From Sycon ciliatum (taxonomy: Eukaryota; Porifera; Calcarea; Leucosolenida; Sycettidae): 64,000 nt of DNA. Positions within the stretch are counted from its first letter, which is position 1. Every line of letters starts with the position of its first letter. The notes beneath the pieces were generated by a model that worked only from the letters and a program-made list of their open reading frames with translations, searched no databases and had not been told where the DNA came from. Where the stretch lies: contig NC_088655.1 in the NCBI RefSeq assembly GCF_964019385.1, positions 6,108,658 to 6,172,657 on the forward strand. The letters run 5' to 3'. Of this stretch, positions 1 to 64,000 are shown in pieces. A program made the translations under genes and the position numbers.

Positions 1-303
1 GCAGAGAGCTCAGTGAGGAGCTGTTGCTTTTCAGCGAACGCTTCATTAGTGCCACTTCTACAGGGATACACGAACACAGAAGAGTTTCACAGCACATACA
101 TACAGACATAGGTTGAGAGGTAAAACATTTTTCAACAATCTATTTGAGACATACACGATTGTGAAATGGCATGGAACTAGCTCATGTTCTGTCCCACTCT
201 TAGTCTCTATTACACTTCAATTACATATATCCGCATACAAAATGTAGAACAGGCCACTTTATAACATCCTCGTACTCGGGAGCAAGACATGCGCTATTAT
301 TAT
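1..303. other. No recognisable feature
   Basis: AT-rich sequence with no ORF, repeat or RNA motif that I can recognise. It lies 3' of the small minus-strand ORF at 304-642. Confidence 0.4.
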
Positions 304-642
304 TTACTGGCGTCGTTGCCAATTTTCTTGACTCTTGTACTGCTCCACGAGCTTCATCACCCTATCTCGAACCGCCTTCTTCGAGACCCCTTGAAAAGGC
401 GGATCTCGGCCGAGCTCCTCCGCTATGCCTTGCATGTCGGGAGACCCGCGGACGAATAGCTGAGGGTGGGCCCTACACTGCCTCAGCAGAATGAGGTCCA
501 ATGTGAGGTCGAACCTCAAATATTTGGCGGACTTGCCCTCTCCCTGCGGGGAACTCGCCACAGACGTAGATGGCGAGGCAACGGCAGCAGGGCTACTGGG
601 AGCAGGAGGCATACCGGGGCTGGTAGTCGGCGACAAAGCCAT
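304..642 (-). CDS. Small Myb/SANT-like protein, hypothetical
   Basis: An uninterrupted 112-codon frame starting at the ATG at 642; an upstream in-frame TTG is not a credible start. Residues about 1-40 are Pro/Ser/Ala/Thr-rich and probably disordered. Residues about 45-105 look like a helical DNA-binding module of the Myb/SANT or trihelix sort: a Leu-rich helix with LDLILLRQ, a spacer with IAEELGRDPPF, and a basic helix with SKKAVRDRVMKL. Such single-domain proteins occur as stray transposon-associated Myb-like genes and as regulators in invertebrates. No intron or partner gene is visible, and the tandem repeat at 730-809 lies just upstream of the start. The domain call is by eye and could be wrong; this could also be an exon of a larger gene. 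Confidence 0.4.
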   Translation of the reverse strand: MALSPTTSPGMPPAPSSPAAVASPSTSVASSPQGEGKSAKYLRFDLTLDLILLRQCRAHPQLFVRGSPDMQGIAEELGRDPPFQGVSKKAVRDRVMKLVEQYKSQENWQRRQ

Positions 643-729
643 TATTCCGGGATACTTGGAATGAAAGTTTATCAAACAAAAACCAAAAAACTCTTCACAG
701 TTCGAGAGAGAGAGGAAAGCGTCAAGAAG

Positions 730-809
730 TTGCCTTGACCTTGCCTTGACCTTGCCTTGACCTTGCCTTGACCTTGCCTTGACCTTGCCTTGACCTTGCC
801 TTGACCTTG
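730..809. repeat. 11-bp minisatellite
   Basis: About seven head-to-tail copies of an 11-bp unit, CCTTGCCTTGA, with almost no divergence. It lies upstream of the ORF at 304-642. Confidence 0.85.
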
Positions 810-1299
810 TGCACTTGCAACTACTACTATACTTTAGTAGTAAGAACTAGTAGCTACATGCGCAAGTATGAGTACTCGTAGTGCGCCGTGTACTAGAGCA
901 CGCGCGGAGCATTCGAAAAGTATTCGAAAAGTATTTTCTGTTTGCGGGCATTTTTCAGTCGAACAAAGCCCTAGTTTCGACTGATTGAGTGCTTTTCGTG
1001 ACAATTTTCGATTTTCACTCGAAAATTCGATTTGCTGATGCTCCGTAGTAACGGAACTGGTTCGGATGTGATGTACAGCGCTATGGGAGTAGTAGTAGTA
1101 GTAGTAGATTTTATTATTTTACTAGGGGAGTCCCAACAGGCGTTGCCTTTTTACTGGGAACCCTAGGAATGGGTGTGTCCACCCGAATTCTTTTCACAGA
1201 TTATTATTGTATTCCCGTATGTCACATGACTGTCGCCTTGGAGTCGACCAATGACAGATCAAATTACGCGGGCTGGACAGCGCGATCCTGCCTGCTGAT
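810..1299. other. Non-coding; short (AGT)n tract
   Basis: No gene seen. It contains a short trinucleotide (AGT)n run at about 1088-1108 and several ATTCGAAAA-type short repeats around 913-1030. Confidence 0.4.
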
Positions 1300-1636
1300 G
1301 GAACTACAGTCCATTCATCGGAAACTGGCCCGCTGGCTTTTGAAAGTCGGATTTGGGCCGAATTGAGGATCAAAAACCCACTTTAAATCTCAAAAATCTG
1401 GGTTTTGGATCTGCTTCTCCATGCATTTTGCCATGGCATACCTGTCCTAATTTTGTAAAACCTGGCTGAATTTCTATTTCCCTCTTCTTGGACTTTTCTG
1501 GCCTCAAATGTGGCAAGGAGTAATTGCACGGGTCACACAATGCAGGATGTACTGTTGTTTTCACGATATCTACAACTATGTGAGAGAGACACCAAAAAGT
1601 TAGGGTGCCAGTTTCCAATGAATGGACTGTAGTTCC
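1300..1636. mobile_element. Short TIR element (MITE-like)
   Basis: The 30-bp arms at 1300-1329 and 1607-1636 are inverted copies with one mismatch; the left arm starts GGAACTACAGTCCATTCATC. The 277-bp interior is non-coding. No target duplication is obvious, so the superfamily is undetermined. The right end touches the nested hairpins at 1635-1745. Confidence 0.6.
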
Positions 1637-1745
1637 ACTGCCCGTCGTCAAGTGACGACGGGCAGTGGACGGAATCCACTGCCCGTCGTCACTTGACGAC
1701 GGGCAGTGGACAGAATCCACTGTACTGCCCGTCGTCACTTGACGA
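1635..1745. repeat. Tandem perfect palindromes
   Basis: Two adjacent perfect hairpins, 1635-1668 and 1676-1709, each have 16-bp arms (CCACTGCCCGTCGTCA and its complement) around a 2-nt centre. A third, partial copy spans about 1718-1745. The two centres are AG and CT, so the second hairpin is the inverse of the first. A degraded relative lies near 3265-3295. Confidence 0.85.
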
Positions 1746-2000
1746 CTAGGCACCGGCGGATTATGCCGGCATAATTATTGGCATAATTTGGTGGTTGAAA
1801 ATTTGGAGCATAATTTGGCATCCTTTCGGATGTACATGTAGGAGAATAACTACTTGATTGTACCACCGTTCTAGTATGTAGGCTACACAATTGTGTACAG
1901 TGACCTGATCCGTGCTGGTGGTCTGCATGGTAAAGGGTTCCGAGGTCAAGCAGATAGTGTTTTCAATGAAAACAGGGTAGAAATCTTGGCAATACAGTAT
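1746..2000. other. Non-coding; AATTATGCC-type repeats
   Basis: It begins with low-complexity motifs related to GGCGGATTATGC and CATAATTTGG. Similar motifs recur at 11600-11885. Nothing coding was seen. Confidence 0.35.
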
Positions 2001-2002
2001 TA

Positions 2003-3104
2003 GAGAGGTTTTGCAGAGCGAACGTTCGCAATGATTTTCGCGTTCCGGGTTGCGAAAACTATTGCGAACGTTCGTGCGAAATTTGTGTTTTGCATGTTTT
2101 TCGCTCCAAGAAATTTTCGCGTGCACTCGCTTGTTTGAGAAGTACAGTGACAGTGAGTGGTCTTCATCCGATTATTTTTGTTGTTGCGAGTGGTGGCACC
2201 TAGAGTTACGTCCTGAGACGAGAGCTCCTTGACTACCTTGTCCATGGCCGGACACCCACAGTCACAAACGGGTTGGCTTGTGCCGTAATCTGGCGCATCA
2301 ACACCTGAAATTCAAAGAGGCATCGATGCATCGTTGGTGTAACCGACTCTGAGCAGTGAGAAGACGAGCAGGCAGGAGATGGTCCCGGAGATGAAGCAAC
2401 ACGGACCGCCACAAGTATAGCCTAGCTAGCACCCGCGGACCAAGCCAAGAGTAGAGATCAAGCACAAACATGAGGACTGAGGGTGGCTCACCGTGCACGA
2501 ACAGTCCACAAAGACGAAAATTACTGCGAAAGTTTGCACGTATATATCTCGCTCCAAGAAAGTACTCGCTTGTTTTTGAGAAGTCGTCTCCATCCGATTA
2601 TTTGTTTGTTGCGAGTGGCGGCACGCGCACCAGGTACCGTGAGTCACGGCCTGAGACGAGAGCTCTTTGACTACGTTGTCCATGGCCAGAGACCCACAGA
2701 CAAACGGGTCGGGTTGGCTTGTGTCGTAATCTTGTGCATCAACACGTGAGATTCAAAAGGCATCATTGATGTAACCGACTCTGAGCAGTGAGAAGACGAG
2801 CAAGCAGGAGATCGGAGATGGTTCTGGAGATGAAGCAACACGGGTTGCCACAAGTATAGGAAAGCTAGCACTCGCGGACCAAGCCAAGAGACTTTGAAGA
2901 GTAGAGATAAAGCACAAACATGAAGATCACCGTGCACCAGGCTGACCAGCGGTCCACAAAGAGCGAAAATATTTAATTACTGCGAAAGTTTGTTTCGCGT
3001 TTCCTGCAACTTTCGCGTTCAAAACTGCGAACGTTCGCACGAAGTTTCGCTTTTCGTGACGTCAAACGAAAATTCGCGCGAACGTTCGCTCTGCAAAACC
3101 TCTC
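2003..3104. mobile_element. TA-flanked TIR transposon with internal duplication
   Basis: Perfect terminal inverted repeats of about 27 bp begin GAGAGGTTTTGCAGAGCGAA, at 2003-2029 and 3078-3104. They are flanked by TA on both sides (2001-2002 and 3105-3106), the target duplication of Tc1/mariner-type elements. Inside, a segment of about 0.4 kb is repeated in tandem (about 2158-2540 and 2582-2992), sharing for example the run around GTAACCGACTCTGAGCAGTG. No transposase frame is present, so the element is non-autonomous. Confidence 0.8.
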
Positions 3105-3106
3105 TA

Positions 3107-3373
3107 CTGTGTGTTCAGGCTCGACTTCTTCAAAGCTCTTTCTCACACTGATACAGTACTGTAGCAGAATATGCGAGTGAATCCGTCTTTATCAGGTATC
3201 CCGGGGTGGACGAGATACTAGTAGTGACGGGTAGTCCGCAAAACTCCGCGTACATGACTACATGTAGTGACGACGGGCAGTAACAGAATCCACTCATGAG
3301 TCTACCATTCCAATGACAAGCTTCTGTGGTCTGAAAGTACATGCAAAAGTCATGTACTGAGTCTGTAGTCCGT
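3107..3373. other. Non-coding
   Basis: No gene seen. It contains a decayed copy of the GACGACGGGCAGT hairpin sequence near 3265-3295. Confidence 0.35.
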
Positions 3374-3991
3374 GTAGACCCGGGTGCTCGAATCAGAAAC
3401 GATTTGACAGGTGTGAAATTTCTCATCTGTAAATCTCAACAATTGTCAGAATATACTTTTGGAGAGGCGATGGAACAGGAAAGGGAGTCTGGCTTGACCC
3501 ACCCAGCAGGAATTCAGAACCTGGGGGCGCTACAATACAAGCTACAGTACGCAGTAAAATGGTCGTATTTCCTTCGGATTTTTTATTTGAAAATTGGGTG
3601 CTCGAATCAGAAACAGCAAACTCGTCAGATCGTCTCCGATTCAAGCACACGGGTCTACCATCGTCTACGCTTGGTGTGGCAGTTGAGGGCAGGGAGTAGT
3701 GACTAACTACTTCGTTTTTGAGAGCAAGATGGTCAGTGCCGCCGCAGATTCGGCAGGTCGTTGGCAGCACCGTACAGGAGACCCACATCCTCGAATCAAG
3801 GACCCAGCAAAAAGTGGGTCGCGAGTATTTCAAAAACCGTTTACCGGGCAGCGCTGAAATTTGGCATACCGTTAGCGGGCCGTATGTTGATGGTATTTGT
3901 GAAAACTAAACGAAATCGGAATAAGTTTAGGTACAATTTCAGGCTGTTTCTGTTTTGGTACCCTGTATCTCATTCGAGCACCCGGGTCTAC
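3374..3991. mobile_element. TIR-bounded element, non-autonomous
   Basis: The 20-bp inverted ends GTAGACCCGGGTGCTCGAAT lie at 3374-3393 and 3972-3991. Internal degraded copies of the same motif lie near 3598-3660, in both orientations, suggesting a composite or nested element. No transposase and no clear target duplication. Confidence 0.55.
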
Positions 3992-4299
3992 GGTTGTCGA
4001 AGTCACTCTCACTCAGCTCACAGCCTCATAGAGTCATACAGTATACAGGACTCGAGTCACAGAATGGTTCTTGTAAACTCAAAGATTGTGAGTGTCACTG
4101 AGTGATCTCCTTGCGACCTTGGAATTGGCTTGGGTGCATACGGGAAACACGTTCCAGTCACTCATACTCGGTCAGTACCGCTGTTCATCCAGCCCTTGCC
4201 GCTATCGCGGCGCGGGCTGGATTCCGCGGTACTGCCCTTGTACTCGTGCAGGAACCTGTACCTCTTGATGGTATGGCCCGGGACGGGTTCACCATGATT

Positions 4300-4601
4300 C
4301 TTTATCGTATCCGTTCCCGAAGGGAACTCACGACGGCCGCTAACACCCGATAAACCCTAGCGGCAGATGCAGCGCCTAACGGTGGGGGTGAGTGGGCAAG
4401 TCTCACAACCACTGGCACAAGTGCCGAAAACGACCCCATTAGCTGCATCCATGTACCCCTTGTGCCTGGCCACAAGTTCCCAGTTGACTGTGGGTAGCAG
4501 CACGGCTGGAAAAACCGCTCCCAGGCAGGACTTGAACCAGGTACCTCTCGTATCTCAATCATGGTCTTTGACCAACCCACTGTGCCTGCTTGGATCACCA
4601 T
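4300..4601 (-). mobile_element. tRNA-derived SINE with 14-bp target duplication
   Basis: On the minus strand the 5' part reads as a tRNA-like head: an A-box-like GGCACAGTGGGTTGG near 4570-4585 and a B-box GGTTCAAGTCC near 4530-4540. A body of about 200 bp follows, with a tail around GTTCCCTTCGGGAACGG. The element is bracketed by direct repeats GGTTCACCATGATT at 4286-4299 and 4602-4615, the duplication made by target-primed insertion. The same 3' tail recurs alone at 9780-9870. The parent LINE is unknown. Confidence 0.85.
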
Positions 4602-4615
4602 GGTTCACCATGATT

Positions 4616-5468
4616 AGCGAAGGTGAAGTGAGTGTGTACGTGTAACTGTTTGATGCTGCTGAGTGATGTGACACTTGACACCTTTGAGTAGCCTGCATGC
4701 ATGCAATGCAAGGCTGATCTCCAAACACAGGCACATAGATTTACACCTAAACAGTTTAAAACACGCTCATTTGCTGAAGCGATCTAGCACATGCACTGCA
4801 TGCACAGTGAGTACGTAGATCTACACATCCAGGAAATGTGCGAACTGTCATTTACCCCCGTTTCGAAATGCGTTACGTTTTAGAAAAAAAATGCGAACTA
4901 AATTACTTATGAGATGCCATAGTAAGTATTACTAGTTGTACGATAGTGTCGCGCTACTAGTACTACACTACAGTGTAGATCTACATTGTAGTACCGGTAT
5001 ACCATTGTATACTGTACTCTGTCATGTACTAGTAGACTACTTACCGTCAAAGCAAAGGAAATAAAGCCAAGGCAAAGGGACAGTTCAACCGCCGTCCAAA
5101 AAATTTCCCCAAGGCACGACCGGTCGCTAGGCCAGAGAGAAGTGGAAATAGTTTTTTTCCCTTGTATTAATTGTATTGGCTTTTGGTCCTTGCGGCTGTC
5201 ATCATCATGATGCCGCTTTGATACCCACGCTCCTGGGGTTGCTGGAAAGTAGGCGAAGTCTGCAAGGTTCGCAAAGCTGTGTTAGCGACGGCAGTTCGGC
5301 AATCTGTCCGGGTGACGGTAGCCTCGTTGGGTGAATCAAGCACCCAGCTGGAGTCTTGCGCTCTTGGAACAGCGGTAAGGTAACCCGGTTGTGCTCGCAC
5401 GGCGAGAAAAAACTGCGAGAAAGATTGCACTTTGTGCATGAAATAACGAGAGGCTTGAAAGCCCAGGA
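4616..5468. other. Non-coding
   Basis: No convincing coding frame, RNA motif or tandem repeat, only short palindromic stretches such as TACACTACAGTGTA near 4962-4982. Confidence 0.35.
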
Positions 5469-5660
5469 GCCCTCGCTATGCTTTGATTTTACCAAGGTCA
5501 ATGGTTCATGATGTGTGTTATTTTAACTGATAGAAACGCCTTTGCAATACGATTATTGGGCACATGTTTATGCAAAGCCGTTTCAAATCGTATTGCAAAG
5601 ATGTTTCTATCAGTTCGAATACGACACATGACCTAGGTAGAAACAAAGCATAGCGAGGGC
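5469..5660. mobile_element. Foldback element
   Basis: Outer arms GCCCTCGCTATGCTTTG (5469-5485) and its complement (5644-5660), plus inner arms of 29 bp at 5525-5553 and 5587-5615 with one or two mismatches, would fold into a long hairpin. The outer arm resembles the AGCATAGCGTAGGGCCC motif at 9006 and 9636, so it may belong to that repeat family. Confidence 0.65.
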
Positions 5661-6813
5661 TTTCACGCCCTGTCCTGTTAATCCCACGTACATTGTACAT
5701 GTATCTCCCACAAAGCGTTCTTGATAATATTATTTTATCACATGTCACGTGAGTGTTTCCTTGGATCGGGCCAATCACTGGTCTGTATGAGCGGGCAATA
5801 AATCAGTCCAACGCCCGCGTCCAAAGCCCGTCGTCAGTGACAACCCTGACTGAGACTGTACGCGTAAAATCTACGGGATGTGAACATGGTGGGCATGGTG
5901 ACTGTACGGCGCAGTGTGACATGTGAACGTGTGGTCGAAAGTGGCGATCTCAGCTTTCCTTGCGTGACTATGACGACTCTGTAGAATGTACGACTCTACG
6001 ACGAGTCGCAGTGTAGCATTGAGACGAAGATGGAATTCTTTTTGGAGATGGACATCCCGGCAATGGACATGGCCTCGGAGGTCTGCCGTGTGGTGCTTGC
6101 AGGGATCATTTGTTCAGTCATGTTGGCAGCCTGACCGTCGGTAAGCTTTTGGATAAGATTCAGTTCTGCTCGAAGTGGTACTGTGATCACAAACAATTAT
6201 TTGAAATAACACAAATTCAACTCAGCGTCGTGCGTTTTCAGATCCTCGCAAAGTCACTGCCTGTGTGTGGTCTTCATGTGCCACGCAAAACTCTTACCAG
6301 GCTCATCTGTCCTCTGCCTTCACCTTTGCTTGAACAACAAACACAACAATTCAGGAATGTTTTGCAATGAAAAATACAGCTATCTGGAGCTGAAAAAATA
6401 AGAAGAAAAATTGTCCTCAGAATTACACACCAGGGAGTCGTCAAATACTTGTACTTGTTGCAGTACTGTATTTGACAACTTCCTGATACACATGTAAACA
6501 TGAAGAAACTCTTTGTGGTAGCACTCTTAATTTTTCAACTGAAATTATGATTCTGCTTTATTTATTGTCGTTGCCATGTCTATTGCTATGACGATGCGGT
6601 GCCGGCACTTTTTTTCTGTCTCCGTCTATCAGTACTGTATACTGTCTGATGGCCTGTAGCAGACTTTGTGTTAGGGTGTAGGAGAAATATCTTCATTTTT
6701 CCTGTTTTGATAATGATAGCACATCAATATACATTGTGGTCATAATGTGTTGGCATTTGGGCTAATTTCATCAGCAGCCCAATGGTCTGCTCTGTGGGCC
6801 GTGTGATAAATTT
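5661..6813. other. Non-coding
   Basis: About 1.1 kb with no supported gene. All frames are short and lack recognisable domains. Confidence 0.35.
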
Positions 6814-6882
6814 GTTATCGCATGGTTGCTGCGGGCCTTATGGCATATTATTGCCATAAGGCCCTTGCAACCATGCGATAAC
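6814..6882. repeat. Long hairpin
   Basis: GTTATCGCATGGTTGC followed by GGGCCTTATGGCA pairs with TGCCATAAGGCCC and GCAACCATGCGATAAC across a 6-nt loop (TATTAT), with one small internal bulge. About 29 pairs in a 69-bp span. Confidence 0.85.
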
Positions 6883-6892
6883 ATATACATAT

Positions 6893-7215
6893 TCCCGTTT
6901 GAAAAACTGAGGTTCGGGGGGGGGGGGGGTGGGGCTGCACCATGACGTCATGCGGCCGCGACATACCCTCTGCAACATCACAGCGTGCGGCTACACGTAC
7001 ATGTAAGTCAAAAGGAGTGCATGAAATGCCAATGCTATTTCAAATGATTTAGCGACCAATAGTATTTACTGGAAGTACAAGTGACGCCGAAGACATAACT
7101 CCATGTGAGAGTGAGGATGGAGCCATGGCTGACCTTTATGAGCTCGGTCTGGGGCTGAACCTCGGTATTCTGCCGAAGAATTGGCCATACGGGCCGGTCA
7201 AGAGTGAGCGCTGCC
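6893..7215. repeat. Fragment of the TTAA element family
   Basis: Two blocks (about 6893-7020 and 7090-7215) match, in opposite orientation, the interior of the TTAA/TIR element at 55339-57026, roughly 56820-56930 and 56620-56755. Shared landmarks include CATGACGTCATGCGGCCGC and GGAGCCATGGCTGACCTT. It also has a poly-G run near 6918-6935. The ends are lost, so it is a relic. Confidence 0.65.
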
Positions 7216-7847
7216 GCGTGCAGGAGTTTATCTCGCTCATAAGACAACAGGGAGGTTTCGCACAAAATTACGCATGAAAATCCGTATGCCATACGTGCCG
7301 GAGAGTGAGTGCAACTTTCATAATCTCTAGTCAGATTTCCGTAGATATCGGTGCGGTCCTCCGTAGAGTTAAGTATTGCTGAATTGTTTCCTTTTTCCGG
7401 ATTTATCCTTCGCAATGTTCAAGCCGCGCAAAACATAAGTACACATCAAAAAGTACATGGGCAATGTGGTTTTGGTTCTTGGTGCATGCGGTACACGCAT
7501 GCAGTCAACACCCCTCCGACACAGAAAAAGCATGCTTCACAGTCATGGAAAAATCATGTAGTGCGAAACCCAACAACGCTTGTTTTACATATGAAAATCA
7601 CGTGCAGTTGCTACGTTATTTCCGTATGTAATTACGTAGAGCGAAGCCTTCCTATTGATCTTTCCTGCCTTCGTCGAGGTCATGTTTCACTGCTTTCCTA
7701 GCAGAACATTGTTCCTAGCCTGCATAAACGACCCGGGTTCAGAATAAAACTCTATCTCTGACATCGTGTAGATAGAAACTACACTAGTAATTACAAGCCA
7801 CGTTTCATTCACTGCTCAACAACAAGCTTACTTGACTCAAGACTCAA
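7216..7847. other. Non-coding
   Basis: No supported gene, tandem array or transposon end seen. Confidence 0.35.
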
Positions 7848-9670
7848 AAAAATCATAGGGATGTTATAAATTGTTCAATTCTCCTATTTTTTTTTCAGGC
7901 ATATCCTGGGATTCGAACCCGCACTATCGCCCTACATGCATTCCCCCATACACTTCGCATTCATACCCATTAGAGAGGTTCCGGGGTACGATTTTCCGTG
8001 CCAAAATCCGTATGGGCGCTACGGATTTTTTCCAGGCGTGCTCCATACGATTTTTCGGCACGGAGAATCCGTGTGGACTGGCTTTCATACGAACCATGTT
8101 TCGTATGGAGATTTTGCGTCATCGGGTGCAGAAAGATTTTTCGCGTACAAATTTGGTACGAGAAACATGGATTTACCGCGGGAAGTTTTGATTTCGGTAC
8201 AAATTTTCAAAATAAAAAGGCATAGCGCGGGAATGTGACGTGTTTGCGATCGTAACCTAGGCAATGACGCCAAACACATACGTTCCGTACCGTGGAACTT
8301 TTCACGGCTCGAAAACGATGTATAAAATATCCGTAGCGCCTCCACGGATTTTGGCACGAAAAATCGTACTCCGGAACCTCCCTATTCATCCAAGTTGCTT
8401 CACGTTATGATCTTGCATTTGAAAGCCCTATTTGAATATTGCGTGCAGCTGTATGTGGCCAGCTGTGTTTGATGGTACGGTACGGGAGACGGTGTCGTAT
8501 TACCCTCGATCGTGCCTGTCCCGTTCCTATCCCTACCGTACCGTACCAGCAAAGACGGCTGGCCACAATGCATATTCAAATAGGGCTTTCAAATGCAAGA
8601 TCATAATGTGAAGCAACTTGGAAGAATTAGTATGTATGCGAAGGGTATCGGGGGATGCATGCAGATAGTGCGGGTTCGAATCCCAGGTTATGTCTTTAAA
8701 AAAAAAGGATTTTTTTAAAGACCGGGGATGCATGCAGGGCGCGATAGTGCGGGTTCGAATCCCAGGTTATGTCTTTTAACAAAAAGGAATTTTTCAAAGA
8801 CCGGGGGGCGCATGCAGGGCGCGATAGTGCGGGTTCGACTCCCAGGTTATGTCTTAAAACAAGGAATTTTTCAAAGACCGGGGGGTGCATGCAGGGCGCG
8901 ATAGTGCGGGTTCTATTCCCAGGTTATGTTTTAACAAAAAAGGATTTTTTAAAGAATTTATAACATCCCTATGCTTTTTTTTGTCTAGGTCATCAAGGCA
9001 AAAAAGCATAGCGTAGGGCCCTGAGCTTCCAAGCTCTCTCGTTTGGTATTTGTGTGTTTGTTTGTTTGTGTGTTTGTGTCACGCCTGGTGTTATCCCGTA
9101 TCTGTCCCGTACCGTACCATCAAACACAGCTGGCCACATACAGCTGGCCGCAATATTCAAATAGGGCTTTCAAACGCAAAATCATAACGTGAAGCAAATT
9201 GGAAGAATGGGTATGAATGCGAAGTGTATGGGGGAATGCATGTAGGGCGATAGTGCGGGTTCGAATCCCAGGATATGCCTGGAAAAAAACAGAAGAATTG
9301 AAAAATATATAACATCCCTATGCTTTTTTTGCCGTCATCAAGGCGGTAGACGGTGTTGTATTACCCTCGATCGTACCTGTCCCGTACCTATCCCGTACCG
9401 TACCATCAAAGACGGCTGGCCACAATGCATATTCAAATAGGGCTTTCAAATGCAAGATCATAACGTGAAGCAACTTGGAAGAATTAGTATGTATGCGAAG
9501 TGTATCGGGGGATGCATGCAGGGCGCGCGATAGTGCGGGTTCGAATCCCAGGTTATGTCTTAAAAAAAGGAATTTCTTTTAAAAGAATTTATAACATCCC
9601 TATGCTTTTTTTGTCTAGGTCATCAAGGCAAAAAAGCATAGCGTAGGGCCCTGAGCTTCCAAGCTCTCTC
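7848..9670. repeat. Cluster of B-box-bearing dispersed repeats
   Basis: Several copies of one repeat in both orientations: forward at 7848-7970 plus 8385-8470, reverse at about 8540-8700, 9150-9320 and 9410-9600. Each has a polymerase III B-box-like GGGTTCGAATCCC beside a run such as CCAGGTTATG, and ends at ATAACATCCCTATGC followed by a T-run. Between 8650 and 8955 the B-box segment is itself repeated about four times with a 75-80 bp period. A further copy sits at 39735-39975. No canonical A-box is visible at the expected spacing, so tRNA-SINE identity is only likely. Confidence 0.6.
7973..8382. mobile_element. TA-flanked TIR element nested in a repeat
   Basis: Imperfect inverted arms of about 58 bp begin GAGAGGTTCCGGGGTACG and end CCGGAACCTCCC, flanked by TA at 7971-7972 and 8383-8384. 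It lies inside a B-box repeat; the related copy at about 9150-9250 is uninterrupted at the corresponding point, which gives an empty-site comparison. No transposase is encoded. The first bases resemble the ends of the element at 2003-3104. Confidence 0.75.
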
Positions 9671-9779
9671 GTTTCGGTTTTATTCGGCATCGATCCATAT
9701 CGCCGAAATTAAAGCGCCGATGAAAATTTTAACATCGGCTTTGGTGATGTACTAGTATAGTGGTAACCCTGTGCCGAAA

Positions 9780-9870
9780 TCTGCATCTGCCACTAGGGTT
9801 TACCGGGTGTTAGCGACCGTCGTTAGTTCCCTTTGGGAACGGACACTATAATTTATTATTATTATTATTT
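9780..9870 (+). repeat. Isolated 3' tail of the SINE family
   Basis: This matches the last 65 or so bases of the SINE at 4300-4601 (CTAGGGTTTACCGGGTGTTA and GTTCCC..GGGAACGG) and continues into a (TTA)n tail. The tRNA-like head is absent, so it is either a truncated SINE or the 3' end of its partner LINE. Confidence 0.65.
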
Positions 9871-10496
9871 TTTTACTGTGCCGAAAATATGTCCCTGTGG
9901 GTCCGTTGTTATTAGGCAGTGACCTAGCCAAAGCCGGCTCAGCCGGCAGAATGCCGGCTGGGAGGGCGACCTGCCGGCTGAGACAGCTCCAAGGGTTATT
10001 TTGGCCGGCTGGCAAACGATTGAGATTTAGAGAAATTTTCAATTTTCAGTTTCTACAAGTACAAGTATTTGTAGCATGCTGTGTTCTGGATCATTTTTCT
10101 TTCAATCATGTCACCAAGCCCACTATCTGAATAATCCTGGAAACAGAACGACCGGCGCAGGACTGGCACAGCCCCCAGGACGATGCATTTTCACTAGAAC
10201 GTTGGCAGGCTGGCATAAAATCCTGGCTAGACCTCTAATAGGCATCTGCCTGTTTTGGTTTCTCCACTATAAATAAAAGAATACTTCTACTACTAAGGGC
10301 CGAAAATCATGAATTGCCTAAATTTTGCAGCGCCGAAAATTTGTATGCTTACAGTACGCAGACTTTAGCTTCGACCCTTGATGCCGTGGAGAAACAGTGG
10401 CCTAGCATTAGTTACGGTGCGGGATCAATGTTACTTCATGTTGCTACAGAATGTCCTATCTTGACAAGTGAGGGGCTGATCTGCAGCCAAATGAAT
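9871..10496. other. Non-coding up to the assembly gap
   Basis: A GCCGGCT-rich stretch at about 9925-10010 with several short inverted repeats, then no recognised feature. Confidence 0.35.
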
Positions 10497-10696
10497 NNNN
10501 NNNNNNNNNNNNNNNNNNNNNNNNNNNNNNNNNNNNNNNNNNNNNNNNNNNNNNNNNNNNNNNNNNNNNNNNNNNNNNNNNNNNNNNNNNNNNNNNNNNN
10601 NNNNNNNNNNNNNNNNNNNNNNNNNNNNNNNNNNNNNNNNNNNNNNNNNNNNNNNNNNNNNNNNNNNNNNNNNNNNNNNNNNNNNNNNNNNNNNNN
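10497..10696. other. Assembly gap (200 N)
   Basis: A run of exactly 200 undetermined bases, the usual placeholder for a scaffold join of unknown size. Confidence 0.99.
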
Positions 10697-10944
10697 GTTG
10701 TGATTATTGTGAGGTTTTGTGTGAAATTTTAATTTTCGGCTATCACATTTCGTTAATTTCTTACTTTGTAGACGGGGTCCATGGACTAGAACACAATAAC
10801 TTTTTTTTAGGCTACCGACCTCTTGGTCATCCCTCAAATAAAGAGAATAATAATAATAATCCTGAGGTCTGTGTGCAAAAATGAAAATGAGTTGTCTTTG
10901 CAATTGTTTGGTGTTACTCCTAGAGGTGTAAACGATGTTACTCA

Positions 10945-11423
10945 GGTTACGTTTGGTTGGTCACATTCCCAAATGGGAATCACTTGGAATCACTCGGAAT
11001 CATTCTCGCCCGTTTGGTTGGTCAAAAAAGTGCGTTAGGTTGGTCACATTCCACATGATTCCAGAATGGGAATCGCTGAGAATGATTCTTTTTGGAGAAT
11101 GATCATTCCACCTCACATGCTGGAATGAGCATTCTCATTCCGGAATCAAAAATGATAATGGCTGCCACGAGCCAAACAATGTACATGTAGCAACAGGCTC
11201 AAGTGACTCAAATCATGCACTCAGAAGTACCTTGACTCTCTCAAGGAAACTAGAGTCGGGTAAAAGAAAATACAGCCGCCGTTCCACAACGACATCATGG
11301 AATTGTTATGTCAAGTGATTCCTAATTGATTCTGGCGCGTTAGTTTGGTCAGGTGATTCTTGCTGATTCCCATTCCAGAATGGTTGTCATTTACATTCTG
11401 AAAATGCCCAACCAAACGCAACC
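10945..11423. mobile_element. TIR element, Harbinger/Tourist-like by appearance
   Basis: The ends GGTTACGTTTGGTTGG (10945-10960) and the complement of GGTTGCGTTTGGTTGGG (11407-11423) form imperfect inverted repeats. The interior is rich in GGAATGATTC-like short palindromes and has no transposase. Motifs of the form GTTTGGTTGG are familiar from Harbinger/Tourist MITEs, but no clear 3-bp target duplication was found, so the family is a guess. Confidence 0.55.
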
Positions 11424-12001
11424 ATAGTTTGCTCACTTTGTTGGTATCATTTCTGTTTTCATTTCTATTTAGACAAATTTTGTGTTTTTCTAAACTTGAT
11501 AAATTACCACCTTGTCACGAGTGTTGCTTTCTTGATCTTTACCCTATTTCAGTGTTAGGCTTTCCAAATAATAATTGAGCCATTCCCTGTATTATCCTTG
11601 ATGAGAAGGGAGCGAAATATCCCTTGGCGGATTATGCTCGGTGAAAGGCTGAGTTATGCTTCCCATTATGCCCAAATTATGCCAGTGATTATGCTACATT
11701 ATACTGGAATTATGCCAATGATGGTGCTATGCTATGCTGCGGTCCAATCTACTAGTATGGTGAACTCAGTACAAACAGCCCTTGGCGGATTACGCTCGGT
11801 AATTTGCTGAATTATGCTTTACATTATGCCAGTGATTTTGCTACGTTAACAATTATGCTGGTATTATGCCAAGGATGGTGGAACACTGTACCCTTGTACT
11901 CTTGTTGCACTTTGCAACGTTACCCGAATGAAAGCGATGGCATGGCTGTAAGGCTCTGGCTGATTGTCTGACAGCAGCCTAGCTATAACCGCCGCCACAC
12001 G
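11424..12001. other. Non-coding; ATTATGC-rich stretch
   Basis: Between about 11600 and 11885 the motif ATTATGC and relatives recur many times, and two copies of CCCTTGGCGGATTA start at about 11622 and 11780. It resembles 1746-1830. No gene seen. Confidence 0.4.
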
Positions 12002-12117
12002 ACTGGAACCTCAAGATGCGGACATTACAGACTGGAACCTCAAGATGTGGACATTACAGACTGGAACCTCAAGATGCGGACATTACAGACTGGAACCTCA
12101 AGATGCGGACATTACAG
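12002..12117. repeat. 29-bp tandem repeat, four copies
   Basis: Four copies of a 29-bp unit starting ACTGGAACCTCAAGATGCGG, with a single substitution in one copy. Confidence 0.9.
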
Positions 12118-12947
12118 CCAGAACACAATGCTGTCTGCTCTACGGTCCTCACGTGCTCTCCACGATAACGCTCTTCTCATTCTCATGATTTCGATAGAAA
12201 GTGGGAAGAGGAGCAGCACGGTTTGAGAACGGTTTGACAACGCATGTGGGTTAAATACCCGTACATCGTAATGCCTCCCACAATCCACCGACACCAATAT
12301 CTAGGCAAGCGTGGTCATCAGTTGTTGGCGACCGACGCGAAACCCGCTCCTTGGACAGTGGCTGGAGGGACGGTTGGACGGACATATTATGTGCAGGGAA
12401 CAACATGAAATCTTTGGAGTGCAATTTGTTTGGATGAATGCAAGAATCTCTCATCATTGCACCAGCGAGTGTCAGTGCAAGTGTGATAACTGTTCAATGA
12501 TAATGGATCCTTGCTGTTGCGCACCCTGCTGTACTGGAACTGGTCCTAGTCACACACATCGTGTCATTCAGTGATACATAGAGACGATCTGTTGGCTACT
12601 CTCTTTGAAATCTTTCATACATCATTGGTAGGGCTTGGTGTGATGTAAAAGAAAGCCACTTCCTTTCCTACATTGTCGGAATCGGTCTATGCACCAGCGT
12701 GACATGTACTTCAGTCCTGGCCAAAGAAATCCCACCCGCAAGTCAAACGTAGCTCAGCGTTTCCACTCCAATGACATCATGCACGTTCCCAAAACTGATT
12801 TCGAGGCCCGCAGCGGCCGCATGAGCCTTGGTGCTGCTTTCGGCACGAGGGTTGGCCAATTGGATTTCTTTGGCCACGACTGTTCAGTCATCATGTATAC
12901 TATAATATGGAATGACGGCAAGTAGTTATTTCTGTGCCAAACTGTAC
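12118..12947. other. Unique flank of the 57-bp satellite
   Basis: No gene supported. This is the left unique flank of the satellite array. Confidence 0.35.
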
Positions 12948-13091
12948 TGTGTAGTGTGTAAAATGCATGGTGCAGTGCAACACCTAAGTACACATGTACT
13001 GTAGTGTGTAGTGTGTAAAATGCATGGTGCAGTGCAACACCTAAGTACACATGTACTGTACTGTGTAGTGTGTAAAATGCATGGTGCAGTG
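12948..13091. repeat. 57-bp satellite, block 1 (about 2.5 copies)
   Basis: The start of the satellite array; the monomer contains GCAACACCTAAGTACACATG. The block stops inside a monomer, exactly at the left end of the P-like transposon, with the 8-bp duplication GTGCAGTG at 13084-13091. Confidence 0.95.
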
Positions 13092-13125
13092 CAGGGAGCC
13101 CTACACATACCGGGAGGTGACACGG
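13092..13125 (+). repeat. Left terminal inverted repeat of P-like transposon
   Basis: 34 bp, identical in inverse to 20450-20483. It probably acts as a transposase recognition or cleavage end, as TIRs do in P elements. Confidence 0.95.
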
Positions 13126-13317
13126 GCACAGAAACTGTGCATGACGTTTGACTCATTCAAAAAAAAAAAGTAGCTGAGAGTTCTCATCACACATCAGTAC
13201 AGATATTGATGAAAAGAGTTAATCGATGCTGAATATCGTTTGTGAGAGTCATCTTATCATATGCTGGCTTGCTGTGACACTTCAATATGGCCTTGAGTGG
13301 TCATTGACGCAAGTAGG

Positions 13318-16300
13318 ATGGCGGCCAATGTTTCCCAGGCTCAGCTTTTGGGTAAAAGGTAAGAGTGTTTTGTGATGTCAAAATTTAGTGAAAATGACGA
13401 TCGAATGAACATGTTTCCTGAAGTCTGACCAAGTTTGAACACTCTGAACGAGTATTTCCGGCGAAGATAAAGGCTGTCGCCACACACTAGCACAGCGATC
13501 TAACTAAACTCTGCTGAACGTCGTGGTGAAATCAGAGCCTAAAAACATTTTCAAGTTCGTACTTTTGTATAGCTGTAACAAGTGGATAGACTCTTTGGAT
13601 TCGCTGTATCGTGCAAATATAAGTTAACCTAATTACTATAAGTCGGAAACAGGAACAATTCGTGTAGTTATTGCCTGTTTTCAGATTTTTTGTGAATGCA
13701 ACATTTGCTCATATTGAAAATACATCATGTTAGCAAGCATATATTTCCACTCGGCAAAGACGTGGATTTATGAACTGTGGATTAATAGCATCTACATAAC
13801 TTCTCGTTTTATCCCTAAAAAAATGGAAACGTTAGGAGGCAATTTTGATTGCCAAATTCATCTTCAAATGTCACTATTTTTGGGACGAGTAAAGCACCGC
13901 GGTTTTCAGTACAACTATACGAAACGAATGTATAGCTGCAGTGTGCCGAGCACCATACCTGGGTACTCAAACACCAAAGTTCTGTCTGTTCTCTTTCTGT
14001 TTATATGTCAATATAGGACCTCACGTGGTGATGCTGATCCGCCTTTGAAGCGAATTTTAAGAGAACATGAAGATACGAATAGCACAACAGGTACGATGGT
14101 CATGCTCCAGCATTGCTGTCCTGCATGCACGATGAAGTGGGTGTAGTTCATATGTATGGGTGAATGGGTGAATTTTCTTCTTGCTTCTTGTTTCAGGAAT
14201 TCAATCGAAAGAAGCTATTGTTGGTGACAACTCACGCAATCATTGCATCGAGGCTGAGCTGCACCCAGCATGTAACCCAATCACTTGGAAAAATGGTGAC
14301 CCACCATGCTGTAGGGAACTTGTGCTGTACAGCATATTGCAGACCAGCTTCCCCACAAACTCGTTTAGAGCGCGGGACGCAGCATTGCTGGCCTTTGAAC
14401 GTGCAGTGAACGGTGCAAATCGAATTTTGAATTGCAAGGATCAACTTTCTCCTTCACAGGTAACCTCTTACCTGAAGCGAGCTCCGACAAAGTCAACGAA
14501 CTCCGGAAAGTATCGTGGGCGCGTCAGGTGGGCCAGGTTTAGTGACTTGGTTTCGAAAATCATTCAGGGGCATGGAGGGACTCTGCACCATGCGTTGAAG
14601 AATTGCATGACCGAAGCGGACAGGAGTGCGCTTCTTCGCGATATCGATTTAGCTTTAGCTTCGTGGGAATTTGCACCCAATCAGACTGCGGATCATAAGC
14701 CTTTTGGATTATCTGAAATCTCGGAGTTCTTTTATTCGCATGCCTCAACCTTTTCGCTCTGGCGGTTGGATAACGAGGGAAATGAAGGGTTGCATTTATT
14801 TTACTTTGGTGGAAGTCCCGCACATGCTGTACGTAGCATTAGAATCCTGCCTAACCTTTCCTTTTCAACATTCATGTATGGGATACAAGTGCCTTTGCAG
14901 CTTGATGTATCTGATAATGTAGTGTCATCAGCTGACCACTTTTCCAAACTTCTGCATATGTTGGCAACTGCCAGTGAATGCTCTGGGTGTTCTTACAATA
15001 AGTATGAGAAGGTAGTGGAGACGCGTCCTGAAGGTGGTATCTTCCGGGGTTCAGATGGTACGGTGGTAGCGAATCTTGAAGAAGCCTGGGTGCCACAACG
15101 CTGCATTCGAACTGTTGTCTGTCCCCACCTGATAGCTGCTGGGTCCAGGTGTGCAGCTTGTAAATTGTTTGACGGAACGCTGAGGAAAGCACTCTCTCGG
15201 CTTTCGGACTCACCCGTTTCTCCGCACACTGCCTTTATACATTTGTCACGTGATGACTTAATTCTACGCCTGCGTTCTGAGGCTAAACGGTTTGAGGAAC
15301 TCAGCCGAAACTTTCATCGGCTGCAGAAAATGAGGGACGAAATGATTTCGTCTGTGGATGATGGTTTTTCAGAGGTTTTTAAAAACCTTCAAGACGGTAT
15401 GGACATCATACACGACAGAGTGCAAAACCCAATATGCATGTGGGAAGGCTGCAAAAGGCATTTTTCGGAAATAAAAGATCTTGTGCATCATTTGAAATTT
15501 GACCACGTTCGAAATAGTGCATTGCAATTGCACCCATCCTACACTTGTAAATGGAAAGATTGCAAATCCGGTCCTTTTCGGTCACGAAAGTTGTGTGAAA
15601 CACACTTGCTTTTGCACACAGGTAAACCTGAAGATGCTTTCTTTAGCCTTTTGTTGGCTGACCAGGCACGTGCCCTCGTGACACCTAGTCATCAAATGCG
15701 CTGGCACCCATCAGTGCTTCGTTGGTGTATGCAGCAACATGCGCTGTCTGCTCAGTCGTACGAAAGTATGCGGGAGTCTGGGTTTTTGAAACTTCCGTCT
15801 GGCAGGACTATATTGAGGTACCGGAACTTCAACCAGCCTCAAAGCGGTTGGCATGAACATTCACTCAGAAATATGAGAGAGAGCTATGATGAGTTTCTTC
15901 GCCAGGGAAAAGGCAGACATGACCGAGCCTTTATGGGTGGACTTTACTTTGACGAAGTTAAGGTGAAAGAAGGCCTTGTATGGGACGAACGTTCTGATAC
16001 CCTTGTAGGCTTCGTGGACAGTGGGTGTTATCCTGATAGTGAAGAGGGTGAAGTGGAAGACCTGTTAGCTACCCATGTTCTGCAGTTCTCCTTCAAGAGC
16101 CTCTTTTCTAAATTTTTCTTTCCATGCTGCTACTTCTTCACTAAGTCTATGAAGGGGTATCAACTGGAAGATGTAATTGATGCTGGTGTTTCAAGCCTTC
16201 ACCGGTTTGGGTTTGATGTGCTTGTCCTTTGTTGTGACGGTGGTGGTAGCAATCGTGGTTTTTTGCGTAGCTTTCAGGATAGCTCCGGTGCATACTACAA

Positions 16301-17308
16301 CAAGAAATCATTGCACCCTATATTCGTCATATCAGACCCTACACACATTGTAAAGAAGTTCCGAAACAACCTTTCGAAAAGTGGTCAAGGAGCGTCTTTC
16401 ACGAGGCACCTGCAGGTTGAAGGGTATAGCATAGTGTGGAAGCAGATTAGGGAGGTGAACGAGAGGGATAGTCAGCGCCAAGTGGGTTTGACAAGAATCA
16501 CAAAGGAACATGTAAACCTTTCTAGCTACAGCAAAATGCGTGCTGGGCTGGCATTTGATGTCTTCCAGCAGTGTGTCATTGATGAAATGCAGACCAGTGA
16601 TCCTGCTGGAACGGTAGGAGTACGGAAGTACTTGGAAAACGTTAAAATGTTTGTGGATATCTTTTCTTCAAGCACCAAGTTGGTAGACCCATCAGACCCC
16701 CGCCTGGTCAAACTTGCATCCGTAAGCCAATGGCTGAATGATTGGAAAAGCAATGCAGGATCTTCTGGTGGCTCCAAATCTTTTGTTTCCCCTCAGTTAC
16801 ATGAGGATGTGACTTTTGCAGCCCAAGGCTTGCAGAGCCTTGTAGCATTCATTGCCACAGAGTTCCATAGCTTGGAACCACCTCTCTATGTGATACCGAA
16901 AACCATTAATCAAGACTTCCTTGAAGGGTATTTTGGACTCCAGAGGAGCATTGGCGGTTGCAATAGCAACATGACATGCAAAGCGTATGGGTACAATGGC
17001 CTGTGTCTCAATCAGACTCATGTCATGGGTAGAAACCTGGGTACGGGTGCAGCTCAAATGCCTCTCAAGCCTCATCATGCAAGGACGGTGGCAACTTCTA
17101 AGGATTCACACCAGAAACAGTAAGTGACTTGCGTGTGTACTTCAATATACACGGATATTAATTTTTTCACCAATTGAGGGAATGGAAAAGGGAAATTGAT
17201 ATTAATTTTAATATTTCATTTAGACTCGGATTGAGAGCCAATCGTCAGCTATCACCTCTAGCACGTCAAGTTGGAAGGCTGTTGGATTGCGCACCCAAGA
17301 CGTGCTAG
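13318..17308 (+). CDS. P-element-type transposase, four exons, with C2H2 fingers
   Basis: Proposed exons are 13318-13358, 14017-14090, 14197-17119 and 17224-17308. All introns are GT-AG, the phases agree (2, 1, 2), and the sum gives 1040 codons plus stop. The ATG at 13318 has a good context (GTAGGATGG). Exon 3 is one long open frame. Its C-terminal half matches P-element transposase landmarks: LYFDEVKVKEGLVW, VLCCDGGGSNRGF, FVISDPTHIVKKFRNN, and near the end INQDFLEGYFGLQR. This points to an RNase-H-like core with candidate acidic residues near D624, D719 and E948. Two C2H2 fingers lie at about 452-512 (CMWEGC and CKWKDC starts), and a Cys-rich cluster at about 300-365 (CSGC, CPH, CAAC). No N-terminal THAP finger is seen, unlike the Drosophila element and THAP9. 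No frameshift or internal stop appears, so it may be functional. Short exons 1, 2 and 4 are inferred from splice signals only. Confidence 0.88.
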
Positions 17309-18006
17309 AGCTGTTAGCCAGTTAGTTGTAGAACGTCGGTACCGTCGGTCAGTGTCGTGCAATGTTATCGCATTAGCTGATTGTCAAGTAAGTGGTGGTG
17401 TTAGTGGACATTATAGCCTAACTTGTAGTTCCTTGATCCTTTTTCTTTACTAAAAATATTTCATTTGTAAAGGGAAAATGACCTGTAAGTTACTAGTTAG
17501 GACGAACAGACGAACAGTCCACCATTTATTTCATTTGCTTGGCATTTAGATGTTTGGAGCTTAAAGAAAGGGTAGAGCAGGATTTTGGACTTTAACTTTT
17601 AACAAAAGGCTGTGAAAGGCAAAAGTAGAAATTTTGAGTGTCCATTAGATGAATACAGTATGTTTGTTTTTGGAAAACTTAAAAGTGTACCAAAAACGAA
17701 TCGAAAATGACAATATCGACGCTGGAAAAGGAAGGCCTCCTTAGGCCTTAGCAAATAATTTACAATGCAAGCATGATGGAGGCGGTGCAGATAACAGGAA
17801 AAACTTGTAATCTATTCGAATCACTATTCATAAGGTTGAGGAAATATGAATGTTCAGTGGGAAAAATACTATAATTATGATACGATGTGATATGATGAAG
17901 CCCCCAGGGCAAAAAATTGGGGAGATATTTACGATGATTGCAGCATAACACCGTGGTGGTGAAGACAGAGATTGAGACATAAAATAAATACTACTTATCT
18001 GGTTCA
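17309..18006. other. Spacer between convergent transposon genes
   Basis: AT-rich, non-coding. It would contain the 3' ends of both convergent transcripts. Confidence 0.5.
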
Positions 18007-20083
18007 TTACTTTGGCTCGCAGTTCTCCTTTTCCAAGGAGGTTAGGTGGGAGGAAAGTCTGCTGATCAGGTCAGCTTTCGTCCCTCCCACGGGCAAACCA
18101 TTACTGCGCAATGCGTCTTTAAGTTGCTTCACAGTACCAGTTGTGAGGATGCTGGCAGAGTCAGGATTGGCTGTCTTGCTGGCAGCATTGCTCCCTGGCT
18201 TGACACTGGCACGTAGGGCCTGGGAGGATTTCCTTGGGGCCAAGTTGAATCTCCTCAGCATCTGCTTCTGTTTGCTTTTGACAAACATATCGATGATCGC
18301 CACCAACATTGATTTGTCATCAGTGTTGGTGAGCCTGTGGAACTGCTTGCAGATGCCTTGATCTGCAAGAAGGTTTGCTTTCAGGAGAGGCAGTGCAGTG
18401 CTGCGCTCTTTAGCCAGAAGAGCATGGAAACTCGACTCTGTTAACTCGTGCATTTGCTGGAACATTGCTAATGCATCTGACTTCAGCTTGAAGACGTGCT
18501 TCCCTTGGTTTTGCTTCTCTTCTGTGTGGTTGCATGCCTGCAGGAGTGGATCGTCTTCTATGTCATCAAACGATTCGAATACATCTGCTGCCAACACCGC
18601 TGACAAGCTTCTGGATGTTTCATCATTGACCGTCACAACTTCAGCAACCGCCACATCGTGTGTTACGCTTTCTTCAACCACCTCTTCTACCTCTGCAACA
18701 TCCTCTTCTACAGACTCGGCTGGCTGCCCATTTCCGTGAAGAACTGAATCATCCTCACTCGTAAGTAGTTCTATCTTAGACACCCGGCAGCCCTGCGCCA
18801 GACGCACATCCACTCCAAATTGACTGAGTACCCGCAAGTTTTCTTGTTGTCCTTGCTTGTGCCATATCCTTTTCCGCACAGCTACAATGCACCATCCAGC
18901 ATGGTATGCTATGGCTGCAGCCTCCGGTGCATCATGTCGTTGTGGCCGTTCTTTTGTGGTGATTTGCAGGGTTCCGGATTTCTGCAACTCATGCCATATT
19001 GTTCGGACTAGCTCGTGGAATAGGGAAGATGACAATCGATCGGTAACTGCAGCATTCAAAGCAGAGAAGAATGGATAATTAGCCAAGTGCCGCATACTCT
19101 TGAAATTATAAATTACATTATAATATATTGTCAACTCTGCACAACTGCTGCATGTTCTGCTGGTGCCGTACCTTTGTTGTTGCCGATGTGTCTGTTAATT
19201 AAAATTCCGCATACTCTTGAAATTATAAATTAAATATATATTGTCAACTCTGCACAACTGTTGCATGTTCCGCTGGTGCCGTAGCTTTGTTGTTGGCGAT
19301 GTGTCTGTTAATTAATTCTACATGTTAGTGTGCAGTCAACCAATCTAGCTCTAGTATTAAATGAAGTTGATGCAGTTTCAATTTTATGCATTTGTGTTTG
19401 CTGTACGGCAATATCTAACTTATGCTTCCTGCTGCAATCTATTTCACGACACGTTTCAGTTGTAATTTGCTTATTTCCTTTCCACTCACGTGCTTGAAAT
19501 ATGTCGGCAACTACAATGTTTCGATCCAAGACACCGGTACGCGGTATGCTATAATAATACTTGTTTTTTCATTGTCTAGCGAATTTATTTCCTCTCTCTA
19601 GAAAATGAGGGCTACTGATGAGCTCCAGCCGAGAGCACCATCAATGATAATATTATTATAATGTACATGATTGTAGGATGTATAATGATGACTAATTACT
19701 TTCATTATACGAGTAGCAAGATATTGTTCGTGTGTAATTCTTACCTTTTTTATCATCTGGAAAATTCGCATCCTCTCTGCTGCAAATAACCAATTTGCAA
19801 AATCTAGTAAACGATGGCTGCTTGTACATGGCTCTCAAGTGCTGACGTATTTCTGTTTGGGACCTTCCAAAGCAGTTGTTCAAGTCACTGGAGAACTCAA
19901 TCAGGAATGACTGAGTTCCCCAGTACGTATGATCCCCGCCCTGCATGCATTTCTCAAGCAATGTGCAAATTGCACGCGCGGTGGTCGACTCCTGTGGCTG
20001 GTGGGCGGCTAGAACTTCGTCCTCAGCAAGACCTGCATCCAAAATTCCGCAACATTGAATGGCGCTGCGTCGATATCATCCAT
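18007..20083 (-). CDS. SAP-domain protein of the P-like transposon (frameshifted)
   Basis: The last exon, 19098-18007, encodes 363 residues: a conserved-looking region (SMRHLANYPFFSALNAAV), an acidic middle (repeated Glu/Val, EEDVAEVEEVVEE) and a C-terminal SAP motif (TVKQLKDALRSNGLPVGG..ADLISRL), a fold that binds AT-rich DNA. The first exon, about 20083-19745, starts at an ATG (MDDIDAAPF...) and ends at a good donor (AAAG/GTAAG). It changes frame at a run of four T at 20044-20041, where one extra T would keep it open. Exon 1 ends in phase 1 and the 19098 acceptor is phase 0, so an intervening exon is needed; a candidate at 19492-19407 fits both phases. Function is unknown. A DNA-binding helper for transposition is an inference from its place inside the element. 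Confidence 0.65.
19091..19316. repeat. Tandem duplication of about 115 bp in the SAP gene intron
   Basis: The segment 19091-19203 is repeated at 19208-19316 with a few substitutions (shared CCGCATACTCTTGAAATTAT). It covers the beginning of the SAP-domain exon, so two potential acceptor regions exist. Confidence 0.85.
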
Positions 20084-20449
20084 TATCAACACAAACTCAT
20101 TCAACAAATGAAAAACTATCATCACCAACCTCGAATCCACTTCACAAAGCGCTCTTTGTCCAAACAAAAGTCTTCCTTGCACACAAGAATGTCTTCGGCC
20201 ACAACAAGGGGGCTAGGAAGATTCGACATTTCATCTCCCAGGACAGATCAAAGATGTATCAAAGATAATAGCACTTAGTACAATAATTCAATCCAATCGA
20301 TCGATTCAAACTTTCAAATGAATACTGCACTAAAAATTCATGAAACCATCCTTGTTTTAGCCTTGTTTGCGGTTTCAAAAAAGTTCGATGGTTTTTTGAA
20401 AAACCACAGGGTTCACCCGTGAGGCAACCATCAAACAGGAGTTATGGTT

Positions 20450-20483
20450 CCGTGTCACCTCCCGGTATGTGTAGGGCTCCCTG
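20450..20483 (-). repeat. Right terminal inverted repeat of P-like transposon
   Basis: 34 bp, a perfect inverse match to 13092-13125, followed directly by the target duplication GTGCAGTG at 20484-20491. Confidence 0.95.
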
Positions 20484-21493
20484 GTGCAGTGCAACACCTA
20501 AGTACACATGTACTGTACTGTGTAGTGTGTAAAATGCATGGTGCAGTGCAACACCTAAGTACACATGTACTGTACTGTGTAGTGTGTAAAATGCATGGTG
20601 CAGTGCAACACCTAAGTACACATGTACTGTACTGTGTAGTGTGTAAAATGCATGGTGCAGTGCAACACCTAAGTACACATGTACTGTACTGTGTAGTGTG
20701 TAAAATGCATGGTGCAGTGCAACACCTAAGTACACATGTACTGTACTGTGTAGTGTGTAAAATGCATGGTGCAGTGCAACACCTAAGTACACATGTACTG
20801 TACTGTGTAGTGTGTAAAATGCATGGTGCAGTGCAACACCTAAGTACACATGTACTGTAGTGTGTAGTGTGTAAAATGCATGGTGCAGTGCAACACCTAA
20901 GTACACATGTACTGTACTGTGTAGTGTGTAAAATGCATGGTGCAGTGCAACACCTAAGTACACATGTACTGTACTGTGTAGTGTGTAAAATGCATGGTGC
21001 AGTGCAACACCTAAGTACACATGTACTGTACTGTGTAGTGTGTAAAATGCATGGTGCAGTGCAACACCTAAGTACACATGTACTGTACTGTGTAGTGTGT
21101 AAAATGCATGGTGCAGTGCAACACCTAAGTACACATGTACTGTAGTGTGTAGTGTGTAAAATGCATGGTGCAGTGCAACACCTAAGTACACATGTACTGT
21201 AGTGTGTAGTGTGTAAAATGCATGGTGCAGTGAAACACCTAAGTACACATGTACTGTACTGTGTAGTGTGTAAAATGCATGGTGCAGTGCAACACCTAAG
21301 TACACATGTACTGTAGTGTGTAGTGTGTAAAATGCATGGTGCAGTGCAACACCTAAGTACACATGTACTGTAGTGTGTAGTGTGTAAAATGCATGGTGCA
21401 GTGCAACACCTAAGTACACATGTACTGTACTGTGTAGTGTGTAAAATGCATGGTGCAGTGCAACACCTAAGTACACATTAGAACAACACCTAA
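20484..21493. repeat. 57-bp satellite, block 2 (about 17.7 copies)
   Basis: Continuation of the satellite interrupted by the P-like transposon, in the same orientation as block 1. Monomers differ by few changes, mainly GTACTGTACTGTG versus GTACTGTAGTGTG. The last copies are rearranged near 21477-21503, where a short ACAACACCTAAGTACACATTAG unit is duplicated. Confidence 0.95.
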
Positions 21494-22840
21494 GTACACA
21501 TTAGCCGGTGTGCAACCCGGGGCATGGAAACTTGCCCATGTTGTCCCAGTTCACAAACGGTCCTCCAGATCTTTGGCATCTAACTACCGACCAATATCAC
21601 TGCTAACGATCATGTCGAAAGTCATGGAGGGCATTGTAAACACGCAACTGGTTAACTACCTAGAGAAGCATGAGGTGTTGCCAAACAGCCAGTTTGGATT
21701 CCGACGTGGTAGAGGAACCGCAGATATCTTAACGGCTCTCCAACATGAATGGGTCCACACCATAAGTACTGGCGGTTGTGTCCAGGTCCTCGCCGTGGAT
21801 ATTGCCGGTGCGTTTGACGGGGTATCGCACACAGGAGTGCTGTACAAAGCAAAGCAGGCCGGCGTCGACGGACGCCTGCTTGTTTGGCTACAGGACTACC
21901 TCACCAACCGAAACATCCGCGTTGTGGTTGGAGGCCAGACGTCAGATGCTCAACCCATCCAGGCTGGTGTCCCCCAAGGCAGCATCCTAGGACCCAGCCT
22001 CTTCCTTCTATACACCTGTGACATTGAACAATGTTTAACTCCAGGAACGCAGCTGAGCAGCTTTGCAGACGACACCACACTCTACAGCTTAGTACAGCCA
22101 ACTGACGATCTCCAACAGTCCACCGCCTCCCTCATACTTGTTCAAGCTGCACTACATTCCAGGGCCTCCCCAGGTAAAGGCCATGCTGCCACCAACCAAG
22201 CCCCCTGCCGTAGCTAGCATGTGCACACGGCAAACACGTCAGACGCACCATGCCTTTCAGCTGAAGTGGACACCACCTCGCACAGCCCCTGACTACCTCC
22301 TGCGATCCTTCCCCTTCTTCGCCATCACACCCTGGAACAACCTGCCTGCGGACCTCCTGCTTCACGAGCCTCATTCAAGACGCCTCCAAACCTTCAAGGT
22401 CAACGTATGTAAGGATCTAATCCGAAAGAGATGGCTGTGGTCCACACAGTACCTGTGACGATGATATTGAGATTTGAGACCCATTTAGTATTTACCTCTC
22501 TACTACTACTTGCTTGTTATGATTACTGTCCTCTTTCTTCATTTTCCCTTCTGGTTTAGTCATTACACGTATTAATTTATATTATTTGGTGCAATACTAG
22601 AGCCCCTTTCTCGCACCAAATTATTATTTTTGCTACCTGACCATGCACCCCCCCCTTTTTTTCGATGCCAGGTTGCAACGCTAACGCCGAGACCCCTGGT
22701 CGGTCGAGTTGCTCCCTGTACATCGGCACGTCGTCCCTACATCCCCTGTGTCTTGTCTTGTGTTTGTCTCCACATGTCTCTTTGTAGGGCTGTGTTCCCA
22801 ATAAAAAAAAAAAAAAAAACAAAAAAAAACAAAAAAAAAC
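21494..22840 (+). mobile_element. 5'-truncated LINE with poly(A) tail
   Basis: It starts abruptly in the fingers of a reverse transcriptase and ends with AATAAA merging into an A-rich tail (22799-22840), the signature of a retroposed copy. It sits inside the 57-bp satellite at the ACACAT position. The target duplication is not clear beyond about 4 bp (ACAT). Confidence 0.8.
21510..22458 (+). pseudogene. LINE reverse transcriptase remnant (CR1/Jockey-like)
   Basis: The first part (21510-about 22135) shows non-LTR RT blocks in order: NYRPISLL, SQFGFRRGRGT, LAVDIAGAFD, AGVPQGSILGP and FADDTTLY, the last being the catalytic FADD. The frame then breaks. A second frame (about 22138-22458) supplies a C-terminal tail with ITPWNNLPADLL, usual at the end of CR1/Jockey-type ORF2. 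The thumb region between them is missing, so there is an internal deletion with frameshift. The endonuclease domain is absent because of 5' truncation. The copy is dead. Confidence 0.85.
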
Positions 22841-24158
22841 ATGTACTGTAGTGTGTAGTGTGTAAAATGCATGGTGCAGTGCAACACCTAAGTACACATG
22901 TACTGTACTGTGTAGTGTGTAAAATGCATGGTGCAGTGCAACACCTAAGTACACATGTACTGTACTGTGTAGTGTGTAAAATGCATGATGCAGTGCAACA
23001 CCTAAGTACACATGTACTGTACTGTGTAGTGTGTAAAATGCATGGTGCAGTGCAACACCTAAGTACACATGTACTGTAGTGTGTAGTGTGTAAAATGCAT
23101 GGTGCAGTGCAACACCTAAGTACACATGTACTGTACTGTGTAGTGTGTAAAATGCATGGTGCAGTGCAACACCTAAGTACACATGTACTGTACTGTGTAG
23201 TGTGTAAAATGCATGATGCAGTGCAACACCTAAGTACACATGTACTGTACTGTGTAGTGTGTAAAATGCATGGTGCAGTGCAACACCTAAGTACACATGT
23301 ACTGTACTGTGTAGTGTGTAAAATGCATGGTGCAGTGCAACACCTAAGTACACATGTACTGTACTGTGTAGTGTGTAAAATGCATGATGCAGTGCAACAC
23401 CTAAGTACACATGTACTGTACTGTGTAGTGTGTAAAATGCATGGTGCAGTGCAACACCTAAGTACACATGTACTGTACTGTGTAGTGTGTAAAATGCATG
23501 GTGCAGTGCAACACCTAAGTACACATGTACTGTACTGTGTAGTGTGTAAAATGCATGATGCAGTGCAACACCTAAGTACACATGTACTGTACTGTGTAGT
23601 GTGTAAAATGCATGGTGCAGTGCAACACCTAAGTACACATGTACTGTACTGTGTAGTGTGTAAAATGCATGGTGCAGTGCAACACCTAAGTACACATGTA
23701 CTGTAGTGTGTAGTGTGTAAAATGCATGGTGCAGTGCAACACCTAAGTACACATGTACTGTACTGTGTAGTGTGTAAAATGCATGGTGCAGTGCAACACC
23801 TAAGTACACATGTACTGTACTGTGTAGTGTGTAAAATGCATGGTGCAGTGCAACACCTAAGTACACAATCATGTACTGTACTGTGTAGTGTGTAAAATGC
23901 ATGATGCAGTGCAACACCTAAGTACACATGTACTGTACTGTGTAGTGTGTAAAATGCATGGTGCAGTGCAACACCTAAGTACACATGTACTGTACTGTGT
24001 AGTGTGTAAAATGCATGGTGCAGTGCAACACCTAAGTACACATGTACTGTACTGTGTAGTGTGTAAAATGCATGGTGCAGTGCAACACCTAAGTACACAT
24101 GTACTGTACTGTGTAGTGTGTAAAATGCATGATGCAGTGCAACACCTAAGTACACATG
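22841..24158. repeat. 57-bp satellite, block 3 (about 23 copies)
   Basis: Third block of the same array, same orientation. A G/A variant (CATGGTGCAG versus CATGATGCAG) appears in a regular every-third-monomer pattern over much of the block (about 22985-23570), a 171-bp higher-order unit. It ends in the 12-bp duplication TAAGTACACATG (24147-24158). Confidence 0.95.
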
Positions 24159-26724
24159 TTCCACTTCTACAGTCCTGTATGGTCACGTGAATCCGTTCGC
24201 GCGAAATTTGCATCTGCAGTGCTGTTCAAACCTGGCGCGAGATACGCACAGAAGTTGACGTCATTATTTATGACGCAATGATAGGAAGATAATATTAAAA
24301 ATACTACACAGGTGTGGACAATATGTCTCCGGAATGGCGAGAGTCACACTAAAACACAAATGGTTTTAGATCATGCTTTCAACCACTGCCAGCTCCCTGA
24401 GCTCGTTAGCTGGACGATGGTATGCCGACCGAGACCCACGGACACACATGACAGCGGACCGGAGCAGCGCGAAAGACAGCCTGCAGCGCACATATGCAAC
24501 ATGGTGTGCATAGGGCATGCTGGAATCAGCCCTGGCAAGCAAGCCACAGAGGCGCTTAAGGAACCTTTCACATTCAGGGGCGGCAACACCAGAAGTTGAC
24601 AACACCAGCGGGCTGAATGTGCCACGATCCACATTGACGATTCGCTCTCCGTACTGCAGCTTCTTCTGGCGCTCGTGCTGAAGCAGTAGGGCATCCAGTG
24701 GTTGGGCCGAGTAGGACGCCGCATCAGGATGGAAGACGCGTACATCAAAGAAAGCATCCTGTGCTCGGGTCCAGAAGCCACGGGCACGGACATCAGCGCG
24801 GGCATCCTCGGCGGTGTTTGTTGATGCAGCCATAAACACCTCTCCAGAGAGCGGGGCTAGCTGAGGCTCGATTGCCACTGCGTGGCAGACCTCCGTGAGT
24901 AGCTCCCCTACCATGTCACGGACTTCGTTATGGCGGATTGTAGGGAAGCCACCCCGGGGGCAACACATGGCATGAGCAGTGGAGAACAGAACTCCGCAGG
25001 CACACTTCGTGGGGACATCGAGGAGAGGCCAGTCATACCGCAATGCAAGGCCGTCCCTGAACTCCTGCTTCGAGAGGTGGAACCCATGTTCCTTGAGAGG
25101 AAGAGCAGTGAGCCAGGAAGAGGGGCCTTTGCGGGACAGCTCATCCATACGACGGGCCAAGGGGCGGTCTGCAGCTTCTCGGAGAGCAGCGAAAGAGGCA
25201 GCACTAGCTTTCTTGGAGGACTTGGCAGCAGATGCTCTCTCACGGCGGGCTAGCTGATCCACAAAGTCGCAGGAATGATGCTGCCACTCTCGATCGTGCT
25301 GGTGGATGATCTCGTCAACCTGGCTGCTCGTGATGACTTGGGAAGCCTGCAGTTGGGAGGTAGCAATTTCTTTGAAGTATGGCAAACCGATTCCACCGAG
25401 CCGGCAAGGTAGCCGTAGAAGAGAGAGGTCATCCGCCGTGAATGTGCGTTTCCCTGTCAGAGCCGGAAGGAAGTGCTCCGTGACCGTGTCATCCAGTCGC
25501 TGCAGCTGTTCAGCTGAGAACTCCAGTGTACGAAGGAGATATGTCCATCGACCACGCAATCCGTGTGTGAGGGCGGCATACGCCGCATGAGGTTCGGTAG
25601 TGGCAATCTCGGACAGTCGCATAAGCTCCTGCTGCCAGTCTTGTACTTTCCCAGCTGTATAGCCAGCGATGAAATCCGGTGTCCCTATAGCGGCACCCAG
25701 GTAGCGTGCTCCATCCGTGACCACTTCAATGCCAGTTCCTGCAAAGACACTGTGGGCCAGGTTGAGCAGGTCAGGCTTGACGAGGAGGAGAGTCTTCGAG
25801 GCGTTGACATGGTAACCGTAAGGTTTCCCGGTCTCGTCCACATCATCCCACCAGCGTCGAAGGGCCCGTAGCTTGCCTGCACCACTTGAATCATCGGCAT
25901 ACCACAATTGACGGATGTTGGCGTGGGTAGTGCGGAGGTGCCGTACGAATGGTAATGTAGCGAGGGCATAGAAAACCATCGACAGAGGGTCACCTTGTGT
26001 GGTACCCTCTGCGGAGGAAAGCTCACCACCGCCAGAAACGAAGAGGCGGGCATCATCTTGGTAGCAGTTCAGCAGTGTGGTAGCCAGGGAAGGACACAAG
26101 TGGCGAACATTGTGAAGAGCTGCTTGGCGGTTCAGGCAATTGAAGGCATTCTTCGCGTCAACTAGTAGGACTCCTTCAGTTGTGGCGTCCTCATACAAGC
26201 GCTTCATGGCGTGGACCGCTGCTTCTATCCCAGCTGGCAATCCAGAACACTTCTGGAGAAAACCACAGGCCTCCATTACATCGTCTGACGTTACTCGGAG
26301 AATGGATTTGGCTAGAATGCGACGGAGGACCTCAGACACCCCAATGGGCCTGACACCTGGGTTCTTGTCCAGGGCAATTAGACGACAGGCGGTGAAGGGG
26401 GTAAGAGAGTCTGGCGGCAAGGTTTGTGTTGCTAGCAAGCGGCCGAAGGACGCCATCGCCGAGCAAAGGTTGTTGGAGGCCCCTTTGTACGCCGAGCACA
26501 TACGTCGCCATGCTGACGAGTCGAGACCAGAGGGACCTGCCGAGCCTTTCGCCTGCATGGCCACGGTTTTCACGAGGTCGGCAGTCAGGGAATCAAATCG
26601 GATTGGGTGGCACTGAGGCGCTGCTCCCGCTATCAGGATGTGCTCTGCTGCTGGAGTGCCGCAAGGATGCTTACTCTCCAGGGCTGCCCGCACGGTTGTG
26701 GTGGAGTCCTTGATGGTGATCGAG
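24159..26724 (-). mobile_element. Non-LTR retrotransposon, R2-like, 12-bp target duplication
   Basis: Flanked by direct copies of TAAGTACACATG (24147-24158 and 26725-26736), which belong to the satellite monomer, so insertion boundaries are exact. On the minus strand the 5' end lies at 26724 and is truncated, its coding frame running straight out of the satellite. About 200 bp of 3' UTR follow the stop at 24366, with no poly(A). Confidence 0.88.
24366..26724 (-). CDS. Reverse transcriptase with restriction-like endonuclease, N-terminus missing
   Basis: An open frame of about 786 codons after the satellite-derived lead. RT blocks in order: AKGSAGPSGLDSSAWRR, CRLIALDK, PIGVSEVLRRI, LLVDAKNAFNCLNR (motif A Asp), GTTQGDPLSMVFYAL and LWYADDSSGAG (motif C YADD). 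A C-terminal knuckle reads CACGVLFSTAHAMCC, then RHNEVRD, and a segment ADVRARGFW..DAFFDVRV. This matches the CCHC plus restriction-like endonuclease layout of R2-type elements. The N-terminal DNA-binding region is missing. There is no internal stop or frameshift, suggesting recent insertion. The exact clade (R2, NeSL or related) was not determined. Confidence 0.85.
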
Positions 26725-27308
26725 TAAGTACACATGTACTGTACTGTGTAGTGTGTAAAATGCATGGTGCAGTGCAACACCTAAGTACACATGTACTGTA
26801 CTGTGTAGTGTGTAAAATGCATGGTGCAGTGCAACACCTAAGTACACATGTACTGTACTGTGTAGTGTGTAAAATGCATGATGCAGTGCAACACCTAAGT
26901 ACACATGTACTGTACTGTGTAGTGTGTAAAATGCATGGTGCAGTGCAACACCTAAGTACACATGTACTGTACTGTGTAGTGTGTAAAATGCATGGTGCAG
27001 TGCAACACCTAAGTACACATGTACTGTACTGTGTAGTGTGTAAAATGCATGGTGCAGTGCAACACCTAAGTACACATGTACTGTACTGTGTAGTGTGTAA
27101 AATGCATGGTGCAGTGCAACACCTAAGTACACATGTACTGTACTGTGTAGTGTGTAAAATGCATGGTGCAGTGCAACACCTAAGTACACATGTACTGTAC
27201 TGTGTAGTGTGTAAAATGCATGGTGCAGTGCAACACCTAAGTACACATGTACTGTACTGTGTAGTGTGTAAAATGCATGGTGCAGTGCAACACCTAAGTA
27301 CACATGTA
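26725..27308. repeat. 57-bp satellite, block 4 (about 10 copies)
   Basis: The end of the array, same orientation as the other blocks. It begins with the second target copy TAAGTACACATG and ends at unique sequence. Confidence 0.95.
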
Positions 27309-29002
27309 ATACAATCATCGTTAGTACGGCCTTAAGGATAAGTCCTTGTTACCTGAGATTAGTTACCAGGACAACAGGCACTTCGTACATAACTACTCTC
27401 TCACACATGCAGTCATCTTTAAACAACTTATGCTCTATTTCTGATTCCTGTTATCATGAAGTGCATAGTCAGCCATCTCTCTGTCCCCACGTCGTTTCTC
27501 CGCTGACCAATTTTGTCATTATCAAAATGTCAGCCTTCAGCATATCTCTGCTGTATTTGAGAGCGATGGAAAAGGGGATTTAAATAAGAATTAGCTGAAC
27601 AATAGTCACCATCAGTGTACACACAGGTGAAAACAGCTCAGTAACATGCTTCACCGCACTCATACATTGCATCCAGCACAACACATTGAGCAGCAGACAG
27701 CACACAGGCACACTGTGAAGGTCGGGTCTCCGTATGGATAACAAAAACAAGACTTACGAATAATGATGATGAAAATAGAGAAAGTACAGTGCACAGTACA
27801 CTAACAAGCTGTGTACCGTAATGACGTAATGACGTAATGACGTAATGATCCGGCAAGGCAATTGCAGCAGTGGTACATGGTGTAAACCTTGGTAAAGTGT
27901 AAACGCATCATGTTGTGCAATGATAAGGAAAACAAGTGCAAGATCAGTGCAGACACACACACACACACACACACACTCTGTGCTGTAATTAAAAAAGAAG
28001 GCATGCAAAGTAAAGTGCAGTTCCGACAAAGTGTGTTCCTTACTGATACAGAAAACAAAGTCAGAAAACAGCAGAGCATGAAAATACATTGCCGACTCCA
28101 ACCATGTAGAATACTAGAAGCGAAAAGCAAAAAAAGCAATGAAAACAGTTGGCAGTGAAAAAGCAACGAAAAAAGCTGGCAATGAAAAAGCAACGAAAAC
28201 AGCTGGCAGTGAAAAAGCAACGAAAACAGCAATGAAAACAGTGATGAGCTGCACAAAGACCACACTGTGATCTCACATCATGGATAAAAGTAATGAAGTG
28301 CGTGATCAGTCCACACAATCACCCATACACGTATTCTGTGCTGTAGTGATAAGAAATGATACAAGCGAAACAGCAGTGTACACAAACACATGTTGTGTAG
28401 CTGTCACAGAAAACAAATGAAAACATCACTGCACACACACACACCCACAATCATATTGCAGGTCAGTAGTGATGTAGGCTGGCAAGGGAATAACAATGAC
28501 AAAAAGCTCACTGGGGTCTGGAATGATGGGTAAAAAAGAGTGAAACTGTGGGTCACACAAACAAATTTTGTGCTTTAATGATGAGAAAAATAACAATCGA
28601 AACTGCAGTGCTGTAGTTCATAAACATAGTAATTGTGTTATGTAAAAATAAAAGTAAAAAAACAAGTGACATCGCAATGCACACACGCACACACACACAT
28701 TTCCATGAGGTAATGATGAAGACTAGCATGTGAAGCTGCAGTGAAATGCACAAAGCATGTTGTGATCAGAAATGATGGATAAAAACAAGTCGAACTGTTC
28801 AACATGCAAACAACCATGACAGTGTATTCTGTTACGTTGTAGTACTAAAAGCAAGCCAAACGGAAACTTCAGGCCAAACACACACATGGACATCATTGAT
28901 GACGAAGAAGAGCAAGTGAAATGGCATTACACACAAGCACATTGTGCTACAAAAATAGCTAGGCCAATTTTGCAGGCGGCAAGAAGTGCAAATGCACAAA
29001 AA

Positions 29003-29033
<31 letters not shown>

Positions 29034-29365
29034 TACATTCAACATACACATTCGCTCACAAACACATACATTCATAAAAAAAACTTAAAAAAGACGAGTG
29101 AAAGTGTCAGTGAACACAAAAGCAAAATCCATAGTTCTCTGTCTGAGGTAAACAAGAGAAAGATTGGTGTAAACACATGCAGGACATTATGCAAGTGAAA
29201 GAGTAAACAACAAATTGCCACAATGGCCAATTTCTAGCCAGCATGACTACTGGTTGATGATAGGAAACATCAGACACTGTTCCGACTCTGTCCTCAGTGA
29301 CCATGACAACGATGACCTGGTTAGAGAGTGTAGTCACCTGTAACCTGTATGTGACAAACAAACAA
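27309..29365. other. Non-coding, weakly periodic sequence
   Basis: No gene. It contains a short 10-bp repeat (GTAATGACGTAATGACG) at about 27818-27850, (AC)n at 27954-27975, a run of about three 30-bp units (GGCAGTGAAAAAGCAACGAA) at 28148-28235, and recurring fragments such as CACACAnACA...TTnTGTGCTnTAnTGATnAnAAA (for example 27980, 28330, 28560) that look like a very old tandem array. Confidence 0.45.
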
Positions 29366-31747
29366 ATACATGATGTACACATCATTTATACACACACACG
29401 TACACAAATACATGATGTACACACCATTTATACACACACACGTACACAAATACATGATGTACACATCATTTATACACACACACGTACACAAATACATGAT
29501 GTACACACCATTTATACACACACACGTACACAAATACATGATGTACACATCATTTATACACACACACGTACACAAATACATGATGTACACATCATTTATA
29601 CACACACACGTACACAAATACATGATGTACACATCATTTATACACACACACGTACACAAATACATGATGTACACATCATTTATACACACACACGTACACA
29701 AATACATGATGTACACATCATTTATACACACACACGTACACAAATACATGATGTACACATCATTTATACACACACACGTACACAAATACATGATGTACAC
29801 ATCATTTATACACACACACGTACACAAATACATGATGTACACATCATTTATACACACACACGTACACAAATACATGATGTACACATCATTTATACACACA
29901 CACGTACACAAATACATGATGTACACATCATTTATACACACACACGTACACAAATACATGATGTACACATCATTTATACACACACACGTACACAAATACA
30001 TGATGTACACATCATTTATACACACACACGTACACAAATACATGATGTACACATCATTTATACACACACACGTACACAAATACATGATGTACACATCATT
30101 TATACACACACACGTACACAAATACATGATGTACACATCATTTATACACACACACACACACAAATACATGATGTACACATCATTTATACACACACACGTA
30201 CACAAATACATGATGTACACATCATTTATACACACACACGTACACAAATACATGATGTACACATCATTTATACACACACACGTACACAAATACATGATGT
30301 ACACATCATTTATACACACACACGTACACAAATACATGATGTACACATCATTTATACACACACACGTACACAAATACATGATGTACACATCATTTATACA
30401 CACACACGTACACAAATACATGATGTACACATCATTTATACACACACACGTACACAAATACATGATGTACACATCATTTATACACACACACGTACACAAA
30501 TACATGATGTACACACCATTTATACACACGTGTACACAAATACATGATGTACACACCATTTATACACACACACGTACACAAATACATGATGTACACACCA
30601 TTTATACACACACACGTACACAAATACATGATGTACACATCATTTATACACACACACGTACACAAATACATGATGTACACACCATTTATACACACACACG
30701 TACACAAATACATGATGTACACATCATTTATACACACACACGTACACAAATACATGATGTACACATCATTTATACACACACACGTACACAAATACATGAT
30801 GTACACATCATTTATACACACACACACACAAATACATGATGTACACATCATTTATACACACACACGTACACAAATACATGATGTACACATCATTTATACA
30901 CACACACGTACACAAATACATGATGTACACATCATTTATACACACACACGTACACAAATACATGATGTACACATCATTTATACACACACACGTACACAAA
31001 TACATGATGTACACATCATTTATACACACACACGTACACAAATACATGATGTACACACCATTTATACACACACACACACAAATACATGATGTACACACCA
31101 TTTATACACACACACGTACACAAATACATGATGTACACACCATTTATACACACACACGTACACAAATACATGATGTACACACCATTTATACACACACACG
31201 TACACAAATACATGATGTACACATCATTTATACACACACACGTACACAAATACATGATGTACACACCATTTATACACACACACGTACACAAATACATGAT
31301 GTACACATCATTTATACACACACACGTACACAAATACATGATGTACACATCATTTATACACACACACGTACACAAATACATGTACACATCATTTATACAC
31401 ACACACGTACACAAATACATGTACACATCATTTATACACACACACGTACACAAATACATGTACACATCATTTATACACACGTCTACACAAGTACATGATG
31501 TACACATCATTTGTACACACACACGTACACAAATACATGTACACATCATTTATACACACACACGTACACAAATACATGTACACATCATTTATACACACAC
31601 ACGTACACAAATACATGTACACATCATTTATACACACGTCTACACAAATACATGATGTACACATCATTTATACACACACACACACACAAATACATGTACA
31701 CATCATTTATACACACGTGTACACAAATACATGTACACATCATTTAT
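29366..31747. repeat. 42-bp satellite array (about 56 copies)
   Basis: Head-to-tail 42-bp monomers containing ATGATGTACACATCATTTAT and a CACACACACGTACACAA segment. Copies are nearly identical, with one recurrent change (ACACATC versus ACACACC). Near the right end (31370-31740) a 3-bp deletion variant (39-bp monomer) dominates. Because the period is a multiple of three, all frames stay open; these are not genes. Confidence 0.97.
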
Positions 31748-32387
31748 TGCTGCTTTCTCCCTACAGCATGGTCTGGATTGCATGAAGGGTGGGCTCATCA
31801 AGCGCGGGCACAACGATGTCCGCGACTTCGATGCCCGGCTGGCAGACGTTGCATGGGGAGGTGTGGCTGTCGAGCCGGTGATGGTACCTGTGCAAGATGG
31901 CAACCACCGCCCCACACTGCAGGCGGATTGGCTGGTCCGGGGAGTTTGGGAAGGAGACAGGGTGGCGTACTTTGACAACCGCGTCGTGGATGCCGACGCA
32001 CCCAGCTACGTCCGCTCGAACCTCTCTTGGAACGCCGTGTCCAACAGTGCTGCCTCTTCCAAGAAGAGAAAGTACAAGGCGGCCGCAGAGGAGCTGCGAG
32101 CATCCTTCACCCCGCTGGTCTGCTCAACTGATGGTGCACTGCACACAGAGTACCGTGCGTATCAACGGCGACTTGCTATGCGCCTTGCCTCCAGGTGGGA
32201 CAAGTCCTACAGCGACGTCATGCCCTGGGTGCGGATCCACCATCAGTTTGCTGTTTTCCGGGCTGTCGACCTTCGTCTCCGGGGTTCACGTCGTCGTCTC
32301 GGTGGGCTGGCAATTTGCGATGGTGTTGGCCTTGGCGTTGGCCGTTAACATTCATGTGTATGGCACTTATTGTTGTTGTTGTTGATG

Positions 32388-32430
<43 letters not shown>

Positions 32431-32576
32431 TTTTCTTTCCTTTTCTTTTCAGCTGTCATTTGCCCTGATCATGCCTCATGCGTGTTTCACAGCATAGTAC
32501 GTTTCCGCTCATTTTCTTCTTCAACACACGCTAGCTGTATTACTTTGTTCTTGCCCGTACAAGAGGCTTTTCCATG
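31748..32576 (+). mobile_element. Truncated retrotransposon with 8-bp duplication
   Basis: Direct copies of TCATTTAT (31740-31747 and 32577-32584) flank the segment and belong to the 42-bp monomer, which resumes after it. The insert holds a C-terminal endonuclease-type coding fragment, then a 3' region with a (TG)n tract (about 32388-32427). It is 5' truncated. Confidence 0.7.
31767..32348 (+). pseudogene. C-terminal fragment of restriction-like-endonuclease RT
   Basis: The open frame to TAA at 32346 reads HGLDCMKGG..RGHNDVRD, then LQADWLVRGVW, then VAYFDNRVVDADAPSY. This order parallels the C-terminal part of the protein at 24366-26724 (HAMCCPRGG..RHNEVRD, ADVRARGFW, AFFDVRVFHPDAASY), so it is the endonuclease end of a diverged relative. 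A good splice-acceptor-like CTTTCTCCCTACAG lies directly before it. The reverse transcriptase itself is absent. Confidence 0.75.
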
Positions 32577-32635
32577 TCATTTATACACACGTGTACACAA
32601 ATACATGTACACACACACACACACACGCACACACA

Positions 32636-32672
<37 letters not shown>
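32577..32672. repeat. Residual 42-bp monomer plus (AC)n
   Basis: About one satellite monomer (to about 32610) follows the insertion, then (AC)n with interruptions. Confidence 0.8.
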
Positions 32673-32678
<6 letters not shown>

Positions 32679-33700
32679 ACACACCATGTACCATGTACCA
32701 TGTATACGCCCGTCACAAGAGAAGCAAGAAAATGTGCAAATGCACTGGATGTGCACCCACAAATATTTTCTTAGGCCATGGTAAAAATTATCTTTCATTC
32801 TCAAGTACTGTAAAATGGCTAATATTCACGACGGATTAATGTTCGCGAGAAGAGAGTAACGCGAATATTAACCATCGTGAAATCTAACTTCAACAGTGGG
32901 TGGATGTAAGTGGCCACAGTGTTTCGCGAATTTTTACCATCGCAAACTCGCTGGTTCTAAGAAATCACGAAAATTTATTAGGCCATTTACAGTACCCGCG
33001 CACCGAATTTTGGTGGCGTACGGACGATTTTTTTATTTCTATGCATGCATATGCGCGCATGAAAACGGTCAATGCGAAAGGCATGAATCAGGGAGTAGTA
33101 AAACACCGGTATTTTTCTACTCCCTGGCCTGAATTATTATGAACATGTGACGTCATGGCCATGTACATATGTGTGACCCTATCTTTGGAAAAATATTTGT
33201 GGGGAATAAAATAAAAAATCGCTCACTCGCACCGATTTTCACAGGCTCATGACCTGAGAATCAACTTTATTTTTTACCATGGCCTTATAGCAACGATAGC
33301 GAACAAGATCTGAATGAGACAGATCAAGACTTGCACCAGATAACTGTCTAATCCACAAAACTGGCGAAGCCATATGAATCGACCACCAATGCACACCTGG
33401 TCTACACCACACAGAGTACATCGGCATAAAACGGCAAAGACAGTTACCTATGCACACCCTACACTTGCTGGGGTAACCAGTATAGACAGCACGCTGCTTT
33501 GATAGAAGCAGACACGAGATGCACTGGTACCTTGAAGTGAAATTGGAGTTATTTTACCAACCAGCCTCGGCTACTGAGTACTGGGAACCCAGAGCCAACA
33601 GACATACCAACAACCTCAGCCATGAAAGATATTATAGTAAGGACAAACTGGATTGTTGAGCCAAAACTAGTCCAACTTCCAAATGCTTACCCACACACAC
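32673..33700. other. Non-coding
   Basis: No supported gene. Around 32815-32970 several CGCGAATnTTnACCATCGnnAA-like inverted motifs occur, probably remains of a TIR element. Confidence 0.35.
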
Positions 33701-33703
33701 ACC

Positions 33704-33800
<97 letters not shown>

Positions 33801-33810
33801 CCCACACACA
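33701..33810. repeat. (AC)n microsatellite
   Basis: An almost perfect (AC)n tract with a few CCC interruptions at both ends. Confidence 0.95.
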
Positions 33811-33996
33811 CACATACGCACACTACTTATTATTCATTCTCAGCAGCCAGAAATGACCACGCTGCTCCCAAATGTGCGGTGTACTTCAGTACAGGGGTGG
33901 TGATGGTGGCAGTGACACCATCACCAACATCAACACCAATGACAAAGACAATAACAACAAAAGACACATGCACACATACACACGCATGCACGCACC

Positions 33997-38256
<4,260 letters not shown>

Positions 38257-38262
38257 ATGCAC

Positions 38263-38524
38263 TACAGTCCATTTCAAAACTATAGACGCGTAGGTTTTTT
38301 GAAATAATTATTTCAAATTCGGCTTGACCTTTTTGAGAATAGATTTCGGAATATTGCTCAGGACCGCTCCACAATTACTCTCATATAGGTTCTAACCGAT
38401 TGGACAACAGACGCCCAATTTGGAAAAAAATTATGCACAAAGTGATCACAGATTTTATGTGGTATAGATGCTGGCATAACGGTTTTTGCCTAGGTACGCG
38501 TCTATAGTTTTGAAATGAACTGTA
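38263..38524. mobile_element. Short TIR element (TA ends)
   Basis: The 30-bp arms at 38263-38292 and 38495-38524 match inversely with one mismatch; they begin TACAGTCCATTTCAAAACTA. The outermost TA on each side is compatible with a Tc1/mariner-type duplication. The 202-bp interior is non-coding. Confidence 0.8.
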
Positions 38525-39734
38525 AACACACTTCAGTGCATACCTTGGCATACCGTCTGGTTAAAATTGGCGCTTATCTTCGAACTGATAATAAGTTGAT
38601 TTTTTGGTGTTCTGCCTGTGTTATATTATGACATGGAACCACCGATTCACCATCGTAACATAGCCATTGAGCATTGCTTCCGACAACATGGCAGCACAAA
38701 CCATCACAGAAGTTGCGATCGGTTCGTTTGAGTCTTTTTGACTGGAGCTGCCGCCAAGGAACACTTCCGTCTGCGCAAGAAAACGCTGCAACCTCCGCTC
38801 CAGTGCGTAAAATAGGTCGGGATGTTCGCATTTCAGAGCGAAGGAGAATATAGTAAAATAAATTGTTCTGCCTACTTCCAGCTGTCTAGTGGCGAGAATG
38901 GTTTACCGCGGGGAGTTATAGAAAAGCTGGAAATGTGCTTCGCGACCTTGAATATCTGTGCTCGCACAGTACAGCGCCCAGTGAAGAGTTATCACCAGCA
39001 AGTCGCTGACGAAGAAACTGCAGCTCATGTCGACATCTCCATAACGTGAGACCAATTTGGCGGACATACTTTGAAGCTCACAGAGGACCGGGCAAAGGAG
39101 CTAATCAAAATAAACACTAAGTCCTGAGGGAAACGCTCGTGCAAAGGACATTCAGGAAACCAGCCGAAAAGACTGGTGCAAGTCGTTGTGACTTAGGAAG
39201 TGAGGTGCAGTAGATCTACACATAGGTGTGCAAGCGGAAACTATCACTGCACTGCATGTACAAGCACCAGCGGCTCGCGTAGGTGCTGATGAGCAGAGTA
39301 CGACAAGCTTGAGACTCAGAGGCGATTTGAAAAACAGGACACTGATATGGCTTTGCCTTATTGTCTGAAAGAATGGCATTATTGCGACGAATGGGATAAC
39401 AATGACAGGCAAAACGCGGGCAGTCTCGCTCAGCTTCTGAGCGGCAAGGTGGCAGGCACGCACTACCTTTGAGCGTGATTCAAGAAGAGGAGAAGTGAAA
39501 CAAGCAATGAAATGTGCAGCAGCTCGCCGGATCAAACGTTTTGGGCTCTTTCTCTAGCGACGATAGTGGCGAGAAGGACGTCTAACTTGCTTGAATTTCC
39601 GGCCGAGTTGCTTACGGGCCATCCGTAAAATATAGATATTAGGGACCTTTCGCATTAGCTACGAAACGAATGCGAAACGAAAGTTTGATTCGGCTCGTAA
39701 TCGTTTCGTTGAAAACAGATTTCAGGTTTCGCAG
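38525..39734. other. Non-coding
   Basis: No supported gene, RNA or repeat in this 1.2-kb stretch. Confidence 0.35.
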
Positions 39735-39985
39735 GTCGTCATGTTATATGTTATAATTTTTTCAATTCTCCTGTTGTTTTTTCAAGGCATAACCTGGGAT
39801 TCGAACCCACACAATCGCCTTACATGCATTACCCGATACACTTTGCATTCATACTCATTCTTCCAAGTTGCTTCACGTTGTGATCTTGCATTTGATAGCC
39901 CTATTTGAATATTGTGGCCAGCTGTTTGTGACAAGCTGTCTTTGATGGTACGGCACGATACGGGACAGATACAGTATAGCACCAG
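39735..39985 (+). repeat. B-box-bearing dispersed repeat copy
   Basis: It matches the forward copy at 7862-7970 plus 8385-8480: TTCAATTCTCCT, GGGATTCGAACCC, ACACTTnGCATTCATAC, then GCCCTATTTGAATATTG and GATGGTACGG. It is uninterrupted at the site where the TIR element 7973-8382 sits in that copy. Confidence 0.75.
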
Positions 39986-40192
39986 ACGGAGGTCCGTCCG
40001 CCACAAACACCAAATTAAAGCTGTGTGGACCCTGGCTAGCACCAGACGTTACTGAAGTAACGTCTTCTGCATAGCTACGGGAATAATTGGGTATGGGAGG
40101 GCCTTCAAGCAGCCAAACAATTTTCAAGCAGTTGTCATGGCAACCGGCAGTGGTGATGTAATCAGATAGGAGTGTGCTGATCACTGACCTGA
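39986..40192. other. Non-coding 3' flank of the exon at 40193
   Basis: Contains a CAGACGTTACTGAAGTAACGTCT-like short palindrome near 40043-40065. If the exon is real this would be its 3' UTR. Confidence 0.3.
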
Positions 40193-40512
40193 TTAGACTC
40201 GATCACTCTCCGTCAGCAAACTGTTCATCTGCTCAAGCCGTGTTGTGTACTGTCCATAACCCTTGACGATCTTGCACAGCTTGATGTAGCCAACACGTTC
40301 CTGTGCCATGATGATATCCAGCAGCTCACAGTTGTGGGCTTCGTTACCATCGTACTTCTCAGTGATCATGAGCCTTTTCATCTGAGGAAAATCCGTAAAG
40401 AAGCCGTATCCCTGTGCTTTGCTACGTAGGCCAGCAGCACCTAGTGATTGCAGCCAGATGTGGATATCATCAATAAAGGTGGCATGCTTGAATGGGTTCT
40501 TCAAGAACGTTT
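40193..40512 (-). CDS. Possible terminal exon of an unidentified host gene
   Basis: An open frame of about 105 codons ends at a stop at 40193 and is preceded on the minus strand by a good acceptor (TTCTTTTCTGCTTTTCAG at about 40513-40530). The product has a non-repetitive composition with hydrophobic-patterned helices (FIDDIHIWLQSLGAAGL; NCELLDIIMAQERVGYIKL). The second part faintly recalls the last helices of death-fold domains, but I do not recognise a family. No upstream exon was identified. Confidence 0.35.
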
Positions 40513-40599
40513 CTGAAAAGCAGAAAAGAACGTGATCATAATTGCTAAGGCCAATGTACAATCTGATCCGGTACTGTTTCTGCCAAAGCAGCAAAGGCA

Positions 40600-42199
40600 G
40601 TATAAAAAACTGCAGACAAATTGCCTGTTACGTCAAATGATCAAATACCCTTAGAAACTCTTCCAGCCTGTCAATTTTATTAAAAAAGCGACAAGGAGAT
40701 ATTGGAATATGTATCAAATCCTAAAGGTAGGCATAACACACATACCCAACCAGTCATGCGTTCCTTATCCACAGAGGAAATTATTCTTTTTTTCCGTATA
40801 GAATCCCATGCAAACAGAAGTTCTCTTTGAGACCTGAGCAAGCCCATAGATCAAATTGTGTTGCAAGATAGTGTGAAGTAGACATTTGCACACAAGTAAC
40901 TAGCAGTAGCATACAAGGAGCACACATGGTGTATTGAGCACATTCAACTTTAAATAAGCGACGAGGAGATAATAGCTTTCCCTGATGACTGTGTCATGAA
41001 AAATGATTAGGAAATTTTGCATTTTGATTCATCATAATTATTCTCTTTTTTTTGTTTCGTAACGTCCGCCTTACTAATACTATTCTTGACTTGTTTTATC
41101 AGCTGAACGCGTCCTTATCGACATCAAGTTTTAAAGTTGTGCATTCGCCTCATAATGCATGCTGCCAGAACACTCTGGTTGACTTTGCTATGAATGAAGC
41201 CACAGTTTTCACATCTGACATTAACGAGATTGCTTCAAAACTTCTACACCTAGATACCTGCCAATAACGAGATTCCTACACCTAGGTACCTGACAATAAC
41301 GAGATTTCTGCACCTAGGTATCTGGCGTGGTATTTGCATTCACGGTGCTTGCAATGCTTTTCTTTTCTCCAGCATATTTCAAGACAAGATGATACAGTTT
41401 GTTTTACATCACCAGGCATACACAGAATTATGGGATAGGTGTGCAATGAGATTGGTGATCTGTCTACTCATGATTAGTCACAGACTGTTAATCCACACAC
41501 TTGTGATAAGTCACGCACTATTGACTCATCCACTCAACATAAGCCAAGCACTTTCGAAGCCCGGACGTTTAAAAAAATAATTTCTGGACAGGCAAGCGCA
41601 GCGAGGTAGGCAAGAAAATATTTCTCGGGCAATATTTTTCGGTTGCAAATATGGCATCTGATGAATTTTTTTATCCTTGTTTCTTTTCCTGGCTTCCTCA
41701 ATCAGGTTTGAATCTCATCAGTGTCCCTGCCCTTCCAGCCTTCATTTCTATGCACATAAATATTGCTTTTCAAACTTTTCCTATGATGTGATTTGCCTGC
41801 TTACATGATGCCATACAATCACCATTGGGGACATGCACCTGGTTTTTACCCTCACTGTGCTTCGGCGCGAGGATTTTTTCCGCCTGGTGCGGTCCATGAA
41901 AATTAATCTGACCGTCCCACATGCTTCAAGAAGCAGCGCTGTTCTGCATTGTCACCCATCCTTGCAATCCTCGTGCATACTGTCTTCTTTCTATTTAAAC
42001 GATTCTGTTCTCAGTCATAACGTCTAGACTTCTCTCGTTATCCGGTTCACATCTATCTGCGGTCAACTGTCCTTCAATTAGTGTGCTGTTCCTATTTATG
42101 AATATGACTGTCTGTAAAACAGAGATGTTCCAGGCTGTCCAAGAGAGTGCTCAATACCGAGAGGCAGAGCCGGTTCAGACAATAAAAGGACAAAGATAG
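40600..42199. other. Non-coding; short 36-bp tandem repeat
   Basis: No supported gene. About three copies of a repeat of 36 bp containing CACCTAGnTACCTGnCAATA lie at about 41245-41325. Confidence 0.4.
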
Positions 42200-42244
42200 T
42201 ATTTTAACTCTGAGTTTCACGCACTAAGCGATCATCAGAAAACA
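42200..42244 (-). ncRNA. Hammerhead ribozyme motif, copy 2
   Basis: On the minus strand: stem I strand TGTTTT, core CTGATGA, stem II CGC/GCG, core GAAAC, a 5-nt loop TCAGA closing a 2-bp helix III (AC/GT), then GTT and the cleavage point, followed by AAAATA which pairs with the first strand (six pairs, one G-T). Short helix III hammerheads of this kind are known from Penelope-like elements. The stem II closing position is U-U rather than G-C. Confidence 0.75.
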
Positions 42245-42515
42245 GTTACTATTGCCTGTATGTCTGTCTATATGTAATATCTATTATTAATAGACTTATG
42301 CCTCTCCATATTCACCCTATCATCCCTACAGCTCAACAAACGAGTCACGGTGGTCATACATGTACATGTACGCAGAACTAACGAAAGTCGTTGTTACTTC
42401 ACTGCCGACTGGCATGTTCTTGCATGAATCGGAGAGCGATGACTGTGTTCTTGACAGAATCTTGTTCAAGTTTGTTAGGACAGATCGTGGACACGTACTG
42501 GTGCATGTGGCACGG

Positions 42516-42600
42516 GACGCGACGACCTTGGAGAACACGCTCGAGCCAATCATCTTGGAGAACACACTAAAGCCAATCACCTTGGAGAACACGCTCTTGC
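42516..42600. repeat. 27-bp tandem repeat, three copies
   Basis: Three degenerate units built on CTTGGAGAACACGCTCGAGC. Confidence 0.8.
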
Positions 42601-42754
42601 TTTACGGGAGCCAATCATCATCCGTTTCGATGAGAAGACTTGACCAATCTGTGAGCATCATTTTCGGGAGTCGGTTAATAGACAGCAATCTAAGTGATTC
42701 TGCCCTCCCATATTTTCTTTTCAGGCAGCGCTCCGGAGCTGTCGTGTGCCCTGG

Positions 42755-42985
42755 AAAATTTCTACGCCGACGCCCATAAACAGAACATTTCTGAGTACAA
42801 ACAAAATTCCTTGCTTGACGCTCGATTCGCAATCCATCGACATGTCGAGCGTCCAAAACCTTGTTTGCTTGCTGGCTGATAACTTTTCACCACCTGGTCA
42901 CATGCGGATTCAGCACCCAGCGGCAAGCAAGGAATTTCTCTTGTACTCAGAAAAGTCCTGTTTGCGGAAGTTAGCGTAGAACCTT
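42755..42985. mobile_element. Foldback (inverted-repeat) element
   Basis: Arms of about 65 bp at 42755-42822 and 42921-42985 are inverse copies with some mismatches (TTCTGAGTACAA..AATTCCTTGCTTG and its complement). A spacer of about 100 bp separates them. Confidence 0.65.
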
Positions 42986-43221
42986 TCTACGGCACTCGCC
43001 ATCGCTGGTGCTCTGACTGAAGAGAAATCAAGCGCAGCGCCGAGTACTGCTCTCTTTACAGTAAATATCGAAAAGTGGTGAATATAAGTGGTGAATATCT
43101 AGCAATATCCACCACTTATGTAGATAGCCAATTGCATGAGGGCGAATATGGAATGAAGTATAAGCCAGTGTATGTAGAGCAAGAAGGTACATAGCAGACT
43201 CAGCGGAGGACGTTCAGGTTG

Positions 43222-43265
43222 GTTGTAACTCTGAGTTTCATGCCGCTAGGCAATCATCAGACAAC
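43222..43265 (-). ncRNA. Hammerhead ribozyme motif, copy 1
   Basis: On the minus strand: GTTGT, CTGATGA, stem II TGCC-TAGC-GGCA, GAAAC, loop TCAGA, GTT, then ACAAC. GTTGT pairs perfectly with ACAAC. The core and helix III are identical to copy 2 at 42200-42244, while stems I and II differ in sequence but keep pairing. It lies about 400 bp 3' of the Penelope-like coding region, where the terminal repeats of such elements carry hammerheads. Confidence 0.8.
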
Positions 43266-43659
43266 TGATACTCGGGTCTACCCAACAGTATGCTTATAAA
43301 CACATAGGGCCACAAGCATAAACAAATTTAGCGCTAAATCTGGTGTGAGGTATGGGGAGAAAGCTGGCGCGGGCCAAGGCGCGACAGTGGAAGTGCCAGG
43401 AGGGTGGCGGGCAACAGGCAGGTGTGAGCATGAAAGTGCGGAAAGAGGCGATGGGGAGGCAGTGTACAGCAGATGTGTGGGGGGAGGGTGGGGGTGCCAG
43501 GAGGGTGGCGGGCAATGGCCCAGTGAGATCACTACAAGTAGGGAGTCGTTTGGTGACGGGCAGGCATGAGCAGAGTGGCATCGCCAACAACAGGCCAAGG
43601 GATTGTGTTATTAATAATAATGGGTGCTCAGGCAAAGTGCAGTACAGTACTTGGTCAGT
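43266..43659. other. 3' non-coding region of the Penelope-like element
   Basis: Purine-rich on the plus strand, with AGGAGGGTGGCGGGCAA repeated at 43398 and 43499. No gene. Confidence 0.4.
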
Positions 43660-45173
43660 TCATGTGATAGGTGTGAAATTTGCGAGGCGGAACTTATTCT
43701 CATGCCTGCATTTCGAGACCATCTCAGACCGCTTGTTGAGTAGGAGCTTCTTGGGTGTAGTCAGGATGTGGAATTTTTCCGCGGTACAAAGATTGCATTT
43801 TTTTGACTGACATCTGTATGATCGGCTCTTCTCCCGCACCTTCCATGTGATGGTCAACGGCTTTCCCTCACTCTTCAGCTCCCATACGTGTTTTGCGAGC
43901 TCAGTGCTGTTTTTGTATTTTTCATGATGCATGGAGGTCAGGTGGTTGGCGTGACGGGCTTTGAAAGGTGTCTCTGATAGGCCGATGTAAATCTTGCTGG
44001 TAGATTCTGCAGTGGCCTCATACACAATCTCCTTCGTCTGGCACTCTCCGCGCAGCGGGCAGGATTCCTTAATTCTGCAGTTGCATGCCTTGGTTTGTTC
44101 TGGCTCTCGCATGTTGCTCTTGTTGTGGCTGCTGATGACCGCTCACATGTTGGGCATACAACTGTAGCTCACTTTCAGAGTGTTACGGTTAAAAATCTTC
44201 CCGAGCTTGGATGTTTTCGGGAAGTGCCTGGAGACAAGGCTCAGGAACCTACCAGCGACGTTTATGCTAACGTTTTTGGAGTAGGGAGGGTTGAACCATA
44301 TGACCTTCCGGCTGCGGTTCTTCCTGCCCCTGCGCTCATGTGCCTCGGGCTGAAAGCTCAGCACTTCGGTGTATCCACTGGCCTTTAATGCGGTCTGGTA
44401 CACGGGGGGTGCATGGTTGAATGCCTCCGCGTCGCTCGATATAGCAGAAAGGCGCTTGTTGACAGCAGCAGGGATGTTGTTGGTAATCCCAGGCGGGTGG
44501 TTGGACTGCTTGCTGACGTAGAGCGGGTTGTCATTGGGCTTTCGGAAGGGTTGAAATTTCCCGGTGTCCAGGTTCATGGTGACATCCAGGAAATCCACCA
44601 CCTTCAAGTTCGCTTCGATGGTAATTTTTAGGTCGAAGCGCTTGAATATTTCCGTCAGCTTTTTTCTGAGGCGGTCTGCAGCCTGTGGGCTGGTGTCCTT
44701 GAGGGCGGCCAGTCCATCGTCTCGGTAGAGGCCGATAGCGGATCTACCGACGAGGCTTGAGAGCTGGTTGAGAAGAAAGGCCCCCACAAGTTCGCACGTC
44801 TCGGCGCCATCGTAACTTCCCATTGTTACGTCAAACATGTCGCCCTTGTCCTTCATCCAGGGGCGGCCATCGTGGAATAGGAGCGATTTCCGGGCGTGAA
44901 AGATGATGTCCATTTCACGCGGCTCGATCGTGATGAATTGCTCTGCGAACGATAAGGCCTGACGGAGGAGCTGCTCACCAATTGACGGGTAGAATTCTAC
45001 CACGTCAAAGCATAGGAACGTGTGGCGCTGTTTGTCGGGTATCTCCTTGAACCACTCGATCACTGACATGGTGCTCCTCCATAGGTTCACGGCCGTTTGG
45101 CGACACACAGCAGCCACGATCTTCTCCAGTATAGCCTTGCTCACCACACCCACTTCCGATTTGGCTGGGTTAA

Positions 45174-46171
45174 CCCTTTGTCCTTTTACCCAAAATGTAT
45201 GTGAGGGGTACCTGCTTCAACAAATCCACTCACCATTCCCAAGCAGCTGATATTTTGTATGTACACTTTATGTTTTCCTGAAAGCTTATGATAATTGTGA
45301 ACTAAAAATGCAGTTTGGGTTGAATTCCTCAGATAGGCGTGGCTAAACAAAAGTATCAAAAATGATTTTTTTGGCAAAAATCGGCAAAATTCAAAGTTCA
45401 AGTTCTTTCCTATGTATAATAATGTGCAATTTGTACAAGTATGACCGGGAGTAGCACCTCTGGCATGTTGGGCAAACACGGAGCATTAGCCAGAGGAGTG
45501 CCAGTGGCGACATGCTCGACATTGCGGCCCCGTGCGGCTACTCTCCTCGCTCTGCGCGGCTGTCGACCATGAGTTTGACGGCGCGCAGGTGACGGAGATC
45601 TGGACCTCTCTGGGATTGGACTACGCTCCCGCTCCACGTGCTGCGGCATTCTAGCTGACCCTGCTGCTCCACGACGGGTAAGACACGGCGGTGGTACACT
45701 CTCTTCACCACGCGAGTGCTGTTCCGCCGATCCTGCGCTCAAACGGAGCGGTCGACATGTCCGACAGTTGGGTCGACGGTTACGACATCATAATCCGCGT
45801 CGTCATCTAAATCAGAATTAACACCTTCTACTAAGGCTTCGTCCAGTTTGTTCTCTTCATCAGAGGACATAGGATTGTCGCTTGGGTCACTCCAGCTATC
45901 CTCAAACAAGCGCTTCATCTGCATCAAGCGACCTGCGTGCTGCCATGTCGGAAGTCACGGCGCAAGCAAACTTCGACTTTGATTTCCTGAAATTTTTCAA
46001 ATGGCAACTAGCCCCAGCGACCCGTGTATCATCCTCTACATAGCATAGGCTGTGTGCACGTGAATTTTCATGTGGATCGGGTGATCCGCGTAGCTTCCAG
46101 GTCACTTTGAACATGCATGGGTTGAACCGTACACAGGTGTACGGTTCAAGTATGGGCGAAAGGACAAAGGG
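45174..46171 (-). mobile_element. Non-autonomous piggyBac-like element, TTAA duplication
   Basis: Inverted ends CCCTTTGTCCTTTTACCC and GGGCGAAAGGACAAAGGG are flanked by TTAA at 45170-45173 and 46172-46175. The CCCT-type end plus TTAA target is the piggyBac signature. Interior minus-strand frames include an acidic segment (45739-45927) that resembles the N-terminal region of piggyBac transposases. The catalytic domain is missing. Confidence 0.85.
45739..45921 (-). pseudogene. Acidic N-terminal remnant of a piggyBac-like transposase
   Basis: The ATG at about 45921 opens a frame with MKRLFEDSW, NPMSSDEENKLDEAL and SDLDDDADYDVV, ending at 45739. Many piggyBac transposases begin with such an acidic Ser/Asp/Glu-rich stretch. 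A basic Arg-rich frame (45410-45742; RSRSPSPARR) follows in another frame. No DDD domain is present, so this is an internal-deletion derivative. Assignment relies mainly on the element's ends. Confidence 0.5.
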
Positions 46172-46972
46172 TTAATGAGTCTGCAGGGCAGCGCCCTAGC
46201 GAAGTTGTTTTTGTGGTCTTTCAGTGTTATAAATGCCTCCGACTTAGCCAGTACATCCATCCTGTTTTGAAGATTTAGATCCTCTGCGATCTCCCTCGCC
46301 TCGCTGTTGACTTCATCGTAAGGATTCTCAGGCGCGATCTTGTAATTTTTGGTGATGTTCTCCCTCATCAGCTTGCTGTATTGCTCTTTTGGTACTTCGT
46401 ACAAATTCCGGGTTTTATCGGCTTTCACGATGATGTCCTTAGAGTTTTTGATCGTTTTGGTGTCTTTTCTCATAGTGTCTTGGAGGCTGTCTGATACTTG
46501 GCGGAAGCTGACAGTTTCAGCCACGCCAATGAGGTCCTCTTCGAAGGCCTTCAGTTCATCGACTTGCGGAGGACACGTCCTGCTTCTGAAGCCGAAGCGT
46601 TCTGGTTGCTCCTCTTCGCGTTCCTCGCCATTGAGGTAGAACAAGGCAGCCCACCTCATACGCTTGATGACTTGCTCAATCCTGTCAATTAGACATTTCC
46701 GGTACTGCTTGGGTGAAGGTAGAGGGATATTCTTCAGGGAATATCCCAGTTGCATTGGCCTTGAAGCGTCCATAGCTAGCTTGCAGTGTAGGGGTAGAGT
46801 GCTCGACTGGGTAAGGCCAGGAGCGTAGACAAAATCCGTTGATCCCCGAGCTGCAGAGCAAGAAGGTATGTATTTTTGTGTGTTTTCGTGTATGTATATA
46901 GCATACAGACAGACTAAGAAAACAATGGTAACAGCACTCAAATTGAAGGGCAGTGGACCGTATGCGTGTTAA

Positions 46973-49900
46973 AACAAAATGGCGTCACGATTTATTGAAA
47001 GTGGTATAGTTGGTGGAACGAGTGTTCAAACCCATTTGAACTTCATACTGTTCGTCTTCTTTTTGACATGCTCTCTTTCCATCGTCCTTAGCTTTTGTTT
47101 GTTGAGAGCTGTTTTGGCTTTCTCCTATACCTCTGGGGGATGCCAAGTGATGGTTTTGAGAGGCTGGTGATGGCTGTGAGCGAGAGTTTGCCGATCGGCG
47201 TCGTCCTCGCTATAGCGATGAAAATACTAGTTACTGCGCACCTGGCAGATATCACAACACGTCGGAGCGTCCAGGAGCAAAGGAATCTTGGGTTTTCACT
47301 GGAATCTAGTTCCTCCAGCATCGTGTAGCCCACCGTCGGTGAATGGCGGTCCAGAAAGGTCGAAACTGGTCTTCTGCAGCATCGCGCAGTCCTGCGAGGC
47401 ACACTGAATACGCCTGTCATGTATTCTACAAATAAAAATCACGAAGTAGTGGACTTTACAGTTATGAGTCTCTCCTGTATGCTGCAAAAGACGCAGGAAA
47501 TGTGACTGGTGTCCGTACACTGGACGCCAATATCATCCCAGTCTTCTCCTGCAGGATCTGTTTGACATTGACATACCGGTATGCAGTGGGTCGACATTGG
47601 CCTGGTTTGGCAGCTATCTGCCTGGGTGGATGTAGCAGGTTTGCATTGGCGCGTCGTCCAGTCCGACATTTTCTTGTTACTGTGGAGTACCGGCAGGGTC
47701 TGAGAGGTTGCTCGTGCTGTGAACACATCTCTACTGCCTGTCTCGTCCTGGAAGTGCCGTCTCGCCGCTTCCTTGCTCTACAGTCACGCCGTTATTTCGC
47801 TTTGTTTCGTGGTGCAGCTCAAAACCTGCCCAAACAACTGTGAGCTCGCAGCATGGTATGGACAAATTGCACCACTCATGCTGGTTAACTAAAACCGGGA
47901 TAGTCGAGTAAGCGAGTTCACTCCCTGGGCCATGGCAAGATCTGTTCAGCGCGGGCTATTCCAACCTCCAAGTGCATAGTCACCGATCGATCCATGCGAT
48001 GGTGGTTGACCTACAAAGAGCCAAGGTCTACGAGTACTACTATTGGATGCTGTCTACATGCAGTCAACAAAATCAAAGTACCTCAGTATGCCCCAGAACA
48101 GGGCATGTGCATCTATAGCATGACACAACAGGGGTTCTGGCGGCACCTGTCAAACAAGCAGTAGCGACTAGTGCCAGCTACCTATTGGAGGCTAGCCGCT
48201 ACAGTCTGTCACTGGAGATAATTATTATGTTCACTGTTTAGACTGAGCACAATCAATGATGCCCAATCAATCTGCCCAATGTGTGTTCTGTTCCACCTAA
48301 TTATAACGTCCCATCGCATCAACCCTACTACACGCACATGTCGTCACTCTAGCACGACTTGTGTTATTATTGTTTATTTTGATTCGCACGATAAATAGAG
48401 CACAATAAACGTTAACTTGACCGAAGGTTAAAGGCGACTGCAGATAGAGGAACACATCGAGGTACAGGTACCGGCATCAATACAGTATCAGAGAGGTACG
48501 CAGAAAAAACTCTCGTAAGCCCAAGGGGAAGTGGTTGATGAGGGATGAATGCACTCTCCACGCTGTCTACACTGTTCGTGGAAATGCACACATACATACA
48601 ATAATATACAACATAGCAATAGCATGCACAGAACCGAACAATTTAATGTTCACACATGCAAGCACAGACCTGAACATTAGTACCAAAAGCCGATACAGAC
48701 AATATTCCCATACACACAGACGCACACACACACAATGTCCCATGTATGCGCCCGTGGCGAGAAAAGCACGCAAATCTAAAAATGCACTGGATGTGAACCC
48801 ACAGATTTTCTCTAATAACAATGATAGCGGATCTGATTCTGAATGAAACACACACACAATACAATCATTGAATGCCCATCCGCAGATGATGGCAGGTCCT
48901 GAAAGAACAGGCAGTGTTCCAGTGATGGGGAACAGAACTTCGAGTGGCGAGTGAGGTATACACACACACGTGCGTGCGCGGGCACACACCAAAGTATGAA
49001 GAAATAGAATCGACATCGTAGTATTCATTGGTTGGGGAATGGAAAGGAAAATAAAACATTGCTGTAGGTTATTGTTGTAAGGACACTGGGAGCACAACAG
49101 AAAGGTAAGCAACTTGCTTTGAAGCAAAGAAAGTTATTATTCCACGGATCTCAGAAGGAACGTTCCAGAATGCTGCACTGGCAACAGGCGGCCTGCATGT
49201 GCGCGGCCCCTGCAGTCGGTCCAGCTGCCGGCCTTGCAGTGCTGAAAAGAATGTGCAGTACAGCATATCACATAGTATCGCAGCCTGGACAAATAGGCGC
49301 TGGGAAGTCCTAGTTATGTGCTCACCTACACCACGATGCACCAATCTTCTGAGCTACTTTGGCAACAATGTTGTCCACTTGAGACTCCCATGGGCTGAGC
49401 CAGTTGTTGAGGGCTGCATCAAGGTGGACGGCAATGACCGCTGATGGCAAGGCAATCCATGACACACAGTCACTAGGGCATCGTCAACATGGCGCTGAGG
49501 CTGGATCGATAAAATCAACCTTTAGGCTGCCGCGGGGTTGACAACGAGGCCGCTGTCTCGAAGCTAGTCAGTCAGCCTGGTCACCGCCATTGACGAACCA
49601 GTCGCCACCGCCAGCAGTGGCGGTAGGTTGTGACAAGTATGGTGCAATATTGTCAGCAAATTCAGTACTAAGGATAAGATGAGTGACAAAGGGAACGTTG
49701 TGTTTGATAATATTGAAGTGAACAGGGATGATCACAAACCCTGCGCGTACTCCACCGTGAGTTACAAGAAAATTCCGGACTGGACGACGAGCAAACACCA
49801 ACCTGCTACATCCAACCAGGCAGATACTATTACGATAGCTGCCAAACCAGGTCAATGCCGACCTACTGCATAATGTCAATGTCAAACAGATCCTGCAGGA

Positions 49901-50479
49901 GAAGACTGGGGTGTTGGCGTCCAGTCCCTGAGTGTACAGACACCAGTTACATTTCCTGCGTCTTTTGCAGCATACAGGATAGACTCATCACTGTAAAGTC
50001 CACTACTTCGTGATTTTTATTTGTAGAATACATGACAGGCGTATTCAGTGTGCCTCGCAGGACTGCGCGATGCTGCAGAAGACCAGTTTCGACCTTTCTG
50101 GACCGCCATTCACCGACGGTGGGCTACACGATGCTGTAGGAACTAGATTCCAGTGAAAACCCAAGATTCCTTTGCTCCTGGACGCTCCGACGTGTTGTGA
50201 TATCTGCCAGGTGCGCAGTAACTAGTATTTTCATCGCTATAGCGAGGACGACGCCGATCGGCCAACTCTCGCTCACAGCCATCACCAGCCTCTCAAAACC
50301 ATCACTTGGCATCCCCCAGAGGTATAGGAGAAAGCCAAAACAGCTCTCAACAAACAAAAGCTAAGGACGATGGAAAGGGAGCATGTCAAAAAGAAGACGA
50401 ACAGTATGAAGTTCAAATGGGTTTGAACACTCGTTCCACCAACTATACCACTTTCAATAAATCGTGACGCCATTTTGTT
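46973..50479. mobile_element. Large inverted-repeat element, arms about 0.75 kb
   Basis: About 46973-47710 (plus) is an inverse copy of about 49735-50479 with high identity; both arms start AACAAAATGGCGTCACGATT at the outer ends. TTAA lies at each outer edge (46969-46972 and 50480-50483), which may be the target duplication. The arms contain the same short frames on both strands and no recognised transposase. TTAA targets are used by piggyBac and Kolobok; the family is unresolved. Confidence 0.75.
47750..49690. other. Interior of the inverted-repeat element
   Basis: About 1.9 kb of single-copy spacer between the two arms with no frame showing a recognisable domain, and some AC-rich patches near 48720 and 48960. 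Confidence 0.4.
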
Positions 50480-50483
50480 TTAA

Positions 50484-50644
50484 CATGAATATCGCGGGTT
50501 GAGTGCAGATAGATAAGAACAGGATAAAGAGAGCAGTATTATGTTAAAAGGAATAACGCACCTGTTTGTTCAGAGAGCTTCGCTTCATCCTCCTCATACA
50601 GGTTTGCAATGCGTTCGTCTGTTGACCACATGCCATGGCTGAAG

Positions 50645-50647
<3 letters not shown>
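50484..50647 (-). other. Possible short exon
   Basis: The minus-strand frame ending TDERIANLYEEDEAKLSEQTG runs to a donor-like ACAG/GTGCGT near 50562. The composition looks coding, but no neighbouring exon was found. Confidence 0.2.
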
Positions 50648-50725
<78 letters not shown>

Positions 50726-50730
50726 CACAC
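50648..50730. repeat. (AC)n microsatellite
   Basis: A near-perfect (AC)n tract followed by CATTGGACCATTGGACG, which resembles the junction at the right end of the 1.14-kb (AC)n tract (35780-35802). Confidence 0.95.
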
Positions 50731-51060
50731 CATTGGACCATTGGACGCCCATCGCCGGAGGCGATGATAGCGATGCTACAGCAGAAGCCATAGCAACTTA
50801 TGCTGGGATTGCACCATTCAACAGCTTGCAAGGCTGAAGAATTGACCGCCACTATTCAGCCTGGTCTACACCACACAGCTATGAAGTGGCTTTTTCTGGC
50901 CAGTGAATCCCTACTTTTTGGTCTTTTTTATTTATTTTTTCCCGCACACACGTCACACCACATACTCCGGCATGCACTGGCTGTTGGTAACCACCCAGGA
51001 GAATGAAAGAAAAGTCAGGAAGAGTCTGAGAAAGAGAAGAAAGACGTGTGTGACCATAAT
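50731..51060. other. Non-coding
   Basis: No supported gene between the microsatellite and the tRNA-like sequence. Confidence 0.35.
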
Positions 51061-51126
51061 CGTCGGGAATCGAACCCGCAACCTATCGATTGGAAATCGC
51101 TACACATACCACTGCACCATATGGGA

Positions 51127-51128
<2 letters not shown>
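51061..51128 (-). repeat. tRNA-like sequence (SINE head or tRNA pseudogene)
   Basis: On the minus strand there is a canonical A box TGGTGCAGTGG (51109-51119) and a B box GGGTTCGATTCCC (51065-51077), with an anticodon-loop-like TTTCCAA between them. The acceptor strands (CCCATA and TATGGT) pair only if shifted, and the anticodon and T stems carry mismatches. It is therefore tRNA-derived, with some likeness to tRNA-Gly(UCC), but unlikely to be a working tRNA. Confidence 0.6.
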
Positions 51129-51193
<65 letters not shown>

Positions 51194-51215
51194 ATACACA
51201 CACACACATACAAAC
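51129..51215. repeat. (AC)n microsatellite
   Basis: An (AC)n tract with a few interruptions directly beside the tRNA-like sequence. Confidence 0.95.
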
Positions 51216-51299
51216 TCACGAAACCATTCAAAACGAACAAACATGGAACATACTAACCATTTAATGACATAATTCGATACTTGCACACACTCATGTAGA

Positions 51300-52045
51300 T
51301 GCCCACATTACTGGCCGCACTCCTGCACGCATTCCTGCTCATACTATTGCCTACGCCCAAACTCCTGCCCACACTCCTGTCTGCACACTTTGCCCACGTT
51401 GCCCCTGCCCACACTCCCAGCCCACACTCCCTGCCCACACTTCTCTGCCCACACTCCCCCTGCCCACACTCCCTGCCCACACTCCCTGCCCACACTCCCT
51501 GCCCACACTACTCTGCCCACACTCCCTGCCCACCCTTCTCTGCCGACACTCCCTGCCCACCCTTCTGTGCCCACATTTCTCTGCCCATACTCCCCTGCCC
51601 ACACTTCTTTGCCCACACCCCCTGCCTACACTCCCTGCGCACACTCCCCTGCCCACACTCCCCTGCCCACACTTCTCTGCCCACACTCCCTGCCCACACT
51701 CCCCTGCCCACCCTTCTGTGCCCACATTTCTCTGCCCATACTCCCCTGCCCACACTTCCCTGCCCACACTCCCTGCCCACACTCCCTGCGCACACTCCCC
51801 TGCCCACACTCCCCTGCCCACACTTCTCTGCCCACACTCCCTACCCACACTCCCCTGCCCACACTCCCCTGTCCACACTCCCTTGCCCACACTCCCCTGC
51901 CCACACTCCCCTGCCCACACTTCTCTGCCCACACTCCCCTGCCCACACTCCCCTGCCCACACTCCCCTGCCCACTCTCCCCTGCCCACACTTCCCTGCTC
52001 ACACTCCCCTGCCCACACTCCCCTGCCCACACTTCTCTACCATGG
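51300..52045. repeat. 13-14 bp minisatellite
   Basis: About fifty units of CCCACACTCCCTGC / CCCACACTCCCCTGC type with T-rich variants (CACTTCTCTGCC). The long Pro/His-rich frames across it come from the repeat. Confidence 0.93.
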
Positions 52046-52185
52046 CTCCAGGTTCACGGATATGTGTTTACTGGCTGACATTATGCCATCCGTGGTTAGT
52101 GCACCCACACAGTCACTGGCCACAGTGTGAGCGGGCCTAGCTTCCCCAGGAGACCCCCTTTCAGAAGAACAGTTTACACTCTGCC
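52046..52185. other. Unique island between two minisatellites
   Basis: About 140 bp of unique sequence; no gene. Confidence 0.4.
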
Positions 52186-54850
52186 CACACTCCCTACCCA
52201 CAATTCCCTGCCCATACTTCTCTGCGCGCATTCCTGATCACACTCCTGCCTACACTCCTGACAGCATTTCTGAACACGCTCATGCTCCTCCCCTCACTTC
52301 TCTGCTCGCATTCCTGCCCACACTCCTGCCGGCACTCCTTCCCACACTCCCTCCCACGCTGATCAGTCCAGCCCGCCCTCCTCAGTCCTGCCTGCACTAC
52401 TGCCCACATTACTGCCTACACTTCTACCCGCACTACTGCCTGCACGTCTGCCTACACTTCTGCCTACACTTCCACCTACACTACTGCCAACCCTTCTGCC
52501 TACACTACTGCCTACACTACTGCCTACACTACTGCCTACACTACTGCCTACACTACTGCCTGCACTACTGCCTACACTACTGCCTACACTACTGCCTACA
52601 CCACTGCCTACACTACTGCCCGCACTACTGCCTGCACTTCTACCTACACTACTGCCTACCCTTCTGCCTACACTACTGCCTACACTACTGCCTACACTAC
52701 TGCCTACACTACTGCCTACACTACTGCCCGCACTACTGCCTGCACTTCTACCTACACTACTGCCTACCCTTCTGCCTACACTACTGCCTACACTACTGCC
52801 TACACTACTGCCTACACTTCTGCCTACACTACTGCCTACACTACTGCCTACACTACTGCCTGCACTACTGCCTACACTACTGCCTGCACTACTGCCTACA
52901 CTACTGCCTACACTACTGCCTACACTACTGCCTACATTACTGCCTACACTTCTGCCTACACTACTGCCTACACTACTGCCTACACTACTGCCTACACTAC
53001 TGCCTACACTACTGCCTACACTACTGCCTACACTACTGCCTACACTTCTGCCTACACTACTGCCTACACTACTGCCTACACTACTGCCTACACTACTGCC
53101 TACACTACTGCCTGCACTACTGCCTGCACTACTGCCTGCACTACTGCCTACACTACTGCCTACACTACTGCCTACACTACTGCCTACACCACTGCCTACA
53201 CTACTGCCCGCACTACTGCCTGCACTTCTACCTACACTACTGCCTACACTACTGCCTACACTACTGCCTACACTACTGCCTACACTACTGCCCGCACTAC
53301 TGCCTGCACTTCTACCTACACTACTGCCTACCCTTCTGCCTACACTACTGCCTACACTACTGCCTACACTACTGCCTACACTTCTGCCTACACTACTGCC
53401 TACACTACTGCCTGCACTACTGCCTACACTACTGCCTGCACTACTGCCTACACTACTGCCTACACTACTGCCTACACTACTGCCTACATTACTGCCTACA
53501 CTTCTGCCTACACTACTGCCTACACTACTGCCTACACTACTGCCTACACTACTGCCTACACTACTGCCTACACTACTGCCTACAGGCTACACTACTGCCT
53601 ACACTTCTGCCTACACTACTGCCTACACTACTGCCTACACTACTGCCTACACTACTGCCTACACTACTGCCTGCACTACTGCCTGCACTACTGCCTGCAC
53701 TACTGCCTACACTACTGCCTACACTACTGCCTACACTACTGCCTACACTACTGCCTACACTACTGCCTACACTACTGCCTACACTACTGCCTACACTACT
53801 GCCTACACTACTGCCTACAGGCTACACTACTGCCCGCACTACTGCCTACACTACTGCCTACACTACTGCCTACACTACTGCCTACACTTCTGCCTACACT
53901 ACTGCCCGCACTACTGCCTACACTACTGCCTACACTACTGCCTGCACTACTGCCTGCACTACTGCCTACACTTCTGCCTACACTACTGCCCGCACTACTG
54001 CCTACACTACTGCCTACACTGCTGCCTACACTACTGCCTGCACTACTGCCTGCACTACTGCCTGCACTACTGCCTACACTACTGCCTACACTACTGCCTA
54101 CACTACTGCCTACACTACTGCCTACACTACTGCCTACACTACTGCCTGCACTACTGCCTACACTACTGCCTACACTACTGCCTACACTTCTGCCTACACT
54201 ACTGCCTACACTAGTGCCTACACTACTGCCCGCACTACTGCCTGCACTTCTACCTACACTACTGCCTACCCTTCTGCCTACACTACTGGAGTAGCTACAC
54301 TACTGCCTGCACTACTGCCTACACTACTGCCTACACTACTGCCTACACTACTGCCTACACTACTGCCTACACTACTGCCTACACTACTGCCTACACTACT
54401 GCCTACACTACTGCCTACACTACTGCCTACACTACTGCCTGCACTACTGCCTACACTACTGCCTACACTACTGCCTACACTACTGCCTACACTACTGCCT
54501 ACACTACTGCCTACACTACTGCCTACACTACTGCCTACACTACTGCCTACACTACTGCCTACAGGCTACACTACTGCCTACACTACTGCCCGCACTACTG
54601 CCTACACTACTGCCTACACTACTGCCTACACTACTGCCTACACTTCTGCCTACACTACCGCCCGCACTACTGCCTACACTACTGCCTACACTACTGCCTG
54701 CACTACTGCCTACACTTCTGCCTACACTACTGCCCGCACTACTGCCTACACTACTGCCTACACTACTGCCTACACTACTGCCTACACTACTGCCTACACT
54801 ACTGCCTACACTACAGCCTACACTACTGCCTACACTTCTGCCCGCAGTTC
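52186..54850. repeat. 12-bp minisatellite with higher-order repeats
   Basis: About 220 units of CCTACACTACTG with C/T, A/T and G variants. Composite blocks recur: the run CCCGCACTACTGCCTGCACT followed by TCTACC appears at about 52620, 52728, 53290 and 54229, and a frame slip CTACAGGCTACACT at about 53580, 53816 and 54560, showing segmental duplication of multi-unit blocks. The minus-strand Gly-Ser-Ser-Val frame is a repeat artefact. Confidence 0.95.
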
Positions 54851-54889
54851 TCTTCACACACTTTACCTTACACTAGGCTTTAGGCTGGA

Positions 54890-55334
54890 CACCCGTTCAT
54901 GCACTCAACGGAGTGGTTGTGGGCTTTCCTGCGAATCCCAAGGTTCTGAGTTCAAGACCAGTGCTGAGACCAGTGAGCGTGTACTGTGTTAACAAATGCT
55001 GTGATGCAAGCGTGAACCGCTTTACATGCAGTTAACTGCTCTGACAACCACTGTCAACTGGCTACTCACTACACTGTATTCGGAGTGAGGGTAAAATAGA
55101 TGCAGCTAACGAGGTTTGCACTTTGTGGGCCATTCGTAGTGAGAGTTACTAAGTTACCCTCGCTGTCATGTGCTGCATCTGCCACCCTGGTATCTCAGGC
55201 ATGGTGGTGGCCTTGTACAAGCAAAACTTCCTAAACTGGTTGTGTTTATCAACACAATAGCATAGCCAGTTGTGTTGCACATCTGCAATCTTTACTTTCA
55301 TCTGATTATGTACTTCAAATAGGGAAATGTGTTT
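54890..55334 (+). mobile_element. tRNA-derived SINE candidate
   Basis: An A-box-like CAACGGAGTGGTTGTGGG (about 54905-54922) and a B-box-like GAGTTCAAGACC (about 54949-54960) stand about 40 bp apart, the arrangement of a tRNA-like head, followed by about 350 bp of body. Ends and target duplication were not found, so limits are approximate. Confidence 0.5.
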
Positions 55335-55338
55335 TTAA

Positions 55339-57026
55339 AGGGGAAGTCAGGTGAAAAATTTAAATTTCACAGTCCGTAGAGTTCGGGGCGCTGAGTCGAA
55401 TGGTCTTTGTCCGAGGAGGCTGCGGCCTATGGTTCGTCAGATACGCCCAATCGAACATGTGCGAATTTGAGCGCGCATCACCCAGATCCAGGTCATGACG
55501 TCACAGCGTGCAAGCAGATAGCCACACCATCTAGTTGTGTACAAAATGGCCATATTCGGAGCGCGTTTGATTGGGAACCGTTTGTCGCAGCTTCTTCGGA
55601 CCAAGACCATTCGATTCAGTGTTACAAACACTACGTACCCTGTGATTTTCAGCTCGGTAAACCTCGAGGTTATACCGTATTTTAGCCGTTTCCGAGTTGG
55701 ACTTTTTCCGTCGGCGCGGCATGCAATGGCATGGCCTCTACGGCTCTAGCAATGCGCTGCGTGCATGCTAGCTGTAGAGCACACACGGAACTACGCCGTG
55801 CTGGGGTAACTACAAAACTCGAGTCACAAGACTCAGAAAACTAGTCAACACACGGACTTGTCATGTACTACTACTACTACACTCGTATCAGTCGTATGTA
55901 GTCAGAGAACGTGCGTTTCTCCTTGCCGGTGCCGGTGGTTGTGCGATGCTACAGCGATGAGTGCACAACCGTGACAAGTGACAAAACAGCGAACAGCTCC
56001 CGGACCTAGAACTTTCAGATCCCGTAGCGTTGCGAGCGAAGAGTCGTGCCAGTGGGTCAAGGAGCCTGCACTGTTCTCCAATTGAGTAGTCCGAAATATG
56101 CCAAGTACCGTATTATCTCTAATATAAGCACAGTCTCCAATAATAGCACGTCTCCAATAATAGAACACCTTGGGGCGGCATTCAAAAAATAAAGTGCTCA
56201 GTCTCCATTATAAGCACACTGTGTAAATTCATTATCTGTACCGGCGAAAAAACCCTGAAATGGGTGCGTCATACATGAATTTGGCATGGCAACATGCCTC
56301 TGAAATGACGTTGATATAATAATGGAACAGTCTCCAATAAAGGAACGTCTCCATTATTGGCATTAATAGCACGGGGCGGAGGTACATTGAAAAAATAAAG
56401 GACCTTGCTTATATTAGAGATAATACGGTATTAATTTGTTCGCACCAAAACATCACCATGTGGCAGTCTACTGGAGTCTAAGCGAGTCTAATCGGTATGG
56501 AACAACACTTAGAGCACTCGCATCGCTCTTCTCCATTTTTGCGACTCTGCTCTACAGCGATCTGATAATTATATCAGCCTCGTCTGCTGCTGCTTCTTCA
56601 TCAGTCGGAAACTCAGTAGCGCTCACTCTTGACCGGCCCGAGCGGCCATTTCTTCAGCTGAATACCGATGTTCTCAGCCCCAGGCCGAGCTCATGAAGGT
56701 CAGCCATGGCTGCATCCTCACTGACACTGTCACAAGGATTTACGTCTTCGGGGTCACTTGCACCACCTACTCTCGGTCGCCAAATCATTTGAAATACTAC
56801 TGACACTATTGCTCTCACGCACTCCTTTTGACCTAGCTGCACGCTATGACGTTGCGGAGGGTGTGGCGCGGCCGCATGACGTCATGGCGCAGCCCCCGAA
56901 ACTAAGTTTTTCAAACGGAAAAATCTCGAGAACGCTTTGTCGGAGACACGTGGGACCAACACCATTCGACTTAGCGCCCGAAACTCTACCGACCCTGAAA
57001 TTTAAATTTTTCACCGGACTTCCCCT
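55339..57026. mobile_element. TTAA-flanked TIR element, non-autonomous
   Basis: Inverted ends begin AGGGGAAGTC and extend, imperfectly, for about 90 bp (AAAATTTAAATTTCA, GTCGAATGGT), flanked by TTAA at 55335-55338 and 57027-57030. The interior has no intact transposase. A second element (56106-56430) is inserted within it, and a relic relative lies at 6893-7215. Confidence 0.85.
56106..56430. mobile_element. Nested TIR element (TA ends)
   Basis: Perfect 25-bp inverted ends start TACCGTATTATCTCTAATAT. Internally several CTCCAATAATAGCAC-like repeats occur. TA at both outer ends fits a mariner-type target. It sits inside 55339-57026, so it arrived later. Confidence 0.88.
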
Positions 57027-57084
57027 TTAAAAGGATCTGGGAACTACACAGCTCAATAAGACCTTTCTGGTTTCTAGGGATGAC

Positions 57085-57212
57085 ACCGCCACATGAAAAG
57101 ACCACATGAATATACCACATGAAAATACCACATGAAAAGACAACATGAAAAGACAACATGAAAAGACAACATGAAAGACCACATGAAAAGACCACATGAA
57201 AAGACCACATGA
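57085..57212. repeat. 13-bp tandem repeat
   Basis: About nine units of ACCACATGAAAAG and close variants. Confidence 0.88.
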
Positions 57213-57297
57213 CAGACGTCAGATGCCGCTTCTTTACGGATGGAGAGGAAAATTCAGATCAACCAATTACAGTATATGTAATACAGTAAAACCTGTA

Positions 57298-57916
57298 TGT
57301 TGCGGCCCTGTGGCCATGGTAGACAAGATTTCCTTCGAACCATTTCTTGTTCTTTACAAAGTGGAATAAAAACTGAAACTCAAAGAGTTCTGAAAGGCAA
57401 AGCGCGACACGCGTACATGTAGCCTCAAACAGAAAAGCTACCAGAGCAAAAGGAAACATGCAGCCAAAAACATGCCTAGCTCTGACGTACATCGTAGAGG
57501 TCACTGCGCATCCGGTGCACTGGGCCCCAAAGCCAAAGGTGCAGGCACGGCGCCCCAAGGAGTGACGACATCCATAAACTGCATCGCGTCATGCAGATAG
57601 AGCGTACAAAGTACAAACAAAACAAAAATAACTGAGAGAAGCGAAAATAAATAAATCGAAGAGAAGAAGCGAGAGAGAAGAGAGAAGGAATTTAATTCTA
57701 ATTATTTGAGCTGGACAGATATTATCAAGGAGACATGCAGATACACAATAGAATCGACTCGACTGCATGTAGAGTAGCTGCCTCTAACTGCAGCAGAGTG
57801 GAGCACGCACGTACGTGATCGACTCGGGAATAGTGAAAGGTGAGAGAAACAAAATACAAATAAATTCGAACGAGCAAATACAATAATTGTGAATTCATGT
57901 GCAAGTGTCTGTAACA
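57298..57916 (-). repeat. 3' LTR of BEL/Pao retrotransposon
   Basis: 619 bp bounded by TG...CA (TGTTGCGGCC on the plus strand, ending GTCTGTAACA). Nearly identical to 63507-64000 apart from a few substitutions and small indels, so the insertion is young. On its inner side lies a minus-strand purine tract. Confidence 0.93.
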
Positions 57917-57929
57917 TTCTCCCCCCTGG
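57917..57929 (-). promoter_or_regulatory. Polypurine tract
   Basis: The minus strand reads CAGGGGGGAGAA immediately before the 3' LTR (TGTTACAGAC). This is the expected primer for plus-strand DNA synthesis of the element. Confidence 0.85.
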
Positions 57930-57969
57930 TAACAGGGAACCGATGACCTGTTACAAGTCACAAACAAAG

Positions 57970-60900
57970 TTAGCGCAGCACGTCCAGCTTGGCAAGCTTA
58001 ACGACTGGGCGCCGGTACAGTCCAGACTTGGTGCGGACATCTGCCACCCGCACAACACCATCACTGCCCGGGTGTACAGCCTCTAGTCGGCCCCGAGGCC
58101 ACTGCCCTCGTGGCTGGTTGCTGTCGACGACCACCACGACATCACCTACAGCCAGTGACGGTGTGCCGTCCTGCCACTTCCTCCGCCTGGTGAGTTCTGG
58201 CCGGTATTCCAAGATGCACCTCTTCCAGAATTCGTCGGTGATCTTCTGTGCAATCCGCCAGTGCTTCCTCAGGCACAAATCAGCATCTACAAACACGCCT
58301 GGCCGACTAGTTGCACTACTGGACCCAATGAGGAAGTGGTTGGGTGTGAGGGACTCGTCATCATCAGGATCTACTGAGACGTGAGTCAGCGGCCGACTAT
58401 TCACGAGTTGCTCGGCTTCAGCGAAGACTGTGGCTAGTACTTCTTCTGTCACGACACGCTCCTTCATGATGGATTTCATAGCGATCTTCACTGCTCTGAC
58501 GAGGCGCTCCCAGCTTCCGCCCATGGGGGGAGCAAGTGGCGGGTTGAAGTGCCATGAGATGCCCTTACTGGAACACTCAGCAGCTAGTCGGTCTTGGCGG
58601 AAATCTTCCAATGCCGCCTTCAGCTCCCTGTCAGCTCCTCGGAAATTGGTTCCATTATCCGAGTGGATTTCTTGGGGGCAACCTCGCCGGGCGCACATTC
58701 GCCTGATTGCCATGATGGCACTATCAGTGTTTAGAGAGTCAGCCACTTCAAAATGTACAGCGCGGGTACTCAGACATGTGAACAACGCACCGTAGCGTAG
58801 TTCGCGGCGCCTCCCGATCTTGATGTGCAACGGCCCGAAATAGTCCAGCCCGGTGAACGTGAATGGTCGCAGAAACGGGGTCAAGCGCTGGACAGGTAGA
58901 TTTCCCATTACAGGTGGCTTGGGATTGGCTCGTTGGTTCTTGCAGTATTGACACTCAGACCATGCTCGCTTCACAGCTGCTCGACCTGTCGTCACCCAGT
59001 ACTGCTGGCGAAGCTCATTCAATGTCCTCTCGTGTCCATGATGGCCAGAACGCAGATGGTATTCATGGACTAGGAGCTGTGTGTACCTATGCTTGGGACA
59101 CAGGATAGCCGGATGTTTCGCACTGTACGCCATTTCCGTCGCATGTGTGAGGCGACCCTGAAACCGCAGGATCCCGTCCTCGTCAATGGCTGGTGCTAGC
59201 TGTCGTAGACGACTGCTGATGCTGACAGGCTGGCCATCGCTCAACAATGCCACTTCTTCGGCAAAACACTCTGACTGCACAGATTTCATCCAGAGCTGCT
59301 CGGCCGCATCCCATTCCTTGGCTGAGATGGCTGCGGTTGATCCGACAGTTTGGCCGCGAACTCTGGCCCGTGTGTTTGCGATGAACCTGGCAACATACGC
59401 GGTTGTGCAGATGAGACGTTTCCATGACGAGAATCGGTTGACGTCAGGCAGCGCTTCGGCAATTTGCTTGGGCCTTGGCGGGGATGTTGTCGCCGCAACA
59501 AACTCCTTCTTCACTTCGGTCGTGTCGATGCACTCATCCGACGTTGCGGGTGCAGCTGGCCACGCTTCCCGTGACTGCATTAGAAATTCCGGACCAGACT
59601 TCCATCGGCCGCAGCTCAGCTCGTGCATGGAGATACCACGAGATGCATCATCTGCAACATTCAGCAGTGTTGGTACCCAGTGCCAACTGCTGGCCTCACT
59701 GGCGTCGCAGATCTCAGCTACTCGGTGAGCGACAAACGGCTTGAACTGTCGCGCATCTGACTTGATCCATTGGAGAACGGTTCTGGAGTCTGACCAGAAA
59801 CAGGTGCTGTGCCACTTAAGCCCATGCTCTTGAGCTAACATCTGGGCGAGTCGACAGCCAAGCACTGCAGCTTGGAGCTCCAGACGTGGAATGGATGTTG
59901 GTTTCAGCGGGGCTACTCTAGTCTTGGCGGCAACCAAGCTGCACTCGACGTCATCTGCGTGCTCCACTCTCAGGTACGCCACTGCCGCAAACGCTTTACT
60001 GCTGGCATCGCAGAACACATGTAGAGACAAGTCAGTAGCGGACGACGTGAAACAGGAGTACGCACGTGAGATTCTGAACTTGCTGATCTCCAGCAGCTGT
60101 CCACACCAGATCTGCCAGCGCGATAGCAGCTCGGGTGGAATCTCATCATCCCAACCGATGCCGCTCAACCAGATGTCCTGGAGGAGTATCCGTGCGGCAA
60201 TGACAAACGCAGACAGGAAGCCTAGCGGGTCGAAAACTGACATGACGATGCTGAGTAGGGATCGCTTGGTGGGATGCGCGGCAGACAGCTGCTCTCGGCG
60301 TGTCACGTTGAGTTGAAACAGGAACTCTTCACTGTTCGGGTCCCACCGAAGACCCAGCATGCGCTCCACAGGCAGTTGTGAGCTGAGGTCAACGACTCCA
60401 GCTGCTCTCATATCAGCTGGCACACTCATCATCACTTCGCTACAGTTGCTAATCCAGTTGCGGATCGTAAACCCGCCTCGCTGCTGGATCTCAATTGTAT
60501 CGGCTACACGCTGTACCGCCTGGTCGGTAGTGTCGACGCTGTCCAGGTAGTCGTCCATGTAGTAGTTCTCCTCGCATGCTGCGGCTACAGCAGCGAATTC
60601 CTCGCGATGCTCCGCAGCATTGCGCCGCATCGTGAACTGCGCAGAGCATGGCGATGACACTGCGCCAAAGATCATGACTTCCATGACGTACGTGTCAGGC
60701 GGGCCAGTCTCACCAGGTTGTCGCCACAGGAAGCGCTGAGCTGGCTGGTCTTCTAGGCGTATCCGAACTTGATGAAACATCTCTTTGATGTCAGCCGCAA
60801 AGGCAATAGCACGTTGGCGGAACTTCATCAGGACACCCACGAGCTGGTTCAGCAAATCTGGGCCTGGGAACAGTGCGTCATTTAGCGACATCCCTCTAGT

Positions 60901-61131
60901 TTTGGCGGCCGCGTTGAATACGAAACGCAGCTTCCCGGGCTTGTTCGGATTGAACACAGCGAAATGTGGTAAGTACCAAGTATGTGCGGTTTGCTCGGCA
61001 GCCTCTGCTGGTGTTAGCTTACGAGCGTAGCCTTTCTGAACGTACTCATCGATCTTCTGGGCATACTCTGCTGTGAATTCTGGAGACTTAGCCATCTTTC
61101 TTTCTATGCCCATTAGACGGTTGAAAGCCAT
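57970..61131 (-). CDS. pol: BEL/Pao pol: reverse transcriptase, RNase H, integrase
   Basis: An open frame of 1053 codons from the first ATG (61131); the frame is open upstream to about 61215 and includes the family motif RYETGLLW, so the true protein probably continues from gag by a frame change. RT has FAADIKEMFHQV and YYMDDYLD (YMDD near 191-194). The RNase H region contains VFCDASSKAF and LELQAAVLG. The integrase zinc region has HEYHLRSGHHGH..CQYCKNQR; its catalytic core has FTGLDYFGPL, HSDNGTNF and GGSWERLVR (D, D, E). A DUF5641-like end follows (WRIAQKITDEFWKRCILEY; VGDVVVV). It copies and inserts the element. No internal stop. Confidence 0.95.
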   Translation of the reverse strand: MAFNRLMGIERKMAKSPEFTAEYAQKIDEYVQKGYARKLTPAEAAEQTAHTWYLPHFAVFNPNKPGKLRFVFNAAAKTRGMSLNDALFPGPDLLNQLVGVLMKFRQRAIAFAADIKEMFHQVRIRLEDQPAQRFLWRQPGETGPPDTYVMEVMIFGAVSSPCSAQFTMRRNAAEHREEFAAVAAACEENYYMDDYLDSVDTTDQAVQRVADTIEIQQRGGFTIRNWISNCSEVMMSVPADMRAAGVVDLSSQLPVERMLGLRWDPNSEEFLFQLNVTRREQLSAAHPTKRSLLSIVMSVFDPLGFLSAFVIAARILLQDIWLSGIGWDDEIPPELLSRWQIWCGQLLEISKFRISRAYSCFTSSATDLSLHVFCDASSKAFAAVAYLRVEHADDVECSLVAAKTRVAPLKPTSIPRLELQAAVLGCRLAQMLAQEHGLKWHSTCFWSDSRTVLQWIKSDARQFKPFVAHRVAEICDASEASSWHWVPTLLNVADDASRGISMHELSCGRWKSGPEFLMQSREAWPAAPATSDECIDTTEVKKEFVAATTSPPRPKQIAEALPDVNRFSSWKRLICTTAYVARFIANTRARVRGQTVGSTAAISAKEWDAAEQLWMKSVQSECFAEEVALLSDGQPVSISSRLRQLAPAIDEDGILRFQGRLTHATEMAYSAKHPAILCPKHRYTQLLVHEYHLRSGHHGHERTLNELRQQYWVTTGRAAVKRAWSECQYCKNQRANPKPPVMGNLPVQRLTPFLRPFTFTGLDYFGPLHIKIGRRRELRYGALFTCLSTRAVHFEVADSLNTDSAIMAIRRMCARRGCPQEIHSDNGTNFRGADRELKAALEDFRQDRLAAECSSKGISWHFNPPLAPPMGGSWERLVRAVKIAMKSIMKERVVTEEVLATVFAEAEQLVNSRPLTHVSVDPDDDESLTPNHFLIGSSSATSRPGVFVDADLCLRKHWRIAQKITDEFWKRCILEYRPELTRRRKWQDGTPSLAVGDVVVVVDSNQPRGQWPRGRLEAVHPGSDGVVRVADVRTKSGLYRRPVVKLAKLDVLR

Positions 61132-63440
61132 GTCTTGGCTGGACGGAAGCTTGGGCTGATCTGACTTCCAGAGGAGGCCTGTCTCATACCGGTCACCAAC
61201 GCGAACCGTGGTGTCAGGATACTTTCAGCACGGATCATGGCCTTTGGCTTGCCAGCAGAAGCAGACGGAACAACGCCAAAGTTCTCAATGGTGAATGACT
61301 CTTTCACTAGTTGGTGCAAATCCGACTCAGGCTGCCAGATGTAGTAGATCGCCTCCGGTTCGAGTTGATCTTGGTGAGTCCGGGCTCCAATGCGACCGTG
61401 CACTACCCAACCAAGAAGGGTTCTCGTCAGCATAGGTGCATTTGGCGGGCCTTCGACGACTTCACGTGCCACTGTGAGGTGTCCATTGTCTTGCCCAATG
61501 AGCATCCTCGGTTGTACTGCTGGGTACGACGCCACTCTGGAGTCATCTAAATGAGGCCATCGACTCACCAGCCCTCTGCCATCTATTGACTGCGAATGCA
61601 ACTTGAGGTCCTTGGCTGTTCTCACATCATCCATTTGATGCTGGGTGCCATCGCTGCCATTGACCACTACAGAGACTCTGCATGACGAGTTGTCCGTGTG
61701 CGTCGTCGAATTCGTCCACGCCATATGCAGGGGATCCGACTGTCCAACAGCACCTATGTCATCCGCTAAGGCCTTGTCCATTAGCGTGACAGTTGAGGCT
61801 TCGTCCAGCAGAGCAAGTGTCTCCACACAGCCCTTTGGGCCACTAACCGTCACTGGCAACACTCTCAGCAACACTCGGGTTGTACCAGGAATACCAGTGT
61901 GCCCACAAGTGTCGACTGGCTTCTCTGCGGCCTTGCCCTTGTGCAGGAGCACATGATGGTGGTACTTGCAGTCAGGCTCACTGCACTGCTTCCTGCTGCC
62001 ACACTCCCTGGTAGCGTGTCCACTGGCCAGGCAAGAAAAGCAAAGACGATGACGTTTTACCAGCTCAAAACGGGCTTTCTGGACAAGCTTCGTGAATGTT
62101 GAACACTTACTGAGGGCATGCCGCACTTGTTTGCAGCAAAGGCAGGCTGACTGAGTTTTACTGGTTGCACTTGCTGGTGCCGTCGCTGCTGCTGTGCTGT
62201 GTACTGTCGAAACTTCCTGGTGACTGTACACCCGCTGCGTCTTGTCGGTTCGGGTACTCGGCAGATCCACGACGCGCACAGCTGCTTCAGCCTTGTCCGC
62301 CAGCCACAAAGAAAACACTCGCAAGCTGATGTCATGGCTACCCTGACGCACAAGTACTTCTCCCCACTGCAGTCGCAGGGATGTTGGCAACCTACCAACA
62401 AGCTCTTGACGTAGCTGAGGGTTATACATGTGACCTTCACTTCGAAGGTGCTCCATGGTAGTAACTAGAGTCGTCACAGCAGTGGACAGGTTGATAAGAC
62501 TATCAAAGTCTCCTGGCTTGAACTGTCCAATGGCCTTGGCTTTCCCGATCATGGCAGCAATCACAGCATCCGGTCGACCAAACCGGCTTTCCAGGACCTG
62601 GAGTACCGTCGGCAGGTTCTCCGGCACGCTGAGCATCGCTCCGACGGCAGACTTGGCTGGGCCTTTTAGGCAACGTTGCAGACGAATTACATTCTCCGAT
62701 GGCGAAAACCCACACTCGTCTGACGTCCTCTGGTAGGTAGAGGCGAATATGGGCCACTCCTCCGAGTCGCCAGAGAATGGCGGCAAGTCACGACCAACCG
62801 TCTGTCGGATCAGAAACTTCTGCATGCCGTTTGCTGCTTGCGCTGGGTGCAGGCCTCCAGCCTCAGGACTCTCCTGAGCTGGCTTTGTTGCTGTTGTCCC
62901 TGCCGCAACTGGCGCAAGTGTGGCGTGTGCAGTGCCGGGTTTCTGGGTCTCTACCCAATGCCTAGTAGCGGTCAAGGCGGACTTTCCCGGAAGTTTACAC
63001 ACTGTTTCTAATCGTGGCTGAGATGAGCTTACTTCTACTTTATTCTCCTGGCCAGAGCTGATCAACGACGCTGCTGATCGGGTAGTCGACGATGCCAACA
63101 ACGGCCTCAAATGCTGAGTCGGCGCACTGGATGCAGGACGAGACGATCGTCGCGAACGAGAGGACGAGGTGTTTTCGATTTGGGCATGGCGCGCCTCCAA
63201 CTCCAATTCAAGCAAATGCCTCTGCCTGTCCAGTCGTTCTTGCGCATCCGCCTCCTCAATTGCCATCAAACGTCGTGCCATCTCCAAATTGGCCTCCGCT
63301 TTTTGCCGTTTCACGGAGGAGGACGATCTCATCGATGAGGCGAGTGAGGCAGGGGATGCTTGCAACTCCAGCTCAGCAGCCTGCTCGGCGACATCGGCCA
63401 TATCCGTTTCGCCCTTACCTCTACGATTTCGCAGCATCAT
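61113..63440 (-). CDS. gag: BEL/Pao gag and protease
   Basis: An open frame of 775 codons. The N-terminal 130 residues are coiled-coil-like and Arg/Ser-rich. A DUF1759-type gag region follows (LPPFSGDSEEWPIFASTYQ; LKGPAKSAV; LESRFGRPDAVI). Then come zinc-knuckle motifs (CLCCKQVRHALSKC; CFSCLASGHATRECG; CSEPDCKYHH) and a DUF1758-type aspartic protease with LLDEASTVTLMDKAL; most relatives have Gly where Ala occurs here. The frame ends 19 bases inside the pol ORF, and moving to the pol frame needs a -1 shift. The start is the first ATG pair at 63440, about 50 bp from the primer site. Confidence 0.92.
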   Translation of the reverse strand: MMLRNRRGKGETDMADVAEQAAELELQASPASLASSMRSSSSVKRQKAEANLEMARRLMAIEEADAQERLDRQRHLLELELEARHAQIENTSSSRSRRSSRPASSAPTQHLRPLLASSTTRSAASLISSGQENKVEVSSSQPRLETVCKLPGKSALTATRHWVETQKPGTAHATLAPVAAGTTATKPAQESPEAGGLHPAQAANGMQKFLIRQTVGRDLPPFSGDSEEWPIFASTYQRTSDECGFSPSENVIRLQRCLKGPAKSAVGAMLSVPENLPTVLQVLESRFGRPDAVIAAMIGKAKAIGQFKPGDFDSLINLSTAVTTLVTTMEHLRSEGHMYNPQLRQELVGRLPTSLRLQWGEVLVRQGSHDISLRVFSLWLADKAEAAVRVVDLPSTRTDKTQRVYSHQEVSTVHSTAAATAPASATSKTQSACLCCKQVRHALSKCSTFTKLVQKARFELVKRHRLCFSCLASGHATRECGSRKQCSEPDCKYHHHVLLHKGKAAEKPVDTCGHTGIPGTTRVLLRVLPVTVSGPKGCVETLALLDEASTVTLMDKALADDIGAVGQSDPLHMAWTNSTTHTDNSSCRVSVVVNGSDGTQHQMDDVRTAKDLKLHSQSIDGRGLVSRWPHLDDSRVASYPAVQPRMLIGQDNGHLTVAREVVEGPPNAPMLTRTLLGWVVHGRIGARTHQDQLEPEAIYYIWQPESDLHQLVKESFTIENFGVVPSASAGKPKAMIRAESILTPRFALVTGMRQASSGSQISPSFRPAKTWLSTV

Positions 63441-63489
63441 TGCTGAGTTTCTGTAATCTGAAGGCTGTATATTTCTTTAGAACTGCTCA

Positions 63490-63506
63490 TCCGGCTCGAA
63501 GGACCA
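63490..63506 (-). promoter_or_regulatory. Primer-binding site (tRNA-Tyr type)
   Basis: The minus-strand TGGTCCTTCGAGCCGGA directly abuts the 5' LTR. It is complementary to the 3' end of eukaryotic tRNA-Tyr (CCGGCTCGAAGGACCA), 17 matching bases. Confidence 0.85.
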
Positions 63507-64000
63507 TGTTGCGGCCCTGTGGCCATGGTAGACAAGATTTCCTTCGAACCATTTCTTGTTCTTTACAAAGTGGAATAAAAACTGAAACTCAAAGAGTTCT
63601 GAAAGGCAAAGCGCGACACGCGTACATGTAGCCTCAAACAGAAAAGCTGCCAGCGCAAAAGGAAACATGCAGCCAAAAACATGCCTAGCTCTGACGTACA
63701 TCGTAGAGGTCACTGCGCATCCGGTACCGGTGCACTGCGCCCCAAAGCCAAAGGTGCAGGCACGGCGCCCCAAGGAGTGACGACATCCATAAACTGCATC
63801 GCGTCATGCAGATAGAGCGATAGCGTACAAAGTACAAACAAAACAAAAATAACTGAGAGAAGCGAAAATAAATAAATCGAAGAGAAGAAGCGAGAGAGAA
63901 GAGAGAAGGAATTTAATTCTAATTATTTAGAGCTGGACAGATATTATCAAGGAGACATGCAGATACACAATAGAATCGACTCGACTGCATGTAGAGTAGC
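63507..64000 (-). repeat. 5' LTR of BEL/Pao retrotransposon (partial)
   Basis: It matches 57298-57790 closely. The window ends about 125 bp before the outer end, so the target duplication cannot be checked on this side. Differences include extra GTACCG near 63722 and GATAGC near 63820. Confidence 0.93.

Follow-up and report, generated by a model that had tools for sequence, protein, structure and literature searches.

A P-superfamily transposon of the sponge Sycon ciliatum with a second, convergent gene kept beside its transposase

The P element is the textbook one-protein eukaryotic transposon, and a locus of the calcareous sponge Sycon ciliatum, where a P-like transposase gene faces a second gene between perfect terminal inverted repeats (TIRs), raises the question of whether this second gene, hereafter the partner, belongs to the transposon and what it does there. 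The element spans positions 13092-20483 (7,392 bp) of the window, i.e., the whole 64,000-nucleotide stretch of DNA that was analysed (Table 1), and it belongs to the P superfamily in the broad sense, as a variant with two genes. Our reading of the locus as a recently active cut-and-paste transposon of this superfamily, from a two-gene lineage whose partner would act in trans, has as a whole a probability of about 0.8.

The boundaries given in the initial annotation were confirmed, as the 34-bp TIRs match perfectly, 8-bp target-site duplications (TSDs) border them, and removal of the element restores the surrounding satellite: when the flanks are joined with one duplication, the 57-bp period holds at 301 of the 303 positions compared. 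No further copy of the TIR was found in the window with up to three mismatches allowed. TIRs with 8-bp TSDs are a trait of the P superfamily; Kolobok elements duplicate TTAA, and an assignment to them was rejected on the 8-bp TSDs.

Table 1. Features of the element and its borders (positions in the window)
Feature	Position	Strand	Basis or remark
Left TSD, GTGCAGTG	13084..13091	.	8 bp
Left TIR, 34 bp	13092..13125	+	perfect match to right TIR
Transposase exon 1 (model)	13318..13358	+	open frame, GT/AG borders
Transposase exon 2 (model)	14017..14090	+	open frame, GT/AG borders
Transposase exon 3 (model), almost entire protein	14197..17118	+	open frame, GT/AG borders
Tandem CWCH2 zinc-finger module (GLI/ZIC/AEBP2-like), residues 413-473 of the translation of 14199-17117	15435..15617	+	
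TNP-like RNase H N-terminal domain (PF21787)	15933..16271	+	contains catalytic Asp candidates D585, D680
GTP-binding insertion domain region (PF21788)	16344..16607	+	below cut-off
RNase H C-terminal part (PF21789, below cut-off) with Glu candidate E909 (QDFLE)	16905..16985	+	
Transposase exon 4 (model)	17224..17234	+	open frame, GT/AG borders
Partner exon 3 (model with an uncertain 5' border), including the YHxGWCxVAxR and SKQKQ core	18007..19136	-	open frame, codon bias
SAP domain (PF02037) of partner	18043..18135	-	40.5 bits, cut-off 23.9
Partner exon 2 (model)	19745..20032	-	open frame, codon bias
Partner exon 1 (model)	20130..20229	-	open frame, codon bias
Right TIR, 34 bp	20450..20483	-	perfect match to left TIR
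Right TSD, GTGCAGTG	20484..20491	.	8 bp

The four-exon P-type transposase proposed earlier holds up as a model of 1015 aa that is open throughout, with GT/AG borders and a PF21787 match; in copies L011, L013 and L019 the protein is 9 residues longer at the end of exon 4. Purifying selection is visible in exons 1-3, where 9 of the sites that differ among three copies are synonymous and 4 are non-synonymous (P 0.0004). PF21787 scores 71.1 bits (cut-off 24.6) and matches 13 of 13 relatives, and the best fold matches are to Drosophila P transposase (6pe2/6p5a), which probably places the protein within the P superfamily, as annotated, rather than outside it, an outcome named beforehand as one that would speak against the annotation. 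A candidate catalytic D-D-E triad was assigned by motif to D585, D680 and E909 (numbered on the translation of 14199-17117); D680 and E909 align by our count with 6p5a chain positions 303 and 531, which we take to be catalytic in the P transposase. The GTP-binding insertion domain stays below the cut-off of 24.8 in the window transposase (20.8 bits) and exceeds it in that of the sister family L034 (27.1 bits), and on our reading of the alignment no more than part of the GTP-contact residues is kept. Only 64 residues follow the catalytic Glu candidate in the exon-3 frame (50-60 in P0002-P0004), and the C-terminal domain beyond the RNase H domain, as in the canonical P element and THAP9, is absent. 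The THAP finger, named at the outset as a mark of canonical P elements, is likewise missing, with no Pfam match or motif in any of the 13 transposases, several of them N-terminally incomplete; a tandem CWCH2 zinc-finger module is present instead. For this reason we do not class the element with canonical P elements or THAP9.

The partner, modelled as 505 aa in three open coding pieces convergent to the transposase, shares the codon bias of the latter (scores of 0.10 to 0.20 in its own frame, of -0.09 to -0.19 in the two remaining forward frames and of -0.11 to 0.08 in the reverse ones), and the longest open frame in this half of the element has 395 codons, compared with a maximum of 200 among 300 order-1 random sequences. 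The start of exon 3 is uncertain because the 42 bp directly upstream of the first ATG in its frame (19096-19137) score -0.22 for codon bias, and the full copy L013 carries a 1-nt deletion within them. Thus an open, coding-biased and convergent gene stands from the earlier description of a spliced SAP-domain gene, but the SAP label does not suit what the families share: of the four examined, the domain exceeds the cut-off in the window family only, reaches 14.1 bits in the L036 partner and has no Pfam match in those from L034 and L037. Common to the partner families is a core of YHxGWCxVAxR ... SKQKQ, with invariant motifs in the four partners aligned. No homologue outside the window's own cluster was found in 5.8 billion proteins, with the 8000 candidates sharing most words scored and 876 candidates in another search; that the YHAGW stretch might link this protein to the C-terminal domain of P, which the transposase lacks, is no more than our guess.

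With a SAP domain that varies between families and no homologue found in these searches, the partner could be a passenger or a captured host gene with no role in movement. Recent copies show no purifying selection on it: of the sites at which they differ, 5 are synonymous and 12 non-synonymous, which is compatible with neutrality (rate ratio 0.68, P 0.56). The sister families make this improbable. In the genome of this one species, from which all our counts of transposase and partner loci come, every open transposase match of at least 700 residues (11 of 11, from several families) has a convergent partner gene 253-1172 bp downstream, although seven of these transposases are only 38-43% identical to that of the window. 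Recent capture therefore cannot account for a partner that accompanies 11 of 11 long open transposases and, in the four partners aligned, retains invariant motifs. The 17 of 33 transposase loci with no detected partner are all partial (127-518 residues); nine are interrupted by stops, and three are open frames that are only distantly related (24-29% identity). Conversely, 19 of the 35 partner loci compared are not convergent to a detected transposase, comprising four deletion derivatives of the window family, four diverged loci, one of which is followed downstream by a transposase piece in the same orientation, and 11 weak matches (E 7e-5 or worse). The single gene per element of canonical P and THAP9 is thus not what the long open copies show, and the element looks like a two-protein version of the textbook one-protein transposon. 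The conservation of a second convergent gene across families about 60% different in their transposase makes it directly testable whether P-type transposition needs the partner.

Within the window family, the search for TIR-bounded copies proposed in the initial annotation gave 27 matches with up to three mismatches in the 538-Mb assembly and none with the reversed-pattern control. These sort into two-gene copies, their internal deletions, one diverged decayed copy and short derivatives; none has the same TIRs with unrelated cargo in place of the SAP gene, a finding named beforehand as one that would speak against the annotation. The two genes co-occur as expected, the partner being present in all five transposase-bearing elements. 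The 289-299-bp copies L016, L017, L020, L022, L024 and L025 were considered as carriers of unrelated cargo and rejected, as they have common flanks and the TSD CTTCGAAG; L028, which consists of a 31-nt left end with no right end found, begins in the same flank, and all seven therefore look like one insertion copied with its host repeat. Another incomplete copy, L021, contains inserts and its right end was not found.

Three more elements carry the partner without the transposase. They equal in number the full copies in which neither TIR is damaged (window, L011 and L013), and their partner genes are identical and open. This would suit a repressor or other regulator of transposition that the element encodes itself, with a role like that of the truncated P proteins of Drosophila; partner-only derivatives would then spread and damp the full copies. 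A conserved gene beside the transposase is also no less compatible with a regulator than with a helper. However, the partner is not a shortened transposase but a protein in its own right, and one would hardly expect families to conserve a self-repressor for long; we consider the repressor unlikely, though a serious candidate.

Past movement is suggested by scar-like places consisting of two TIR stubs. There are 76 in the genome (control 0) with a search pattern reaching stubs of 17 nt or longer, and some of them may be copies of one event. Of the 20 places examined, 14 have TSDs that match at 7-8 of 8 positions, 10 of them perfectly, and 6 have TSDs worse than 7 of 8. Among the 50 scars listed, seven have 17+17 stubs and 13 form a 20+20 palindrome, the commonest scar retaining about 20 nt per TIR. 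From the letters alone such places look the same as tiny TIR-TIR insertions. TIR stubs at the donor site are a P-superfamily trait, and from them we infer a long staggered cut inside the TIR; the scars make this hallmark of P measurable far from flies. The 8-bp duplications fall at GTCNNGAC-like sites, and the targets resemble the palindromic P motif GTCCGGAC. A hAT element would fit in the length of the TSD and in the CAGGG start of the TIRs, which is common in that superfamily, but it was rejected as vanishingly improbable: the transposase matches TNP-like domains and the P transposase, with no hAT domain found by Pfam, and the scars retain 17-20 nt of each TIR, whereas to our knowledge hAT excision leaves no such stubs. 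The target likeness is not specific to P, since the target motif of hobo, GTNCGNAC (PMC3276498), is similar.

The Drosophila P element and zebrafish Pdre2/THAP9 (PMC7776569, PMC10983969) have in common with the sponge element the P-type RNase H transposase, the TIRs, TSDs of 8 bp, derivatives with internal deletions and palindromic, GTCNNGAC-like targets, and the 17-nt staggered cut of Drosophila P inside the TIR is also the natural reading of the sponge scars. The sponge element differs in its length (7.4 kb versus 2.9 kb in P) and in its TIRs, which start with CAGGG and measure 34 bp, compared with 31 bp for P and 13 bp for Pdre2. Further differences are the internal tandem CWCH2 in a transposase with neither THAP finger nor long C-terminal domain, the second, convergent conserved gene and the commonest listed scar of about 20 nt per TIR. 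The distinct lineage suggested in the initial annotation thus stands as a two-gene variant kept across families, with the THAP and SAP points amended. No sponge or two-gene P element appears in the titles and abstract openings of the papers listed by the literature searches, at times the first few of many matches, a search with Repbase and most subscription papers outside it, so a database entry for the element may already exist.

We propose that the transposase would bind the element ends and cut the transferred strand at the very end of the TIR but its complement some 17-20 nt further in. Stubs of the TIRs would thereby stay behind in the donor DNA, as expected from the 17-nt stagger of the Drosophila P transposase, and the ends would be joined to a palindromic target at points 8 bp apart. 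Together with the transposase, the partner would act in trans, most probably as a helper that binds DNA or chromatin when the ends are paired or inserted, on the model of maize mudrB, and copies that kept the partner but lost the transposase could be mobilised by full copies. The helper role suggested earlier thus gains from the conservation of the partner between families and is kept here as a proposal. The parallel is MuDR, which also has two convergent genes (PMC3440606, PMC8224964), for a transposase (mudrA) and a novel protein (mudrB), as well as second-gene-only derivatives; mudrB is described there as needed for insertion (PMC8224964), but its function is also called unknown (PMC3440606). 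This is a works-like comparison only: the same accounts give MuDR an unrelated transposase superfamily, TIRs of about 215 bp and an unrelated second protein, and no MURA/MULE transposase domain was matched by Pfam in the window. More tentatively, an early-animal branch of P could be an obligate two-protein system, in which CWCH2 replaces THAP, the usual C-terminal domain is missing, the partner is essential in trans, and the non-transferred strand is cut about 20 nt rather than 17 nt inside the TIR.

The zinc-finger module deserves separate mention. The strict tandem CWCH2 pattern (CxW..C..H..H..CxW..C..H..H; PMC2837044) fits all 13 transposases, among which the window sequence and P0001 are one family, with both tryptophans invariant, and the PDB matches of the module are GLI1, AEBP2 and ZIC3. 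The same pattern fits the finger pairs of ZIC/GLI/GLIS, AEBP2, ARID2 and Zap1, which are transcription or chromatin factors, unlike the sponge protein; no transposase is among the 11 classes named in the abstract of PMC2837044, and no title among the papers found naming CWCH2 concerns transposons. That 13 transposase sequences contain a finger pair of the GLI/ZIC type also prompts the question by what route the module passed between transposons and the transcription factors of development.

The element belongs to the P superfamily, broadly defined, of which it forms a new two-gene variant; the anatomy and lineage proposed in the initial annotation are confirmed. Its perfect 34-bp terminal inverted repeats (TIRs) and 8-bp target-site duplications (TSDs) are as described there, and joining the flanks with one TSD regains the 57-bp satellite period at 301 of 303 compared positions. 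No further TIR copy was detected in the window at up to 3 mismatches, and 100 shuffles also gave none. Identity with a canonical P element or THAP9 is ruled out by the absent THAP finger and the additional gene. Compared with the P motif GTCCGGAC (PMC3276498), the 27 distinct target sites agree at 4.22 of 8 positions (flanking controls 2.20), although the motif alone cannot separate P from hAT, because the hobo motif is similar.

The 538,412,230-base assembly holding the window contains 27 TIR matches with at most 3 mismatches, 21 of them exact, and none to the reversed control pattern. Five of the elements found bear a transposase, i.e., the window copy and loci L011, L013, L019, and L021; L021 is disrupted by inserts and stops. 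The expected co-occurrence of both genes holds in all five, with exon 3 alone of the second, convergent gene (the partner, annotated as a SAP gene) found in L021. Three loci (L010, L012, and L014) have lost element positions 979-4266, nearly the whole transposase, while their partner coding sequences, at three insertion sites that differ in TSD, are identical and open; L018 has the same deletion plus one more, and L015 is a diverged copy (left end 75%) with a decayed partner exon 2. As identical or near-identical copies occupy different sites, the family has moved recently. Among the shorter copies, a 289-299-bp derivative with shared flanks accounts for six TIRs, and 31 nt of the left end lie in that flank at L028; L023 measures 227 bp, and L026 and L027 68 bp each with the common TSD CTCTGGCC. 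The six loci of the 289-299-bp derivative (L016, L017, L020, L022, L024, and L025) lie at the same point of a larger, itself multiplied repeat. Copies with the same TIRs and unrelated cargo instead of the SAP gene, which would contradict the annotation, were sought, and none occurred among the TIR matches with two recognised ends; L021 and L028, whose right end was not recognised, fall outside this count. A decayed transposase relative (G000:C2:14047995-14049493, 69-91% identity in pieces), with no partner detected, is nearer to the window family than any sister family.

The partner is conserved across families within the Sycon ciliatum genome. Searches with the transposase and the partner gave 48 and 44 matches, respectively. 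A convergent 3' partner match lies within 20 kb at 16 of 33 transposase loci (weakest E 2e-4; the L021 pairing spans 14 kb across inserts), and the other 17 are all partial matches. All 11 transposase loci whose frame stays open across 700 or more query residues have a convergent partner, with 253-1172 bp between matched stretches, and seven of these transposases are only 38-43% identical to that of the window. Of the 35 partner loci compared, 19 (including 11 weak matches) have no detected transposase in convergent orientation, a point against a strong current role of the partner. The partners of sister elements L034, L036, and L037 align with the window partner at 28-29% identity, with YHxGWCxVAxR and SKQKQ invariant, and only the window-family partner has SAP above cut-off. 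Among 5.8 billion proteins, no partner homologue was found outside the window's own cluster. Complete sister elements are listed in the table; the ends of L037 were searched for and not found.

The nearest system working in a similar way is MuDR, which shares the convergent second gene and the derivatives that keep only that gene (PMC8224964, PMC3440606). Its mudrB encodes a novel protein reported as required for insertion (PMC8224964), and PMC3440606 terms its function unknown. We hypothesize that the partner assists transposition and that partner-only copies are mobilised in trans; the findings raise the plausibility of such a helper beyond what the initial annotation could know, yet do not prove it. 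The main rival is that the partner represses transposition. Recent copies differ in the partner at 5 synonymous and 12 non-synonymous sites (P 0.56), which speaks against a strong current role, and in the transposase at 9 and 4 (P 0.0004, with exon 4 excluded); the two genes do not differ significantly in this respect (Fisher P 0.06).

Places with two TIR stubs could be remnants of excision. The L018 flank reads AACACCAT, 17 nt of TIR, ACAC, 17 nt of TIR, AACACCAT, and a 40-bp TIR palindrome flanked by CAGTCAAC repeats is common to L011 and L019, where it lies between partner exons 2 and 3. Genome-wide, 76 such places were found (reversed control 0) with a pattern requiring at least 17 nt of TIR per side, to which shorter scars are invisible. 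Among the matches listed (50 of 76), 20 have 40 bp, 13 of them exactly 20+20, and seven have 34 bp as 17+17. Of 20 scars examined for duplications, 14 match at 7-8 of 8 positions, including 10 perfect ones, and six are worse. In the P element, the transposase cleaves the non-transferred strand at 17 nt within the TIR (PMC7776569), and the scars resemble what a P-like cut, offset by about 17-20 nt, would leave; similar end cleavage chemistry may apply to the sponge transposase. Sequence by itself also allows each scar to be a tiny TIR-TIR insertion, but the variety of the fillers is in keeping with end joining. At the ends of several deletion derivatives, the TIR is reduced to a stub of 17-20 nt, which an early halt of gap repair would produce, and the right end of L019 carries two stubs in tandem, of 13 and 15.

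Coordinates and properties of the elements and other window features
Feature	Position in window	Length	Properties
Element under study	13092-20483	7,392 bp	perfect 34-bp TIRs, TSD GTGCAGTG at both ends
L034, complete sister element		6,939 bp	32-bp TIRs starting CAGGGAG, exact 8-bp TSDs
L035, complete sister element		6,926 bp	32-bp TIRs starting CAGGGAG, exact 8-bp TSDs
L036, complete sister element		8,239 bp	32-bp TIRs starting CAGGGAG, exact 8-bp TSDs
BEL/Pao-like retroelement frames	57973-63476 (- strand)		Pao peptidase, reverse transcriptase, integrase; DUF1759 in second frame
Two reverse-transcriptase pieces	21471-22839, 24369-26780		A-rich tail at 22803-22839 closes the first
77-bp tandem repeat	8664-8955		contains GGTTCGAATCCC
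N run	about 10340-10700		within two listed frames
Very long CA microsatellite and 12-bp tandem arrays	34642-38257, 52388-54842

Elsewhere in the window, the two reverse-transcriptase pieces break into the same 57-bp satellite as the element. The motif in the 77-bp repeat resembles a tRNA-type B box, and the array is possibly a tandem SINE. A P-type transposase relative with 33% identity (L001:256-1809) lies on contig JACERO010000093.1 of a Nitrosopumilus MAG; although filed under an archaeon, this contig is probably sponge DNA that was binned with a symbiont.
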